A stretch of 64,000 nt of DNA from Prostheceraeus crozeri (lineage: Eukaryota; Platyhelminthes; Polycladida; Euryleptidae), in assembly GCA_907163375.1 (NCBI GenBank), contig CAJQUW010012972.1, forward strand, positions 62,001-126,000, in the 5' to 3' direction. Below the pieces are notes generated by a model, which saw only the letters and a program-made list of their open reading frames with translations, had not been told where the DNA came from and did not search any database. Both the position numbers and the translations under genes were made by a program. Numbering within the stretch: the stretch's first letter is position 1; each line of letters opens with the position of its first letter. This document shows, piece by piece, positions 1 through 64,000 of this stretch.

Positions 1-1248
1 CGGAGTCCTATCAACACAACAAAACACAACAAACAAAAACACCCATCAAACAAAAAATCAACAACACAAACAACACAACCAAAATTCAAAAACAAATCAA
101 ACAAAACAAATCAACAACAAACAACAACAAACAAACAACAACAAACAAACAACAAACAACAACACAAAACAACAAACAACAACAAACAACTCACACAAAT
201 CAACAACACAACACAACAAATCACAACAAACAATCAACAATCAAACACAAACAACAAAAACACACAAATCAACAATCAAACAACAAACAACACAAACAAA
301 CACAACAACAAACATCAACAACAAACAACAAACACAACACAAACAAACAACAACAAACAAACACAACAAACATCAAAACAAACAACAACAACACAACAAA
401 CACAAATCAAAACAACACACAAACAATCACAATCATCAAACAACAACACATCACAACAACAACAAATCACACAACAATCACAACAATCAACAACAACATC
501 AAACACACAACAATCAACAAATCAACAAAAATCAACAACACAACACAAACAAACAACAACACACAAATCAAAATCAACAACAATCAACAACACAACACAA
601 CAACACAAAACAACAAAACAACAACATCAACAACAACAAACAACAAACACAACAACACAACAACAAAACAAATCAAAAAACAAATCAAAATCACACAAAC
701 AACACAACAACACAACAAACACAACAAACAAACACACAAACAACAAACACAAAACACAACACACAACACAAACAACACAACACAACAACAACAAACAACA
801 CAATCACAAACACAAACAACAAACACAAAAACAACACAACAACAAACAAACAACAACACAACACAATCAATCACAAACAAACAACAACAAACACAAACAC
901 AAAATCAACAAACAAAACACAACAAACAACACACAAAAATCACAAAATCAAATCAAACAACAAACACACAAACAACAAACACAAACACAAACACTACAAC
1001 AAATCACAAAAACAACAACCAACATAACCACACAAAACAATCAAAACAAAAGAACAACAACAAACACAAACAAATACACACAACCAAAAAAAAAACAAAT
1101 AAAAAAAAACAATCAACAAAACAAACCAATCAAAAAAACAAAACAACAAACAAAAAACATCTCACAATCAAAACACAAAAAAATAAAACAACAAAACAAC
1201 AATCAAAATCAACAACCCCCGAGTCGGAGTCCTATCAAAATGATAGGA
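1..1248. repeat. Near G-free A/C-rich low-complexity tract
   Basis: From about base 8 to 1219 I find a single G (near 1052). T is rare and nearly always sits in ATCA. The tract is built from words such as CAA, CACAA and ATCA without a fixed period. It starts and ends inside copies of a GGAGTCGGAGTCC motif, and directly abuts the assembly gap. The long minus-strand reading frames here (Val/Cys/Leu/Phe only) are composition artefacts. It could be a degenerate microsatellite expansion or a sequencing or assembly artefact. Confidence 0.9.
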
Positions 1249-1348
1249 NNNNNNNNNNNNNNNNNNNNNNNNNNNNNNNNNNNNNNNNNNNNNNNNNNNN
1301 NNNNNNNNNNNNNNNNNNNNNNNNNNNNNNNNNNNNNNNNNNNNNNNN
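1249..1348. other. Assembly gap (100 N)
   Basis: Exactly 100 N, the usual placeholder for a gap of unknown length. The sequence on the two sides may therefore not be contiguous. Confidence 0.98.
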
Positions 1349-1571
1349 CACATTTCGTTCCTAAATTTCCTAGTCTAAATTTCCTTTTCTATTCAAGATA
1401 TGCCTTAACTCAAATAAAGGCATGAAACTCCTTACATAGGATTTGGCCGCATAAATCATACGTCAATGGAGAGGACTATTTTCTTATACAGACTAATTGG
1501 CCGAGAATGCATGGTATCTGTCCAATAATGTTCCTTTAGATCAGGAGTCCCGGAGTCCCATCATTTTTGCT

Positions 1572-1604
1572 GGAGTCGGAGTCCTATCAAATGATAGGAC
1601 TCCG
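1572..1604. repeat. GGAGTCGGAGTCC inverted motif
   Basis: A GGAGTCGGAGTCCTATCA motif is followed at once by its inverted complement TGATAGGACTCC. The same motif occurs at the window start, at 1219-1248 and at 2215-2272. It looks like terminal sequence of a DNA transposon or MITE family; no target duplication was identified. Confidence 0.6.
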
Positions 1605-2214
1605 GTCTACAGCTAGACCAGGAATAATATATTACAAGCAAATTATTTATTCTCGTGCATGGCTGCCACTGTTTTGATGTCAACTTTCTCCGTCAAACAA
1701 AAAGTACAGAGACACTGCTGCATGCAAAGCCTGTAATAGTTGAGGGAATGAACCGTGATAGTGAAAAAGGATTGTCTTTTCACTCGGCGATTTAGTAGAA
1801 AGACAAGCCTCCCTAGCCTCGATCACACCTACGCACCAAAGGTCACATCAGAGACAAAAATGAAATTCTAGTTTGTTTGAGAACATTACCTCTTACCCTC
1901 ACGCTAATCGAGTGTGATTTCTCCTCCAAAGCGCATATCAAAATCGAAAGTGCACTCATATTTTTTGGAGAAGGATGGGGGATTTTCCTGCCTGGTATAG
2001 ACAGGAGAAAAACCGTGTGAAGCACACATCAACAAGATGGGAGGAGCAGAGTCGCATGCATCCAATTTAAAGCGACATTTGATAAGTTTTCATTGAACAT
2101 TATCGATAATTGATACAGCAATGATCATTAAAGATAAGTTCAGGTAAGCATAATGATCTATGATGTAGGTTACCATTTAATTTTCCAAAAAACTAGGCTT
2201 ATATACTTGCCACC

Positions 2215-2272
2215 CGGAGTCGGAGTCCTATCAACCCCCGAGTCGGAGTCCTATCAAAATGATAGGACTCCG
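2215..2272. repeat. Paired GGAGTCGGAGTCC motif, equivalent of the A/C tract site without the tract
   Basis: Two direct copies of the motif are separated only by ACCCCCGA-type sequence, followed by the inverted TGATAGGACTCC. At 1-1248 the same two copies flank about 1.2 kb of A/C-rich sequence, so this copy looks like the unexpanded version. Confidence 0.65.
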
Positions 2273-3654
2273 CATCCCTGCTTTAGATGCATGGTCCTTG
2301 TTCCCTTAAAATCCCTGATGCTGTCCTGGCTTATGCCTGTCGCATCTTGCATACTAACCTTACATGAATGACTGCATTTGACGGCGCGCTATCAGACATT
2401 TGACGGCAGCTGACTCATTGATTTACGACTTATCTCGTCGAATGTCGGAATTCATTTCATCTTATTGCTTAAGAATTATTTTGATAAGCCATCACATGAA
2501 TTGATTCAGAGAACTCAAATGATCAAATAATGAGAACATTAATTTCAGGCATAATATCAGCCCGGTTGCTCACCGAATTTTTCAGGTACAAGCCCGGCCC
2601 GAGACGCTTACAGTTCTGGTTTTATTAGCATTCATTTTACCTAAGATTTGCTCATGATTTCTCTTCCTTATATAGAGTTCCTTCTATTTTCACACATTTC
2701 CTTTTCGGCTTCAAATTTCGTTTTGTATGCAGCGGCTGCATTAAATCCTGTTGTTGCATAAGCTTGATCAAGAGGGAAAGAAGTGCTGATGCTTGAGGTG
2801 GCTTTCATCTAGCGACTTTGAACAACACGAATCTATTGACAGTTGCTGAAAGCGATTCCGCTTATTGATGAGTAAATCACTAAGTTCACTAACCTGTGTC
2901 CCTGTGTTCATCGGCGGTGTTACCGGAAGGGATGATCACATATTCAAAGGTGACACCCGGCACAATGCCGAATAATCCTGAATACTCAATCCCATGATAC
3001 AGCCAATCGACAAAACAGCTTCAAAAAGGTTTCTTTTCGATACGAAAGACGAATGAATTTGAAATTGTTAGACAGCAGTAGCATCTCTTTGACATTGTTC
3101 CTGACATTATTTCTATCGCCAGAAAGAAACGCAAGAAGGAAATTACGCAGCACAAAATAATCCGAAATTTCCGCAGCCAGTGGCAACAGAATATATGCAC
3201 AAATCGACTACTGACTTCATTTGATTTTGGTATACTTCATTTAATCAGCATAATTTTCGACGTAATTACTTTCATTTTTTGTAGGTCTATGGGTCAATTT
3301 TTTTCTATCTCTTTCCATTGTTCTAGGAATCTCGGCTCCGGGTTGCTGCGAACGGTAGTTTATGTTACTATAGATGCTGTATTTCTTTGCATAAGAAACG
3401 CATTTAATTACCTACGACCCTGAAAAGCAGTTTACTATTCATTCATTAAACACTTGAACTCCGATTGAGTATTAACGAGCCGAATATTGAGTCAAAATAA
3501 GTACAAAGTCCACAATCTGCCGATACTAAGTTGCAGAAGATTTTGAACTATGAGCTCACGGATTTGAATATGACAAATCCATGTTAACCTTCTTGTCTGT
3601 ATCACTATTTTCACTACTGATTGACATCCTCTGAGATTTGTCATAGCAGACCTT

Positions 3655-3860
3655 ATTCCTGATGGCTGCACTAAATTGCTTCCGCCACTCGATGCTTGTG
3701 TGAAGAAATCATTAAGGGACTTGTGTCGGCAACGATACGATGAGAGGTTGTGCCTACTCTTGGCGGTAATATGATGACTCCAAACTTCAAACTGGTTGGA
3801 GGAATGGTTTGGAGCAAATCGAATGAGTTATTTTTGCATGGAACGAAGCTTCCAAGGAAG
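3655..3860 (+). pseudogene. pogo-like DDE transposase fragment (copy 1)
   Basis: Translation shows a PLDACVKKSLRDLCRQRYDE segment. It resembles the QPLDv..nkPFKd.lr..y.eW block after the catalytic core of pogo/Tigger transposases of the Tc1-mariner superfamily. It is interrupted by stops and is a dead fragment. A homologous fragment lies inverted at 4200-4470. Family assignment is by motif recall only. Confidence 0.5.
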
Positions 3861-4198
3861 TGATGATCATAAAATTTGAAGTCTATGTTATAATAGCCAC
3901 CTCAAACAAATACAAAATCTCCTGTATGCAAAAAGGAAGTCCAGCAGAGAAAGCATGTAATTTACTGGAAGATGATCCTTCTCCTGAGGTTATTTCTGAG
4001 GTCGTTGAACCAGCAAATGAAGATGGTATCCCTCTCTCCTTCCGATTAAGTATATTAGACTTAATTCGATCAGTGATTATGATGACCTTGAAGACATTTC
4101 AATTCATGTGAGCTTAATTTGCAGCTATCTAGCATTTCATTCTTATCATATCTATGATACAGTGTGTGTCTTTGTTTGAGGTGGTTATAACGCAGACT

Positions 4199-4470
4199 TT
4201 AAAAGATCTGATCACACCTTGTAGGCTTCGTTCCATGCAAAAATAACTGATTTGTTTTTTTCCAAAACAGTCCTCCAACTAATTTGAAGTTTGGAGCCAT
4301 CACGTAACAGCCAAGAGTAGGCACAGACTCTCCTTTATGAAGCCATTCATCGCATCGTTGTCGAAACAAGTCCTTGAATGATTTCTTCGCACAAGCATTG
4401 AGTGGCTGAAACAATAAAGTGCACCAATCAGGAATAAAGTCTGTCATTAAAGTATTTTTGCTCCACACAT
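4199..4470 (-). pseudogene. pogo-like DDE transposase fragment (copy 2)
   Basis: An 89-codon open stretch carries FQPLNACAKKSFKDLFRQRC then a W residue and a short tail, the same block as the inverted fragment at 3655-3860. The two copies are similar at DNA level over about 180 bp. They are either two halves of a rearranged element or two insertions. No terminal repeats were located. Confidence 0.5.
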
Positions 4471-6225
4471 TTTAGCATATCCTTCTTAGCATTAACTTTT
4501 TGTGAACATTTATGATCTTCATTTTCTTCATTACCTAATCTTGAACCACGTCAATAATGTTCAGATAATGAAATGAAGTCAGTGTCGGTGCAGTTTGCTG
4601 CATCAATGTCTAGGACTAGGCCTCTCTTTAATTCATCCAGTGGTCTTTCCTTGTTAGATCTACAAACTGTCTGAAATATCTACATTTGCATTTTATAAGA
4701 TAATTTGTCTTCCTCATCAGTCTGAGCGTCATGGTCTCTGTATCATTTATTGGTGCATCTGCAATTGATCAGCAATGTCTCTGAAACCTGCCAAATTTGA
4801 GTGTGAAATTCATAATTTCATAGGAAATGACATTTTAGAACGAGACAAAAAATATCTTTTCCGGGCGGTCAGTTAAGCTTGCTCCACTACTGCAACAGGT
4901 TGTCAGTTACACAGCCAACTATCTGCTTTACGCTTCTAGATATTTTCTTTTTGAGGATATTCAAAATGATTAAATATTCCATTGTTAAAAAATAGAGCTA
5001 TAGGATATAGGAACACTTGAACAGATACAGGCTATATATTAAATTTTTCATAGAATGTACTCTGCTCATTGTTTTAGCACTTCGTCTTTTAATGTTTGAC
5101 ACAAAATCAGATTTTTTTGGCCATTCTGATAGTTAATAAAATTGTAAATATAGGCCAATTGTATATCAATGTATTTTATTACATTGATTAACGCCTCATA
5201 TTTCAAGAAAATCAAGTGATTTGATTGAAAAGAAGCTATTGTGATGACTGTTGATTGCTTGTGTCGAATAAAAGGTCAAAGTGTTAAACTTTGGAGCTGC
5301 AACTTCAATAGTTGATGATGAAATACGTCTATAAGTAGTGTGATGATACCTATGCATTTTAGGCAGAAAAGACGCATACCTCTCAGACAACCGAAATTTG
5401 TCAGAAACTTCAACCCAGCTCACATCATTAGGCAACAGAAACAGCTATTTTCCCACAAATTCTCAGACCAATCGGTGCTATAGTTTCTTTACAACAAACG
5501 AAAAACGTCGACAAATTGTCGTTTTTATAAAAAATTCGAAAATGCAAAAAAGTTTGGGTAGAGGTTTTTTTCAAAAGTAGCAACTCCGAAATAGATCTTT
5601 AGTTTTACACAAAAGCTCATCTTTCTGTCCGATAAACTTTCGAAGTTAGAAAAAAGTGCACACCCTAATATATATATATAGGGTCATATTCATTCGCCAC
5701 TTTGGCAGGCTGTCGTGCGGTCGCTGCGCGTGCACAGCTCCTGCTAGCGGCTGCTTCTGCTTGGCTTGCTTCGCCTGTACTTAAATCATCATTATTTGCT
5801 TACATAGTTTTACCTTATATTTGATCCACCCTTGCATCACTTGACTGTATATATCTCCACTTGGTCAACGACTTTTCGGATCAATTACTGGTTGATTCTC
5901 CTCGCTGGACAATACACGTTTTCTGCTATCGCTCGCCATTATCACTCGCTTAGTCATCGTCTCAAAACCAGCGACATTTTCCTTCTACATTACACCTCGT
6001 CTGCATCTTATTACCTGCGCGCTATCTCCTGCCTTACCTTCTCCAACATCTTTCTGCAGTGCTGTGTGACGTGTTTCCCTGCATCATTCAATCCTATGAC
6101 TTATTGTGTCCATCAGCACCGACGCGCTTTAATTTTCTTTGTAGATTTGTAAAAGCTCTTACTGATTCCCGATATGTAAGGCTTCAATAAAAGATATATA
6201 ATTACTATAACTACTATAAATACTA
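4471..6225. other. No gene recognised; TA microsatellite
   Basis: AT-rich sequence with a short (TA)n run near 5667-5681. The 5690-6225 part is GC-richer and ends in AATAAAAG plus an ATAACTACT-like repeat, as at the 3' end of a retroposed element. An open frame of 106 codons at 5832-6152 has no recognisable domain. Confidence 0.5.
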
Positions 6226-7075
6226 ACTAACTGCCTTCAACTTAACATCGCCAAGACTGAAGTGATGTGGTGCTCTTCACAGCGTCGTCAGAATTTGGTT
6301 CCTCACCTTCCACTGTTCATAGGCAGCCATTCGGTAACACCAGTCAAGAAAGTCCGCAATCTTGGCATCTGTCTCGATTCGACCCTCTCCATGAAATGCC
6401 ATATTCAGCAGACAGTTTCTTCGTGTTTCAATGCTCTTCGCCAGATAAGATCAATTCGTAATTGTGTTCCTCAGTCGGTTTTGTCTACTGTTATAGTCAG
6501 CATTGTGCACTCGCGTCTCAATTACTGCTGCAGCTTATACCAGGACCCCTCAGTATCATTTCTCGACTACAATCGGTCCTTAACGCTAGTGCAAGACTCA
6601 TCTTCAATTCTCGCAGCGATGACCACATCACGCCTTTGCTTACCTCCTTACAATGGCTCCCTATTCGATATCGCATTGAATACCGACTGTTGGTTATAGT
6701 GTTTCGTTGTCTTAATGATGAAGGTCCATCCTACCTCAGAAGCTGTCTCCAGTTGGTTTCTGAACTAAAATCGAGATCACACCTGCGATCATCGTCTCTG
6801 ATGGCTCTAGCTATACCAACGACGCGCCGTAAAACTATTGGTGACCGAGCGTTTTCAATATGCGCCGCTCGTGCTTGGAACAAACTTCCATGTTTCGAGT
6901 GACCCCGTTTTTCTCTCTCTCTCTCTCCAGCATTTCTTAACTGTTTACTTCCACTCTATTTTCCGATCCAGATGTTATGTTGTAATATGTCTAATTGTAA
7001 AGTGGCCTTGTAGTGTCTAACGAAATGCCACTTAAAAATTATTCGTGGAAATAAATAAATATATACCGTGTATAT
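6226..7075 (+). mobile_element. 5'-truncated CR1/L2-like LINE (3' end of ORF2 plus tail)
   Basis: The protein runs from the LNIAKTEVMWCSS block just after RT motif C through the conserved C-terminal block, with ARLIF, HITPLL, LQWLPIRYRIEY, GDRAFS and AWNKLP. One frame change occurs near 6540; no in-frame stops break either half. After the stop at 6900-6902 come a CT-rich run, a 3' UTR and an AAATAAATAAATA tail, typical of CR1/L2 elements. The 5' end is missing, as expected from incomplete reverse transcription. Confidence 0.8.
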
Positions 7076-7084
7076 ATATATATA

Positions 7085-7555
7085 TAAATACGAAATGTGC
7101 TCTCCTGCCCCACCGAGAATTGTACTCTCCTGCCCCACTTGTACATGAAGGGACCATCGGACCAGGCATTTGGAGGCATATTCCCGCAAAAGCTAACTCT
7201 AAATACGAAAATTGATGGCCTACAGCAATCGTCGGACCAGGCATTTGGAGGTTCTCTGACAGCCATAGCACTTCTTTCACATCAGTACATCTCAATGCAC
7301 AATCATATTCCGCAAAAGCTAACTCTAAATACGAAAATTGACATATCACAGCACGATCATATTCCGCAAAAGCTAACTCTAAATACGAAAATTGAAGGGA
7401 CCAGGGCCTACAGCAATCGTCGGACCATTGGAGGCGCTGACAGCCATAGAACTTCTTTCACAATAATCATATTCCGCAAAAGCTCATGGGCAGGAGAGTC
7501 AGTGGGGCGGGCAGGAGAGTACAATTCGGTGGGGCAGGAGCGCACATTTCGTATC
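7085..7555. mobile_element. MITE with 53-bp inverted repeats, flanked by TA microsatellites
   Basis: The left end (about 7087-7138, ATACGAAATGTGC...) and right end (about 7502-7554) are near-perfect inverted repeats; each contains two copies of a CTCCTGCCCCAC word. The interior carries three direct copies of a roughly 30-bp unit starting CGCAAAAGCTAACTC (near 7195, 7311 and 7366) and two copies of a CAATCGTCGGACCA unit. (TA)n flanks both sides, consistent with TA target choice. There is no coding capacity. Confidence 0.8.
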
Positions 7556-7600
7556 TATATATATATATATATATTCTTTTGATCGCAATTGGTCAGTTAA

Positions 7601-7772
7601 ATTTACAAAGAAAAATAAGACTAGACCAATTAATAAAATTTTTATTAGACGATATTTCGTGTGGTACTTGATCACGTCTAAAATTCGAATTTTGGACGTG
7701 ATCAAGTGCCACACAAAATATCGTCTAATAAAAATTTTATTAATTGGTCTAGTCTTATTTTTCTTTGTAAAT
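7601..7772. mobile_element. Near-perfect 172-bp palindrome (snap-back MITE)
   Basis: Two arms of about 85 bp (ATTTACAAAGAAAAATAAGA... and its complement) meet at a central AAATTCGAATTT with only a few mismatches. Followed by (TA)n at 7772-7784. It is a non-autonomous inverted-repeat element or the residue of a fold-back duplication. Confidence 0.85.
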
Positions 7773-8793
7773 ATATATATATAGGTCATTCCACGATGAT
7801 TCAACCAATGGCATGTGGCACTAAGTGGCTCCAAAGATGGTGAAAAAATAGGGTCCGCGAAAAAACACAAAATTTAAACTAATCTCACAACTTTCTGTAC
7901 TCGTAAGTTACCCGTAATAACCATGACAATTGTGTTGCTGTATATCCGTGTGTTTCACAGCTGTGATCCTAAGCGGTAACCAGAATACAGAGAGCTACAC
8001 CAGGCATTCAAAAATCGTGCTTTTTCAAAAATTGCCAAAAGTGGCAGTTTTCAAGCTGGGCTAGCTTTTTTCTGTATGCCAGTTTTGACTCCAAATTGAT
8101 ACTGAAACTCAGAAACATGCTCAATTACTTGTAAAAGAAATTTGATCAGGTAACCGATAGTAAAAGTGGTATAAATTGGCCAATTTTGATTTTGCGCATT
8201 TTTTCAATGTATGATGTCAATATTATATAAGTAGTATCGAGAAGTAGCATTTACAGTACAATAGCTTTTGAAAACGTTAAGTTGGTGTGAGGTAAGAAAT
8301 TATTCCCTTTGATAATAATTATACATGGAACTTTGATATATTGCAATAAAGCCAAAAATGACTTTCGAAGTTCCAGTTTTGTTGGACTAGATATGCTTTA
8401 TCAATCGACATTGTACTTTTGAATAGTTAAGATTGTGCGAAATGCTCAGGATCGATTTATCTTACTATTTTCTGAAGTGATCAATTGCTTTTAGTAATTT
8501 CAGCTATTCTAATGGTGAGATGTCATTCGCAACGAACCGGAGAAGAGCCCTAATGCATGGGTACCAATGTCCTTCCGCCTCCTTGTGGTGGTACCCGCCC
8601 CGTTCCTCGGATCGGGTCGAAATGGGGGACACTTTCCCGAGTGGCCGTCTGTTGGCGCGCTGCCTCCTTCGGGTTTTTGCCACGCTATTTCTCCGTTGGT
8701 CGTGGAGAAATAGTTGTCTTCTTCTGTATATATCTTTACGGCCACTTCCTTTCATCTCCTCTCCCTCGTCTACTCATTCTTCTCCTGCTCCTC

Positions 8794-9615
8794 ATGGCAG
8801 GAATCCATCCCAATCCTGGTCCTTCACTTCGCCACCCTCCTAGGTACCCATGCGGAGTCTGTCAGAGAAGCGTTGGCTACACCGGCCGTTCTGCTCAGTG
8901 CTCGGCATGTGAACTTTGGATTCATCTTCGCTGTTCCTCTCTTACCTCCCGGGCCTTCAACGCCCTCCCCAGGCGTCACCAATGGGTCTGTCCCACCTGC
9001 TCTCCTACATACTTTCGTTTTCCTTCTCCATCCCCAGCTGTTTCTACCTCAGACCGCTCTTCCTCCCTCTCCCGCGCACAAATCCACCGTTTCCGTCCAA
9101 TCCTCGGCCCCTTTGGCCTCTTCCCTGCAACCCCGCGTTGTCCTCTCTCGCCTCCCCTCTCCTCCCAACCGCTCGTCCTCAGTCGACGCTGGCCGGCCTC
9201 CTCCCTCCCGTCGCCCCGCACCCCCTGTGCCTGTCTCCACCCCCTCGGCTGCCTCTCTCTCGTCCCTGCAGCCTCGTGTCGTCCTCTCCCGTCTCCACCT
9301 TCCGCCCACTCCTTCCCCGCCCGCTCCAAGCCCTGCCGCCGTGACTGCTGTTCCTTCTTCCAATGCAGCCTCGTGTTGTTTTGTCCCGTCTCCACCTTCC
9401 GTCCTCTCCTTCCCCGCCCCTCTCCCAGCCCTACCCCCGTGACTGCTGCTCCCTCTTCCCTACAGCCTCGGGTTGTTTTGTCCCGTCTCCCTGCGTCTGC
9501 CCTCCCCCTGTCTCCTCCTCTGTCTTGCCTCCCCCACCTCCTCCTCCCGCTCCTTACCCTTCCTCAGCCTTTTCTTTGCCATGTCCTCCCTCGCCCAGCC
9601 CACCTTCACCCGTAA
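8794..9615 (+). CDS. LINE N-terminal region: 2A-like motif, PHD finger, Ser/Pro-rich linker
   Basis: The first ATG on the strand (8557) lies across the target duplication and is spurious. I prefer the ATG at 8794 or an earlier one inside the element. A leucine-rich stretch leads into GIHPNPGP (8800-8823), matching the conserved NPGP of 2A ribosome-skipping peptides known from several APE-type LINEs. A C4HC3 PHD finger follows (8851-9000; CGVC...CSAC...H..C...CPTC). The rest is Ser/Pro/Leu-rich, with a QPRVVLSRL motif repeated four times at DNA level (near 9127, 9268, 9366 and 9463). The repeats fall in three frames, so at least one indel occurred among them. Confidence 0.75.
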   Translation: MAGIHPNPGPSLRHPPRYPCGVCQRSVGYTGRSAQCSACELWIHLRCSSLTSRAFNALPRRHQWVCPTCSPTYFRFPSPSPAVSTSDRSSSLSRAQIHRFRPILGPFGLFPATPRCPLSPPLSSQPLVLSRRWPASSLPSPRTPCACLHPLGCLSLVPAASCRPLPSPPSAHSFPARSKPCRRDCCSFFQCSLVLFCPVSTFRPLLPRPSPSPTPVTAAPSSLQPRVVLSRLPASALPLSPPLSCLPHLLLPLLTLPQPFLCHVLPRPAHLHP

Positions 9616-11279
9616 GACCGCTCCGTCCTATTCGCTCTTGCCCCCGCTCTTCAACCAACGAGCTCAAGAAATTTCAGTGGAACGCAAACGGAGTGCGGGC
9701 CCGCCGCTTGGAGCTCACTCACTTTCTATCTTCAAATCCTTACGACATCATTCTTATCCAGGAAACGAAACTTCTCCCATCCACTACTTTTCGTATTCCT
9801 GGATATAAGTGCTACCGCCAGGATCGGACGATTCAGCCCCGCCGCGGCAGTGGTGGAGGCGTGATGACTCTGGTCCGGGATGGTCTTGCACATTCTCCTT
9901 GGTCCATCCCCTCGCTCGCTTCGTCTAATTCTCTTTGTGGCTTCCTTGGCATTCACGTACACCTCCGCTCCAACACTATCTCTTTACTTAATGCCTACGT
10001 CCCCCCAGCTAGCTCCACCCCTACCGAGGCCCGCTCGCGCCGTACCTTCTCTCCTTCCTCATTCCCCTCTTCCCCGTCCACCTTCATCTTTGGGGATCTT
10101 AATGCACACCACCCCTCCTGGGATTCTCGGGGCCATCCTAACTCTCTCGGCTCCGAAATCTACTCCTGGCTTCTCGCTTCGGATCTTGAATCTCTTAATG
10201 ACCCTGATACTCCCACTCTCTTGCAGCAGTCTTCTGGATGGCGTACCTCCCCAGACCTCAGTCTGGTACCTTCGTCTCTTGCTCCTAGATGTGGCTGGTC
10301 CGTCCTTCCTGATCTTGGATCTGACCACCTCCCCATCTCTATTAAGATTCCTCTCTCCCCACACTATTCTCCCAACGAGCGCAAACCCTCTTACAACTTT
10401 AAAAGGGCTCGCTGGGATGACTACAGGACTCATGTAACTTCTCATTGTCCCGACTCTGACTCGTACTCTTCTCTTACTCTTACTAAAGCCGCTGCTTCTT
10501 TCTCCTCTATCATCCTCGAAGCGGCAAAATCTTCAATTCCTTTCGGTCGTACCCGCCAGTTCCCGAAAGCTTGGTGGTCCGCGGAACTAGATAAGCTCGT
10601 CCATGCTCGCCGCAAGGCATTCAAACGGGCCCATCGAAGTGAAGCGGATCGTCAGGCTTATGTTTCTGCATCCCGTTCCGCCTCCAGAGCCATTGATAAA
10701 GCAAAAGCTGATGCTTGGCAACGGACAGCGTCCAATCTTCGCCTTTCCTCCAACCCCCGTAAGGTCTTCTCCCTCCTCCGCTCAGTAGCTGGTACTCCCA
10801 AATCCTCCAGTTCTGATCCAACCTTTCCCGGGTGTAGCTCTGCTAAGGCTACAGCCACCCGTTACGCTTCTTTTCTCAAGAGCCACTTCTCTAGATCCCT
10901 TCCTTCTGATCGCCGTCCTGAAAGCCGCCGCTTCCTTCGTGAGCTCCGCTCCTCTACCTGTACCTGCCCATCCTTTTGCTCTCCTTTTAGCCTGTCGGAG
11001 CTCACCACAGCTATTAGTTCTCTCTCCTCGTCGACTGCAGCCGGTCCTGACCACGTATCGTACCCTCTCCTCCAAAATCTTCCTCCTTCTGCCCTTGCTT
11101 TTCTTTTGTTTATCTTCAACCTCTCTTGGTCCACCCACTCCTTTCCCTCCGCCTGGAAATCTTCCACCATCTACCCGGTGCACAAATCTGGCAAACCCAC
11201 AGACGCTCCGCTCCGTCTTCATTTCGTCCTATCTGCCTTACATCTTGTATCTCGAAACTCTTTGAGCGTCTCGTGCTAG
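9363..11279 (+). CDS. LINE APE endonuclease and start of reverse transcriptase
   Basis: The endonuclease begins about 9660 (QWNANG) and shows the expected active-site residues: E in IQETKL, GDLNAHH, the D of TSPDLSL and the SDH box near 10320. It nicks the genomic target for target-primed reverse transcription. The frame then enters the RT fingers (AGPDHVSYPLLQNLP, W...IYPVHKSGKP). It leaves the correct frame at 11206-11215, where CTCCG is present twice in tandem, a 5-bp duplication absent from the family pattern. The useful product ends there; the last residues to 11279 are out of frame. Confidence 0.85.
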   Translation: MQPRVVLSRLHLPSSPSPPLSQPYPRDCCSLFPTASGCFVPSPCVCPPPVSSSVLPPPPPPPAPYPSSAFSLPCPPSPSPPSPVRPLRPIRSCPRSSTNELKKFQWNANGVRARRLELTHFLSSNPYDIILIQETKLLPSTTFRIPGYKCYRQDRTIQPRRGSGGGVMTLVRDGLAHSPWSIPSLASSNSLCGFLGIHVHLRSNTISLLNAYVPPASSTPTEARSRRTFSPSSFPSSPSTFIFGDLNAHHPSWDSRGHPNSLGSEIYSWLLASDLESLNDPDTPTLLQQSSGWRTSPDLSLVPSSLAPRCGWSVLPDLGSDHLPISIKIPLSPHYSPNERKPSYNFKRARWDDYRTHVTSHCPDSDSYSSLTLTKAAASFSSIILEAAKSSIPFGRTRQFPKAWWSAELDKLVHARRKAFKRAHRSEADRQAYVSASRSASRAIDKAKADAWQRTASNLRLSSNPRKVFSLLRSVAGTPKSSSSDPTFPGCSSAKATATRYASFLKSHFSRSLPSDRRPESRRFLRELRSSTCTCPSFCSPFSLSELTTAISSLSSSTAAGPDHVSYPLLQNLPPSALAFLLFIFNLSWSTHSFPSAWKSSTIYPVHKSGKPTDAPLRLHFVLSALHLVSRNSLSVSC

Positions 11280-12490
11280 CCCGTCTGTCTTTCCTCCTCG
11301 AATCTAAGGATCTTCTGACCCCTCTTCAGGCCGGTTTTCGCCCAGGCCGTTCTACCACTGACCAGATAGTTCTTCTTACTCAGTCAATCTTCGATGGCTT
11401 TCACAACTCCAAGCCTTGTCCAAGGACTGTGTTAGCCACCGTTGACTTCTCTCGTGCCTTCGACTCGGTCTGGCATTCAGCTCTCTACCACAAGCTTCTG
11501 GCCTCTGGCCTGCCTCCTTGCTTTGTTCGCTGGACCCAGTCTTTCTTATCGGACCGTCGGGCACAAGTGGCCTTTCGAAACTCTTCCAGTAACTCTTTCC
11601 GAGCTCGATGGGGAGTCCCTCAAGGGTCTGTGGTCGGCCCAGTCCTCTTCAACCTCTTCATTAACGACGTTTCTTCCGTGCTCCCTCCCTCAGTCCGCTT
11701 TTCACTTTATGCGGACGATCTTGCTATTTGGGCGTCTTCTCCTCACATTCACCTCGCTACTGCCGCCGTCCAAGAAGCTCTGTCTGAGCTCGAGGCTTGG
11801 TCTTTAAAGTGGCAGCTTCCTCTAAATCCCGCTAAATGCGAAGTCTCCTTCTTCAGCACCGCCACCCGTGAAGCTTCCGTTCAGCCCTCCCTGTCTCTTT
11901 TGGGCCGCCCTCTCTCGTTCAACGCTTCCCCCACTCCAGTCACTTTAGACCGAACACTTTCCTTCTTCCCCCATAGCTCTGCCCTGAGATCCACTCTTTT
12001 CCCTCGTTTAAGATCTCTCAGGGCTGTTTCATCCGCTTCTTGGGGCCCTTCCAAAGAGTCCCTTGCTTCTCTCTACAAGACCTTTCTTCTCCCCGTCCTC
12101 ACTTATGCTTCCCCTGGTTGGTTCCCCTTCATTTACGCTAAACATCTTCAACACCTAGAAGCTACCCACCGCTACGCGTGCCGTGCGATCACTGGCTGCT
12201 GTTTGACCACTCCCATTCCTCTTCTTTTGTTGGAAGCTGGACTTCCTCCCCTCTCCGTGACCCTCACCGCTCAGTCGCTCTACTCTTATGAGCGCGCTCT
12301 TCGCCTCCCACCATCGTTTCCCTTGTCTTCTCTAGCGACCCTTTCTGTCTCCAAGCGCGTCCGTTCCTCTTCGTGGCGCTTCTTCTGTACTTCTCATCCA
12401 CTTTCTGCACCTGTTTCTTCTCCGCATGATCCCCTCGTCTCATGTCCTCCCTTCCCCCGTGGTCCCCTCCTCTGTTTTCCGTGTCCCTAG
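11216..12490 (+). CDS. LINE reverse transcriptase, palm, thumb and connection
   Basis: RT motifs are in order: FRPICLTSCISKLFE, a D-containing motif A (VDFSRAFDSVWH), VPQGSVVGP, and the catalytic LYADDLAIW box near 11710. The C-terminal block has LTYASPGWFPF and SRAI-like residues. The region around 11940 (PTPVTLDRTLSF) looks a few residues shorter than relatives. This frame continues the previous CDS after the 5-bp duplication and gives way to another frame between 12442 and 12490. No stop lies within the domain. Confidence 0.85.
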   Translation, partial: SSFRPICLTSCISKLFERLVLARLSFLLESKDLLTPLQAGFRPGRSTTDQIVLLTQSIFDGFHNSKPCPRTVLATVDFSRAFDSVWHSALYHKLLASGLPPCFVRWTQSFLSDRRAQVAFRNSSSNSFRARWGVPQGSVVGPVLFNLFINDVSSVLPPSVRFSLYADDLAIWASSPHIHLATAAVQEALSELEAWSLKWQLPLNPAKCEVSFFSTATREASVQPSLSLLGRPLSFNASPTPVTLDRTLSFFPHSSALRSTLFPRLRSLRAVSSASWGPSKESLASLYKTFLLPVLTYASPGWFPFIYAKHLQHLEATHRYACRAITGCCLTTPIPLLLLEAGLPPLSVTLTAQSLYSYERALRLPPSFPLSSLATLSVSKRVRSSSWRFFCTSHPLSAPVSSPHDPLVSCPPFPRGPLLCFPCP

Positions 12491-13437
12491 CCCTGTCCTC
12501 CCCCTGCTCCCGTTCCGACCCAGTCCCTCTTCGCACCGCTTTGGTCCGAGACCACCTTTCCTCCCTCCCCGTTGCTGACCTGACCATCTGGACTGACGGC
12601 TCCGTTATTGGACGACTCGGACCAGGTGGCTCGGGTGTTTTCATAAACTGTTCTTCATGCTCTTCCACTTTCTCTTTTTCCTTTCATGCTGGAGCGCACT
12701 GTTCAAGCTTCACAGCTGAAATGGTTGCAATCCAGCATGCTCTCTCTTGGTCCGTTTCCCATCACTCCTCGTGTCTCTTTTCCTCTATTCTTCTCTTGTC
12801 CGACTCTCTCTCGGTTCTGACCGTGCTCTCTTCATCCCCGTCGCCCCTCTTGTCCACGTCTGTCCACTCTGTCTGGTCCTCATTGTCGTCCCTCTGCTCT
12901 TCCTCGATCTCAGTGTCATTGCAGTGGCTTCCTGGTCACTCGAACATCACTGGCAATGATACTGCAGATGCGCTTGCCAAAAGTGGCACTTCTCTCCCCT
13001 CTGCAGCTCCTCAGTGTCTGTCTTCTCTGAAGTCCTTCATTCGTCATTCCCTGTTCAACTCCTGGAGGACTTCCGTTCGTTCGTCTTTGATTTCTTCACA
13101 AGTCCCTAGCGTAGCAACTGAGGAGCTGTCCCTCCCTCGCGCTGTCCGTTGTGAGCTCTCACGTCTTCGTTGCAACGGCCACAGCCTTCTTCTCAACTCC
13201 TATCTTCACAGGATTGGCAGGTCCACTTCTCCTGACTGCCCTGTTTGTGGTGTAAACCACGATGTACCCCACTTACTGTGCTCTTGTCCCTCCCTCTCTT
13301 CTACCCGAGCGGCTATCTTCGGGTCCTCGGGCTCTGTTTTTGATCTTTGGCATCGCCCGTGGGGGGTTGCCCGCCTCCTCGGTCTCCGTGGCCGTGGCGT
13401 TCCGCCACGCCCCTATCCGCGGGACGGGGTCGGGTAA
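12442..13437 (+). CDS. LINE RNase H domain and C-terminal zinc finger
   Basis: RNase H begins at about 12580 with IWTDGS and carries the family acidic residues in order: D (WTDGS), E (TAEMVAI), D (LLSDSLS) and D (GNDTADALAK). It degrades RNA in the RNA-DNA hybrid. A CPVC...H...CSC finger follows near 13237. The ORF ends seven bases before the 13-bp target duplication, so the 3' UTR is almost absent. It is in a different frame from the RT, separated by an indel within 12442-12490. Confidence 0.85.
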   Translation: MSSLPPWSPPLFSVSLALSSPCSRSDPVPLRTALVRDHLSSLPVADLTIWTDGSVIGRLGPGGSGVFINCSSCSSTFSFSFHAGAHCSSFTAEMVAIQHALSWSVSHHSSCLFSSILLLSDSLSVLTVLSSSPSPLLSTSVHSVWSSLSSLCSSSISVSLQWLPGHSNITGNDTADALAKSGTSLPSAAPQCLSSLKSFIRHSLFNSWRTSVRSSLISSQVPSVATEELSLPRAVRCELSRLRCNGHSLLLNSYLHRIGRSTSPDCPVCGVNHDVPHLLCSCPSLSSTRAAIFGSSGSVFDLWHRPWGVARLLGLRGRGVPPRPYPRDGVG

Positions 13438-14062
13438 ACCAGCCAGCCCTAATGCATTTGAAATAAACACTATTTCAAAGCTGATGTTGAAAAATATTGT
13501 GTAGAAAAGATATGCAAGACAATTCGATTGTGATGGAAAGTGATTTGTTTGTATGAAATATGTAAAATCTCTTTCAATAACAGATTACTGATTTATACCT
13601 ACGAATTACTATGATCATCAGTTAGCATCGAAAGATCCTTCATACAGGAAATGCATTTTTGATTACACCAATCAATAGGTAAACCTCAAATTGAAAACAA
13701 AAGGCCTATTGATATTTTCATGATATTGTGAAAATATTGATCTTGAGAAGCCACTCCATTCCGTTCCGAGGTCTTTGAATAGCATTCTAAATTGATCACG
13801 TAAAAATCACATTAATGTGGTTATATGTAACCCAAACACATGGTCTTAATGGACAAGAATAAAATTAAATTGTTACTTTGACAAGAATGAAATGCACTCG
13901 TATGCCTTTTTATTACCAAATATATGAAAAAGCATTACATTTTGCATTACTTTTGAAAGGCTGGGTAGAATCATGCTTTAGCTTGTTTTCTTTTTATGAA
14001 ACCTATAATCCTGAGTTACTTTTTGTATAGTGTGCAGTTATATGAAAGACTTGAAAATTGCT

Positions 14063-14577
14063 CTGGTTTAATTTTTCTATGAACAGGAATAATTTGCTTA
14101 CATTCAATCGTATGAGTGATTTATGAATCAGAGGGATCAACAACAGCAATTGTTAATATCAAACGTAAGCAATGATTGACATGGGATATTGTTTATGATA
14201 CCCAAAATATTTGTCCACGCCTGCTTCTACTCATTAGGTCTTCCCTTTTTAATTTCAATTTACATAAGTGAATACTTGAAATAATCAGTAGCTCAATTAC
14301 AAATGTAAAATTACATGAAATTTAGTCAGTCAGTCGTCGTCGTGCAATATCTATGTATCTTACCTGAACAAGTCTGCATTTCCACATGAAAAGTCTTTAC
14401 TATTTTATTCAGGTGTGATTTAATAATAGCAGTTCGCTAAGTACATAACGATCTCGAATATGATGAGTGAAATGCAGATGAGAGCTTCTCAGTGCCATTT
14501 AAAAATACAGAAGGGAAGCCTATATGTGAGATCATTGACTGATTATGCTTACAATCAGCAGTAAGGCAACAGTGATA
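14063..14577. repeat. Dispersed 0.5-kb repeat, copy 1
   Basis: Closely related to 51611-52112 in the same orientation: long shared runs such as TTTTTCTATGAACAGGAATA and TTTATTCAGGTGTGATTTAA, with scattered substitutions and small indels. No coding capacity. It lies between the foldback arms, so it is either part of that element or inserted in it. Flanking 13458-14062 and 14578-14777 hold nothing recognisable. Confidence 0.8.
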
Positions 14578-15984
14578 CCTGGGAAAATGCTGCTGCTACA
14601 AGGAAAAGACCAAGAAAATGAAGTTCGAAATTCTGTCGACAATGAATTTGGTAATCTATTGGAGTCTACTAGATTAATATTAATGGTTCGTAGGTTTCGC
14701 TCAGAAAACATTCCGGGATACTGAGTCAGTCAAAGGCGATTTACACTACCACAGCATGAAATTAATGCAGTTTCCATTTCTCCGGTTCGTTGCGAATGAC
14801 ATCTCACCATTAGAATAGCTGAAATTACTAAAAGCAATTGATCACTTCAGAAAATAGTAAGATAAATCGATCCTGAGCATTTCGCACAATCTTAACTATT
14901 CAAAAGTACAATGTCGATTGATAAAGCATATCTAGTCCAACAAAACTGGAACTTCGAAAGTCATTTTTGGCTTTATTGCAATATATCAAAGTTCCATGTA
15001 TAATTATTATCAAAGGGAATAATTTCTTACCTCACACCAACTTAACGTTTTCAAAAGCTATTGTACTGTAAATGCTACTTCTCGATACTACTTATATAAT
15101 ATTGACATCATACATTGAAAAAATGCGCAAAATCAAAATTGGCCAATTTATACCACTTTTACTATCGGTTACCTGATCAAATTTCTTTTACAAGTAATTG
15201 AGCATGTTTCTGAGTTTCAGTATCAATTTGGAGTCAAAACTGGCATACAGAAAAAAGCTAGCCCAGCTTGAAAACTGCCACTTTTGGCAATTTTTGAAAA
15301 AGCACGATTTTTGAATGCCTGGTGTAGCTCTCTGTATTCTGGTTACCGCTTAGGATCACAGCTGTGAAACACACGGATATACAGCAACACAATTGTCATG
15401 GTTATTACGGGTAACTTACGAGTACAGAAAGTTGTGAGATTAGTTTAAATTTTGTGTTTTTTCGCGGACCCTATTTTTTCACCATCTTTGGAGCCATGTA
15501 GCTCCGCTCTGCATGTCAGTTACCACTTCAAATTCATACAGGAATTTCTTTATACCAAACTAATGCTACATGCAAAGTTTGGTTGAGTGACGAATATACA
15601 GAAAAGTTACAGCTGCGTAAAAATTCAAATTTTGAGAATTTCAAAAATTTGGAAAACATTAAATTTCTAAAAATAGCTCTAGATCCCGCTATATTTAAAA
15701 TTGGAAGCTGAAATTTCAGATTTGGTGTTTTCTACGGCATAGTAAACATATATCCGAAAATCAGCAAAATCTGAGACTTAGTGCCACATGCCATTGGTTG
15801 AACCCATATAACTACAAAAATACACCGAAACCGGTAACACCTACATCTCCTAATTTTCATTTCTTTTATATTTATGAACATATTTTTTTAATATGAAATT
15901 GAGCAACAAAAAATATAAAAATATTATAAAAAGTCACAACACAAAGATTTTTAAAATCATAAAAAGCAGAGGACGCTACAAACA

Positions 15985-16442
15985 AAGAAGCAAATTGTAA
16001 TTGCAGAAACAAAAATGAGTACCCATTAGATGGCAGTTGTTTAACACAATGTATCATCTACAAAGCTGCAGTAACCTATCAATCAAAAGAAACCACCTAC
16101 TACGGCATGTGTGAGGGTGACTTCAAAGGCCGATATAATAATCACAAAAAGTCATTTAACAACATACGATATAAAAATGAAACTTCGGTGTCACAATACG
16201 TATGGTTATTGAAAAACAAAAATATTCCATGTAACATCAAATGGAGCATAGTCCAACAAACAAACCCATACTCATGTGGAAACCGATATTGCAGTCTATG
16301 TCTATCAGAAAAATATCACATCATCATTGCCAATTCTGAAACACTGATAAACAAGAAAACTGAAATACCCGGTAATATCAAAATGCAGACATCGACGAAA
16401 ATTTCTGTTGTCCACTCTTACATCATAGACCTTCATGTATAA
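15985..16442 (+). pseudogene. Penelope-like element C-terminal GIY-YIG endonuclease fragment
   Basis: Open from about 15993, upstream of its first useful ATG, with a Cys-rich linker (NCNCRNKN...C) then IYKA...YYGMCEGDFKGRYNNH, KSFN, YVWLLK, IKWSI and CSLCLSEK blocks. This is the pattern of Penelope-like retroelement endonucleases, where YYGMCEG stands in for YIG. No reverse transcriptase remains upstream, so the copy is truncated. It ends with a normal stop at 16440-16442. Confidence 0.8.
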
Positions 16443-18440
16443 AGATTAAAATTTTGTACAACCATGATTTTGTAAATTGACTTCCTTTTTATATATTGTT
16501 GTCTGATGATCGGTGGCATTCATGACATCCGTGAAATCCATGAAATCCGTGTAACAACGATAAATGATCTAGCTGAAATTTTCTTATACATATAAATATA
16601 TCATCAATCAAAATAAATAAATCAATACAGCTCAACAGATGCGAAGTATATCATTGAATAGCATATCGGTGGATGATGATTTTCAAAAATAGTCAGATAA
16701 ACAGATATAGACTTATCTATCATTCACCATGATCTCGAAATAAGGAATATACAAAAAATACACGGGACATCACGATTATGATTTCTGAAACAATTCATCA
16801 ATGAAACAACGTTCAACGAAAATGTTACAAAAATTATAAAATATGATACAGTCCTTTTGCAAATTCAGAGGGATGATAATATAAGTTGTTGCAAAAAAAC
16901 GACTTATGACATAGGCCCATCAATACTCAAAATCTTATGAGACAGCATACTTTATTAGCGTGTCGCTACACAACTCTATATTACCGATACTGAACTTCTT
17001 GCACAGATAAACTACATTCGTCCATAATTTATAACAAGCATAAAAAGAAAATGAACACAAAGGGCAATAGGCCCTTTTATAAGGTGTGACCAAAAATTTT
17101 GAGACTTCCAAGAGATGATAACATATCAATGTTCTAAAATTCTATGTGTCGTGGTGAAGTAGCGCTCTAGTAATTATCTGACAAAGATTGAAGTCTCTCC
17201 TATTGCCACATCACGTGATTATCGCTGATTATCATGGATATGCAAACGTGCGTGCAACGAGGCATTACGGACGGTCATGTTTAGAAATTGCATCGAATGT
17301 TTTGAGTAGGTTTTACACACAAACACGAATTTTGTTTGGCGAAACACTTGCTTATGCTTCTAATGACTTCTAAACTCCATATGGCAATGAAACTCTTTCT
17401 CGTTTGATCACTTTCCGCTATTCAAGATGCCATCCGGGTCCAGTGAGTCGGCTGAAGCCTGCAGAGCAGTTAGTCATGCAACATCAATGCCTATCGGTGA
17501 AACGTGACTTTCATTAGCGAGTTTATATGGACAGCCATTTTTCTATTCGAGATATTGAACAATTAACAGGAGGTTAGCATTGTTTGTACAGGAAAAACTT
17601 GTGTTTGACCTGGGCTCCTCACGCATTGAACGCAATTTGCTTCGAAAAAAATGGCGCCATCTCAATCAGGAATCGTTAAAGAAACTTGAATGAATGAGTT
17701 TGACTACATTGCTAAAGACGAGACTTGAACCGAGAACGGGTGAGATAATAGTCTTATATCTGACTTTTGTGGCTGAAACAACTTCATCTTTGATCAACAA
17801 CATGAGTCCCGGTTCCCTTCTGCCAAAAAAGCAACGGAATTCCTTACATGTCGAGGTGTCGATACTGTTTGGCAGTCACCATGGCCTAGGTGTCTCTTCT
17901 CTTTGACTGACTCGAATGAAAAATTGTTGTTGTGGATAATGCTATCGAAAATTTTCGTTCATTCTCTCATGAAAAGTCCAAACCAAGGTTTGAAAATCAC
18001 TTAGACCATTGTGACAATGCGATTGAATATGGAGGAGATCATGTAGCTAAATGAATGTCCTGTTCATCTGAATGCTTTCTAATAAATATTGTGCTTTCTA
18101 ATAAAATTTGGTAGATTTCAGAGAAGATCTGACTAAAAATGTGATTAGCTGAGATCATTTCTGATTGAATTTACACGATACACTATTTTTATATTTACTT
18201 TATTATATTTATATTTATACACTATATCTTTTATACACTGTTTCTATCTCGTTGCACTTAAATTGGCAGACCTTTTCAGATCATGCTTAAGAAAGGTGCA
18301 TTTAATTACTTTCATCATACTTTTGATAAATAATAAACTTCAGCGATAAATGTCTCATAATTATCATTGAGAATAGCAAAGTCCTCAATTAAATTGGTCT
18401 GCTGAAATAGCCTCAATACTTTTTAGTCACACCTTGCATT
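16443..18440. other. No gene recognised
   Basis: AT-rich sequence with no recognisable domain, repeat or exon. Short open frames of 60-70 codons show no family resemblance. Confidence 0.5.
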
Positions 18441-18474
18441 TCGGTCTCACCGCACGGTTGATAACTCACACAGT

Positions 18475-19290
18475 TTCACTGCTCTTCAACGTCTACACAG
18501 CAGCTCTGCCGCGCACTATGAGCAAGAAATTCAGTTACGCAGACGACCACGCGGCACGCACTCGCCTATCGCGACAAAGACTTTGCAGCCATCGAACAAG
18601 CGCTCAGTTCTAGAAGAACTTCAAAAAATGGTGATTGAAAATAAATACAAGTAACACAGCAGCAATTTCCATCTATCAAGCAGACTCGCTAGCTATGAAC
18701 TAGACGTGACCTTCCAACTGCAAAGAATACCCTACGACAAGTCCCCGAAGAACCTTGGTGTTACATTAGACAGAGAGAACCTCAGCCATAGCATTGTGGT
18801 ACTCCACGTCGACTCCACCAGTCTGGTCACAAAGTGCACATTGCAGGACAATCGATACCCAGCTCAACGACTGCATACGACTGATTTCTGGGCGCATAAG
18901 ATCTACCCCTACAGACCTACTACCAGTGATGAGTGGGATTGAGCCTCATGACATCTGTAGACAAAGACTAACCCTACAACTGTTACACCGAGCGAGCTAA
19001 GCAACACGAAAGTCATCTGCTCCATTATATCGCGGTCTCACCAGCCAAACGAAAGAGACTCCAACCTTGTAAACCCTATTCGAGACGTTTGTTCACCCAG
19101 AATCAAGAAGCTGGAAACCAATTTTCACACGCCTGGGTACGCAACAAATTGAAAGAACGCTGGGATTCATCTCAACGGCAGTTACTGGACTTTCACACCA
19201 ACACTGTTAGGAGCAGCACAGACAAGTGCACACATCCTAGCCTGCCAGGCCATCGGTCTTTAGGGCGCCATCTGATGTATTTCATACGAA
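18475..19290 (+). pseudogene. Decayed LINE reverse transcriptase (Jockey/RTE group)
   Basis: Broken frames give LLFNVYTAALPRTMSKKFSYADD (18480-18545), then PYDKSPKNLGVTLDR (18725-18775), then TQLNDCIRLISG...TP..LLPVMSGI (18865-18940) and a C-terminal tail to about 19290. The order matches RT motif C through the thumb, with many stops and a deletion after LGVTLDR. An old, dead insertion; the clade is uncertain. Confidence 0.75.
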
Positions 19291-19873
19291 TATAGAAAAA
19301 CTGAATGTCACATTATTTGGTATATAGAGAAATGCGGGCAGAACTTGATACAACAAAGCTTGATAATAGCATCGATTGAAAGGAATGACAATTAATTAGA
19401 TCCAAAATCGGGTTATATGCATAAAATTTATGATCAAAAAATGTTTAGCAAGTACGGGGCCTCACACATTTTTGTGCCAAGAAAAATAGTCAATTTACCT
19501 GTGATGAGCATTGCACACTTTAAAAATGCATACTATTCTATTCATTCTTTTTCGTACATTATGTCAAAATGCGCGAGAACAGTCAAGCATGAACGGAAAA
19601 GAAATTTAGCATCTCTACAAGGCAAACAAAGGTTTGCACGAAATTGATAATCTCCAAAAATTAAACTTTCTTCAAAAATCTTATAAACTTGGATTTTTAT
19701 ATTTGAGCTTCAAGAATTGCAGCTTTCTTTTAAAATATCAAGATAGCAGAAAAAACGTTATCAATTCTCCAAATTCTAAAATCTGCATTACAAAACGCTG
19801 AGAGGAGCGTGCAACTTCCTATCAAGGTCGTTATTCTAGTGTCAACGACGTGTCTCTCAGGCGATAGGTCTAT

Positions 19874-19899
19874 CCACTGACTAGGATCCTAGTCAGTGG
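19874..19899. repeat. Perfect 26-bp palindrome
   Basis: CCACTGACTAGGATCCTAGT-type perfect dyad centred at 19886/19887, flanked on both sides by GTCTAT. No gene is nearby. It could be a transposon footprint or a chance hairpin. Confidence 0.8.
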
Positions 19900-20327
19900 G
19901 TCTATCTTCTCTCCTTCGTCAAGTTCGTGTAAACCAAACCATTCAACACAACGGTAACTACCGGTATGCAGTATTTATTAGTATACAATTCTTCAAAAAA
20001 ATCCCGCAGGTTCATTTTTTCTTTGCATTTCCAGCAGATTTGCTAAATTTCCCCCATAGCGAAAATTCCACAGCAAATAACAACAGTGGGCATGAATCCT
20101 ACCAAATGCTTGCACGTTTCATTGATCACTTCATCGCGATGTCACGCATCATTGAGCCGAGTTATTAGCCCACTTCGGCATGTTTCACACCTTTTCAACA
20201 ACTGTCCTAAGATTTTCAATTTGATTGATTTCTGAATGAAACAGTAAGCACCTAATCGACCAAATGAATGACACCACTTTTAGGACAAAAGCCAATATCA
20301 TAAAATGCGACTTTATTTGCGACTTAC

Positions 20328-20417
20328 CAGGATTTAGTCCAACAAAGGAGTATTTTCCACCTTCTAAAGTCAAACCATTGCTTCGATAGTCATCACCAAT
20401 CAGTGACAATAATACAC
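20328..20417 (-). CDS. nomo: NOMO exon (internal, 90 bp)
   Basis: The exon has a strong acceptor (TTTCTTTTTTAG) and a strong donor (G|GTAAGT). Read from phase 1 it gives VLLSLIGDDYRSNG...GLNPG. This matches the vertebrate NOMO segment that follows the residues at the end of the large upstream exon (the V-L-L-S-L block and the x-L-x-P-G end of a beta-sandwich repeat). The upstream exon ends in phase 1 with a single G, so a GGT codon is formed across the junction. It is 27.7 kb from the previous exon. The next exon, also phase 1, was not found. Confidence 0.85.
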
Positions 20418-22095
20418 CTAAAAAAGAAAAGTACAACATATACATGTACCGGTATAACGGTGCATCTGTGGCATGGTTAGATAACCTTATTAAGTGGTTA
20501 AAAGTCATTAAAGATATCATTTCAGCTACACTGCATAAATTTTAGAAACACACAAATTTGTTGCTTAAAATTCTTTTACTGGATTGAAATTAATCAGGCA
20601 TGCCATTGAAGAACCTAAATCCGCGTCTTGAATCGCCGGTGAGAGAGGCTTTCATAATAATTAAAATAATTCGGATATGCATATATGTTGAGAAATAGTG
20701 CTGTATCAGGATATACAAAAAACTAGTTCAGCGTTGCCTATGAGTCTTTCACAAGCAACTAGGCTTTATTCCCCATGTTTTTGAGATGTTTTAATGCAAA
20801 AAACATATTTTTTGCTTTTTAGATTCCTTCTGTTGTATTGTTTTCTTATTTTTTATTGCAGCATTTTTCATTATCTATTTTCAATTGAGCAGCTTCAATA
20901 ACTATTTGATGTGTGAAGCACAGCACCCATAATGTTGATAACATGTCTCTTAAGTTGGCTAGATCTTATCTCTACATCATACTTTTATCAGTTAACAGGT
21001 ACTAAATTTCTGAAGAGCATCATAAATCTTCACCTATCTAGCTAGTCATGAAGCATGATTATTGATTCACTTGTCTTAATCTGCTCTCGCGTTGAATAAA
21101 ACAACAATGTGACTATCAACCAGTATGTGTAACACTCATCAATTAGGCCTACTGTGATCTCAATGGCAATTTAAAATAGTTCAAAATCTAGTTAAAAAGA
21201 CAACGCAATTTAAAGGCATGTTTAAAAACATGTTCAAAATTAAGGCTTTACAATCATGCAACCAATTTTGAAAGCGTGGTTTTAAAACAATCTGTGAACA
21301 CATCTTTCAAACACTATACAAAGCCAGTGTTACCACCCTCAAAAATCAAAATATCTCAGGTAAATTTTGTATGATACAGTATATTTATTCGGGAGCCAAA
21401 CAACGCATGCGCCCTAGCGCTAATGACGCGTCATTTCAAAGCGAGAAACGAAAATCAGTTGCTCAAGCTTTTGTAACAACAACAAGTCAAAATTGGTGTA
21501 GTAGATTTTCTTGCTATTTAAAGAATTTGAGAACTATGGCCTGGATAAACCGCTTCATCAGTAAAATGATTTCAAAATGATAGTGAGGAAGTGAATATAG
21601 AGGAACAAACGATTTTTAGATTGGTGCAGGGCTAAACATATTCGAAACAAAATATCAACTTCAAACTTGATGTAAAGATCGATGACAGTGGAATGCATCG
21701 TGTCAATGCAAAATTGTTGAATTCAAATGATACTGAACTATTAACTATAATACTTTAGCTACATGCATTTAGATGATACTGAATTAAAACTATGCTGAAG
21801 AAGGTGCGGAACGAGACAGCGCTGCAGCGGAACGAGACAATTGATGCGGACATTTGATTGTCGCCCACGTCAGACTCTGACAGGGCACCTCTATTGATTG
21901 AACTATTTAAACAGCCGATACTTTTGCCCTCATCCCATCCAATTGTTGACAAGTTCATACATTTTGAACACACAGTTGTGGATTACAAACAATGATGGTG
22001 AGAAGTTTAGATTCTTCATTCACGACGATCGATAAGTTAATTTCAAAATGTACAACTTGCAAGAGATATTCGTCTAAACCCGCCATTGTTGACAC

Positions 22096-23182
22096 CAGTG
22101 ATGTGGAGCGGAGCGGAGTGGAGTGGGAGTAAATTTGGAGCGGAGCGGTAGTAAAGAAAATTTTGACTGGAGCGGAGCGGAGTGGAGTGGGAGTAAATTT
22201 GGAGCGGAGCGGTAGTAAAGAAAATTTTGACTGGAGCGGAGCGGAGTGGAGTGGGAGAGAACCTGATGTTGACAAAGTCAACAAAGTTTTATCATAATTA
22301 ATGATTTTTTACATTATTATTATTACACTATTTTTTGTGAGATATTAGTCTATTATTTATTTTTTCAACATTATTCGGAGATTAGATTCCATTCTCAAGT
22401 TATACAGTAAGTGGAAGGGTTCTATAAACCGTTAATAAGAAAGCCAATAAAGATATGATTTAAAATTGAAAGAAATCTGAAAGTTAAAAATGGAAGTCCG
22501 ACAGTTCATATTCGTTCCTATGGATGGGTTCAAATTTTTAGTGTGCATTTGTTCACGGAATGTTAGGTTAATGAATGATTGACACATATATTTTGCTAGG
22601 TTATTTGACATGTGGTGAGATGTTATAGATGGATTAAGTCTTGTTTTTCAGATGTTCATTAATTCTTCTATGAAAAGTTCTTATCGTACTACCGAGTACC
22701 GATGTATCGTTCCTTGCATCTTATACAAAATTATTCTTATCAAATTTTTCTGATACAAAATTATCATTTCAAATTAGACATGAATGTCACTAAGTTATTA
22801 TCACATGATAAGTGTAGAATCACTATTAATGTTAATGTGCAATCCGCTTTCGAAGCATTGTTCAATTATAATCATTATTTATTTAAAATCATTCATGATT
22901 ATCGGCCATAATTCGTATTTAAAATTCGACAAGCATAAGGCTAATATTTTGCAGTTAAGCATATTATCAGAGTGGAAGTCAATCACAATTTACAGCAGTC
23001 AAACAACCTAAAAAGTTCAAGAAAATCGTTTTATCTATGGTATGGTAAATTAATAGGATTTAGTTTAAGTGGAGCGGAGCGGAGTGGCTAGGTATGAAAA
23101 AATGACTGGAGCGGAGCGAAAGCGAAGTGTAATCGGAGCGGAGTGGAGTGGAGCGGTAAAATTGTACCGCTCCACATCCTTG
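22096..23182. mobile_element. Non-autonomous hAT element inside the BEL integrase
   Basis: The ends are CAGTGATGTGGAGCGG and, reversed, CAAGGATGTGGAGCGG. An exact 8-bp target duplication GTTGACAC flanks it (22088-22095 and 23183-23190), the hallmark of hAT insertion. The left subterminal region carries about 2.5 copies of a 70-bp unit rich in GGAGCGGAGTGG (22106-22258), and the right end has similar words (23069-23155). There is no transposase. It separates the BEL zinc finger from the integrase core. Confidence 0.92.
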
Positions 23183-24089
23183 GTTGACACAGCTCCTTTG
23201 CCTATCGACAGATTCACTCAAGGTCAGGCATTTTCAGTCACAGGCGTTGACCTGGCCGGACCTCTGTTTTTGAAGGATGGAAGTAAGACTTGGATTGTCT
23301 TGTTTACTTGTGCTGTATACCGATGCGTTCATTTAGAATTGGTGAATTCGCTCTCTACTGAGGATTTTATGATGGCATTTTCTCGATTCATATCTCGGAG
23401 AGGTGGACCCGTGACTGTTTACAGAGATAATGGTGAATATTGTCGGTTTTGCCAATTTGTCGAAAAAACTTGATTGGATAAAGATTGAGACGAGCGCCAG
23501 TGTTCAGCGAATACAGTGGAAATTCAATCCACCAACTACCGCTTGGTGGGGAGGTTGGTGGGAGCGTTTAATCCGAATGATAAAGGATTTACTGAAAAGA
23601 ACGCTTGGAAGACAACGATTGACTTACATTGAACTCGTGACTATATTGTTCGAAGTTGAGGCGATTTTTAATGGTCGACCATTGACTAATGTCACCGAAG
23701 ACAATGACGACGTCATCACATTGACACCAGATATGTTTTTGAACAATATTGAAAGGAACAGGTTTCCAGAATTTGAGGTTAGCGGGGACAAATTGGGCAA
23801 ACGGTTCAAGTCTATGTGACGTTTGAGAAAGGAACTAGAAATGAGGTTTCGAAATGAGCATCTAGCTTATTAAGTTGGAGGGGCCAAGCAGTCTCGAAAT
23901 CGAACTGAGTTAGAGGTTGGTGACGTTGTGCTGATGGGAGCAGATAATAAGAAGCGCTTGGATTGGGCTATGGGAAAAATTTCGGAACTAGTTGAAGGTC
24001 GGGATGGCAAGGTCAGGGTGGCGGGAGTACTGACCAAGTCAGGGGTGATTATGCGTCCCCTTCAAAGATTGTATCCACTTCTATCCACT

Positions 24090-24121
24090 TCGGTCGATGT
24101 AAGTGCACTTACATCGACCGA
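24090..24121. repeat. Perfect 32-bp palindrome
   Basis: A perfect dyad (TCGGTCGATGTAAGTG and its complement) near the end of the BEL pol remnant. The right arm may be a small inverted duplication, since the left arm reads in frame with the integrase C-terminus. Confidence 0.85.
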
Positions 24122-24325
24122 TAGAAGGCGCTGGACGTCTTTCTTTTAATCTTAACTTAAAGTGATAAAGACCAATAAACGTTTTAACGAGAGAGTCCTG
24201 ATACTTTTGTTCTGTCTTGAACTATTTGGAAAATGGCTAACCTTTCTCTCCGCTTGGTCAACTACTTCAATATTTGTTTTATCTTTTGACAGAGATTTAT
24301 CCCCCTTTCAAAAGAGGAGGGAGGA

Positions 24326-24352
24326 TGTTAGAAATTGGTCGGTAAATGTATT
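24326..24352 (+). repeat. BEL/Pao 3' LTR, first bases
   Basis: TGTTAGAAATTGGTCGG follows the polypurine tract directly, as expected for the start of a BEL-type LTR. The Polinton is inserted 27 bases in; the LTR resumes at 35813. Confidence 0.8.
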
Positions 24353-25160
24353 AGTAGTAAGTAAAACTCCACCACTGGACCGCGCAAGATGGCCGCCGTT
24401 GCTGACGTCCCCCCCTCCTGTCAGTCGAGTCGGTCGTGGTGAGCCGTCGTGTTGCTTCGAGTCTGACGTCCCCCCCCCTCCTGTCAGCCGAGTCGGTCGT
24501 GGTGAGCCGTCGTGTTGCTTCGAGTCTGACGTCCCCCCCTCCTGTCAGTCGAGTCGGTCGTGGTGAGCCGTCGTGTTGCTTCGAGTCTGACGTCCCCCCC
24601 TCCTGTCAGTCGAGTCGGTCGTGGTGAGCCGTCGTGTTGCTTCGAGTCTGACGTCCCCCCCTCTGGCCGGCCGACGTAGCGAGCGGTGGTTTGTGCTGCG
24701 CTCTCCAGGTTGGCGTGGTGTGCCGGCCAGGTTGGGAGGGTGGAATGTCGTAGCTCACCTGAAAAAATCCTAAGTGTCAGAGTGGCTTTGTATGGTCAAA
24801 ATTTTGAAAATTTTCCAAAGTGTGGCATTTCGACCTGGGACCTTTACCAAAACATTTTTCATCAAATTTCACTGACCCCCCCCCCCCCGACAGCGATCTT
24901 CTAACTTTGGTTCTAGTGGACGGATTTTGTCTTACAGCTACTCGTTTGAAAGAGGAGAAACAACTGCTCCGTGACATTTTTTGTTGCGAGTCAATCGGAC
25001 CAGCCGTTCAAAAGTTAGAGCTGTTACAAGATTTTAGGTCGGAGCTCACCTAAAAAATCCTAAGTGTCAGAGTGACTTTGTACGGTCAAAATTTTGAAAA
25101 TTTTCCAAAGTGTGGCATTTCGACCTGGGACCCTGACCAAAGTTTGTTTCATCAAATTTC
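24353..25160. repeat. Polinton left terminal inverted repeat
   Basis: Matches 34997-35806 in inverted orientation. It includes four 62-bp tandem units (24400-24660), an AAGATGGCCGCC word resembling a YY1 site (24386-24397), and repeated CTGACGTC words. Differences between the arms are mainly poly-C length and a few substitutions. Confidence 0.92.
24400..24660. repeat. 62-bp tandem repeat in TIR, four copies
   Basis: Each unit begins CTGACGTCCCCCCCTCCTGT and ends in TTGCTTCGAGT. Copies differ only in C-run length and single bases. TGACGT is a CRE/ATF half-site, so the array may bind host factors. The same array occurs in the right TIR. Confidence 0.9.
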
Positions 25161-25254
25161 TCCGAACGAGGGGGGGAGGGGGGGTCAGTGAAATTTGATG
25201 AAACAAACTTTGTTCAGGGTCCCAGGTCGAAATGCCACACTTTGGAAAATTTTC
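25096..25254. repeat. 65-bp-arm hairpin at the inner edge of the left TIR only
   Basis: Arms 25096-25160 and 25190-25254 are inverted copies of the inner TIR sequence (GAAAATTTTCCAAAGTGTGG...) around a G-rich 29-base loop. The right TIR lacks this second arm, so the left end carries an extra inverted piece of TIR. Confidence 0.88.
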
Positions 25255-25554
25255 CTGTAAAGGGCGGCGGTGAAACCCGTAGCTATGTATACCGCAAGGG
25301 ACATTCGGCAATGGTCAATCTTGTTTAACCTCTCTGCGTCATGTTTGCAAGTGATTGCCTCTGTCTCAACGTAGTATGCATTCGCGCCAGGGCGACATTT
25401 AGCCAACTGTCGAAGGTTGCCTAAAACTTTCCATTGCATACGTTATGAGAACCATGAGTTCTACCTGTCTCTATCAATGAGACGAATTGATGAATGGAAT
25501 GAAATGGGAGGACACTCACGCGCCACACGCAACATAACACACTTCTCTCTTTCG

Positions 25555-26166
25555 TAGTCTAACAAGCTCTTTACACATGGATCGCAGTCGATTGCTATCC
25601 CTGCATCAGAAGTGTAAGCTATCTAAATTTTATTTAACACTATTTCAACTACCATCATCGCCCATATGAAATGTTTTAAGATTTACAAGTTAGACTAAGC
25701 GTGCTACTATTTCCAAATGAAAAAGTATACATGGTTAAATCATCCACTTAAGCCTATCCATAGTCTAACAAGCTCTTTACACATGGATCGCAGTCGATTG
25801 CTATCCCTGTATCAGAAGTGTAAGCTATCTTAATTTATTTGACACTATTTCATCTACCATCATCGGCCATATGAAATGTTATAAGATTTACAAGTTAGAC
25901 TAAGCGTGCTACTATTTCCAAATGAAAAAGTATACATGGTTAAATCATCCACTTAAGCCTATCCGTAGTCTAACAAGCTCTTTACACATGGATCGCAGTC
26001 GATTGCTATCCCTGTATCAGAAATGTAAGCCATCTTAATTTTATTTAACACTATTTCATCTACCATCATCGGCCATATGAAATGTTATAAGATTTACAAG
26101 TTAGACTAAGCGTGCTACTATTTCCAAATGAAAAAGTATACATGGTTAAATCATCCACTGAAGCCC
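25555..26166. repeat. 206-bp tandem repeat, three copies
   Basis: Units start with TAGTCTAACAAGCTCTTTAC at 25555, 25761 and about 25966 and are nearly identical. They contain no gene and lie between the left TIR and the first coding region of the Polinton. They could be an iteron-like or regulatory array. The 25260-25554 spacer shows nothing else. Confidence 0.92.
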
Positions 26167-26212
26167 CAATCAAGTAAGTCAGTATGAAAGCAAAGATAAT
26201 ACGAAATAAAAA

Positions 26213-26218
26213 TTTATT
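26213..26218 (-). terminator. AATAAA overlapping stop codon of the 149-aa gene
   Basis: A poly(A) signal on the minus strand shares bases with the TAA stop, so the 3' UTR is minimal. The protease gene has the same arrangement. Confidence 0.65.
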
Positions 26219-26666
26219 ATGGCATGTATTTCAAAAGGTCTTCATCGTCAATATCGTCCCAGAGTCTGACTTCACATAGATCGCAAAAACAGTTCACTTG
26301 CTTCAATCGTTCTTCTACCGCGAGCCTCACTTTGTCGATGTACTCCCACTCCGCCATAGTTCGTGGCTGGGAGCTAGGGGTGTACCATTCCCATAATTGA
26401 TGGAGGAATTTGGTGCTGGTGATCTCCATCACATCATCAGTATCGTACTGCAGATACTTCCACCTCACGCCTGTTAAGTCGGGACACTCCTTCTCACACA
26501 CAATCTCCTCTTCGTCGTCCGCTGGTAATGACAACTTTCTGATATTGTCCAGTCGGTATATTTTCTCCACCTTCCCCTTCGTTGGAGCGTTTGGTGCAAC
26601 GAGCGCCTTTGGTGTTGAGCATGGAGAAGAGAATTTTGTGTTCGGCGTTGTCGGAGGGCATGTCAT
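26217..26666 (-). CDS. Polinton small acidic protein, unrecognised (149 aa)
   Basis: It starts at an ATG downstream of a TATA-like box near 26765. The N-terminus (residues 1-30) is Pro/Thr/Ala-rich. An acidic run DDEEE lies near residue 50. The C-terminal third has a CFCDLC cysteine cluster, possibly metal-binding, and an acidic tail. It is the last gene at this end, separate from the capsid block, and its stop codon overlaps an AATAAA signal (26213-26218). I do not recognise a family; it may be an early or host-interaction protein. The frame is intact. Confidence 0.65.
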   Translation of the reverse strand: MTCPPTTPNTKFSSPCSTPKALVAPNAPTKGKVEKIYRLDNIRKLSLPADDEEEIVCEKECPDLTGVRWKYLQYDTDDVMEITSTKFLHQLWEWYTPSSQPRTMAEWEYIDKVRLAVEERLKQVNCFCDLCEVRLWDDIDDEDLLKYMP

Positions 26667-26723
26667 GTTGACTGTGAATAATAACTTTGAAATGTTTTCT
26701 AATTCTTAAGTATAAACAAGCAA

Positions 26724-26773
26724 CCAATCAGAATGAACAGCCAATGAATGATGAATATGAAAGTATATATATG
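26724..26773 (+). promoter_or_regulatory. CCAAT-CCAAT-TATA module, plus-strand orientation
   Basis: CCAAT boxes at 26724-26728 and 26741-26745 (17 bp apart) are followed by TATATATA at 26764-26771. The same spacing appears on the minus strand at 34671-34719 in front of the spliced gene. Read forward it points into the short interval 26.79-26.97 kb. Because the TATA box is self-complementary it may instead serve the 149-aa gene on the minus strand. Confidence 0.5.
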
Positions 26774-26809
26774 TAAAGTGACATTCGTATCATTTCACAC
26801 TGTCTTTGA

Positions 26810-26897
26810 GACGTATAAGTTAAGTGTTCTCTGGCGAATTCTGTTATTATTTGAGGCGTACAAGTGAACTGCTCTCTCGTGAATTCCAAAATTGAGT
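26810..26897. repeat. Imperfect direct repeat of about 36 bp, two copies
   Basis: GAGACGTATAAGTTAAGTGT... and GAGGCGTACAAGTGAACTGC..., each ending in GAATTC, about 52 bp apart. They lie in the only sizeable non-coding gap between Polinton genes. Confidence 0.7.
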
Positions 26898-26907
26898 GAA
26901 GTATGTA

Positions 26908-26940
26908 CTGATTGGGTACTGATTGGGTAGTGATTGGGTA
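26908..26940 (-). promoter_or_regulatory. Three tandem CCCAATCA boxes
   Basis: An 11-bp unit CTGATTGGGTA is repeated three times, which gives three CCAAT boxes on the minus strand, upstream of the 149-aa gene. An AATAAA on the plus strand follows at 26964-26969. Confidence 0.6.
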
Positions 26941-26994
26941 TGTACGTACCCAGCGGATTGTAAAATAAAAAACAATTTTTCAAACATGATGTTT

Positions 26995-27456
26995 TTATTT
27001 CAAATCATGATAGAACTTACAAATCATTTTTTCATTAGAGGATGGATTACATGAAAAGTTTTGAATAACAGATACAAATCGAGATGCATGTAAACGTTTT
27101 AAGATGAAGTACAGTACAAAAGCACCACACGTTGATGAAAGTGGATGTTGTAGTATGCGTTCATTTCGCTGATATTGACGTGTATGTTTTCTCAACCACT
27201 GCTGTGTTGGTATATTTGGAGGTTGAGCAAGAGAGTCAAATAGTTCACCACGTCGGTCTTCTCCAATAAAGATCGCTTTCCAATGCTCACCGCCTAAATT
27301 CTGCGAATGAGTGTTTAGCACAATAAAGATGAGATAGTGATTTACTGCAGGTGGTAAGGTATCGAGCGAATAGACATAATCGAAAGCTTTCAACGTCGCT
27401 TCGTCTGCATTACGCTGTACTTTAGTTTTAATATCGTCAGCAGTCAACCAACTCAT
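26995..27456 (-). CDS. Polinton adenovirus-type cysteine protease (adenain-like, 153 aa)
   Basis: It matches the C5/Ulp1-type fold pattern. The catalytic His lies in GGEHWKAI (about residue 58), followed by an acidic residue in LFDSLA (about residue 74). The catalytic Cys is in STCGAF (about residue 128), with a Gln-rich stretch before it. In adenoviruses and Polintons this enzyme trims capsid and core precursors at xGG-x sites, and two neighbouring proteins here carry QxGG sites. Its ATG overlaps the capsid stop (TAATG), implying coordinated expression. The stop overlaps AATAAA at 26994-26999. The frame is intact. Confidence 0.88.
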   Translation of the reverse strand: MSWLTADDIKTKVQRNADEATLKAFDYVYSLDTLPPAVNHYLIFIVLNTHSQNLGGEHWKAIFIGEDRRGELFDSLAQPPNIPTQQWLRKHTRQYQRNERILQHPLSSTCGAFVLYFILKRLHASRFVSVIQNFSCNPSSNEKMICKFYHDLK

Positions 27457-28737
27457 TAACGATTATACTGAAGAATCACGTCACGATACTTTGTAATTTC
27501 AATATTTGAATCGAAGACTGCATAAATTAATACATTGATCGTCTCAGGTAGTGTTCTTTTGAACGTCAAATCCAAACGAATATTATGAGGCACGTTCGCT
27601 TGACGATAGGGTGCACTAATATCGCTGTCAGCAGTCAAATCAAATGCATAAATAGTATATCCACTCTTAAACTCTTTCATAGTCAGTCCGTTGGTGTCAT
27701 CCGTATTGTAAAAGCCAAAGACATCCATAAAATCAACATATCTGCGCATAAATTGATCCGAAGCACAATCTGGTTTGTAGGGTGGACCAGGATGACTCAC
27801 ACCATTTACACGTAAAGCAATTTCACTTAACTGATTGTGTTTAAAATTGAAAGGATTCTTCTTTATATTACCATTAAATGCATCATTTTCAACCATTGCC
27901 ACCATGAGGAGCTTCGGTGCTTCCGATGGAAAGAGGCCATCTTTCATGAAACTCTTTTGATCTTTCGGAATTGTAAAGGTGAGAAGCTTTGTATGCTGAA
28001 CGGGGTAAATGGCATTTTGGCGGTTAAGACCTTCAGCATGTCCTCTAATATTAGACACTTGGATTCGGTACTACTCGACGAATGTAAAGTGCAATATCTT
28101 CCACATGAATTCTAAAGTTGTCAACTTTATCAAATGCATTCAGCGCAAATTCAGGCTTATTCAATGTCAGCTTGAGTCGCATGCTGGTATTACAGAGTAA
28201 AAACTTTGACTGTCTAAAGAAGTCTAAATTCAGCGGACCATATAGCTGACATACTTTACTATCTTTAATCATAGCAGATCGCTTTACAAAGCCACTGCTT
28301 GTTTCAGCATCAAATTTTCCTGCTTCATCTCTGTACCATCCCATGGCTTCCATATGACTTTTTTGTGCTGCTGGATGAAACTGTGATACATGATTGAAAT
28401 ATGATTTATAGGGATAATCGCTTTGGCCACCTTCCACCTGCTGCTCTCCAATCGTTAGAGAAACATCGCGAAGTAATGTAGTCAATGGTAAATTGTTCAG
28501 TCCAACTTTATGTGCATCGTCAATAGCAGTTCCATCTGCTTGCTGAATTCTAAACCTCAAATCAACCATCGCATAACTCAAATCTATGTAGTCATCACTA
28601 CCACCAGGAATAACAAATTCAATGGGGCCAGCATTCCCAGCTGTTCGAGGATGATAATCTACAATACTTGAACTAAGAATATCTGTCTGTATGGCTTGTT
28701 GATCAAACAAACAAAACCCGGAAGTTTTACACTCCAT
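27456..28737 (-). pseudogene. Polinton major capsid protein (double jelly-roll), one frameshift
   Basis: Two overlapping open frames (28737-28051 and 28058-27456) together give about 430 residues. They resemble the Polinton major capsid protein, known in databases through nematode F54H12.2-like proteins: an early VDYHPR...IEFVIPG block, YIDLS, LLRDVSL, YPYKSY, then KNPFNFKH, RRYVDFMD, the SGYTIYAFDLT segment and INVLIYAVFD near the end. It would form the hexameric capsid shell. The frame changes at about 28051-28058 and the second half has no ATG. Whether this is mutation, assembly error or programmed shift is unknown. An ATG follows the core-gene stop closely. Confidence 0.85.
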
Positions 28738-28739
28738 GA

Positions 28740-29195
28740 TTAGAAGTTATGGCAGCGTCGTCGTTTAGCGCCTGATGAATGATTAGAGCCTCTGCGACGT
28801 TTGCGTGAATGCCTTTTGACTGAAGATCGCACCTTACCAGCTCCGCGATGTTTCCTTCTTCCTTTATTCATTCGTTTAGGCGATTTCTTTCCTTGAGTAA
28901 CACCAGCAATGGTCTGCTTCAATGTTTTTAAACCGCGTTCCTTCCCACGATTCAACAAACTGCTCTTAAAACTTCTACCTCTGGAAAGATCACTAGCAAC
29001 ATCACCAGCAAAGCCAACGGCATTACTTAAAACATTTCGTTTTAAAGATCTACCGACATTGGATATGAGAGGTGCTACAACAGATTTCAGTGCACCAAGT
29101 ATGCTACCTCCACGTTGGCGGCGAGCGCCGCTGTAAATTTGTCCTCCACTACTTACATAGGAGGGTCGTGAATAAAATGAGGCAGTTGGATTCAT
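28740..29195 (-). CDS. Polinton basic core/membrane-active-like protein (151 aa)
   Basis: The N-terminal part has SGGQIYSGARRQRGG followed by a hydrophobic/amphipathic stretch (SILGALKSVV...). The C-terminal 60 residues are extremely Arg/Lys-rich. QRGG|S fits the adenain consensus (Q)xGG-x, so the protein is probably cut by the neighbouring protease, as adenovirus pVI and core peptides are. It may carry a membrane-lytic peptide plus a DNA-condensing tail. The TAA stop is two bases before the capsid ATG. The frame is intact. Confidence 0.7.
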   Translation of the reverse strand: MNPTASFYSRPSYVSSGGQIYSGARRQRGGSILGALKSVVAPLISNVGRSLKRNVLSNAVGFAGDVASDLSRGRSFKSSLLNRGKERGLKTLKQTIAGVTQGKKSPKRMNKGRRKHRGAGKVRSSVKRHSRKRRRGSNHSSGAKRRRCHNF

Positions 29196-29236
29196 AGCTC
29201 AAACCCTAAACATTGTTAGTTACAACTTTGCATGAA

Positions 29237-30501
29237 TCACTGTCGATCACTTAGATGAAAGATGTCGGCACGACGCATCCAAGAGTTCATACTTGAAGGA
29301 TAACCAGTCCATTTAACAAGACACCATTCTTGACCTTGTCGTTTTTTACATCGAATGATTTTCTCTACCAAATATGTTTCACTTTCAGTGACTACCTCAA
29401 TCTCATCGCGGTAAAAGCTACCCACAATTTCTTCATTATCGTAATCTTTCAACTTGTAGGTGGTGGGAGAGTCTCTTTGATCAATCCTTGATACTGTAAA
29501 TACCTCCTCTGTCCAATTCGGAAGTTACCCTTTAGCAAAAACACTTCACTTTTGAGATACGAACTTTATCACCAATTTTCACATCACTTTTCACATGAGT
29601 GCGTTTACGTTGGAATGATTCGCGCACTTTATCTACATTGTCAGCATTTACATCTACTGGTCTGAGTCCAATAGAACGATGGATAGAGTGATTGTAGGCA
29701 TGGAGTGTATCTTGTAGAACCTTTGTCCAATTTTGTGTCAAGTTGGCAGTAAAATGTCGCCACAAGCGATTTTTTAATGTGCGATTAAAACGTTCAACGA
29801 GTGCAGCTTTATAAGCACTCTTTACACTAAACAACTCAATGTCATGCCTCTCAAATAATCTTCTCACATGCTGATTTTCAAACTCTTTTCCTTGATCACT
29901 CTGAATTCTTTTTGGAATGCGACCTTCTCGAAAAATTGTTTGGAATGCTTTTGCTACTCCTTTCCCTTCTTTAGTTTTTAAAGGTTGAGCCCACGCATAA
30001 CGCGAGAAAATATCAATGACGGTTAAAATAAAATTATTGCCCGAGTTATGTTTTGAAATGGAGGCAACATCACACAAATCTGCTTGCCACTGTTCATCGA
30101 TGTCATGAACAATATAATGGCGGGTGTGGTACTTCTTTTTCGCTTGTTTGTGGAGTGTATAGGTAGCCTGACCCTTTAACCATCGTTTCACTTGTGATTG
30201 TGGAAGACCACTCGCTTTTGATAATTTCTTGATCGATGCAAATCCTGCCGGATGTTTTACATCATAACAGATTGACTTCAAACGCTCAGTCGATGACGAC
30301 TGACTCTTTTTCCTCCTTCTCATCTTTTTGCTTTCTTGCCTTTCTACATTTACAACAACTGCAGCATTTAGCTTCAGCGGTTTTGCGATCGTGTTCACAT
30401 TGCTTAGGAGTTTCATTGTGAGAGCTGGCGCAGGAGGTGCAAGTGACAACGACACTCACCTCTGGCGGCTCATTACATGGCAAGCAACACATCTGCTTCA
30501 T
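29237..30501 (-). pseudogene. Polinton integrase with N-terminal Cys-rich region and C-terminal chromodomain (broken)
   Basis: The only plausible ATG is at 30501, one base after the upstream stop. It opens a Cys-rich segment (CCLPC, CTSC, CCSCCKC), possibly zinc-binding. The frame then shifts near 30300 into the rve core (29532-30455 frame): catalytic D in QADLCDV, D in IQSDQGKEF, E in ALVERFNRTLKN. A second frame change near 29535 and a TAA near 29525 separate the C-terminus. That part (29452-29237) is a chromodomain with YLVEKIIRCKKRQGQEWCLV and KWTGY. Chromodomains target integration to modified histones. The integrase makes the 6-bp target duplication; this copy is not translatable as one protein. 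Confidence 0.85.
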
Positions 30502-30502
30502 A

Positions 30503-31195
30503 TTAATAGTCTGAGAACATGTATTTCTTGGGAGGAGCTGTTTTACGTTTTCCTTTTACTAGTTTTAGTGGTGGTGTAGATCTACGTCGAGTTCTTCCTC
30601 TTGTTTGCTTAGTGAGTGTGGGAGGGGATGTAGCAGGTGACGTCTTAAACCAATTTGTAGGCATTTTCATCGTCTGAAGCATTGGAGCAGTAGCCACTGT
30701 TGAATCAAGTTCTTTCAATGTCTCATTATTCAAAGCAAATTTTGGTACATTATGGTTTTTCAATAGTTTAAGAAAGTATGTCCAACCAGGTGGAACATAG
30801 CCCTGACGGCGCTTTCTACGTGTCGCATACTGAATCAAGTCTTCATAACGTGAAGCATCAATCACCTTATTTTCATCTGTAATGATTTCTCCTCTATCAT
30901 TTACATTGAGATGGGGTTCAATACTATTGAAAAGAGATATGGCATGTGCGCGAGATGCTAAAGGTGTAGCAGTCGATACAGAGTCACGCATCTTATTCTT
31001 CAAGTTTTTCAATTGCTCAACAGTTTCCGATTGTAATAATACAGCACGATGTGGATCTTTGATGTGAACATTTTGCTGATAATCTATTTCTTTCCTATAC
31101 ATTTGATTTGCAAGAGGTTGCTTTACTTGCTGCATGGCAGTCAATTGTACATATTCATCCTGAGGAATAACAATCATGCGAGAATAAGAACTCAT
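30503..31195 (-). CDS. Polinton protein of unknown function (230 aa)
   Basis: The ATG overlaps the ATPase stop (ATGA). A middle coiled-coil-like stretch (LLQSETVEQLKNLKNKMRDS) leads to YEDLIQYATRRKRR, then GYVPPGWTYFLKLLKNHNVP, and a Pro/Lys/Arg-rich tail. The PPGW..F..LL...NVP pattern is one I associate with uncharacterised Polinton proteins, but I cannot name a function. Its place between ATPase and integrase, in the capsid block, suggests a virion or assembly role. The frame is intact. Confidence 0.65.
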   Translation of the reverse strand: MSSYSRMIVIPQDEYVQLTAMQQVKQPLANQMYRKEIDYQQNVHIKDPHRAVLLQSETVEQLKNLKNKMRDSVSTATPLASRAHAISLFNSIEPHLNVNDRGEIITDENKVIDASRYEDLIQYATRRKRRQGYVPPGWTYFLKLLKNHNVPKFALNNETLKELDSTVATAPMLQTMKMPTNWFKTSPATSPPTLTKQTRGRTRRRSTPPLKLVKGKRKTAPPKKYMFSDY

Positions 31196-31809
31196 AGTTT
31201 GTAGATAATCATGGGAGTTTTCAAAATATCACTTCGAAATCTAAATTCTTCCGGACACTCTTGCGTAAAGTCAATGAATAAGTAACCGTGTGGTTTTTCA
31301 GTAGCTGCTTGAAAAATTTCAATTAAGGCTTTTGATCCTCTTGGTGCAACTTGTCGAGCTAAAATTTCAAATTGACTTTTATCTCGCGGATTCTTGAAAA
31401 TAGCATAATAGTGTGTATTCAGGTTTCGTGTACGAGCTTCTTTTCCATCAGGAAACAAATTTTGTGTGATATAGATGATAAAGCACCTTTTATGATGTGC
31501 TGCGCGAGTGAACATATCTGTAACATCTTTTGAATTCTTACTTTCTTTTAATAAATCATCCAATACAACAACATCATTAGACTGAAGTTTAGCCACTGCA
31601 ATAATTCCTCCATGTCGAATAAAGTTGCGACTTTGCAATTCCTGAAACAGCGACGGTTGATAAATACCATAACACCAAATCACTCGATTGATAGGTTCCT
31701 TAAACAACTCCCTTCTTTTATCCAATAAATTCAGCGTGAAAACAGTTTTACCTGCATGAGATGGACCTGATACAGTCAGAACTTTATCACATTGAAGTCT
31801 GAAATCCAT
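31192..31809 (-). CDS. Polinton genome-packaging ATPase (FtsK/HerA type, 205 aa)
   Basis: I place the start at the ATG at 31809 (MDFRLQCDKV); the open frame upstream begins only with TTG. The Walker A is GPSHAGKT, the Walker B is DVVVLDDLL, and the sensor-like YITQNLF follows. These mark the A32-like packaging ATPases of Polintons and relatives, which pump DNA into capsids. Length is typical. The stop overlaps the ATG of the 230-aa gene, and the gene ends in phase with the capsid block. No damage seen. Confidence 0.88.
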   Translation of the reverse strand: MDFRLQCDKVLTVSGPSHAGKTVFTLNLLDKRRELFKEPINRVIWCYGIYQPSLFQELQSRNFIRHGGIIAVAKLQSNDVVVLDDLLKESKNSKDVTDMFTRAAHHKRCFIIYITQNLFPDGKEARTRNLNTHYYAIFKNPRDKSQFEILARQVAPRGSKALIEIFQAATEKPHGYLFIDFTQECPEEFRFRSDILKTPMIIYKL

Positions 31810-31840
31810 TATAATACTTTGAGATTCAACATTTGCATAA

Positions 31841-32191
31841 TTAACGTCTAGAGCCAAAGATATTACCCAATACGTTGCCCACGATAGGAGCTAGCATCGG
31901 TAGTAACGCTGGAAGGAGACCACCCTTTTGTGTTAGAGTTTCCCTCTTTCTTTGAAGGGTGACTTTAGGATTGGAGATGAAACGCAATTTCGTAGCATAT
32001 CGCTTAAGTAACTTTCGTTGTTTTGGTGCTAATTTCTTCGTCCTCAACTTTCTCACATGAGAAATAATTTCACGAATGAATTTATCGTTAGCATGTCGTA
32101 TAGCATTGTATCGCTGATTTGCTTTCATTCGTCGGAGAGCTTGAATGGCTGAAGAAAACTTTGAAGACTTTTGACTTTTACGTTTCGCCAT
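31841..32191 (-). CDS. Polinton basic protein with adenain site and hydrophobic tail (116 aa)
   Basis: Residues 1-85 are Lys/Arg-rich (MAKRKSQKSSKFSS...). QKGG|L near residue 90 fits the adenain consensus, and the last 26 residues (LLPALLPMLAPIVGNVLGNI) form a hydrophobic, probably membrane-active helix. The layout is the mirror image of adenovirus pVI (helix released by cleavage), so it may be a minor capsid or endosome-penetration protein. The frame is intact. Confidence 0.65.
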   Translation of the reverse strand: MAKRKSQKSSKFSSAIQALRRMKANQRYNAIRHANDKFIREIISHVRKLRTKKLAPKQRKLLKRYATKLRFISNPKVTLQRKRETLTQKGGLLPALLPMLAPIVGNVLGNIFGSRR

Positions 32192-32243
32192 TTTCCGTGT
32201 TAGTCTTTGCTAAAAACCTGTCTTTACCACATTTGCATAGGTA

Positions 32244-32567
32244 CTAACTATTGCGACATAAGTGACACTCGAAATGAGCAATATCACAGTGGTTACATTT
32301 GCAAAGTTGAATGCAATTACGTATGAAACAGCGTTGACAAAAAGCATGCTTACATCTCTTGAAGATGCGCTTTTCATTTCCATCCTTTCGGTTACATACA
32401 TCGCAATACATAGTTTCACCGTTACTGATGTCTATAGCAAGTCTTTTTGAAGATATGAATTTGCTAGCCTTCTCTAAATAATAGACGCATGTACAGAAGG
32501 AATATACTTCGAGAGTGAGCAGACATAGCTCGAAAACCAGTTGTGCTACAATCAAGTACCACTGCAT
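32244..32567 (-). CDS. Membrane RING-like zinc-finger protein (107 aa)
   Basis: The ATG at 32567 overlaps the previous stop region. The N-terminal 35 residues are hydrophobic (MQWYLIVAQLVFELCLL), giving one or two membrane segments. The C-terminal part has CDVC, then CKHAFCQRC, then CKCNHC and CHLC. CxxC...CxHxxCxxC...CxxC is the RING arrangement of E3 ubiquitin ligases. RING proteins are not part of the Polinton core set, so this looks like cargo for host interaction. The frame is intact. Confidence 0.6.
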   Translation of the reverse strand: MQWYLIVAQLVFELCLLTLEVYSFCTCVYYLEKASKFISSKRLAIDISNGETMYCDVCNRKDGNEKRIFKRCKHAFCQRCFIRNCIQLCKCNHCDIAHFECHLCRNS

Positions 32568-32569
32568 TT

Positions 32570-32980
32570 TCAATTTTTCTTTATAGAAAGTTGAATGTGA
32601 ATATCTGAAATCGCTTCAATCACTAGACTGCTGCCATGATGGTTAAATGCGTTAAGACGTTCAGTAATTTTTATCATATGTCTTTTAAAAAATTCTTCGG
32701 GGTGATCTACCACTTCCATTGAATAAGAAGCAAAATGGAAAGAGCGACTTTCCACCTCTTCCTTTCCAAAATGACTAAACTTAATTTTCGCAACTAATCG
32801 CGCCATGACAATGCTATCAGAGAATGTATTCATTAACTCTAGAAATAGAGTGCTAGCATCATCGACCGCTGCTTCGATGTCGGTCTCATCTTTATGAAAA
32901 TTTATCACATAATCTTGAACAGCTCTTTTTAAACTTTGCCTATGAAAATGTAATGTTCCGCAGTCGTTTGAGAAAGACAT
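32570..32980 (-). CDS. PolB N-terminal-domain-like protein (136 aa)
   Basis: The last 50 residues (ITERLNAFNHHGSSLVIEAI, then DIHIQL) resemble the N-terminal segment of Polinton and related protein-primed B-family polymerases, where an F..xGSgw...I..l.I.i motif precedes the exonuclease domain. Here the protein stops right after that motif, and none of the exonuclease, TPR or palm motifs follow. It is either the stump of a deleted polymerase or an independent small protein. The match is by recall and moderate. Confidence 0.5.
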   Translation of the reverse strand: MSFSNDCGTLHFHRQSLKRAVQDYVINFHKDETDIEAAVDDASTLFLELMNTFSDSIVMARLVAKIKFSHFGKEEVESRSFHFASYSMEVVDHPEEFFKRHMIKITERLNAFNHHGSSLVIEAISDIHIQLSIKKN

Positions 32981-33064
32981 GATCGCTCTTTATCTAACCC
33001 ATCTATTGCATGAAAACAACTCTTCTCATAGTAACATTTATTGAATAACGGTAACAAGCATGCA

Positions 33065-33615
33065 TTATAAATCATTGGTTTGAAACAGATAAAATAGATA
33101 CAGCTGGTAACTATCATACAGCGAGCAATGATGACCATACAGGACTTTGGCAGTGTTGAGGTAAGGAGGAAAGAAGCATTGGTTATGAACGTAGCTACTA
33201 CAACGAACAGACAAAATAGGAACACACAAATCCTTAAAACGTTTCGTGACTTCATGGTAGTGTTGATTCACTCTACTATCCCAAGGTGGGAGCAAAATGT
33301 CATCAATGATTAGATTGTGAAATACTTTCCTCTCCTTACCAGGATTATTACAAAAGATGCGTATAACATTCAAAGCAGCTAACCATCGTCAATAAGAAGA
33401 GCACTCTCACAAGAAAAGCCATAGTCTTGCAAATATTTCAGATTAAGTCCATGAATGTGTTTTCTCGCCCATTGATCAACATTGGGATCGCAGTTGGCAT
33501 GTTGATGATAGACACTAACAATCTGATATGTCCAATTGTTCATAGCAATAGCACTGAGCTCCTGTACAGGTTCACCCTCACAATCCATAAAAATGATGAT
33601 AGAAGCCTAAAACGG
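33065..33615 (-). pseudogene. DEDDh-type 3'-5' exonuclease, frameshifted
   Basis: The first frame (to 33379) carries FMDCEGEPVQELSAI, an exo-I motif (D-x-E), and an ARKHIHGL segment. The second frame (33373-33065) continues with CNNPGKE, LPPW, and GHHCSLYDSYQLYL, an exo-III motif with H-x4-D as in TREX, epsilon and related DEDDh enzymes. The frames switch near 33376 and the second half has no ATG. A TTTTAG acceptor-like sequence at about 33613 hints that the true start may be spliced. PolB exonuclease domains are DEDDy, so this is a separate enzyme, not a PolB remnant. Confidence 0.6.
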
Positions 33616-33640
33616 AAATTTACACATCTAAGGAAACGTT

Positions 33641-33841
33641 CTATAACATATTACAAAATGAAGAATTACATCGATGCTTTTCACGACAAAATACACAAAT
33701 GATATGATGGCAACGAAGAAGTAAAATGTATCTAATAAGACCACGTCTACGACACTCAAAGCACATAAGCGAATTGTCATAGGGTAGAGTTAGGAAAGGA
33801 CTAGTAATTCTCCTTCTTTGATTTGCGTTTTGAGGCAGCAT
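33641..33841 (-). CDS. Small RING/zinc-finger-like protein (66 aa)
   Basis: The first ATG in this frame (33841) overlaps the end of the spliced gene by about 40 bp. A CFEC, RCHHIICVFC, C....FC pattern forms a compact CxxC...CxHxxCxxC...C...C zinc-binding module, RING-like but with a short spacing. It is the second such finger in this element. Function unknown; host-interaction cargo is a guess. It could also be an exon of the exonuclease gene. Confidence 0.5.
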   Translation of the reverse strand: MLPQNANQRRRITSPFLTLPYDNSLMCFECRRRGLIRYILLLRCHHIICVFCREKHRCNSSFCNML

Positions 33842-34575
33842 TCTTGTCCGACTTGCGCTTCGTACCACTGCTGTTAAGGATTTGATCAATTATGTCGTCC
33901 ACGTTGGGTGGTTTTGGAATATATAGGATGGATTCCATATGCATGGAGAGCACGGCTATTTTATTATCCTTGTGCCGACCATAATATAGCCCATTCACTT
34001 TGAAAAGGATATCCCAAGTACCTTCTCCGAGCTCGTCGCATGTGATGGGTGTTGAATGATCTCCCTCCTTCTTATAGTAAGTGCACCAATGTGATACCGG
34101 TAGGCAGATGTGATTACCATCCCAAATCTTTCTATAGGGAGTATCCTTGTCATCTCTCGCCTTCCACTCTTGAGCAAGAGGAGTAGGAATGTCCATATTT
34201 AATGTCACGTACTCCTCAATAATATCAAGTTGGTGGCGAATGTACGGACTCACGGGGATCAGTATGTAGTCCCCATACTGATTGTGCATTATCTTGACAT
34301 CCGTGGAAGGGAGCATTCCCGTTTTGAGTACTACGCTATGATCGTCATAACGCAAGACTTGTTTAAATTTACGCTGTAGCGGTGTAGGATTATGCACCTT
34401 GGATGTTTCTTCCACTGGCCTCAGTTGTAGATGATCTGATCGTAGCGAACCTTGTAACGTTTGACCGCCATTTTGTCCTACTAGTGCAGCAGATGGAGTA
34501 GATGCCTGAAAATGAAAAAGATTGTATTAAGTTTACGTTCAAGGGAGGAGAGGGAGGGAAGTAGCGACTTACCAT
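33801..34575 (-). CDS. Spliced Polinton gene of unknown function (235 aa)
   Basis: The open frame upstream of 34415 has no ATG of its own. It runs to a good acceptor (TTTTCATTTTCAG) whose first exon base is 34505. An ATG at 34575-34573 is followed at once by a perfect donor GTAAGT. Removing 34506-34572 (67 bp) joins the ATG in frame to ASTPSAALVGQNGG... The protein has a folded-looking middle (PVSHWCTYYKKEG, TWDILFKVNGLYYGRHKD, SILYIP) and a Lys/Arg-rich C-terminus that could be a nuclear signal. The middle could be an OB-fold DNA-binding protein; this is inference. A CCAAT-CCAAT-TATA promoter lies upstream. Confidence 0.75.
34506..34572 (-). other. 67-bp intron directly after the start codon
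   Basis: GTAAGT donor after ATG and TTTTCATTTTCAG acceptor. The phase is 0, and the downstream frame is open from the first exon base. Such an intron means host Pol II transcription and nuclear splicing. Confidence 0.75.
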
Positions 34576-34670
34576 TTTAGTTGGATAATAGAATAGAGAG
34601 AGAGAGAGAAAATGTGCGCCCGTCACTCGTGCGATTCAACGATGGAATGATTCTCACTGTGGAAGGGTCG

Positions 34671-34719
34671 CTATTCATATAGAAATGCTTGATTCTCATT
34701 GGATGATGATCCTCATTGG
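34671..34719 (-). promoter_or_regulatory. CCAAT-CCAAT-TATA promoter of the Polinton minus-strand genes
   Basis: On the minus strand CCAAT boxes lie at 34719-34715 and 34702-34698 (17 bp apart). A TTCTATATGAAT TATA-like box follows at about 34682. The start codon of the spliced gene is about 100 bp further. Spacing matches the module at 26724-26773. Confidence 0.7.
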
Positions 34720-34996
34720 ACAATAACATCAAGCTAATTCCAAATCTGGCCTCCGTTTACCAATCCGAGCCTTCGTTCGCCCGCTGGAGCTGTTTCTTGG
34801 GAAATTCTAACTCTGTCGTTTTTTCACCAATCTCCCAAATCTTGAATGGCGTCTCACATTTAAACGAAGACAGATATGAACAAGCCGTTTCTTTCAGTGA
34901 ATTTGTTTCACTCTTAGCTTTCAAACGAGCTATTGCACGACTTTCTACGATCACTAGAAGCAAAATTGGAAGTTTGGTGCCGGGGGGGACGTCAGT
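34720..34996. other. Polinton spacer between promoter and right TIR
   Basis: No gene. A stretch near 34900-34970 resembles inner TIR sequence (CTTTCAAACGAG, CACTAGAA-type words), suggesting older TIR duplication. Confidence 0.5.
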
Positions 34997-35806
34997 GAAA
35001 TTTGATGAAAAATGTTTTGGTAAAGGTCCCAGGTCAAAATGCCACACTTTGGAAAATTTTCAAAATTTTGACCATACAAAGTCACTCTGACACTTAGGAT
35101 TTTTTCAGGTGAGCTCCGACCTAAAATCTTGTAACAGCTCTAACTTTTGAACGGCTGGTCCGATTGACTCGCAACAAAAAATGTCACGGAGCAGTTGTTT
35201 CTCCTCTTTCAAACGAGTAGCTGTAAGACAAAATCCGTCCACTAGAACCAAAGTTATAAGATCGCTGTCGGGGGGGGGGTCAGTGAAATTTGATGAAAAA
35301 TGTTTTGGTAAAGGTCCCAGGTCGAAATGCCACACTTTGGAAAATTTTCAAAATTTTGACCATACAAAGCCACTCTGACACTTAGGATTTTTTCAGGTGA
35401 GCTACGACATTCCACCCTCCCAACCTGGCCGGCACACCACGCCAACCTGGAGAGCGCAGCACAAACCACCGCTCGCTACGTCGGCCGGCCAGAGGGGGGG
35501 ACGTCAGACTCGAAGCAACACGACGGCTCACCACGACCGACTCGACTGACAGGAGGGGGGGGACGTCAGACTCGAAGCAACACGACGGCTCACCACGACC
35601 GACTCGACTGACAGGAGGGGGGGGGACGTCAGACTCGAAGCAACACGACGGCTCACCACGACCGACTCGGCTGACAGGAGGGGGGGGACGTCAGACTCGA
35701 AGCAACACGACGGCTCACCACGACCGACTCGACTGACAGGAGGGGGGGGGACGTCAGCGACGGCGGCCATCTTGCGCGGTCCAGTGGTGGTGTTTTACTT
35801 ACTACT
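34997..35806. repeat. Polinton right terminal inverted repeat
   Basis: Inverted copy of the left terminal repeat. It has the same four tandem 62-bp units (about 35496-35758) and runs to the AGTAGTAAGTAAAAC terminus (reverse strand) at 35806. Confidence 0.92.
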
Positions 35807-35812
35807 TGTATT

Positions 35813-36398
35813 ATTGATATTCTGCAAATATCCCCTGTCGGAATCAAAAGTTCGGTTCCTATGGAAGATGTGTTGCAAAATTCCTGAAGCAGCTAGGGAA
35901 GCGCCTCAGAAAATCGACGATGGAGGTCCTATCTCCATCAAAGGATCAGCACGGCAGTTCAAGTGGGAAATGCGAATTGCATTTTGAACTGCATTGTTAG
36001 AGGCCCCACTTTGTCGCTTCTTGAGAGGCTGTAGTGACTCTTAAATGTTGTTTGTTTGACTTCATACTTCTCTTTCTTTTAAGGATGCTATCTGCCTGTA
36101 ATAAATTCAGCAAATTGTAATGACCACGTGCTGCTTGCCGAGAGTTAACATTGATGAGAGGCAGGCGTGAATGTTGATGACTTTGTAAATTTAATTCCTC
36201 TGTGGGCGGCGTGTTTTCTGAAGAGTGCTCGAGTGGACACGTGCATGCACGCTTTCGGTGGATGTTAATGATCTCTGGTTAATTACTTTGTACAGAAGAA
36301 AACGGCAATGTAAAGGAGATAATAATATAAATCTCTCTGATTCTTGACCGTGTTCTACGCTAGCATTTTTGGCTCGTAGGGTAATCCCGAAATACTCA
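35813..36398 (+). repeat. BEL/Pao 3' LTR, remainder after the Polinton
   Basis: Continues the LTR after the Polinton. It holds an AATAAA near 36100, a TATAAAT near 36325, and a GTAGGGTAATCCC-type segment near 36378 as seen close to BEL LTR ends. The exact 3' boundary (TACTCA at about 36398) is a guess because no second LTR is in the window. Confidence 0.5.
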
Positions 36399-36455
36399 TG
36401 CCTACTGTCACATTAATTAACGTAGCCTATTCGCTTTGCAGTTTGTAACTGTATT

Positions 36456-37394
36456 GAAACTAAGGAAGGCGATATCATCATGGAAAGCGACAAAATTCTG
36501 AAACGTTGGGAAGAGTACATCGGGGAGTTGTTTGCTGGGGAATGAGGTGAAGCTCCACCACAACCCAATACAAACGGAAATCTAATTCTCAAAGAGAAGA
36601 TCGTTTGTGCGCTAAGGAACATGTCTAAAGGACGAGCAGCAGGACCGGACGGAATCGTCGTAGAGATGCTTGATGCGATGGAAGAATTCGGTGTCGAGAA
36701 GATCACTCATTTGGCCAATCAGATCTATGAAGAAGGTCGTTTCCCCCAAGAGATGTGTAAGTCTGTCTTTATCACATTGCAGAAAAAGCCAGGTGTGACA
36801 AAATGCGACCAACGCCGTACGATCAGCCTCATGAGCCACCTAGCAAAGTTGATCCTTCGAGTTGTTCTGAAACGCTTGCGTGGGAGAACAGAGAGCGAGA
36901 TAGCAGAGGAACAGTATGGTTTTACAGCAGATAAAGGCACGCGAAATGCTATATTTGTGCTGAGAAGGTTGGCTGAAAGGTGTATCGAGGTGCAACGAGA
37001 TCTTTTCGTTTGTTTCGTAGACTATGTAAAGGCCTTCGACAAAGTACTACACGAGCCTTTGATGGCCCTACTTCTATCTCTTGATGCTGATGGGAAGGAC
37101 ATCGAATTAATAACGAACTTGTACTGGAATCAGCAGGCAGCAGTGAAGATAGATGGAGTTCTAAGCGATTACACTACTGTGGAAAGAGGTGTTCGACAGG
37201 GTTGTGTTCTGTCCCCTCACCTCTTCTCGTTATACACAGAGATAATCATGAGAAACGTTAAAGAAATGGATGGTGTTAGAGTTGGAGGTGACAATATGAA
37301 TAATTTGCGACACGCAGACGATATGGTGCTTCTTGCTGACACTGAGGAAAAACTACAGGCTAACGTCGATAAAGTGACAAACGAGGTGAACCAG
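36456..37394 (+). pseudogene. RTE-clade LINE reverse transcriptase, 5' half
   Basis: From ILKRWEEYIGELF through AAGPDGI, LQKKPGVTKCDQRRTIS, EEQYGFTADKGTRNAIF, the motif A region (VCFVDYVKAFDKV), RGVRQGCVLSPHLFSLY and the motif C region LRHADDMVLLAD. The motif C box has H in place of the usual Y, which is likely inactivating. A stop lies near 36541. The domain breaks off after the DKVTNEVNQ block at 37394; what should follow is found inverted at 38555-37846. Confidence 0.85.
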
Positions 37395-37845
37395 GTGAAC
37401 GAGGTGAGGCCATTTGGTTTTATCAAATGGCGGTGTGATATCCTAAATCAATCAGGTGTGTCGCAGAAATCGGGGTGTCATGGTTGACATCCACTTAACG
37501 GAATTGCTCGCGATGCAGGAGATATGTATTAGCGCTTTTGCTTATTAAAGACTCATTCACAGTTTGTATGTGACTTGCCTCGATAAAATGAGCGGTCGTT
37601 GATTATCTTTTGATCAAACCGTGATGAGATATGAAAGCTAGATGTGGAGAAAGGAGAGAAATGCGACCAGATCACTGTTTGAATGGGTCAGATAATCCCA
37701 TCAGTCTGTGTATGAAGCGTGCATGACAGGCCAGATGTTAATAGAGCAAGCTTATTGCCGCTTACCTAAAAGAATTAGAAATATTCCACATCTGTGAAAG
37801 CATTTGTGTGAGTGTCAATAAGTAAAAGCGTGAATTCCTGCAAAG

Positions 37846-38555
37846 CGAATCAATCAATCAGTAGTGCCGTGTCAGAAGCTGACGTTTGCGACAATCAGGT
37901 GTTCTTCTCGTCTCTTGCATATTCTAACGATGGTCGTGGCTCTCCTGCAAGCCGCTCTCTCGAGACACCCCATGAAGGACAATCGCTGACGTCCGCGCTC
38001 TCTCCTTCCTTCGATTTTCCCGGTTAGAGCAAGATCTTCGTATTTCTCCTTCCGAAGGACATGACCAAGGAACCGTATTTGTCTTGTAAAGATGGTCATC
38101 ATCAGTTGCCTTGATGTACATGTGCGTTCGAGTACTGCTTCGTTGCTAACTTTCTGTATCCAAGGGATACGCAGCATCCGCCTGAGGAACCACATTCCAA
38201 TCTTGCCTGCATCGTCTGATTTATGGACCATGCTTCACATCCATAGAGAAGTACCGACCACACGTAGCACCTAAGTCGTCGGCCTCTCGTTGCCACGCCA
38301 ATGTTACGTGAGGCAAGCACCCTTTCCATCTTCTTATATGCCGTCTTTCCCATACCAATCCGCCGCTTGATATCTTCATCACACCTTGCATTCGACGTGA
38401 CGCTGCTGCCCAGGTACCGGAAGTGGGACACCTGCTCCAATACCACACCTTCTACGAGGATATTGATGCGAGGAGTGTTACGCTTCTTTGAAAACACCAT
38501 TACAAAGGATTTCTTGCGATTGATGTCGAGTCCTTTCGCTTCCTTTCGCTTGCAA
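37846..38555 (-). pseudogene. RTE LINE 3' half, inverted
   Basis: On the minus strand it begins at CKRKEAKGLDINRKKS, exactly where the plus-strand half stops. It continues through MVFSKKRNTPRI, FRYLGSSVTSNARC, KRRIGMGK, WSVLLYGCEAW, then in another frame FLRRMLRIPW and ILRKEKYEDLALTGKI-type residues. It ends in a (GATT)n tail at about 37846, typical of RTE elements. One frame change lies near 38225. The 37395-37845 stretch between the halves shows no coding sequence. Confidence 0.85.
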
Positions 38556-38587
38556 AAATTAGAATTTTAAATTTTAATGCCAATAGG

Positions 38588-39112
38588 TGGTTCCGCGAAC
38601 TTCACAGCGGACCCAGACAGAGGAATATCTTTGCAATGCGGGCGAGTTTTGCAAATCTGATTACAGATTTGCGATTAGGAGCTTCAAATTAGTAGGAGAG
38701 GATGGATTTTGCTGAGAAATTCGTTGTATTAAAAAATGGTTCCGCTAACTTCACAATCAGCTTGCAGAAAAAGTGAAATTCAGATTTCCGGGTGAAATCT
38801 GCATTGTTTTGAAAGATGAGGCACATATTCGTGATCAGCACAACAAAATTGATCGGGTAGTGACCAAAAGAAATTGATTTACTGCGTCAATCAGCGAGAC
38901 GCAGCAATTGGTTCCGCTGGATGGTTCCGCTATCTTCACAGCGGAAGCACTTTTATCTTTAAACTTGAATTTCTCAAAAACGACTGTGAATTTGTAAAAT
39001 CTGAGCTCAGATTCGTAATCAGGAGACTGAAATTGACAACATAGCAGCTGTTTCGAATAGAATTAAGCTATAATAAAAAATGGTTCCGCTGGGTGGTTCC
39101 GCTAACTTCACA
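38588..39112. repeat. Diverged tandem array with TGGTTCCGCTAACTTCACA motif
   Basis: Six copies of TGGTTCCGC at 38588, 38737, 38909, 38922, 39081 and 39094; four continue as (T/G)A(A/T)CTTCACA and two of these into AGCGGA. Between them are related sequences with AAATCTGA...CAGATTT words. Spacing is about 150-185 bp, so this looks like an old satellite or an element with internal repeats. Confidence 0.65.
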
Positions 39113-40210
39113 CACGTGTAATCGTGATAAAAATGGACATGATATCTAAAAAGAATGCTGTAGTTATCAATTGTACATCACATTGATGCTGGGTCTTTGA
39201 GATTTGAAGTAATTTCTCTCACTGACTATACATTCATCGACATTGGCAAAAAACGTCTGTAAAATTTTTATCTTTATATCACAAGCTGATGGATTTAATT
39301 GATGTTTCATATGAAAATGCTGGTATACAAGATTTGTTTTACTATTTACATGCTCTAAAATTCGATTCCGCATCGTGCACTGAGTTTCACCTATATAAGT
39401 CTGTTGACATTTGTTGCAAGTGATTTTATATACATTTTTCAAAAAACATAAATTGTTGTTATTACACGAACAAGACTTATTGGGTGGATAATACACATTG
39501 GTGTTATACACATGTTTCTTCTTGATTTGGCGAAATAACGATGGTGGAGTAACAAACACTGGTTCCACGTTCAAAATTGGAATTTTGAATATTATATAGG
39601 AAATAGCCTATAATATCACATAATATATTATACATTATATAGGAATATTTATTTGGGAACGAATTTGTCTTGCTTGATTTTCATTGATAAAAGGAATACG
39701 AACACAAGCTTGCTTTTCGTGGTTAGTACGCGTATGATATGATGGAACAAAAGGTTTTTATATTTGTTGGCTTAATGCTTGGGATATCCATTTGAAGCAA
39801 AACGATGCTTGACAAAAGATATACCCTCTTCAATCAATGTAAAGGTGGTACAATTTCGATGAACTAGGAAACATTCATTTTTCATCAAAACAATCTTTCT
39901 AATTAACGAAGATTTCCCATGGTAACAAATGACAGTGAGTGAGACATGAGTGGACTTAAAATAAAACGAACTTAAACACGAATTATTCGCGAAAGAAACT
40001 TCTGTGTCCAAAAATGAAATAGGTCTACTAGAATTTTCGGGGGCACTCAACAGTAGATTGAATACAATCATTTATGCAATTCAACTAGGGAAGTATATCA
40101 ACCAAAGTGGAAAATAAAATAACAAAAATATCATCAATAGATCTTTTCCAAAACATAAAACGTGATGAATCAATAGATAGAAGTTGCCTCTCTACATGAA
40201 ATACATAAAC

Positions 40211-41286
40211 CAGGGTTTTTTTAAGGTTTCGTTTACCCGCCCACTCCCAAATTCTACCCGCCAATCTAAAACAAAGCAAAACAAGGCTTGTAGATCTTTC
40301 TTTCAATTTCCTTTCCAGCTGTAAAAAGAAAGCGGAAACAAAGTTGCATCTTTTGAATATTCAGCAAATTAGAGGTGGTGGTACAATATATGCCTACATG
40401 ACGTACTTGTACATGCACTAAAATGTGCACAGCAACAATTGCTGGGTAAGATGGAGAGGAACAGTGGAAAATTGTCTCTTGAACTTGCAGTAAAAACATA
40501 TATGATAAATGCATAATACACTACATGATTTCACAGTGAATATGGCAAACTGCAATTTATATAAAGACAAATTGCATTCTGCAACGTCATTCCTCATCGA
40601 CAAGAGCCTATTGATGATCAACGAAACAGTGCCGCATATCAATGAGAAGTGAAGTTAAAGAATGTAAATAACCGTTGATAAGCGATGAATGTGTTATTTG
40701 CACTGCAAAAGTCTACAAATTGCTTAGTTAAGTCATGGATGATGAAAAGTTGTGTTACAATTATTACTTAAAAATTGAATATGCCTAGTTTCTCTTTAAC
40801 GATCGAAATTTATTGTCAACTACGTGTAGGGGGCATACATACATGTACTGTACAGTTGTACACCTCCATAACTTTCAGTGATGCAAATTCTTTAAATGAA
40901 GTAAGCTATGTGAGACAAGAAAGCACCACTGCGAATGTATTTCTTCATTCGCAACCAGTAAAATTTATTTTGGCATGGTCCACTACATGACTACATAGTA
41001 TTTCCATTTTGATAACTTCCTACTTTTAAATGCGTGTGAGTGAAGGAAAGTTTTTGTACTTGTTAACTTGACGATGGTTGCGAATCGCATAATCGAACAT
41101 AAAGAGGTTTCGTATAGATTATCCACACCTGAAATAGGGTTGGGTTTAATAATTTTTAAATTCGAATTATGCGAATAATTCGTCTTATGTGAAAAACAAC
41201 AGTGACTGACATGGACAGTGGTCCGAGTTGACATCCGAAATTTACCCGCCCAAATCGGGCGCGTATATCGCCTTAAAAAAACCCTG
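40211..41286. mobile_element. CAGGG...CCCTG DNA transposon, non-autonomous, inside the Penelope-like element
   Basis: Perfect 16-bp inverted termini (CAGGGTTTTTTTAAGG), with TTTACCCGCCC words just inside both ends. A 7-bp direct repeat CATAAAC flanks it (40204-40210 and 41287-41293). Termini look hAT-like but the duplication is 7, not 8, by my count. No transposase. Confidence 0.85.
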
Positions 41287-41699
41287 CATAAACAATCGCT
41301 AAAAAAGGGGATACAGTATTTCCCCTAGTTAATCCTGAACCAATTTATAGAACCGACCCTTGAAGAATTTTATGTTGTCTGTACGGCAGCTACAGCCAAT
41401 TTCAAAAGTTTTGTAAAATCAGACTCATTGATTGACGATAAAGATGTAGACATTTTGAGTTCGTTGAAAAAATTTGTTACAATTGAAAATTCATCATTAG
41501 GACCACATAAAGGTATAGAGCCATATAAATTAGTAACGTCAAAAGATCCGTAGAAAATGGTTTATAGTGATCAGTAGATACATCCTTAATTGAGTTTAAA
41601 AAATGTAAAAGTGTCTTTTAAATGAGCTGATACAAAATTTAGAAGAGAGAGTAAACAAACTGAAAATCTTGAATGACTAGTTGTCGGAGTGTCTACCGC

Positions 41700-41800
41700 A
41701 GAAATCAAAGGAGGGGTGATTTGTGTCTATTGCATAGTAAGCACACCGTATATCCGAAAATGAGCGAAATCGAAGATCAAGTGCCACAAAATATATGTAT
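41700..41800. repeat. Fragment related to the foldback arm end
   Basis: GCATAGTAAGCACACCGTAT, then ATCCGAAAATGAGCGAAATC and AAGTGCCACA resemble 15737-15790 of the foldback right arm. An isolated scrap of the same family. Confidence 0.55.
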
Positions 41801-41999
41801 TCCGAAAATTGGATGAATCGTCGTCGAATGATCCGCGTCCAATTTGAAAACATCACGCACGTTGCCATGATACCTTCTATATATTGCTCAATAAACTGTA
41901 AAATAACTTCAACCGGCTAAATAGAGTTTCAGTAATCTATAACCTAGAGTGGACTTGCGAAAAGCAGCCGATTATCAAAATGAAGTGATGCAAATGCGC

Positions 42000-42960
42000 T
42001 AAAAATTATTTGAAAATGTGTATATAGCATGAAGAACGTCCACTTACTTAATTAAATAATTATTAACTAAAACTTAATCCATCAAACAGAATGCAAATTC
42101 AGGTATGCGATTTGATGTCATAATTTTACGCATGTCGACCCCTTCCAGAAAGGCCCTATCATCACATGTCTAGTAAATTTAGAAACTGAAAATTTTGAAT
42201 ACTTCAGCTTTCACTACCTTTCTACTAGGGTCAAAAAATCTTAACGAAATGAAACAATAGATTAAAATCAACAACTGAAAACTCCACGCAGCAGTTGAAG
42301 ATGCGCAGGTTCGTGCAACTGTAAATCTGTGCAGCTTTGGAAACGCTGGGTACCCCTAACCCATTTATGTTTATTGCCTTGTTTACAGTTTCTCAGAAAT
42401 CATAAAAATTGTTTTGGGAAATCAGGAAAATTTACATCCCTGCATAAGCATCAGCCAAGTTCTTTTACACGGTAATGTACTTGCTTTGGCTTCTTCCGTA
42501 GCACCCAAAAAAGTGTTTGCAGAACCATTCAAAACCAGTAATCATTTAGTCACGCCTTATCCAACTCAGTTTTGTGCTCACCCGACTGCCGGAACGGTAT
42601 CAAACGTCGATTAGCTCGCCTATCTTTACAACAGGACCATGAACAGAATTCTCAACCACCTCATCCCTCTCAAGACTTCTAGCAGTCCCAAACGGTCGTC
42701 GAAGATTTAGTTAGACAACGTGTGTTGTCAGTCTAAGTGTTCTTGTTCAAAGACTGGAACGCTATGTCAAAGGCTACTCCTCGCCTGCTCTTGAGTAAGT
42801 GCTCTTGTAGAATGGAAACTTCCATTTTCACAATTCTCTCCTCAGATGCAGGAGATCAACTTCTTGGCAGTCACGATTCAGTACCAACCAAACTCCACAC
42901 ACTCTCAATAGGTTGCCCCCCCCACACCCTCAACTCACTAATGGGTTGCTAGTTGCAGTC
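42000..42960. other. No gene recognised
   Basis: AT-rich then mixed sequence; 42400-42960 may belong to the LINE fragment that follows but shows no clear motif. Confidence 0.4.
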
Positions 42961-42969
42961 GAACTTCTG

Positions 42970-43325
42970 AACATCAAAAGTCTCAGCTGATGAGTATCTA
43001 CAATTCTTCGTCTCGAAAATCGTCTCTGCTCGTTTATGCACCAAGCTTGTCGATATTCCCAAGTTTCGCCCAGTTAGCGCCGATTGTATTCTCTACAAAT
43101 TCCTCTGCCCACGTTATGATTTCGCTCTTACTCCAGCCTGACAAGTTCTCGAAGTGCGATCCGATACCAACCTCTCTTCGCAAGACTTTTAAAAGTTTGT
43201 CCCCATTCCTTGCTGCCCTTTTCAATCGGTCCCTCAGTAAGAGATTAATTTCCGCGATTTGTTTACAACTCACCAATAATCAAGAAATACTAACATTAAG
43301 CATGCATCCTCATATCAACCGATCT
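42970..43325 (+). pseudogene. LINE RT N-terminal fragment (CR1-like)
   Basis: An open stretch carries a PDKFSKCDPIPTSLRKTF, then LSPFLAALFNRSLS block. This is the segment between endonuclease and RT motif 1 in CR1/L2-type LINEs (DPIPT..L...........NLSL). Nothing follows it, so it is a short relic. Confidence 0.65.
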
Positions 43326-43344
43326 CGAACCTGGTAATATCTAT

Positions 43345-44110
43345 GCTAAAGCTGGATTAATTAATCAAAATCTCAATCAACTAACTTTTCGAGGCTTATC
43401 AAGGTTTTGAAAAATTAATCAATCATTAATCATAATCAAAATCACGTTAATTAATCAACAAATTTGATCTTAATCATCCGAACATCAGTTGAGATAGAAC
43501 ACGGCTACTGATGGCAGAGTGACAGTTAGAATACGCAAGGACGGAAAGTACACATAGTCGCAGAGAGTGCCAATCCTTGATGCACGGTCATGAACATGCG
43601 TTCGCACCTCGTCATAGAAAATCTTCACTGCGATATCATCCCTCAGATGCTTTCTCTTCACGTGTACTTTAGATTATTAAGGCATACTCAATGGACTACT
43701 GGGTTCAATAATTTTGTCCATTTGTGCGGTATGATGGTACCGAACAAAATCGAATTATTACAGTAATACTAATTTGACAAGCTTATTAATTGAACAAGGA
43801 GATAAGTTTAAATAAAGACTGCTATCACTGAACAGTATTAAACATTTTTATCACGATTCAAATTATTACTTAAACGTACTATAATTATCACTAATCCGAC
43901 AAAGGGTCTGAAAGCCGTAATCAGCATCACATTCAACCTACCCAGCCTTGATGATAAAGCGTCTGACCACATTAATCATACAAATCACAATTTCGAACAT
44001 CTTAATCAATCATAATCATGATCAAATATTTGAACACTTCAATCATAATCTCAATCACAATCAATTTTTTTGAATATTGACTGATCGTTCCACCTCTAGT
44101 CTATGCTACT
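43345..44110. repeat. ATTAATCA-rich segment, possible MITE
   Basis: Both ends are rich in AATCAATCATAATCA words in the same orientation (43355-43470 and 43970-44075), separated by ordinary sequence. Boundaries and target duplication are not evident. Confidence 0.4.
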
Positions 44111-44127
44111 ATTATCGTGTGTCCCAG

Positions 44128-44336
44128 CTAGTGCTGTTTTCGAAATGCACCAATTTAATTTTCGAAATCGAAATTTCATCAAAATTTCGATTTCGAAAAA
44201 TCATTCTTTAATTTTTATAATTTCAATTTCGATTTGGAAAACGTTTTTATAATTTTTATGATTTCGATTTCGAAAACGTTTTTATAATTTCGATTTCGAT
44301 TTCAAAAATGAAATCTAGTTGCGAAAACAGCACTAG
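44128..44336. mobile_element. 209-bp MITE with CTAGTGCTGTTTTCG termini
   Basis: Perfect 15-bp inverted ends (44128-44142 and 44322-44336). The interior is made of ATTTCGATTTCGAAA-type inverted words. The flanks share CCAGC, but a full target duplication is unclear. Confidence 0.8.
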
Positions 44337-44602
44337 CCAGCTACATCGGCCATTTGTGAGTACAAGTTCCTTTCTGAAACTCATCACGTCTGCTCAAACA
44401 TCATCTACGCTCTTCCACAGAAATGGCTGTCTTAAAAGTTATGAAGATGATGTGACACAATGATAAAATACACCCTTCCTTGAGCTTACTTGCTTCCGCC
44501 TTGTATCGATCACGATAGATAATCAAAACGTTTACATATCTCAGCCGGACTACGAAACTAGGTCATTTCTTGATATGATTCCTTCCTAATGAACCGCCGC
44601 AG

Positions 44603-47465
44603 CAGTGGTCGGGCCAGCTCAGAGGAAGAAATTTACGCAAGAGGGTAAAATTTACGCAGTTCGTGGTTAAAATTTGATTAATGGTAGTACTTTCAAAAGA
44701 GCTATACGCGATCAGCCAGTAATATTTCCCGTAATACACCAAACTACATAACTAACATTTTCACGTGGTCCAAAATGTACTGGTTTATCGTCAGTTTAAG
44801 GATTTTGAATGCTTGATACACTAACGTGAAAAGAAAATTCATCGTAGGTCAACCTAAAGTCACTATATCTAAAATGAAGGAGTAGGCCCTACTGTAATTA
44901 TATTTTATTTCAAAAGTGTAAATTATTTTAAAATATCTTAGTATTGTGCATGAAAAAGGAATCAAAAAAACAAATTTTCATTGTGATATAATAGTGTTGT
45001 TGTTGAAAAATAGAGTACTCTATGACTAAATTGACGCTATTCAGACTTATATCCGGCGATAAAAACTATCGAAGACATAAATTTACAAAGACAAATGTTA
45101 AAAAAGGCGTTGCATTACACGAGAAAGAGTATCTAGCAACATCCTGTGTGGTTTTTCGAAATTGAAATTGGGCAATTCTACATAGTAACAATAAGAAGAA
45201 TTTTAGCTGATGTTAAGAGCTGTTTCAGATGATTCGCTCAGACACAGAAAGTAATGAAGGTTTCTTAGAAATATGACGAACAAATATAATCAAAACTGAG
45301 ATCTACAGTGAAACTTTAGAGTGCAAAAGTCTGTATCGCGAGAAGTATACGTATCATGGATTATTTTACTTTTTGACAAAGATGTAGATAATCATCATTC
45401 TCGCGTGTGCGCGAACATTCCATTTTTACATGATCAAATGCAGCGAATATCTGATATTACGTCTTGCCATTTGACTAAGTCATCAATACTTAAGAAAAAA
45501 TGACAGATTATAATAAAGGTATGATTCTAGCATCAATAGCGATCATTATCAGTGAAAAATGAAGAAATGTAAAATTAAAATGAGGATATGTAATCTCTCT
45601 TTAAAAGAATTTCTTGATGAATAGCGCTCTTGCTATCCTTATCAACCATAAGGCTTAGCTTGATAGTAAGTTTGGCACGCGTGAGCAAAGGAAGACTCCA
45701 TGGTTGAAAATATCTGAGGTTCTCTAACAAACCAAACTCTGATTGTTTGACAAGGATTCTCATCAAAAATTTCATCCAAAACTCAGGATGATCTTAACTT
45801 GAATGCTGTTGAAATTTATGCGAAGATGCCCGCTTTATAAAGTTTCGTCTCAACAAAACAAATATATTATGATCGAGTCATTTACACTTGATCGAAAATC
45901 TAGACATTCTTGCCAATTGAATATGCAACTGACTCTTGCACACACACGTATACTTGTAGAATCCTGAAAATCAAACATGGGAACTATTCGAAATTTAAAG
46001 CTGCTTAAATTCCTGATTAAGCATATCTCATATCTCAAGTGTTCGGTTATTAAATGTACTTAAGGAATCAAAAGGATGTAGATTCTTTTTCATTGTCATT
46101 TTATACACTATTTTTCTCTCTAACTTCGCTTGTTTTTCGATTATTTTCATCTTCCAGATTGTTCTTCTTCCCCAATCGCCGCAGTCTCTCTTAAGTTACG
46201 AGCTTCCTGCTCCATTTCTTCAGCCTTCCTTTTCCTTGCAGTAGCTTCCTTTTGCTTTTCTTCGACACTCGCCAAATCAAACTCCTATTTCTTCAATTTC
46301 GCACTTTGCTATCGCTCCTTCTCTAGCTCGTCTTCTATTTTCTTTCTGGTCAGTTCTCTCTTCGCCTCAGCTATTTTATTTTTACTTAATTCTCCTCTCT
46401 TTGTACGCACTCTTTGCATTTTGTGACGTTTGTTGCAATTCGTCAGAAAGTGGTACTTCAAAACATGCCTTATTCCGCGAATTCAAGTATGATTTCGTAA
46501 ACGTGAGTGCTCGCACTCATTGTTGATCTAGACTGGTTCGTCTTTTCGTCACTGTATCCGACAGCATGCTGAAGAGTATTTCGACATCTGAATTCCCGTG
46601 AGGAATGATCAAACAATGGCGAACTAATCGCTTCAAGATAGGAACGTTTAGTTAGCTGATGACCATCTGCTAAAAACAAGTACAGTCTCGTCGGGTAACA
46701 CCTCGACCTGAAGCTTGATATTCTGCAATTCACATCTTACTGCTGTTAGATCAGCATCCTGAAAGACATTTGAAAGCTCCTTCGCCACGTTGATCGTCCA
46801 CGTTTCATAGTAAATGTAGGTAAGGTTTTCGGGTAAAGAAACCTCAGATTTTGCAGTAACTTATTTGTAAACGGTTAGTAGTGCACCAGTTGCTGTGTAC
46901 AGGAGATGCAAAAGGCTGGTACTTGTTCATAAAACCTTTGCTGCTCGTTGAGATCAGTTACTAATTTGGAAATCCTTTCACCAATAATGATTTTACGATC
47001 CGGCAGAATAACATCCGTATTGGAACTTTTCCATGGCTCTTTGGTGTCAATGTGATCTTCTTCCTAATACATCAAGAGCCATTTGATGAGAAGATTTCAT
47101 ATAGTTTGCCATAAGTCATGTCTGAGGCAACCATCACGTTGGAACCTTTTCAAATTCCCTCAGAGGTTTTAAAGCGGTGGCAAATAATTCTAATATGCAT
47201 TCAGTAAGAGGATCTGAAAGTGCCTCTTGAATTCTTCCGATTCGATCCTTCGAAAACGACGTGTTTGACTTCGACACAGCTACAACAAAAAATGCTTCAA
47301 TGCTTCCAGTTGTTCTAATAGTAGTTCGATAACCTCCAAACACTGCAACCATCGTATATTTATAAGGCGCAAGAATTTGTGCTGCTCCACGTTCATAAGA
47401 TCGGCGCTGTGTTTATATTCCGAATCAAAGTTATGATACAAAAATCATAACGAGACCGACCACTG
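44603..47465 (-). mobile_element. hAT transposon copy A with decayed transposase
   Basis: The ends are CAGTGGTCGG...CCGACCACTG with an exact 8-bp duplication CGCCGCAG (44595-44602 and 47466-47473). On the minus strand broken frames include ALSDPLTECILELFATALKP and, near 46600, IIPHGNSDVEILFSMLSD, the hAT C-terminal dimerisation block. Stops and frame changes are frequent. It lies in the NOMO intron, 0.7 kb from the big exon. A homologous copy lies at 54.4-62.9 kb. Confidence 0.88.
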
Positions 47466-47473
47466 CGCCGCAG

Positions 47474-48141
47474 ATCAGTTTTTCAAGCCTTAATATCATT
47501 TTTTCCAGTTACTCTTGGTGCACCTCAAGATGGTGCTCAGCCCATACTTCCCTCCCTATATATCGCCCCAATGGCGCCACGTCTATTGGTCGGTTTGTTT
47601 GCATCCCCTTCATGTTGCCACAGGCGTAAATGAAGTCCCAGCACGAATCATCACCTAAGGGATTGGGATATTATAAGAAAGAAAATAGCTGCACTTACTC
47701 TGCCAAAATATGATAAATTGAAGAAATTTCGAAGATAGGAGAAGTGAAAAGAAGTCTATCATTTAATAATCGAGGCATGTCTCTCACTCTGCATCATATA
47801 ACGAGACATTTCCAAAAAACTAGAAATGTGCAGAAGACAGCGTCGACCTTTTTTGAATATCGATTGAGACAAATCTGATGAAGTATCAAGTCTCTCCCTG
47901 CCTTCGAATGTACGTTTTCTTGTCAACAGGCAGTTACGCGGTTTTTCAATTAATTATTGGATTATAATTATGCATGAACAAGATCACCACTGCGGTAATT
48001 ACTGCTCTTAGTTTTGTCAAAACCATTTAAAACTAACAATATACTATGCTTCATTCTGTGCTTCTTAAGTGAGACCTAATTTAAATCCTATCATTTCATT
48101 TACTGAATCGAATTAGATATGATAAACAGCACTGCACTTAC
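47474..48141. other. Intron sequence next to NOMO exon; nothing else seen
   Basis: No repeat or domain recognised. Confidence 0.5.
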
Positions 48142-50619
48142 CTTGCAAAGCCATGTTTGTTTTTTGGTCTTGAACATTAACCTCCACTTCGGCAAGCTTG
48201 ACAGAGATAAAACGATGAACATCACCTTGAACATCCTTTTTGACAAACTTGAATCCTGATTTCTCCAATTCGGTAATAAATGACGCATCTTTAGACAGAG
48301 GACCGACCTTGAATTTACCTGACTCATCGGTTTTCGTCTTGAATAGGGTATGGCTTGTCTTCCTATCCTTGACAACAACCGTAACATCTGAGACCACAGG
48401 GGAAAGAACCCCAATTACGTGTTTACCTTTAAGCACGGTGAATGATGCAGCAATGGGTTTACATTCATTCCCTGTAAGTGTTAGCATTGCCTTATTTGGA
48501 GTGAAAAGACCGGAAGACGAAGATGGCTCAACAATGATAGTGTCTCCAACCTTATACCAAAACGAAGCATCTGATACTTTTTTCGTCTCGTCAACGTATG
48601 AAGGGCGAATCAGAAGTTCTGATGAGTCGAAATCCGACTTTACTTTGACAACTATGTCATCAATAGGACTTTCCAACTCAAAGCGAACTGTTGCTTGATG
48701 TTCATTAGCTATTACGTTGATCCCAGATTCTACACTATTAGTATTATATTTAAATTTCGACTGTTCCAAGCGGTTACACGATTGAAAATGAAGCTCGTAT
48801 TCACCGGGTAGTGCGACGCAAACGTAGTTGATTCCTCGATTCAACTTGATTAACTCTGATTTCGTAGAAGTTTCCAAATGAGTATGCTGAAGCTGCACTG
48901 AGTGAGATGACGTCACGTACATCTTAAAACCGGTTTGCGAAAACTGTAAATTATCTATGTTTTTATCAATGATTTCAATTTTCTTCTGTGTCTCTTTCCA
49001 GCATCTGTCGCCATCTCCGATTGTGACAATATATTTACCAGGAATAATATCGAAGAATTGAAATTGACTCACATGTGAATCATCAGTGATTCTCACGGAT
49101 TTCGTGCCTGAATCTGACACATGAACGAGCTTAACGTCCATCTCCTTGCACTTCACGATGCACACGATGCGACCATAAATCATGGCGCGAAATTGGGAGA
49201 ACTTTAAATTGGTTATTGGTGTTGTTTGAACGACTATTTCTTTTTCTAAAGGCGCTAACTTGATTCCTATTTCTAACTCTGTATCTGTAACAATTGGCTT
49301 CACTGTATATTTTCCAGGCGACAGGTATACACAGAATTCTCCATTTTGTCGTGAAGTAACTTCCTCGATAATTTCCGATTTCTTTGATACAATTAGTTTT
49401 CTGACTCCTTGAACACTCGCTGGTTGATCTACCACCACTCTACCACAAACAGCTACTTTCTGCGGAATTATTGAAGGAAGCTCAGGCGACGTAGGGCTAA
49501 CAATAATTTCCTTGGGTTGAAAATAGTAATGCTGCAATTTTGTCGATAGGATATATTTGCCAGCTAGCATGCCCTCAAGATGAAACACACCGTTATCGGA
49601 AGTCGAGCTCATGAATTTATCGTTAACAAATATTTTCGCTCCTGACAATGGATTTCCACCTTCACTAAGTAAAACTTTACCACTAACGGAGAATCCCGCA
49701 ACTTGAAATACATCTCCTAATTCAAGATGCTCATGCGATACTTTAACAGCAAATTCAGTTGGTATGATGTCAAAAACTATTTTTTCACCTTTATAAAAAG
49801 GAATGATTACATAACTTCCACCGGGAAGAGGAGAAAATTTGAATTTTCCATCTTCACCGGATTCAACAAAGCAAACGAAATTTCTATCCATCATTTGAGG
49901 AATTGTTTCTTTGGTATGATGATGACAATTGTCCAAAGTACTCGCTTCCAGTTTGTCTGTTGAAATGAGAAAAAATTTCACTCCTTTGATTGGCTCACCA
50001 TCAGATGATACTTTGCCTTCGACGTTATAACCCTTAACTATCATATTGCCTTGGAAAACTATATTTGTTGCATTGACTGTGACGCGTACTTGATTAGATT
50101 CGAATATGTACGATTTGTGTTCTGCAATTATTATATATTCACCTGGCAAAACATGTCCGAATGCAAAGTGTCCACCAGCGATTGTTATATTTGTACTCAA
50201 AAGGCTTCGGTCAGAGCCTAGCAGCTTTAAAGCTACGCCACTGGGGCCATCAGTTAACCCTCGCGTAATTACTTGTCCAGCTACGATAAAACCTTTAAAT
50301 ACAAAGTTGTAATCCTTTGAACAAGAGTTCTGATCTGTTACCCTTATTTCATGCATGCTCGGTTCAAAAGACCAACCTGCCGGGGCTTCGAGCTTTAGTA
50401 TATAATCTCCTTTATCATAGATAGGAATAGAATATGCACCATTTGGAAACACTTCCGAAATATCACGTACATTGCTGCCACTTGACAGTAGCTTAATTTT
50501 CATTCGCTCGAACTGCAGTTTCAGCTGTGATTTAACATAACCACCACAGCCTACGGTCATTTGACAACATCCATCTTCTACCAAAAACAGCATCAAGATA
50601 ATATACAGCTTCATTGTAC
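48142..50619 (-). CDS. nomo: NOMO (nodal modulator), large 5' coding exon
   Basis: About 824 codons are open without an intron from ATG 50614. A hydrophobic signal peptide (MKLYIILMLFLV) precedes VGCGGYVKS, the start of the NOMO luminal region. Beta-sandwich repeats follow, with landmarks YDKGDYILKLEAP.GWSFEP, VLPGEY, DGEPIKGVKF, PGKYTV and CW at the 'DRCWKE' site. NOMO is an ER membrane protein with a large luminal domain. It forms a complex with nicalin and TMEM147 at the translocon. The exon ends in phase 1 at 48142 before GTAAGT. Just before the ATG is an acceptor (TTTTCTTGCAG, AG at 50621-50620), so the first exon is untranslated or a spliced leader is added. Intact. Confidence 0.93.
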
Positions 50620-50632
50620 CTGCAAGAAAATC
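50620..50632 (-). other. Splice acceptor five bases before the NOMO start codon
   Basis: TTTTCTTGCAG|GTACA then ATG on the minus strand. It implies a 5' UTR intron or trans-splicing. Confidence 0.65.
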
Positions 50633-53600
50633 TACGATTTAGAAATTGAAAATCCATATCATTGAAGGAATAGTAATCTCAGAGCATCAACTGCATTTAT
50701 GACTGAAGACAGCACTTGCAACCAAAGATGCTCCCTCAAACATCTTGTAACTTGTAAATAAAACAATTAAATAGGTTATCAAGTTGCATCATCTGATGAA
50801 ATATAGGAACAGACTTGAATAGCTGCCATTTCATACAATATCAGGAATAGGCCTAATCAGCAGGCCTAGTTCACATCTCTCAACTTCGACACAACTTACT
50901 ATTTAAAGTTGCAACCACACCCGGGAAAATTTGAGATATGCAATTAGCATGCTAGTGAAATCTAGACGGACATTAATTAACACAACTACTAAAAATCCTG
51001 GAACTGAATCAAATCTGGCATTCAGCAGACTTTCAACAAATGAAATACAGGATATCTACTAGCAATTCGAGGTGGTGCTAGAGCACTGCAGAGCAATCCT
51101 CCAAGCAAAATCGAACACAATTTTTTGAAAAAATTGTGTTTAGATAAACTAAAATACCTTTTCATGAAACAAAACGCAAGCTTATTGACAGCCTTCTCGA
51201 AACTCTAGGGTAAGATTTATTCTATAACTTTACCAAGAGAAGGCTTAAAATATCAAGGGCGTTTTCGAGTACTACTGGAAATTACCTAGGTAGAGATTCG
51301 TGTATAAAGAGTGACTTATTAAATTTTGGATGGTACCCTTATAAACTTATTATATGTACTTCACCTAACTGACCCCTACAAGTAGGCTACATGCTGGGAA
51401 GACAAAAAGCGATGGAAGTGTGGGTTCAATCAAGAAAACATGTTGAAGTATCAACAAAGCGACATGCTTTAAAGTTCATCTGTGACAGCGATACAAAACA
51501 CAACGATAGGGGTATCAGTTCGAAGAAAACATCGAGTCTATGATTTTCTTCGAAATTATAATTGTTCGTGTTTGATCCAAGTGCAACCTGCGCCTTTTAA
51601 TTGAGTTGGCTTAATTTTTCTATGAACAGGAATAATTTGCTTACATTCGTATGACTGATTTATGAATCAGAGGGATCAACAACATCAATTGTTCATATCA
51701 AACTTAATCAATTATTGACATGACATATTGATAGTGATACCTAAAATATTTGTTCACGCCTGCCTCTACTCTTTGGGAATTCTTCACTTTTTAAATTCAA
51801 TTTACGTAAGTGAATAATGGAAATAATTAGTAGCTAAATTACAAATGTAAAATTACATGAAATTCAGTCAGCCGTTGTCGTGTCATACCTATGTGTCTTA
51901 CCAACCAAGCCTCCATTTGCACATGAAAAGTCTGAACTATTTTATTCAGGTGTGATTTAATAATAGCGGTTCGCTAAATATATAACGATCTCGAATATGA
52001 TGAGTGAAATGCAGATGAAAGTTTCTCAGTACCATTTAAAAATACATAGGGGTAGCATATATATATGTGATCCTTGACTGATTATGCTTACCAATCAGTA
52101 ATGAGGCAACATCAGACCACTCAGCCGACTCGAACTAAAAAAACGAATCCTTAACTTAGGAAAGCGAAAAAAAGCGAACCCATAATTTTTACATCAAGCA
52201 ATGTAGAATGGCGCTGTAACGACATAATATGATAATAGCGTTATAACGACATACATATTACGAGTATAATGACCATCAAACTATACACTACCGCAAATAC
52301 TACGAACCTGTGCAGATTGAGAATTTTAATTGCCGGTACAAAAATGATAACTTGACGAAGTACCTCCTAGGAGGTATTTTTCTTGCTTCTTGTTCAACGA
52401 TTCGCAAGTTCACCGGACCATATTTATAGATAAACTAGCTTTTGTATTCTATCAATGATCAGACATATAACCAGAAATCGACTTCGATTGCTTCAATTAG
52501 AAAAATAATGTAGATTCCAAGATTGTTCCATAGGATAGTTGAAAAATAGTGCTGAGAAAATCAACAAAAATACTGTTGGAAAATTCAGCAAAATGAAGAT
52601 GATTTTACAATTTCTAATTTGGCTAAGGAAATTTCTCTAACTGCCATGCTTCCAAATAATAAATTAACCGAAAGCTTTTACCTACTTCATTTGAATATTC
52701 CAAAGCATATTGATATTTTCAAGTATTCATTAGACAGGGGTCTGTCAACTAAATCATATCAAGAATGCAGAATCCTTAATTAGGCTTTTAATTAGGCAAT
52801 TATTTTATACAGTGATTGAATATACACAGGTTTCATCTGATAATCACTGTAGTTTTCTTCACTACTCGTGAGCTTAATACATTAGGCCTGTGCTAATGAT
52901 ATTGCTTACCAGGATACATTTTTGTGAAAGAATATGATGTTCATAATTAAGCTATATTACTGACGCAACATTGATCTTACAGTAAGTGGACTTTGTTGAA
53001 AACATTAATTTAGATGTAAAAGCATCAACTTACATATTTACGATCAAGAAAATTGATATTGCGCAATTATGTAGGCCTATAGCGATTAGATAAATATTTC
53101 TAAAAAGGAATTTTACGACAATGGAGGGCTGGCTGCCAAAGAGAGAAAATTATGTAGTCAATGTGTCATTTGAGTGGGTTATTTACAGACCCTTTCCGTC
53201 AAGCTTTTAGCTACAAGTGGGCATATTCCAAAGATCAAAACTACCTCTAATGAGACATATATTAGTACTTTTTCAATCAAACCCTTTCACTGTAATTATC
53301 TAAATCAATAATATCTAATCATCACACAACAATAGTAATATCTAATAATAGTAATAATAGCAAATATCTAAATAATCACATCAATATTCTAAATCTAAAT
53401 TGATGAAAAGCGACGATAAATGACAATATTGGATAAATCGATAAAAATATTTCATAAAAACTATCACGATATACAGCCTACTTCAAAGGCAAATTATCAA
53501 GATCATGCTCCATGCACTTCTACTAAAACATGCAAACAAGTCCAAGCTTTGAATTGAATTGGAAACAGCCAATATTGAACCATATTGACTCTATTTTCGT

Positions 53601-53900
53601 CTCCGTTATTTTGTAATAAATAACGAAAACGAAAATAAAATCAACATCTTTCAAAATTGGATCTCTTCAATTCAATTAAAAACATGACAAATATCCAAGA
53701 CAATTTATCTAAAAAATAGTCCAAGCTTTACCATTAAAGGTTCTCATTGTCTTGGATCGTTGACACCACTTTCTAACGAGTAAAAAAACAAAGACATAAA
53801 ATATAATGAAATAAAAGACAGGTAGGCTACATAGAACGGAAATACACGCTTACAAAAGGTAATATTTACATGAATACAAAGGAGAAAAGAAGAAATGAGA
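50633..53900. other. NOMO upstream region, no gene recognised
   Basis: AT-rich. Contains only the dispersed repeat at 51611-52112. A 5' UTR exon of NOMO should lie here or beyond but cannot be placed. Confidence 0.5.
51611..52112. repeat. Dispersed 0.5-kb repeat, copy 2
   Basis: Same family and orientation as 14063-14577, with many small differences. No coding capacity. Borders are where similarity fades. Confidence 0.8.
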
Positions 53901-53902
53901 AA

Positions 53903-54410
53903 TCACACGTCTAAATCACGACCAATACAACCATTCATACATTGTGCCGTCTTTGAGCGGATGTGAATAGCTTCAACTGATTTTCGTACACCAGGATTTT
54001 TAATTAATTTAATATTCGAGTCTATGATACTCCATGACAAGTGCAACACAGCCTCCTTATTCAAAGGATCAATGTCATGACTCTGTATGTGCTTATACAC
54101 CGTAGAATTTTTGTCATGCAAATGATTCAAAAACGAGATCGCATAGTACGACAACTTTCGCCGATATAAATCTTTTGACATATTGTACATGTGACTTGAT
54201 AAATAACAAATTTCACAAAACATTTTCCTGGTGATTCAGCAAACTTACAGCAGCGACAATTAGCAGCACAAGGTGGTCTAATTCGTCTCAGTTGCAATGA
54301 TTGAGATAAGGGCGGCTTATTTCGAAAGATCAAAATTACCTTTGAGTCTAAGCATGAGCGGCGAAGAATACGTCGAGCATTGTCCACAAACCTTTCTCCC
54401 AGATAAGGAA
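53903..54410 (-). pseudogene. Penelope-like element C-terminal GIY-YIG fragment (second type)
   Basis: The first frame (54387-54127) has a Cys cluster (CAANCRCCKF) and VIYQVTCTICQKIYIGESCR, the GIY-YIG core. It ends in a stop right after a T homopolymer. The next frame (to 53903) continues with LNHLHDKNSTVYKHI and the alpha-helical tail. So one indel in a T run (about 54150) breaks it. No RT upstream. It abuts, or interrupts, hAT copy B. Confidence 0.75.
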
Positions 54411-54424
54411 GTAAGGTTTGTTAG

Positions 54425-56705
54425 TAAAAAAGGCGTTACATTACACGAGAAGCAATATTTTTGAGAAACAGTATCGAACAATATTTCGTATGGTTTGTCG
54501 AAATTGAAGCTATACAATTCTATGTAGCAGCAATAAGGGGAATTTTAGCTGATCTAAAGAGCCATTTCAGATGATTCGCTTGAACACAGAAAGTTATAAA
54601 GTTTCTACAAATTATGACGTGAACAAATATAATCAAAACTGAGATGTACAGTGAAACTTTTGTGTGTAAAAGTCTATCGCGAGAAATATACGTATCATGG
54701 ATCATTTTACTTTCGACAAGTAACATGTAGATAATCATCACTCTCGCACGCACGCGAACATTAAATTTTACATGATCAGATGCAGCGAATATTTGCTGTG
54801 ACGTCTTGTCATTTGATTAAGGCATAAATACTTAAGAATAAAATGACATGCAGTAATAAATATATGATTCCAGCTTCAATAGCGATCATTATCAGTGTAA
54901 AATGAAGAAATGCAAAATTAAAATTAAGATATATTATCTCTCTTTAATCTCGATGAATAGCGCTCCTGCTGTCCTTACCAAACGCAAGGCTTAGTTTGAT
55001 AATAAGTTTGACCAAACTCTGATTGTTTGACAAGGATTCTCATCAAAAATTTCAATGAATGTTTACTGATGATTAATATACAGACCAATACAACACTATC
55101 TGAGCTGCGGTACTTTGACAAACTTGAACTCTGGATGATCTTAACTTGAATGCTATTGAAATTTATGCAAAGATGCCCGCTTTATAAATTTTCATCTCTG
55201 CTGTATGTGATGTGCTACTGAACTTCGAAACAAATATATTATGATCGAGTCATTTACACTTGATCGAAAATCTTGACATTCTTGACAATTGAATATGCAA
55301 CTGACTTACACACACACGTATACTCGTAGAATCCCAAAAATCAAACATGGGAACTATTCGAAATTTAAAGCTGCTTAAAGTCCTGATTAAGCATATCTCA
55401 TATCTCAAGTGTTCGGTTATTAAATGTACTTAAGGAATCAAAAGGATGTAGATTCTTTTTCATTGTTATTTTATTCACTATTTTTCTCTCTACCTTCGCT
55501 TGTTTTTCGATTATTTTCATCTTCCGGTTTAATTCTTCTTCTTCCTCGATCACCGCAGCTTCTCTCTAATTGCGAGCCTCCTGCTCCATTTCTTCAGCCT
55601 TCCTCTTCCTTGCAGTAGCTTCCTTTTGCTTTTCTTCGACACTCGTCAAATCAAACTCCTATTTCTTCAATTTTCTTTCTGGTTAGCTCTCTCTCCGCCT
55701 CAACTATTTTCCTTGTTTCTTCATTTTTCCTCTCTTTGTACGCACTCTTTCCATTTTGTGACATTTGTCGCAATTCGTCTGAAAGGGACACTTTAAAACA
55801 TGCCTTATTCTGCGATTTCAAATATGATTTCGTAAACGTGAGTGCTCACACACCTTGTTGATCCAGACTGATTCGCTTTTTCGCCACTATATCCGACAGC
55901 ATGCTGAAGAGTATTTCGACATCTGAATTCCCGTGAGGAATTATCAAGCAATGGCGAGCTAATTGTTTCAAGATAGGAACGCTCAGTTGGCTGGTGACCC
56001 TCTGCCAAAAACTAGTACAGTCTCATCGTGTAACGGCTCGACCTGAAGCTTGATATCTCGCAATTCACATCTTAATTTTGATAGATCAGCATCTTGAAAG
56101 ACAGTTGAAATCTTCTTTGCCACGTTAGTCGTCCCATGTTTCATAGTAAATGGAGTTTTCCGGGTCAAGGAACCTCAGATTTCTCAGTAATTTATTCGCA
56201 AACGCCAAGCAGTTCACCAGCTGATGTGTACAGGTAACGGCTCGACCTGAAGCTTGATATTTCCCAACTCACATCCTTGAAAGTCATTTGAAAGCTTCTT
56301 AAAAGTCTTTTGTAGAAGGCTGGCACTTGTTCATAAAACCTTCTTGTTGCTGTTCGTAGAGATCAGTTACTAATTTGGAAGTCCTTTCGCCAATAATAAC
56401 GATTTTCCGATCCGGCAGACTAGCATCCGCATTGGAACTTTTCCATGGCTCTTTAGTGCTAATCTGACGCTTCCTTTACATCAAGAGCCATTTGATGAGA
56501 TGATTTGACATACTTTGCCATCAGTCATGTTTGAGGCAAACATCACGCTGGAATATCTTTTTAAATTCTCTCAGAGGTTTCAAAGCTGTGGCCAAGAATT
56601 CTAATGTGCATTCAGTGAGAGGATCTGAAAATCCCTCCTGAATTCTTCGGATTCGATCCTTCGAACACGACGTGCTTGACCTCGCCACAGTTACAGTAAA
56701 AACAC
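54425..56705 (-). mobile_element. hAT copy B, left part
   Basis: Homologous to 45100-47290 of hAT copy A, in the same orientation, with indels. Minus-strand frames show TNVAKKISTVFQDADLSKLR and, near 55930, the same hAT C-terminal block. The left terminus is missing, replaced by the Penelope-like fragment. Interrupted at 56705 by a LINE; resumes at 62572. Confidence 0.8.
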
Positions 56706-57354
56706 ATTTTGGACGCTGTGTGCGCCGGTCGTATCTTCAGGTAGCTCCCGTCTAACAATTTCTTTCCTCTTACAACATCGTTCTCCGGAATCCCTCTTGT
56801 AACAAATTTATATCATTCGAATCGCCGCGAGCTGCTCTATTTAACACTTATCACAATCGCTGATCTCTTCAAGTTCTTCTCTAGTGTTTGGACTCAATCA
56901 TTTTGAGTCATTCCAGCCACCCTGAGATCTTTGTTCTTTGTCTACCTTTGACTTCGTTCGCAATTGGGAATTCCTACTACGTCATCTTCACACATTGGAG
57001 TAACTCGCCACACGTACCTGCTGATTGCATCTGTGCTGCTGATACCCTGGGAAGAATCCCCTTTCCTATCTTATTGTGGCCTATCTTATTATTTATCTTA
57101 ATCTGGCCGTGTTTCCATCTCCGAGCCCGCTTACTCAGCCCTTCAGTGAAGTGATTCTACATTAACTTCGCCCCTCACAATCTTCAACAACTCCTCAGGC
57201 TTTCCCACCAAATCCCATGTTTTGGCGAATTACAAGTGAGCGTCTCGCGTGAGCGTGTATTCTGACCTGTCTGTATTCCGGGCGCGCGCCAAGACCTCAT
57301 CACTAACGCTAGCAAATCGCGATTTATCAGGAAGTGAAATCCCTCAAACTGATA

Positions 57355-57425
57355 GAGTTGTCACAGTGTAGTGGTTCCAATACCTGACTTTCATCCCAAC
57401 GTCCGTGGGTCAACTCCTCAGTTAC
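57355..57425 (+). promoter_or_regulatory. tRNA-like segment with possible Pol III A and B boxes
   Basis: GTGTAGTGGTT (A-box-like) is followed about 35 bases later by GTGGGTCAACTCC (B-box-like), with CTGACTTTCATCCC between them like a Glu-tRNA anticodon arm. The stems are poor. It could be a decayed tRNA-derived SINE or an internal promoter in the LINE 5' UTR. Confidence 0.3.
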
Positions 57426-57582
57426 GTTTTTTGGCTTTAATTATCAGTATCAAATATGATTGACTTCTTATTTTTTCTTAGACTGACTGTGCGACCCCAG
57501 CATTTTAACTGAGCTCCAACTCTTTAATACTGAAAAGATATTTATTTCTTTTAGCTCTAATTCTTTTTCCCATGCCCCTGCT

Positions 57583-57690
57583 ATGTGTCCAAATAATTCA
57601 CAGAAAACTTGCTGGTGCAGCAAACCTCCGCACAGTGCCACAGTCGAATGCTCATTATGCAGAAACGAAATCCATTATGAATGTCTAGGT
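57583..57690 (+). pseudogene. LINE ORF1 N-terminus, first half of a PHD finger
   Basis: CWC...ECSLC...IHYECLGI gives the first six metal ligands of a C4HC3 PHD finger, as found at the start of CR1-type ORF1 proteins. The last ligands (LCKIC) occur only at about 58388, after inserted sequence. Confidence 0.65.
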
Positions 57691-58330
57691 ATCTCTGTTT
57701 TGGTCAGTTCGAATCATCTCGATGGCGTAGTCAATGTATCTGACTACATGTCCGAGATTTTTCTTTCGAGGCTGCTTTCTTTAAAGCAGGGCCCCGCTTG
57801 AGCGAGTTTGAACGTACAGGAATTAAGGGGCCGAAACGTGAATCTTGCTCAAGTTCCTGCTGATGACCTCTATTGCTTTTGTCCTCATCAACTTTATCAC
57901 AGCATATATCAATTATCTGTTTTAGTTGCACTTCATGTAACCTGTGGGAAAGCCAGATCGGTCCTTTGGAGGGATCAAATTCTTTACTTTTCATTATCTT
58001 CAGCTTCATCTTCTCACTTCGATTGAAGCATTTGCGTAACACCACACGTGGTTGACCAGTTATCCGCATTAGAAATGACAGGTCTGTTTGTAATTGTATT
58101 TGACTGATAGCAGATCGGGATTTAGATAAGTTACAAAGTTTGAAGTATATAAGCAGACACACAAGTGTCATGTCTATAATCACTCCTTTTTAGACGCTAA
58201 TGTCATAAGTAAGTTGTTAGATTTATAATTTTGTTTAAAACGCAGTAATAAGTTATATTTTTTTTCTTCTTTCAGTTTTTAGTTAGGCCTATAGTATTAT
58301 TATTTTTCTTTATGATCTACCGGAGGTTAG
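57691..58330. other. 0.64-kb insertion inside the LINE PHD finger
   Basis: Separates the two halves of the PHD finger. On the minus strand it holds a 150-codon open frame (58183-57731) with RKCFNRSEKMKLKIMKSKEF and GPIWLSHRLHEVQLKQI; I do not recognise it. No inverted ends were found. An intron is less likely because the borders lack good splice sites. Confidence 0.5.
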
Positions 58331-58345
58331 CTTCAACCAATTTAA

Positions 58346-59455
58346 TTGGAACTGAGCTCCCTGATGAATCAAGATCCTGGCCTATATTTATGCAAGATCT
58401 GCCTCCCCAAAGCGAAGAAAACAACCCGTGACAATCTTACTAAATCTTCCCCTGGTTCCATCCTGTTTGAATTCAAACAGAATGTTTACGATGCTCTGAT
58501 CAGTCCTATACCCTCTGTCAGAATGGAATTATCTGACTTAGAAAAAGTAATTGATGAACGAATGACGAACTTTGAAACCAAGATCATGACATCAGTAGTT
58601 GGTCTTAAATCCTCCGTCAGTCAAGAGATATCGACATATGCTTCAAAAGCTGCTCTACCTCCATCAAACTCCTTTCCCGGTTTCCGACTCCCTACAGCAA
58701 TCAGTAAGTCCAACATGAAAACTAAACGAGCCGATCCTTTGAAAAGTCTTTTGATCGTTAACTTGTCTGATCCCAAGCGTTTCACACCAGCTCTCATAAA
58801 AAAGAATCTAAAACACATACGACCGGACTCCATTACAAGGATCAACCATGCCCGAATTCTACAAAGAAGTGGCAACCTTCTAATCGAAGCCAACACTCCA
58901 GAGGACCGGGATCAGCTTTTAACTGACTGGCCAAAAGACTGCTTCGGACCGAAAGCTCAAATTCATCCTATGAATCATGATAACATGGGATTCAAAAAGT
59001 GGGTTATAGTTAACGGTTTTGATAATGACTCCGATGTCGAACACCTTTGTACCCAAATCCAGCGAGAGTATACTGATACCGAAAACTTTTCTCTTTCCCC
59101 GTGTCGAGAAGGAAGGTCTTATCGATCCCTTAAATTCTCAGTTCAGGACCAACATCAATATACACGTCTCCTTCATTTTGGATTATATGCAGATTTTCGC
59201 CATTGCCAAGTATCACCTTTCGTCCGCCGCCCTATTCGATGCTATAACTGTCAACGATTCGGCCACGTAGCTACAGTCTGTAGATCTTCACCCCGTTGTA
59301 TAAGATGTGGTGATGACGAAGTTAATCACTCCACTCCTTGTCCAAATACCGAGAAATGCTGCAATTGCGGAGAACCTCATAGTGCTAATAGTATCAAATG
59401 TTCAATATATATAGCGCGCTTCGACTCTCTGAAGGAATTTGCTCGCCATGATTGA
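58346..59455 (+). CDS. LINE ORF1 (gag-like) with CCHC zinc knuckles
   Basis: 369 codons. It begins with the end of the PHD finger (LCKIC), then a coiled-coil-like segment (about residues 60-95), and a middle RNA-binding-like region. C-terminal knuckles follow: CYNCQRFGHVATVC, CIRCGDDEVNHSTPC and CCNCGEPHSANSIKC. It binds LINE RNA for RNP formation. Its stop overlaps the ORF2 ATG in ATGATTGA (59448-59455). The true start is upstream, in the interrupted part. Confidence 0.8.
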   Translation: MELSSLMNQDPGLYLCKICLPKAKKTTRDNLTKSSPGSILFEFKQNVYDALISPIPSVRMELSDLEKVIDERMTNFETKIMTSVVGLKSSVSQEISTYASKAALPPSNSFPGFRLPTAISKSNMKTKRADPLKSLLIVNLSDPKRFTPALIKKNLKHIRPDSITRINHARILQRSGNLLIEANTPEDRDQLLTDWPKDCFGPKAQIHPMNHDNMGFKKWVIVNGFDNDSDVEHLCTQIQREYTDTENFSLSPCREGRSYRSLKFSVQDQHQYTRLLHFGLYADFRHCQVSPFVRRPIRCYNCQRFGHVATVCRSSPRCIRCGDDEVNHSTPCPNTEKCCNCGEPHSANSIKCSIYIARFDSLKEFARHD

Positions 59456-60836
59456 GCTTTGGCATATCAACATCAGAGGTCTTCTCACAAATTTGGATGA
59501 ACTTAAAGTGCAAATATTATCTCACCGTCCCGCTTTTGTATTTATATCGGAAACTTTCCTATCAGCTAAGATTCCACAATCGATTCTCAATATTAGTGGG
59601 TACTATATCATACGTAAAGATCGCGAATCTTTTGGAGGTGGACTTATCATCTATGTCAAAGAACAAAACACCTTATCTACGCGTATCACGAAACTGGAGT
59701 CGGACGAATTCGAAACGATATGGATGTCTATCAGAACTACCAATGCACTATTCTTGACCTGCTTCGCCTACCGTCCCCCCAACTCCAACATGCACATTTT
59801 ATCACACATCAAATCCGCCCTTGAATCACACAACCCTAAGTACAATATCTCTCCTCTGATCATAGGCGACTTTAACTGTCACAACTCCAACTGGCTAGAG
59901 ACCGAAATCACTGACAGGAACGGCCAGACCATGGAGTCATTCTGCGTAGAGCTAGGACTTTCGCAATTGGTAAAATCAATAACCCGTACTCCTGATAACA
60001 ATTCATCCAGCCCGTCTCTTCTGGACCTCGTTCTATCTCCTGATACTGACCTCATCGAATCTGTCGACGTTTTACCCCCTATTGGCTCGGCCGATCACAG
60101 CCTAATCAAGATCTCAATTCCTGAAACTCAAATGAACGCTCCAAACGATGACCGCGCAAGAACTGTCTACGATTTCAACATGATCAAAGATTGGAGTGCT
60201 ATCCAAAACTTTATACTTCTTACTGATTGGTCACCCTTGTTTGAATCAACATCCATAGATGATGCCTGGAAGTTCTTCAGTAAAACAGTCCAAGAAATTC
60301 TGTTCAGCCATGTCCCGATAAAATCTGTTCAAAAGCATCAATACAATCTACCTTTCATTACTGATGACTTTCGACGTTTCTATATCCAAAAGAAGCAGTA
60401 CTGGAATCGATATAAGGGCACTAATTCTGAATTTGACCTACTTCAATATCGCTCCAATCGAAACGCATTGAGCTCTGAAATCCATAGGATCCGTCTCGAA
60501 GGATACCGAAAGAAGATTGACTCACTTCTAGCTGCTCCTTCTACTAGACGATACTGGAAACTAGATGGACAACTCTATAAATTTTCTGGTGCACCTCCGA
60601 ATCTACCGGATCTCCGCTACAATAACGACTATTACCGCTCCAACAAAGACAAAGCAGAACTTTTCAATAAAATATTTTCGGACGCACAACAAGGTGACGA
60701 AACACGTATCTTCCATACCGAAGATTGCACCCCAACAACTGATTCCATGATCTCAAATATTAATATATCTGACGATGTTGTTTTCAAAAACTGTCCACAC
60801 TTAACACTTCCAAATCCCCTGGGCCGGACAGACTGA
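59448..60836 (+). CDS. LINE ORF2 endonuclease domain
   Basis: ATG at 59448. Endonuclease motifs: HINIRG, FISETFL, FAYRPPNS, IGDFNCHN, SLLDLVLS and SADHSL, all consistent with an active APE domain that nicks target DNA. A linker leads to PPNLPDLRYNN and KAELFNKIF, just before the RT. The frame goes wrong near 60815, ending at a TGA at 60834-60836; the RT continues in another frame. Confidence 0.85.
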   Translation: MIELWHINIRGLLTNLDELKVQILSHRPAFVFISETFLSAKIPQSILNISGYYIIRKDRESFGGGLIIYVKEQNTLSTRITKLESDEFETIWMSIRTTNALFLTCFAYRPPNSNMHILSHIKSALESHNPKYNISPLIIGDFNCHNSNWLETEITDRNGQTMESFCVELGLSQLVKSITRTPDNNSSSPSLLDLVLSPDTDLIESVDVLPPIGSADHSLIKISIPETQMNAPNDDRARTVYDFNMIKDWSAIQNFILLTDWSPLFESTSIDDAWKFFSKTVQEILFSHVPIKSVQKHQYNLPFITDDFRRFYIQKKQYWNRYKGTNSEFDLLQYRSNRNALSSEIHRIRLEGYRKKIDSLLAAPSTRRYWKLDGQLYKFSGAPPNLPDLRYNNDYYRSNKDKAELFNKIFSDAQQGDETRIFHTEDCTPTTDSMISNINISDDVVFKNCPHLTLPNPLGRTD

Positions 60837-62357
60837 GCAACCTTTTTCTTACCCAATGTGCTACAGAGCTAACTCCGATCTTGTCCCACCTATATCGCGT
60901 ATCCTTAGAAAACTGCAAACTACCTGATGAGTGAAAAATGGCCACAGTGGTGCCAGTATACAAGCGAAAAGGAGATCATGCCAACCCTGACAATTATCGT
61001 CCCATCTCCCTGACGTCATCTATTGTGAAAGTTATGGAAGATATCATAAACAACCAACTATCCAACTTCCTCTGTCACAACAAAATTTTGCACGAACATC
61101 AGTTTGGTTTTCTCAAAGGTCATTCTGCAGCAGAGCAAGTTGCGCTTCTTCAACAAAAATGGACTACAGCCATGGAGAAAAATCAGACAACAGCGATTGC
61201 CTTTCTGGATTTATCCAATGCCTTTGGTACAGTTCCACACGAGGCCTTGCGTCACAGACTACTGGCCTCAGGTATTCGTGGTAACCTCTACGGATGGATT
61301 TCCAACTACCTCACAAATCGTCAACAACAGACCAGAGTAGGGAACTCTTTCTCGTCATGGAAGCCTCTATCCGCGGGTGTTCCTCAGGGCGGTGTTCTTG
61401 CACCCACCCTCTTTACCCTCTTCATTAACTCTCTCATAAAGGCCGTTAATTCCAAACCCTTCGAAAACTATCCGCCTGTTGAGTGTATGACAAACGCGGA
61501 TGATTCATTAATATATGCTTCCCATACTGATCCTGTCATGGCAGTTGCGTACGTCAACAAATCTCTTCAAGACATTCTTGCATGGTCCAAAACATGGGGT
61601 ATGAAGTTCAACACCACAAAAACTGTATCTATGCTAATCTCCAAGTCCAAGAAAAGACCCGCTCCGAAAGGAATAACCTTCGAAAACAAACTCATTTCTT
61701 TCTCTCAAATCCACGCATCTTGGTATTGTTCTTACAAATAACCTGAAGTATGAAAATCACGTCAAACATATATGCTCCAAAATAAACAGAGAACTCTACG
61801 CGTTTCGTATTTTGTGCTCCAACATTCCCTACTGTAAAGATCTCCTCATTCAACTATACAAGACATACATTCGGCCACACCTGGAATATGGATCCCTCGC
61901 CTTCGCTGGAATTGGCAAAGTACTGTCAGACAGGCTTGAATCTCTACAAAACAGAGCCATCAGATATATTTTGCGTTTGCCTCTCCGTACCCATCTCGGT
62001 CGGACTCATTATGATGAGGTTAAGCTCGAGCTGCTGTCTGTTCGCCGTGCTCGTATCATTGCAAGCGCAGCCTATAAAATGACTAACGATACTTGTCCCC
62101 GTGCTTTTCTCTTATATAAACCCTTACAACGTCAGCTCAATTACAACCTCAGACAAACCTACTATGAGCTGCCTAAAAATATGCAGCCCACTAATCCGCC
62201 ATCCGAGCGCTTTCGGCGGGCACCTTTATCCCTCACAAGTGGCATTATAAACATTCTTCCCCACTCATCCCTACAATCATGTTCCCTGTCAGCTTTTCAA
62301 ACACACCTGAAATCCCTTGCCTCACATGTTTTGTGTAATTTTCCGAATCAGTCTTAA
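60815..62357 (+). pseudogene. LINE ORF2 reverse transcriptase and C-terminus (broken)
   Basis: RT motifs in the 60938-61741 frame: VVPVYKRKGD, NYRPISLTS, FGFLKGHSAAEQ, motif A IAFLDLSNAFGTVPH (G where a second Asp is usual), GVPQGGVLAP, and motif C TNADDSLIYA (N in place of F/Y). A TGA lies at about 60930 and a frame change near 61710. The last frame (61812-62357) has LLIQLYKTYIRPHLEYGS, LESLQNRAIRYIL and LSAFQTHLKSL. Not functional. Confidence 0.8.
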
Positions 62358-62571
62358 CTCTGTGTGTGTATCCACTGTCTTTGCTCAATAATGTAATGTG
62401 TGAACCTTATAGTCTTTGTATGTTGATAAGTACTTCCTATCAGTACTATTTTCAACATTATTTAGCACGTGCATTCGCGCTGTGCTAGTGTATCCAAGCA
62501 GTCTTGTAGTTGTACATCTTTCCAACGGCATATATTTGCCATGGCTAATAAAATGTTGATGAATGAAAGAA

Positions 62572-62885
62572 TGAGTCAATGCTCCCAGTTGCTCTAATAG
62601 TAGTTCGATAACCTCCAAACACTGCAACCATGGTGCTATAAGGCGTAAGAAATTGTGGTGCTCCACGTTCATAAGATTGGCGCTGTGCTTATATTCCGAA
62701 TCGAAGTTGTGATACCGAAAGTGTGAAACTGTTCTTGATTACTAAGAGATGTTCAGCTGAACATAAAATATTGACAGCAGTACATAAAAAATCTACGCAT
62801 AAGAACATGAAAAATTGACGTGGGGCTCAACATTTTTTACGCCAGTTTACACAGTGCATAAATGTGCGCAGCGGTCCGACCACTG
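62572..62885 (-). mobile_element. hAT copy B, right part with terminus
   Basis: Continues copy B (CCAGTTGCTCTAATAGTAGT...) and ends in CCGACCACTG at 62876-62885. It retains about 130 bp near the end that copy A lacks. Confidence 0.8.
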
Positions 62886-64000
62886 CATCGCACGGTGAAA
62901 ACGTAGAGCAAATCAGTGGAGGAATGTATGTTCTGGAACAATGTGATCAAAGACTCCGGCAAAACATCGCCGTACTCACTGATGTTCCATCAGAATCGCC
63001 AAGCTAGATGTGGCGCGGTGAGCCACTGAATGAACCGACCATGGAAAATTCCGTGATGCACCACTTCGCGAATCCGTACATTATTGGTATCTCGTTTATC
63101 TGCGATCTAATGGCAGCTGCATGTCTGAATTGAGTGGACACTACCGCATAACTTGCATCAGATCGTCCGTCTCAGTAGAACTCAATGAAGATGGTATCAC
63201 AAGACATGAAGATGGTATCTTGTTGCTTGACGAGATGTTCAATCTGGTGAAAGTTATTCAGAAGCTAGTGACTCAAAACGTAGTGCAATGGAACAAATTA
63301 CTCATTTTACAAGCGACTCGTTGGACCTATTTTATAACGATGAATGCTCTGATTCTGACAGTGCAGAAGAATTATAAGTTTTGCATCCTACTACTTCAAG
63401 AAGACGTGGATCAAGAAACCGTCGTCCCCATGCGAGAATATGGACCTTCGACAATATGTCACTTAAGTATCACCTTCGTATTACTACTATATCTTTTCAA
63501 CATTAAATTGAGAATAGTCCAGATTGAATTGAGAAATGCCAAAATTGAAATGGGAATAGTCCAGATTGAAATGAGAATAGTCAAAATTGAACTGAGAATA
63601 GTCAAAATCAAAATGAGAATAGTCAATATCAAAATGGGAATAGTCAAAATTAAAATGAGAATTTTTTTAATGATTTTTCCCTACTTTTGACAGTTTGTCC
63701 TTGCTAAAATCATACACAAGACAGGCCAAGACGGATCTGGATGTTGATAATGACTGTAGTTCATAGCTTTTATCATAAGTGTTTATGAAACTCACCATCT
63801 TAATTTCAAAGCATGATATATATGTACTATATCAAGTATATCGACACAAGGTGTTTATGCGTTACTTACTTATGATGCTTCATTCTTTTAGCTAACACGA
63901 CTTTGTCGTTTGGAGAATTACCCGTATTAAAAGACGCAAAAATAATAAACATTAAATAAACGTAATTTAATGATCGTGAATCAATTGATAGACATAGTAT
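62886..64000. other. Flank with no gene recognised apart from the 21-bp array
   Basis: The 63121-63690 open frame has a Met start and no known domain. The rest is AT-rich. Confidence 0.45.
63495..63665. repeat. 21-bp tandem repeat, about eight copies
   Basis: The unit resembles AGAATAGTCAAAATTGAAATG with point changes. Since 21 is a multiple of three, a 189-codon open frame (63121-63690) reads it as a seven-residue repeat (MRIVKIE-like). Nothing else supports that frame as a gene. Confidence 0.85.

What the first reader, a model, noticed from the sequence alone, without database searches (positions are those of the whole stretch)
24353..35806. Young, terminally complete Polinton with capsid genes but no visible DNA polymerase
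Seen: AG...CT ends, TGTATT duplication, 0.81-kb TIRs about 98% alike, and the protease, ATPase, capsid and integrase set in 11.45 kb. Known: Polintons usually encode a protein-primed PolB of about 1,000 residues or more. Here the only trace is a 136-aa protein resembling the PolB N-terminus. Either a family that replicates with host or helper polymerase, or a deletion copy.
Basis: partly seen in the sequence, partly recalled or inferred. Interest (0 to 1): 0.88.

Follow-up and report, generated by a model that had tools for sequence, protein, structure and literature searches.

The report
Polymerase-less Polinton with lone terminal protein
A recently inserted virus-like mobile element, probably in an animal genome, seems to keep the protein that starts its DNA copying but encodes no visible DNA polymerase, so it may borrow another element's enzyme.

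Summary
Window 24353-35806 is a TIR-to-TIR Polinton-type element: TGTATT duplication, (AGT)2 ends, 0.81-kb TIRs 98.6% identical outside gaps, integrase, chromodomain, protease, packaging ATPase. No polymerase match in 91 stop-to-stop pieces >=45 aa. The 136-aa "trace" is a gene of its own: nine relatives (47-90% identity), eight ending 3-8 residues after the same motif. Its model has the topology published for PRD1-type terminal proteins; all 50 listed PDB rows are Y-family polymerases, most aligned at the little finger; an invariant Ser117 lies where the priming residue is expected. The 204-aa frame models as a gp2.5-type SSB. This copy is decaying: three genes lie in two frames each. Best reading: a lineage that primes with its own TP and takes PolB in trans. 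Loss of a separately encoded PolB is a close rival: the assembly search did not complete (17 requests), relatives' contigs could not be fetched, and none of the nine TP clusters lists a contig over 3,169 bp. The capsid gene is unconfirmed. New variant of a known kind; interest 0.6.

The parts
24347..24352 (.). TGTATT target-site duplication, left copy
   Evidence: read directly; matching copy at right
35807..35812 (.). TGTATT target-site duplication, right copy
   Evidence: read directly
24353..25160 (+). left terminal inverted repeat (~0.81 kb), starts AGTAGTAAGTAAAAC, includes 4.3 copies of a ~61-bp unit
34997..35806 (-). right terminal inverted repeat (~0.81 kb)
25555..26165 (.). three 205-bp tandem repeats between the left TIR and the first gene
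26217..26666 (-). 149-aa ORF, unassigned
   Evidence: no Pfam match
26995..27456 (-). Ulp1/adenain-like cysteine protease (153 aa)
   Evidence: Pfam Peptidase_C48 E 3.9e-4, just above cut-off; weak PDB match to cysteine protease S273R, E 0.013
27459..28070 (-). putative major capsid protein, second part (stop-to-stop frame, 204 aa)
   Evidence: capsid identity from position and recall, not confirmed
28054..28746 (-). putative major capsid protein, first part (231 aa); a different frame from the second part
   Evidence: not confirmed
28740..29195 (-). 151-aa very basic ORF, unassigned
   Evidence: nothing significant in Pfam
29240..29524 (-). chromodomain part of the integrase, in a different frame from the core
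   Evidence: Pfam Chromo E 1.9e-8 for its ORF, best 3.2e-8 among the 91 pieces
29532..30455 (-). rve-type integrase core (307 aa)
   Evidence: Pfam rve E 2.5e-11
30503..31195 (-). 230-aa ORF, unassigned
   Evidence: no Pfam or PHROGs match
31192..31857 (-). genome-packaging ATPase (221 aa from TTG; first Met at residue 17)
   Evidence: 766 homologues, best 98% identity; 9 of 24 aligned sequences match Pox_A32; tree
31841..32191 (-). 116-aa basic ORF, possibly Adeno_PX-like
   Evidence: Pfam Adeno_PX E 0.025, below cut-off
32244..32573 (-). 109-aa Cys-rich ORF, unassigned
   Evidence: no significant Pfam match
32570..32980 (-). 136-aa stand-alone terminal-protein-like gene; Ser117 candidate priming residue
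   Evidence: 9 relatives, alignment, AF2 pLDDT 87.5, little-finger fold matches, adintovirus and MELD virus matches
33068..33606 (-). ORF in two frames (33382-33606 and 33068-33388); possible DEDDh-type exonuclease
   Evidence: frames; exonuclease motif by eye and recall only; no Pfam, PHROGs or PDB match
33641..33889 (-). 82-aa Cys-rich ORF, overlaps the next gene
   Evidence: Pfam zf-RING_5 E 0.33, not significant
33801..34415 (-). 204-aa gp2.5-type single-stranded-DNA-binding protein candidate (GTG-started frame; true start unknown)

Best explanation
The element is a full-length insertion of a Polinton-type lineage that has its own terminal protein (TP) as a separate gene and probably a gp2.5-type SSB, but no DNA polymerase. 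Proposed cycle: the (AGT)2 ends are opened; the 136-aa TP offers Ser117 as primer; a protein-primed PolB supplied in trans, most likely by a co-resident autonomous Polinton/adintovirus, adds the first nucleotides with slide-back on AGT-AGT and copies the strand; the element's SSB covers displaced strands; its own ATPase, protease and capsid proteins package the product; its own integrase inserts it with a 6-bp duplication. Shown here: ends, duplication, integrase, protease and ATPase, no PolB found in this copy, a separate and conserved 136-aa gene, TP-like and SSB-like predicted folds. Inferred: capsid, priming by Ser117, trans-acting polymerase, packaging, and that the whole lineage lacks PolB.
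Against: No relative was seen whole. The nearest (ATPase 98%, SSB 96%) lists a 12,876-bp contig: if it lacks both TIRs it holds ~3 kb more than this element's 9.84-kb body, room for a PolB. None of the nine TP clusters lists a contig over 3,169 bp, so the separate TP was not seen on any of the five ATPase contigs over 10 kb among hits of >=80% identity; the listing shows only 1-2 contigs per TP cluster, so this is inconclusive, but it is also what TP-PolB fusions there would give, since the search admits only proteins 0.55-1.75 times the query length. Polintons with a separate TP and a separate vOTU-PolB exist (Stylophora, PMC11071308). No PolB-bearing partner was found, because the assembly search did not complete. 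The SSB model is of middling confidence, and the MELD PolB match has rmsd 8.0 with no matched range given.
Confidence: 0.45

Rival explanations
1. Deletion copy or deletion subfamily of a split-TP Polinton: its ancestor encoded the TP and, elsewhere, a separate vOTU-PolB gene, which this copy or its subfamily lost. The TP is then a normal gene of an otherwise PolB-bearing virus.
For: Split TP with PolB in the same genome is described for a Stylophora polinton (PMC11071308, section 11). The best BFVD match to the TP is a 560-aa protein of Drosophila-associated adintovirus 2, a virus reported to have a PolB and nearly the gene complement of adintovirus 1 (PMC8363768, passages). The nearest relative's contig, 12,876 bp, could hold ~3 kb more, and the TP was not seen on any contig over 3,169 bp. 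At 11.45 kb the element is shorter than the 12.7-24.6 kb of intact vertebrate Mavericks.
Against: Genes from 26995 to 33889 are closely packed, with small gaps or overlaps, and no PolB remnant was found in any frame. The 3,169-bp length shared by P0002 and P0121 argues against PolB between TP and ATPase in a 90-94% relative. Among ATPase hits with >=80% identity, 3 of the 5 contigs over 10 kb are 11.2-11.4 kb; this is weak, since more distant hits show such lengths too.
Confidence: 0.38
2. Host-polymerase use: TP and SSB initiate or protect ends, and the host's own polymerase extends from the TP or copies the integrated element passively.
For: No polymerase found. Bellas et al. write that many protist EVEs lack a detectable polymerase gene, which could indicate an alternate mode of replication (PMC10120064, passages).
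Against: As far as I recall, known protein-primed systems pair a TP with a dedicated PolB; a conserved TP is hard to explain under purely passive copying.
Confidence: 0.1
3. The 136-aa protein is not a terminal protein but a little-finger-fold DNA-binding protein with another role, and the element is a dead derivative mobilised only as integrase substrate.
Against: BFVD matches include an adintovirus protein and a MELD virus PolB; Ser117 is conserved at the published position; the gene is conserved to 47% identity.
Confidence: 0.06

Closest known systems
Polintons/Mavericks and adintoviruses of animals
   Same: 6-bp duplication, (AGT)2 ends, long TIRs, rve integrase with chromodomain, Ulp1/adenain-like protease, packaging ATPase; predicted TP fold as in the PolB N-terminal D1 domain
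   Different: no pPolB found; TP-like protein is a separate 136-aa gene; 11.45 kb against 12.7-24.6 kb for intact vertebrate Mavericks (PMC8097293); assigned genes all on one strand, which that paper reports only for Xenopus tropicalis among vertebrates
Stylophora coral polinton with separate TP gene (PMC11071308, section 11)
   Same: TP encoded apart from PolB
   Different: it encodes vOTU-PolB; none was found here
Tlr1 element and PLVs lacking pPolB (PMC11071308, introduction passage)
   Same: capsid-type element without canonical pPolB; Tlr1 has an rve integrase
   Different: they carry other large replicases (Tlr1-like helicase, PolA-S3H, AEP-S3H); no ORF in this element exceeds 307 aa
Virophages and the PLV Gezel-14T (PMC10120064, passages; otherwise recalled)
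   Same: helper-dependent capsid-encoding element is the lifestyle proposed here
   Different: the helper would be another Polinton, not a giant virus; unproven
Protein-primed phages PRD1, Bam35, phi29
   Same: separate TP and SSB, terminal repeats; PRD1 TP fold
   Different: they encode their own PolB (recalled for PRD1 and phi29); Bam35 and phi29 SSBs are described as a divergent OB-fold-like group (PMC8276246, passages)

Membership tests
Polinton/Maverick | terminal inverted repeats with 6-bp target-site duplication | tested here: met
Polinton/Maverick | (AGT)2 or (AG)3 end motif | tested here: met
   AGTAGT at both ends; motif from PMC8097293
Polinton/Maverick | rve integrase with C-terminal chromodomain | tested here: met
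   both domains found, in two different frames
Polinton/Maverick | Ulp1/adenovirus-type protease | tested here: met
   Peptidase_C48 20.8 bits against cut-off 20.7; Peptidase_C5 13.7 against 21.3, not reached
Polinton/Maverick | FtsK/A32-type packaging ATPase | tested here: met
   the window's own protein is weak (Pox_A32 E 0.036); 9 of 24 aligned sequences match Pox_A32 at E<=0.01
Polinton/Maverick | double jelly-roll major capsid protein | tested here: inconclusive
   two frames of 231 and 204 aa in the expected place; no library match; not modelled
Polinton/Maverick | penton/minor capsid protein | tested here: inconclusive
   no ORF assigned
Polinton/Maverick and Adintoviridae | protein-primed PolB | tested here: not met
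   no DNA polymerase family among the 6 Pfam and 5 NCBIfam families matched by 91 pieces at E<=0.01 (no PolB positive control run); adintoviruses are defined by PolB in PMC11071296 (passages)
PRD1-type terminal protein | 4-stranded sheet, sometimes with one more strand, and two helices, little-finger-like | tested here: met
   predicted order E-E-H-E-E-H-E after a short E2-4 strand; 50 of 50 listed rows Y-family
PRD1-type terminal protein | Ser/Tyr with nearby Gly/Pro in the loop between helix 2 and the last strand | tested here: met
   Gly116-Ser117 between H94-114 and E119-134; Ser117 in 9 of 9 sequences with a homologous C-terminus (criterion)
PRD1-type terminal protein | covalent attachment to 5' DNA ends | not testable with these tools
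   needs biochemistry
gp2.5-type SSB | OB-fold of gp2.5 type | tested here: inconclusive
PLV with alternative replicase | S1H/S3H helicase fusion, PolA or AEP | tested here: not met
   no such family matched by the 91 pieces; no ORF above 307 aa in the element

The most novel reading that the evidence does not exclude
A stable lineage of Polinton satellites, probably of animals: capsid-encoding, self-integrating elements that keep their own terminal protein and SSB but have given up the polymerase, and parasitise PolB-bearing Polintons as virophages parasitise giant viruses. Surveys anchored on integrase plus PolB (as in PMC8097293, methods passage) would have missed them.
Probability: 0.28. 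Interest if true: 0.82.

Novelty: new variant of a known kind. Interest (0 to 1): 0.6.

Why it matters
Polintons are called self-synthesising because they carry their own polymerase. An integrase-bearing, probably capsid-encoding element that keeps only the primer protein would show that a TP can work with a polymerase from elsewhere, would make a Polinton-on-Polinton satellite relation testable, and points to a class of elements that PolB-anchored surveys cannot see. It also gives a compact natural TP candidate (136 aa) with a conserved candidate priming serine.

Tried and rejected
Rejected: (a) the 136-aa ORF as a truncated PolB stump of this copy. (b) PolB hidden in another frame; no PolB positive control was run, pieces under 45 aa were not scanned, and Pfam did not list the ATPase frame at E<=0.01, so a very diverged gene could escape, but no ORF without an assignment exceeds 241 aa stop to stop. 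(c) Contig lengths near 11.3 kb as proof of a PolB-less genome: more distant ATPase relatives show the same lengths.

Led nowhere: viral contigs with the ATPase, its alignment, the integrase, both capsid pieces, the TP and SSB alignments and a TIR unit: 8 of 8 scans, no relative. Genome contigs, 2 of 2 scans, none. Phage records, none. PDB by sequence: nothing significant for the TP profile, the two exonuclease-like pieces and the two capsid pieces; the ATPase profile found only short RecA and Schlafen stretches. PHROGs on nine proteins: best E 0.0049, an unknown family, for the 136-aa protein. Rfam on the window: none. BFVD with the SSB model: 56 matches at E<=0.001; the 50 listed are mostly uncharacterised giant-virus proteins, TM 0.31-0.50, no adintovirus among them. 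The DEDDh-exonuclease idea for 33068-33606 is a by-eye motif without support.

Literature: term searches returned 0 papers; one search returned 30, of which 20 were listed and none opened; some searches were seen as listings apart from the eight papers opened. Of those, PMC11071308 was seen as passages and two sections; PMC8097293 as passages and one section; PMC11071296, PMC8363768, PMC12721341, PMC4028283, PMC10120064 and PMC8276246 as passages. The adintovirus paper sought by DOI was not held.

Full report
OBSERVATION. The finding is real. Both ends carry AGTAGTAAGTAAAAC, which occurs nowhere else in the window even with one mismatch. They are flanked by TGTATT direct copies. The TIRs align over 808/810 bp with 793 identities, 11 mismatches and 10 gap columns. 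By my reading of that alignment 6 of the 11 mismatches lie in the last ~35 bp, where the arms stop matching, so the repeats proper are above 99% alike in substitutions; 9 of 10 gap columns are in C-runs, where assembly error is possible. The core has 9 stop-to-stop frames >=150 aa, all on the minus strand, against a shuffle mean of 0.16 for both strands. A blastn of the element against the rest of the window gave nothing at E<=1e-3.

GENE SET. Pfam gives an rve integrase core, a chromodomain and a C48 protease, the last just above its cut-off. The ATPase has 766 homologues; 9 of 24 aligned sequences match Pox_A32, though the window's own copy does so only at E 0.036. In a midpoint-rooted tree of the window's ATPase with the 120 listed of the 766 homologues, the window sits in a group of 28 with support 0.91, inside one of 38 with support 0.99. 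The two frames at 27459-28746 are next to the protease, the usual place of the major capsid gene as I recall it, but no library match confirms this. No penton was assigned.

THIS COPY IS BROKEN. The integrase core and its chromodomain lie in different frames (29535-30455 and 29240-29524), as do the two capsid parts (28054-28746 and 27459-28070) and the two parts of 33068-33606. That each pair was once one gene is inferred from order and, for the integrase, from the known domain fusion (PMC11071296, passages). A handful of indels or stops over ~9 kb is roughly what neutral decay since insertion could give at the age the TIRs suggest (inference). I did not test for assembly error; the junctions shown contain no long homopolymer.

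NO POLYMERASE. None of 91 stop-to-stop pieces >=45 aa, both strands, matches a polymerase or helicase family in Pfam or NCBIfam at E<=0.01. The same Pfam scan recovers integrase, chromodomain and protease but did not list the ATPase, so its sensitivity is limited, and no PolB control was run. The stronger argument is space: no ORF without an assignment exceeds 241 aa stop to stop.

DO RELATIVES LACK POLB? Only indirect evidence. P0002 (ATPase, 94%) and P0121 (TP, 90%) share a longest-contig length of 3,169 bp. P0001 (ATPase, 98%) and P0130 (SSB, 96%) share 12,876 bp. That is 1.4 kb longer than the element, but if the contig lacks both TIRs it would carry ~3.0 kb extra, which could be PolB. Moreover none of the nine TP clusters lists a contig over 3,169 bp, so the separate TP was not seen on any of the five ATPase contigs over 10 kb among hits of >=80% identity. 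The listing shows only one or two contigs per TP cluster, so this does not decide, but it fits a TP-PolB fusion there as well as it fits incomplete listing. These are the main facts against my reading. The window's assembly could not be searched: 17 unanswered requests.

MECHANISM. (AGT)2 is the commonest vertebrate Maverick end motif, and such repeats are held to allow the jumping-back of protein-primed initiation (PMC8097293, section 7 and passages). The element thus has the expected ends, a primer-protein candidate and an SSB candidate, but not the enzyme. The simplest account is a PolB supplied in trans by another Polinton. The main rival is loss of a separately encoded vOTU-PolB, because a split-TP Polinton with PolB exists (Stylophora; PMC11071308 section 11).

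COMPARISON. By a published definition of adintoviruses, which includes PolB (PMC11071296, passages), this copy is not one. It works like a Polinton in its ends, integrase, protease and ATPase. PolB-less capsid elements are reported in protists (PMC10120064, passages), and genomes with adenovirus-class virion proteins that lack recognisable PolB and integrase are mentioned in PMC11071296. What I did not find described in the searches, of whose papers I opened eight and none whole, is an integrase-bearing Polinton with a separate TP and no polymerase. I file it as a new variant of a known kind.

Noticed in passing
48113-50614, - strand: 833-aa ORF with seven NOMO-named Pfam domains (best 8.7e-25): the host is an animal or other eukaryote with a NOMO gene.
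   Followed up: partly
9363-13437, + strand: LINE-type retrotransposon: endonuclease, reverse transcriptase and RNase H in overlapping frames, in a stretch of high GC and strong C excess.
   Followed up: partly
59439-61741, + strand: Second non-LTR-type retrotransposon with endonuclease and reverse transcriptase domains.
   Followed up: partly
36621-37487, + strand: Reverse transcriptase fragment less than 1 kb from the element's right end.
   Followed up: partly
39167-39574, - strand: Weak GIY-YIG match (E 8.7e-4, below Pfam cut-off); perhaps a Penelope-type remnant (recall).
   Followed up: no
25555-26165: Three 205-bp tandem repeats inside the element between the left TIR and the first gene (a 76-bp part is 95-97% alike); no counterpart at the right end is listed; function unknown.
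   Followed up: partly
25096-25254: 70-bp inverted repeat, 96% complementary with a 19-bp loop, at the inner edge of the left TIR; one arm resembles TIR segments at 34982-35061 and 35270-35349.
   Followed up: no
12-1216 and 1249-1348: About 1.2 kb of irregular CAA-rich repeat next to a 100-N assembly gap.
   Followed up: no
BFVD A0A7D4VFN9: A 560-aa 'C2H2-type' protein of Drosophila-associated adintovirus 2 matches the TP model over 130 alignment columns (TM 0.79 on the query): perhaps another TP detached from PolB and joined to zinc fingers.
   Followed up: no
32244-32573 and 33641-33889, - strand: Two small Cys/His-rich ORFs, RING-like by eye, near the TP and SSB genes; no significant Pfam match.
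   Followed up: no
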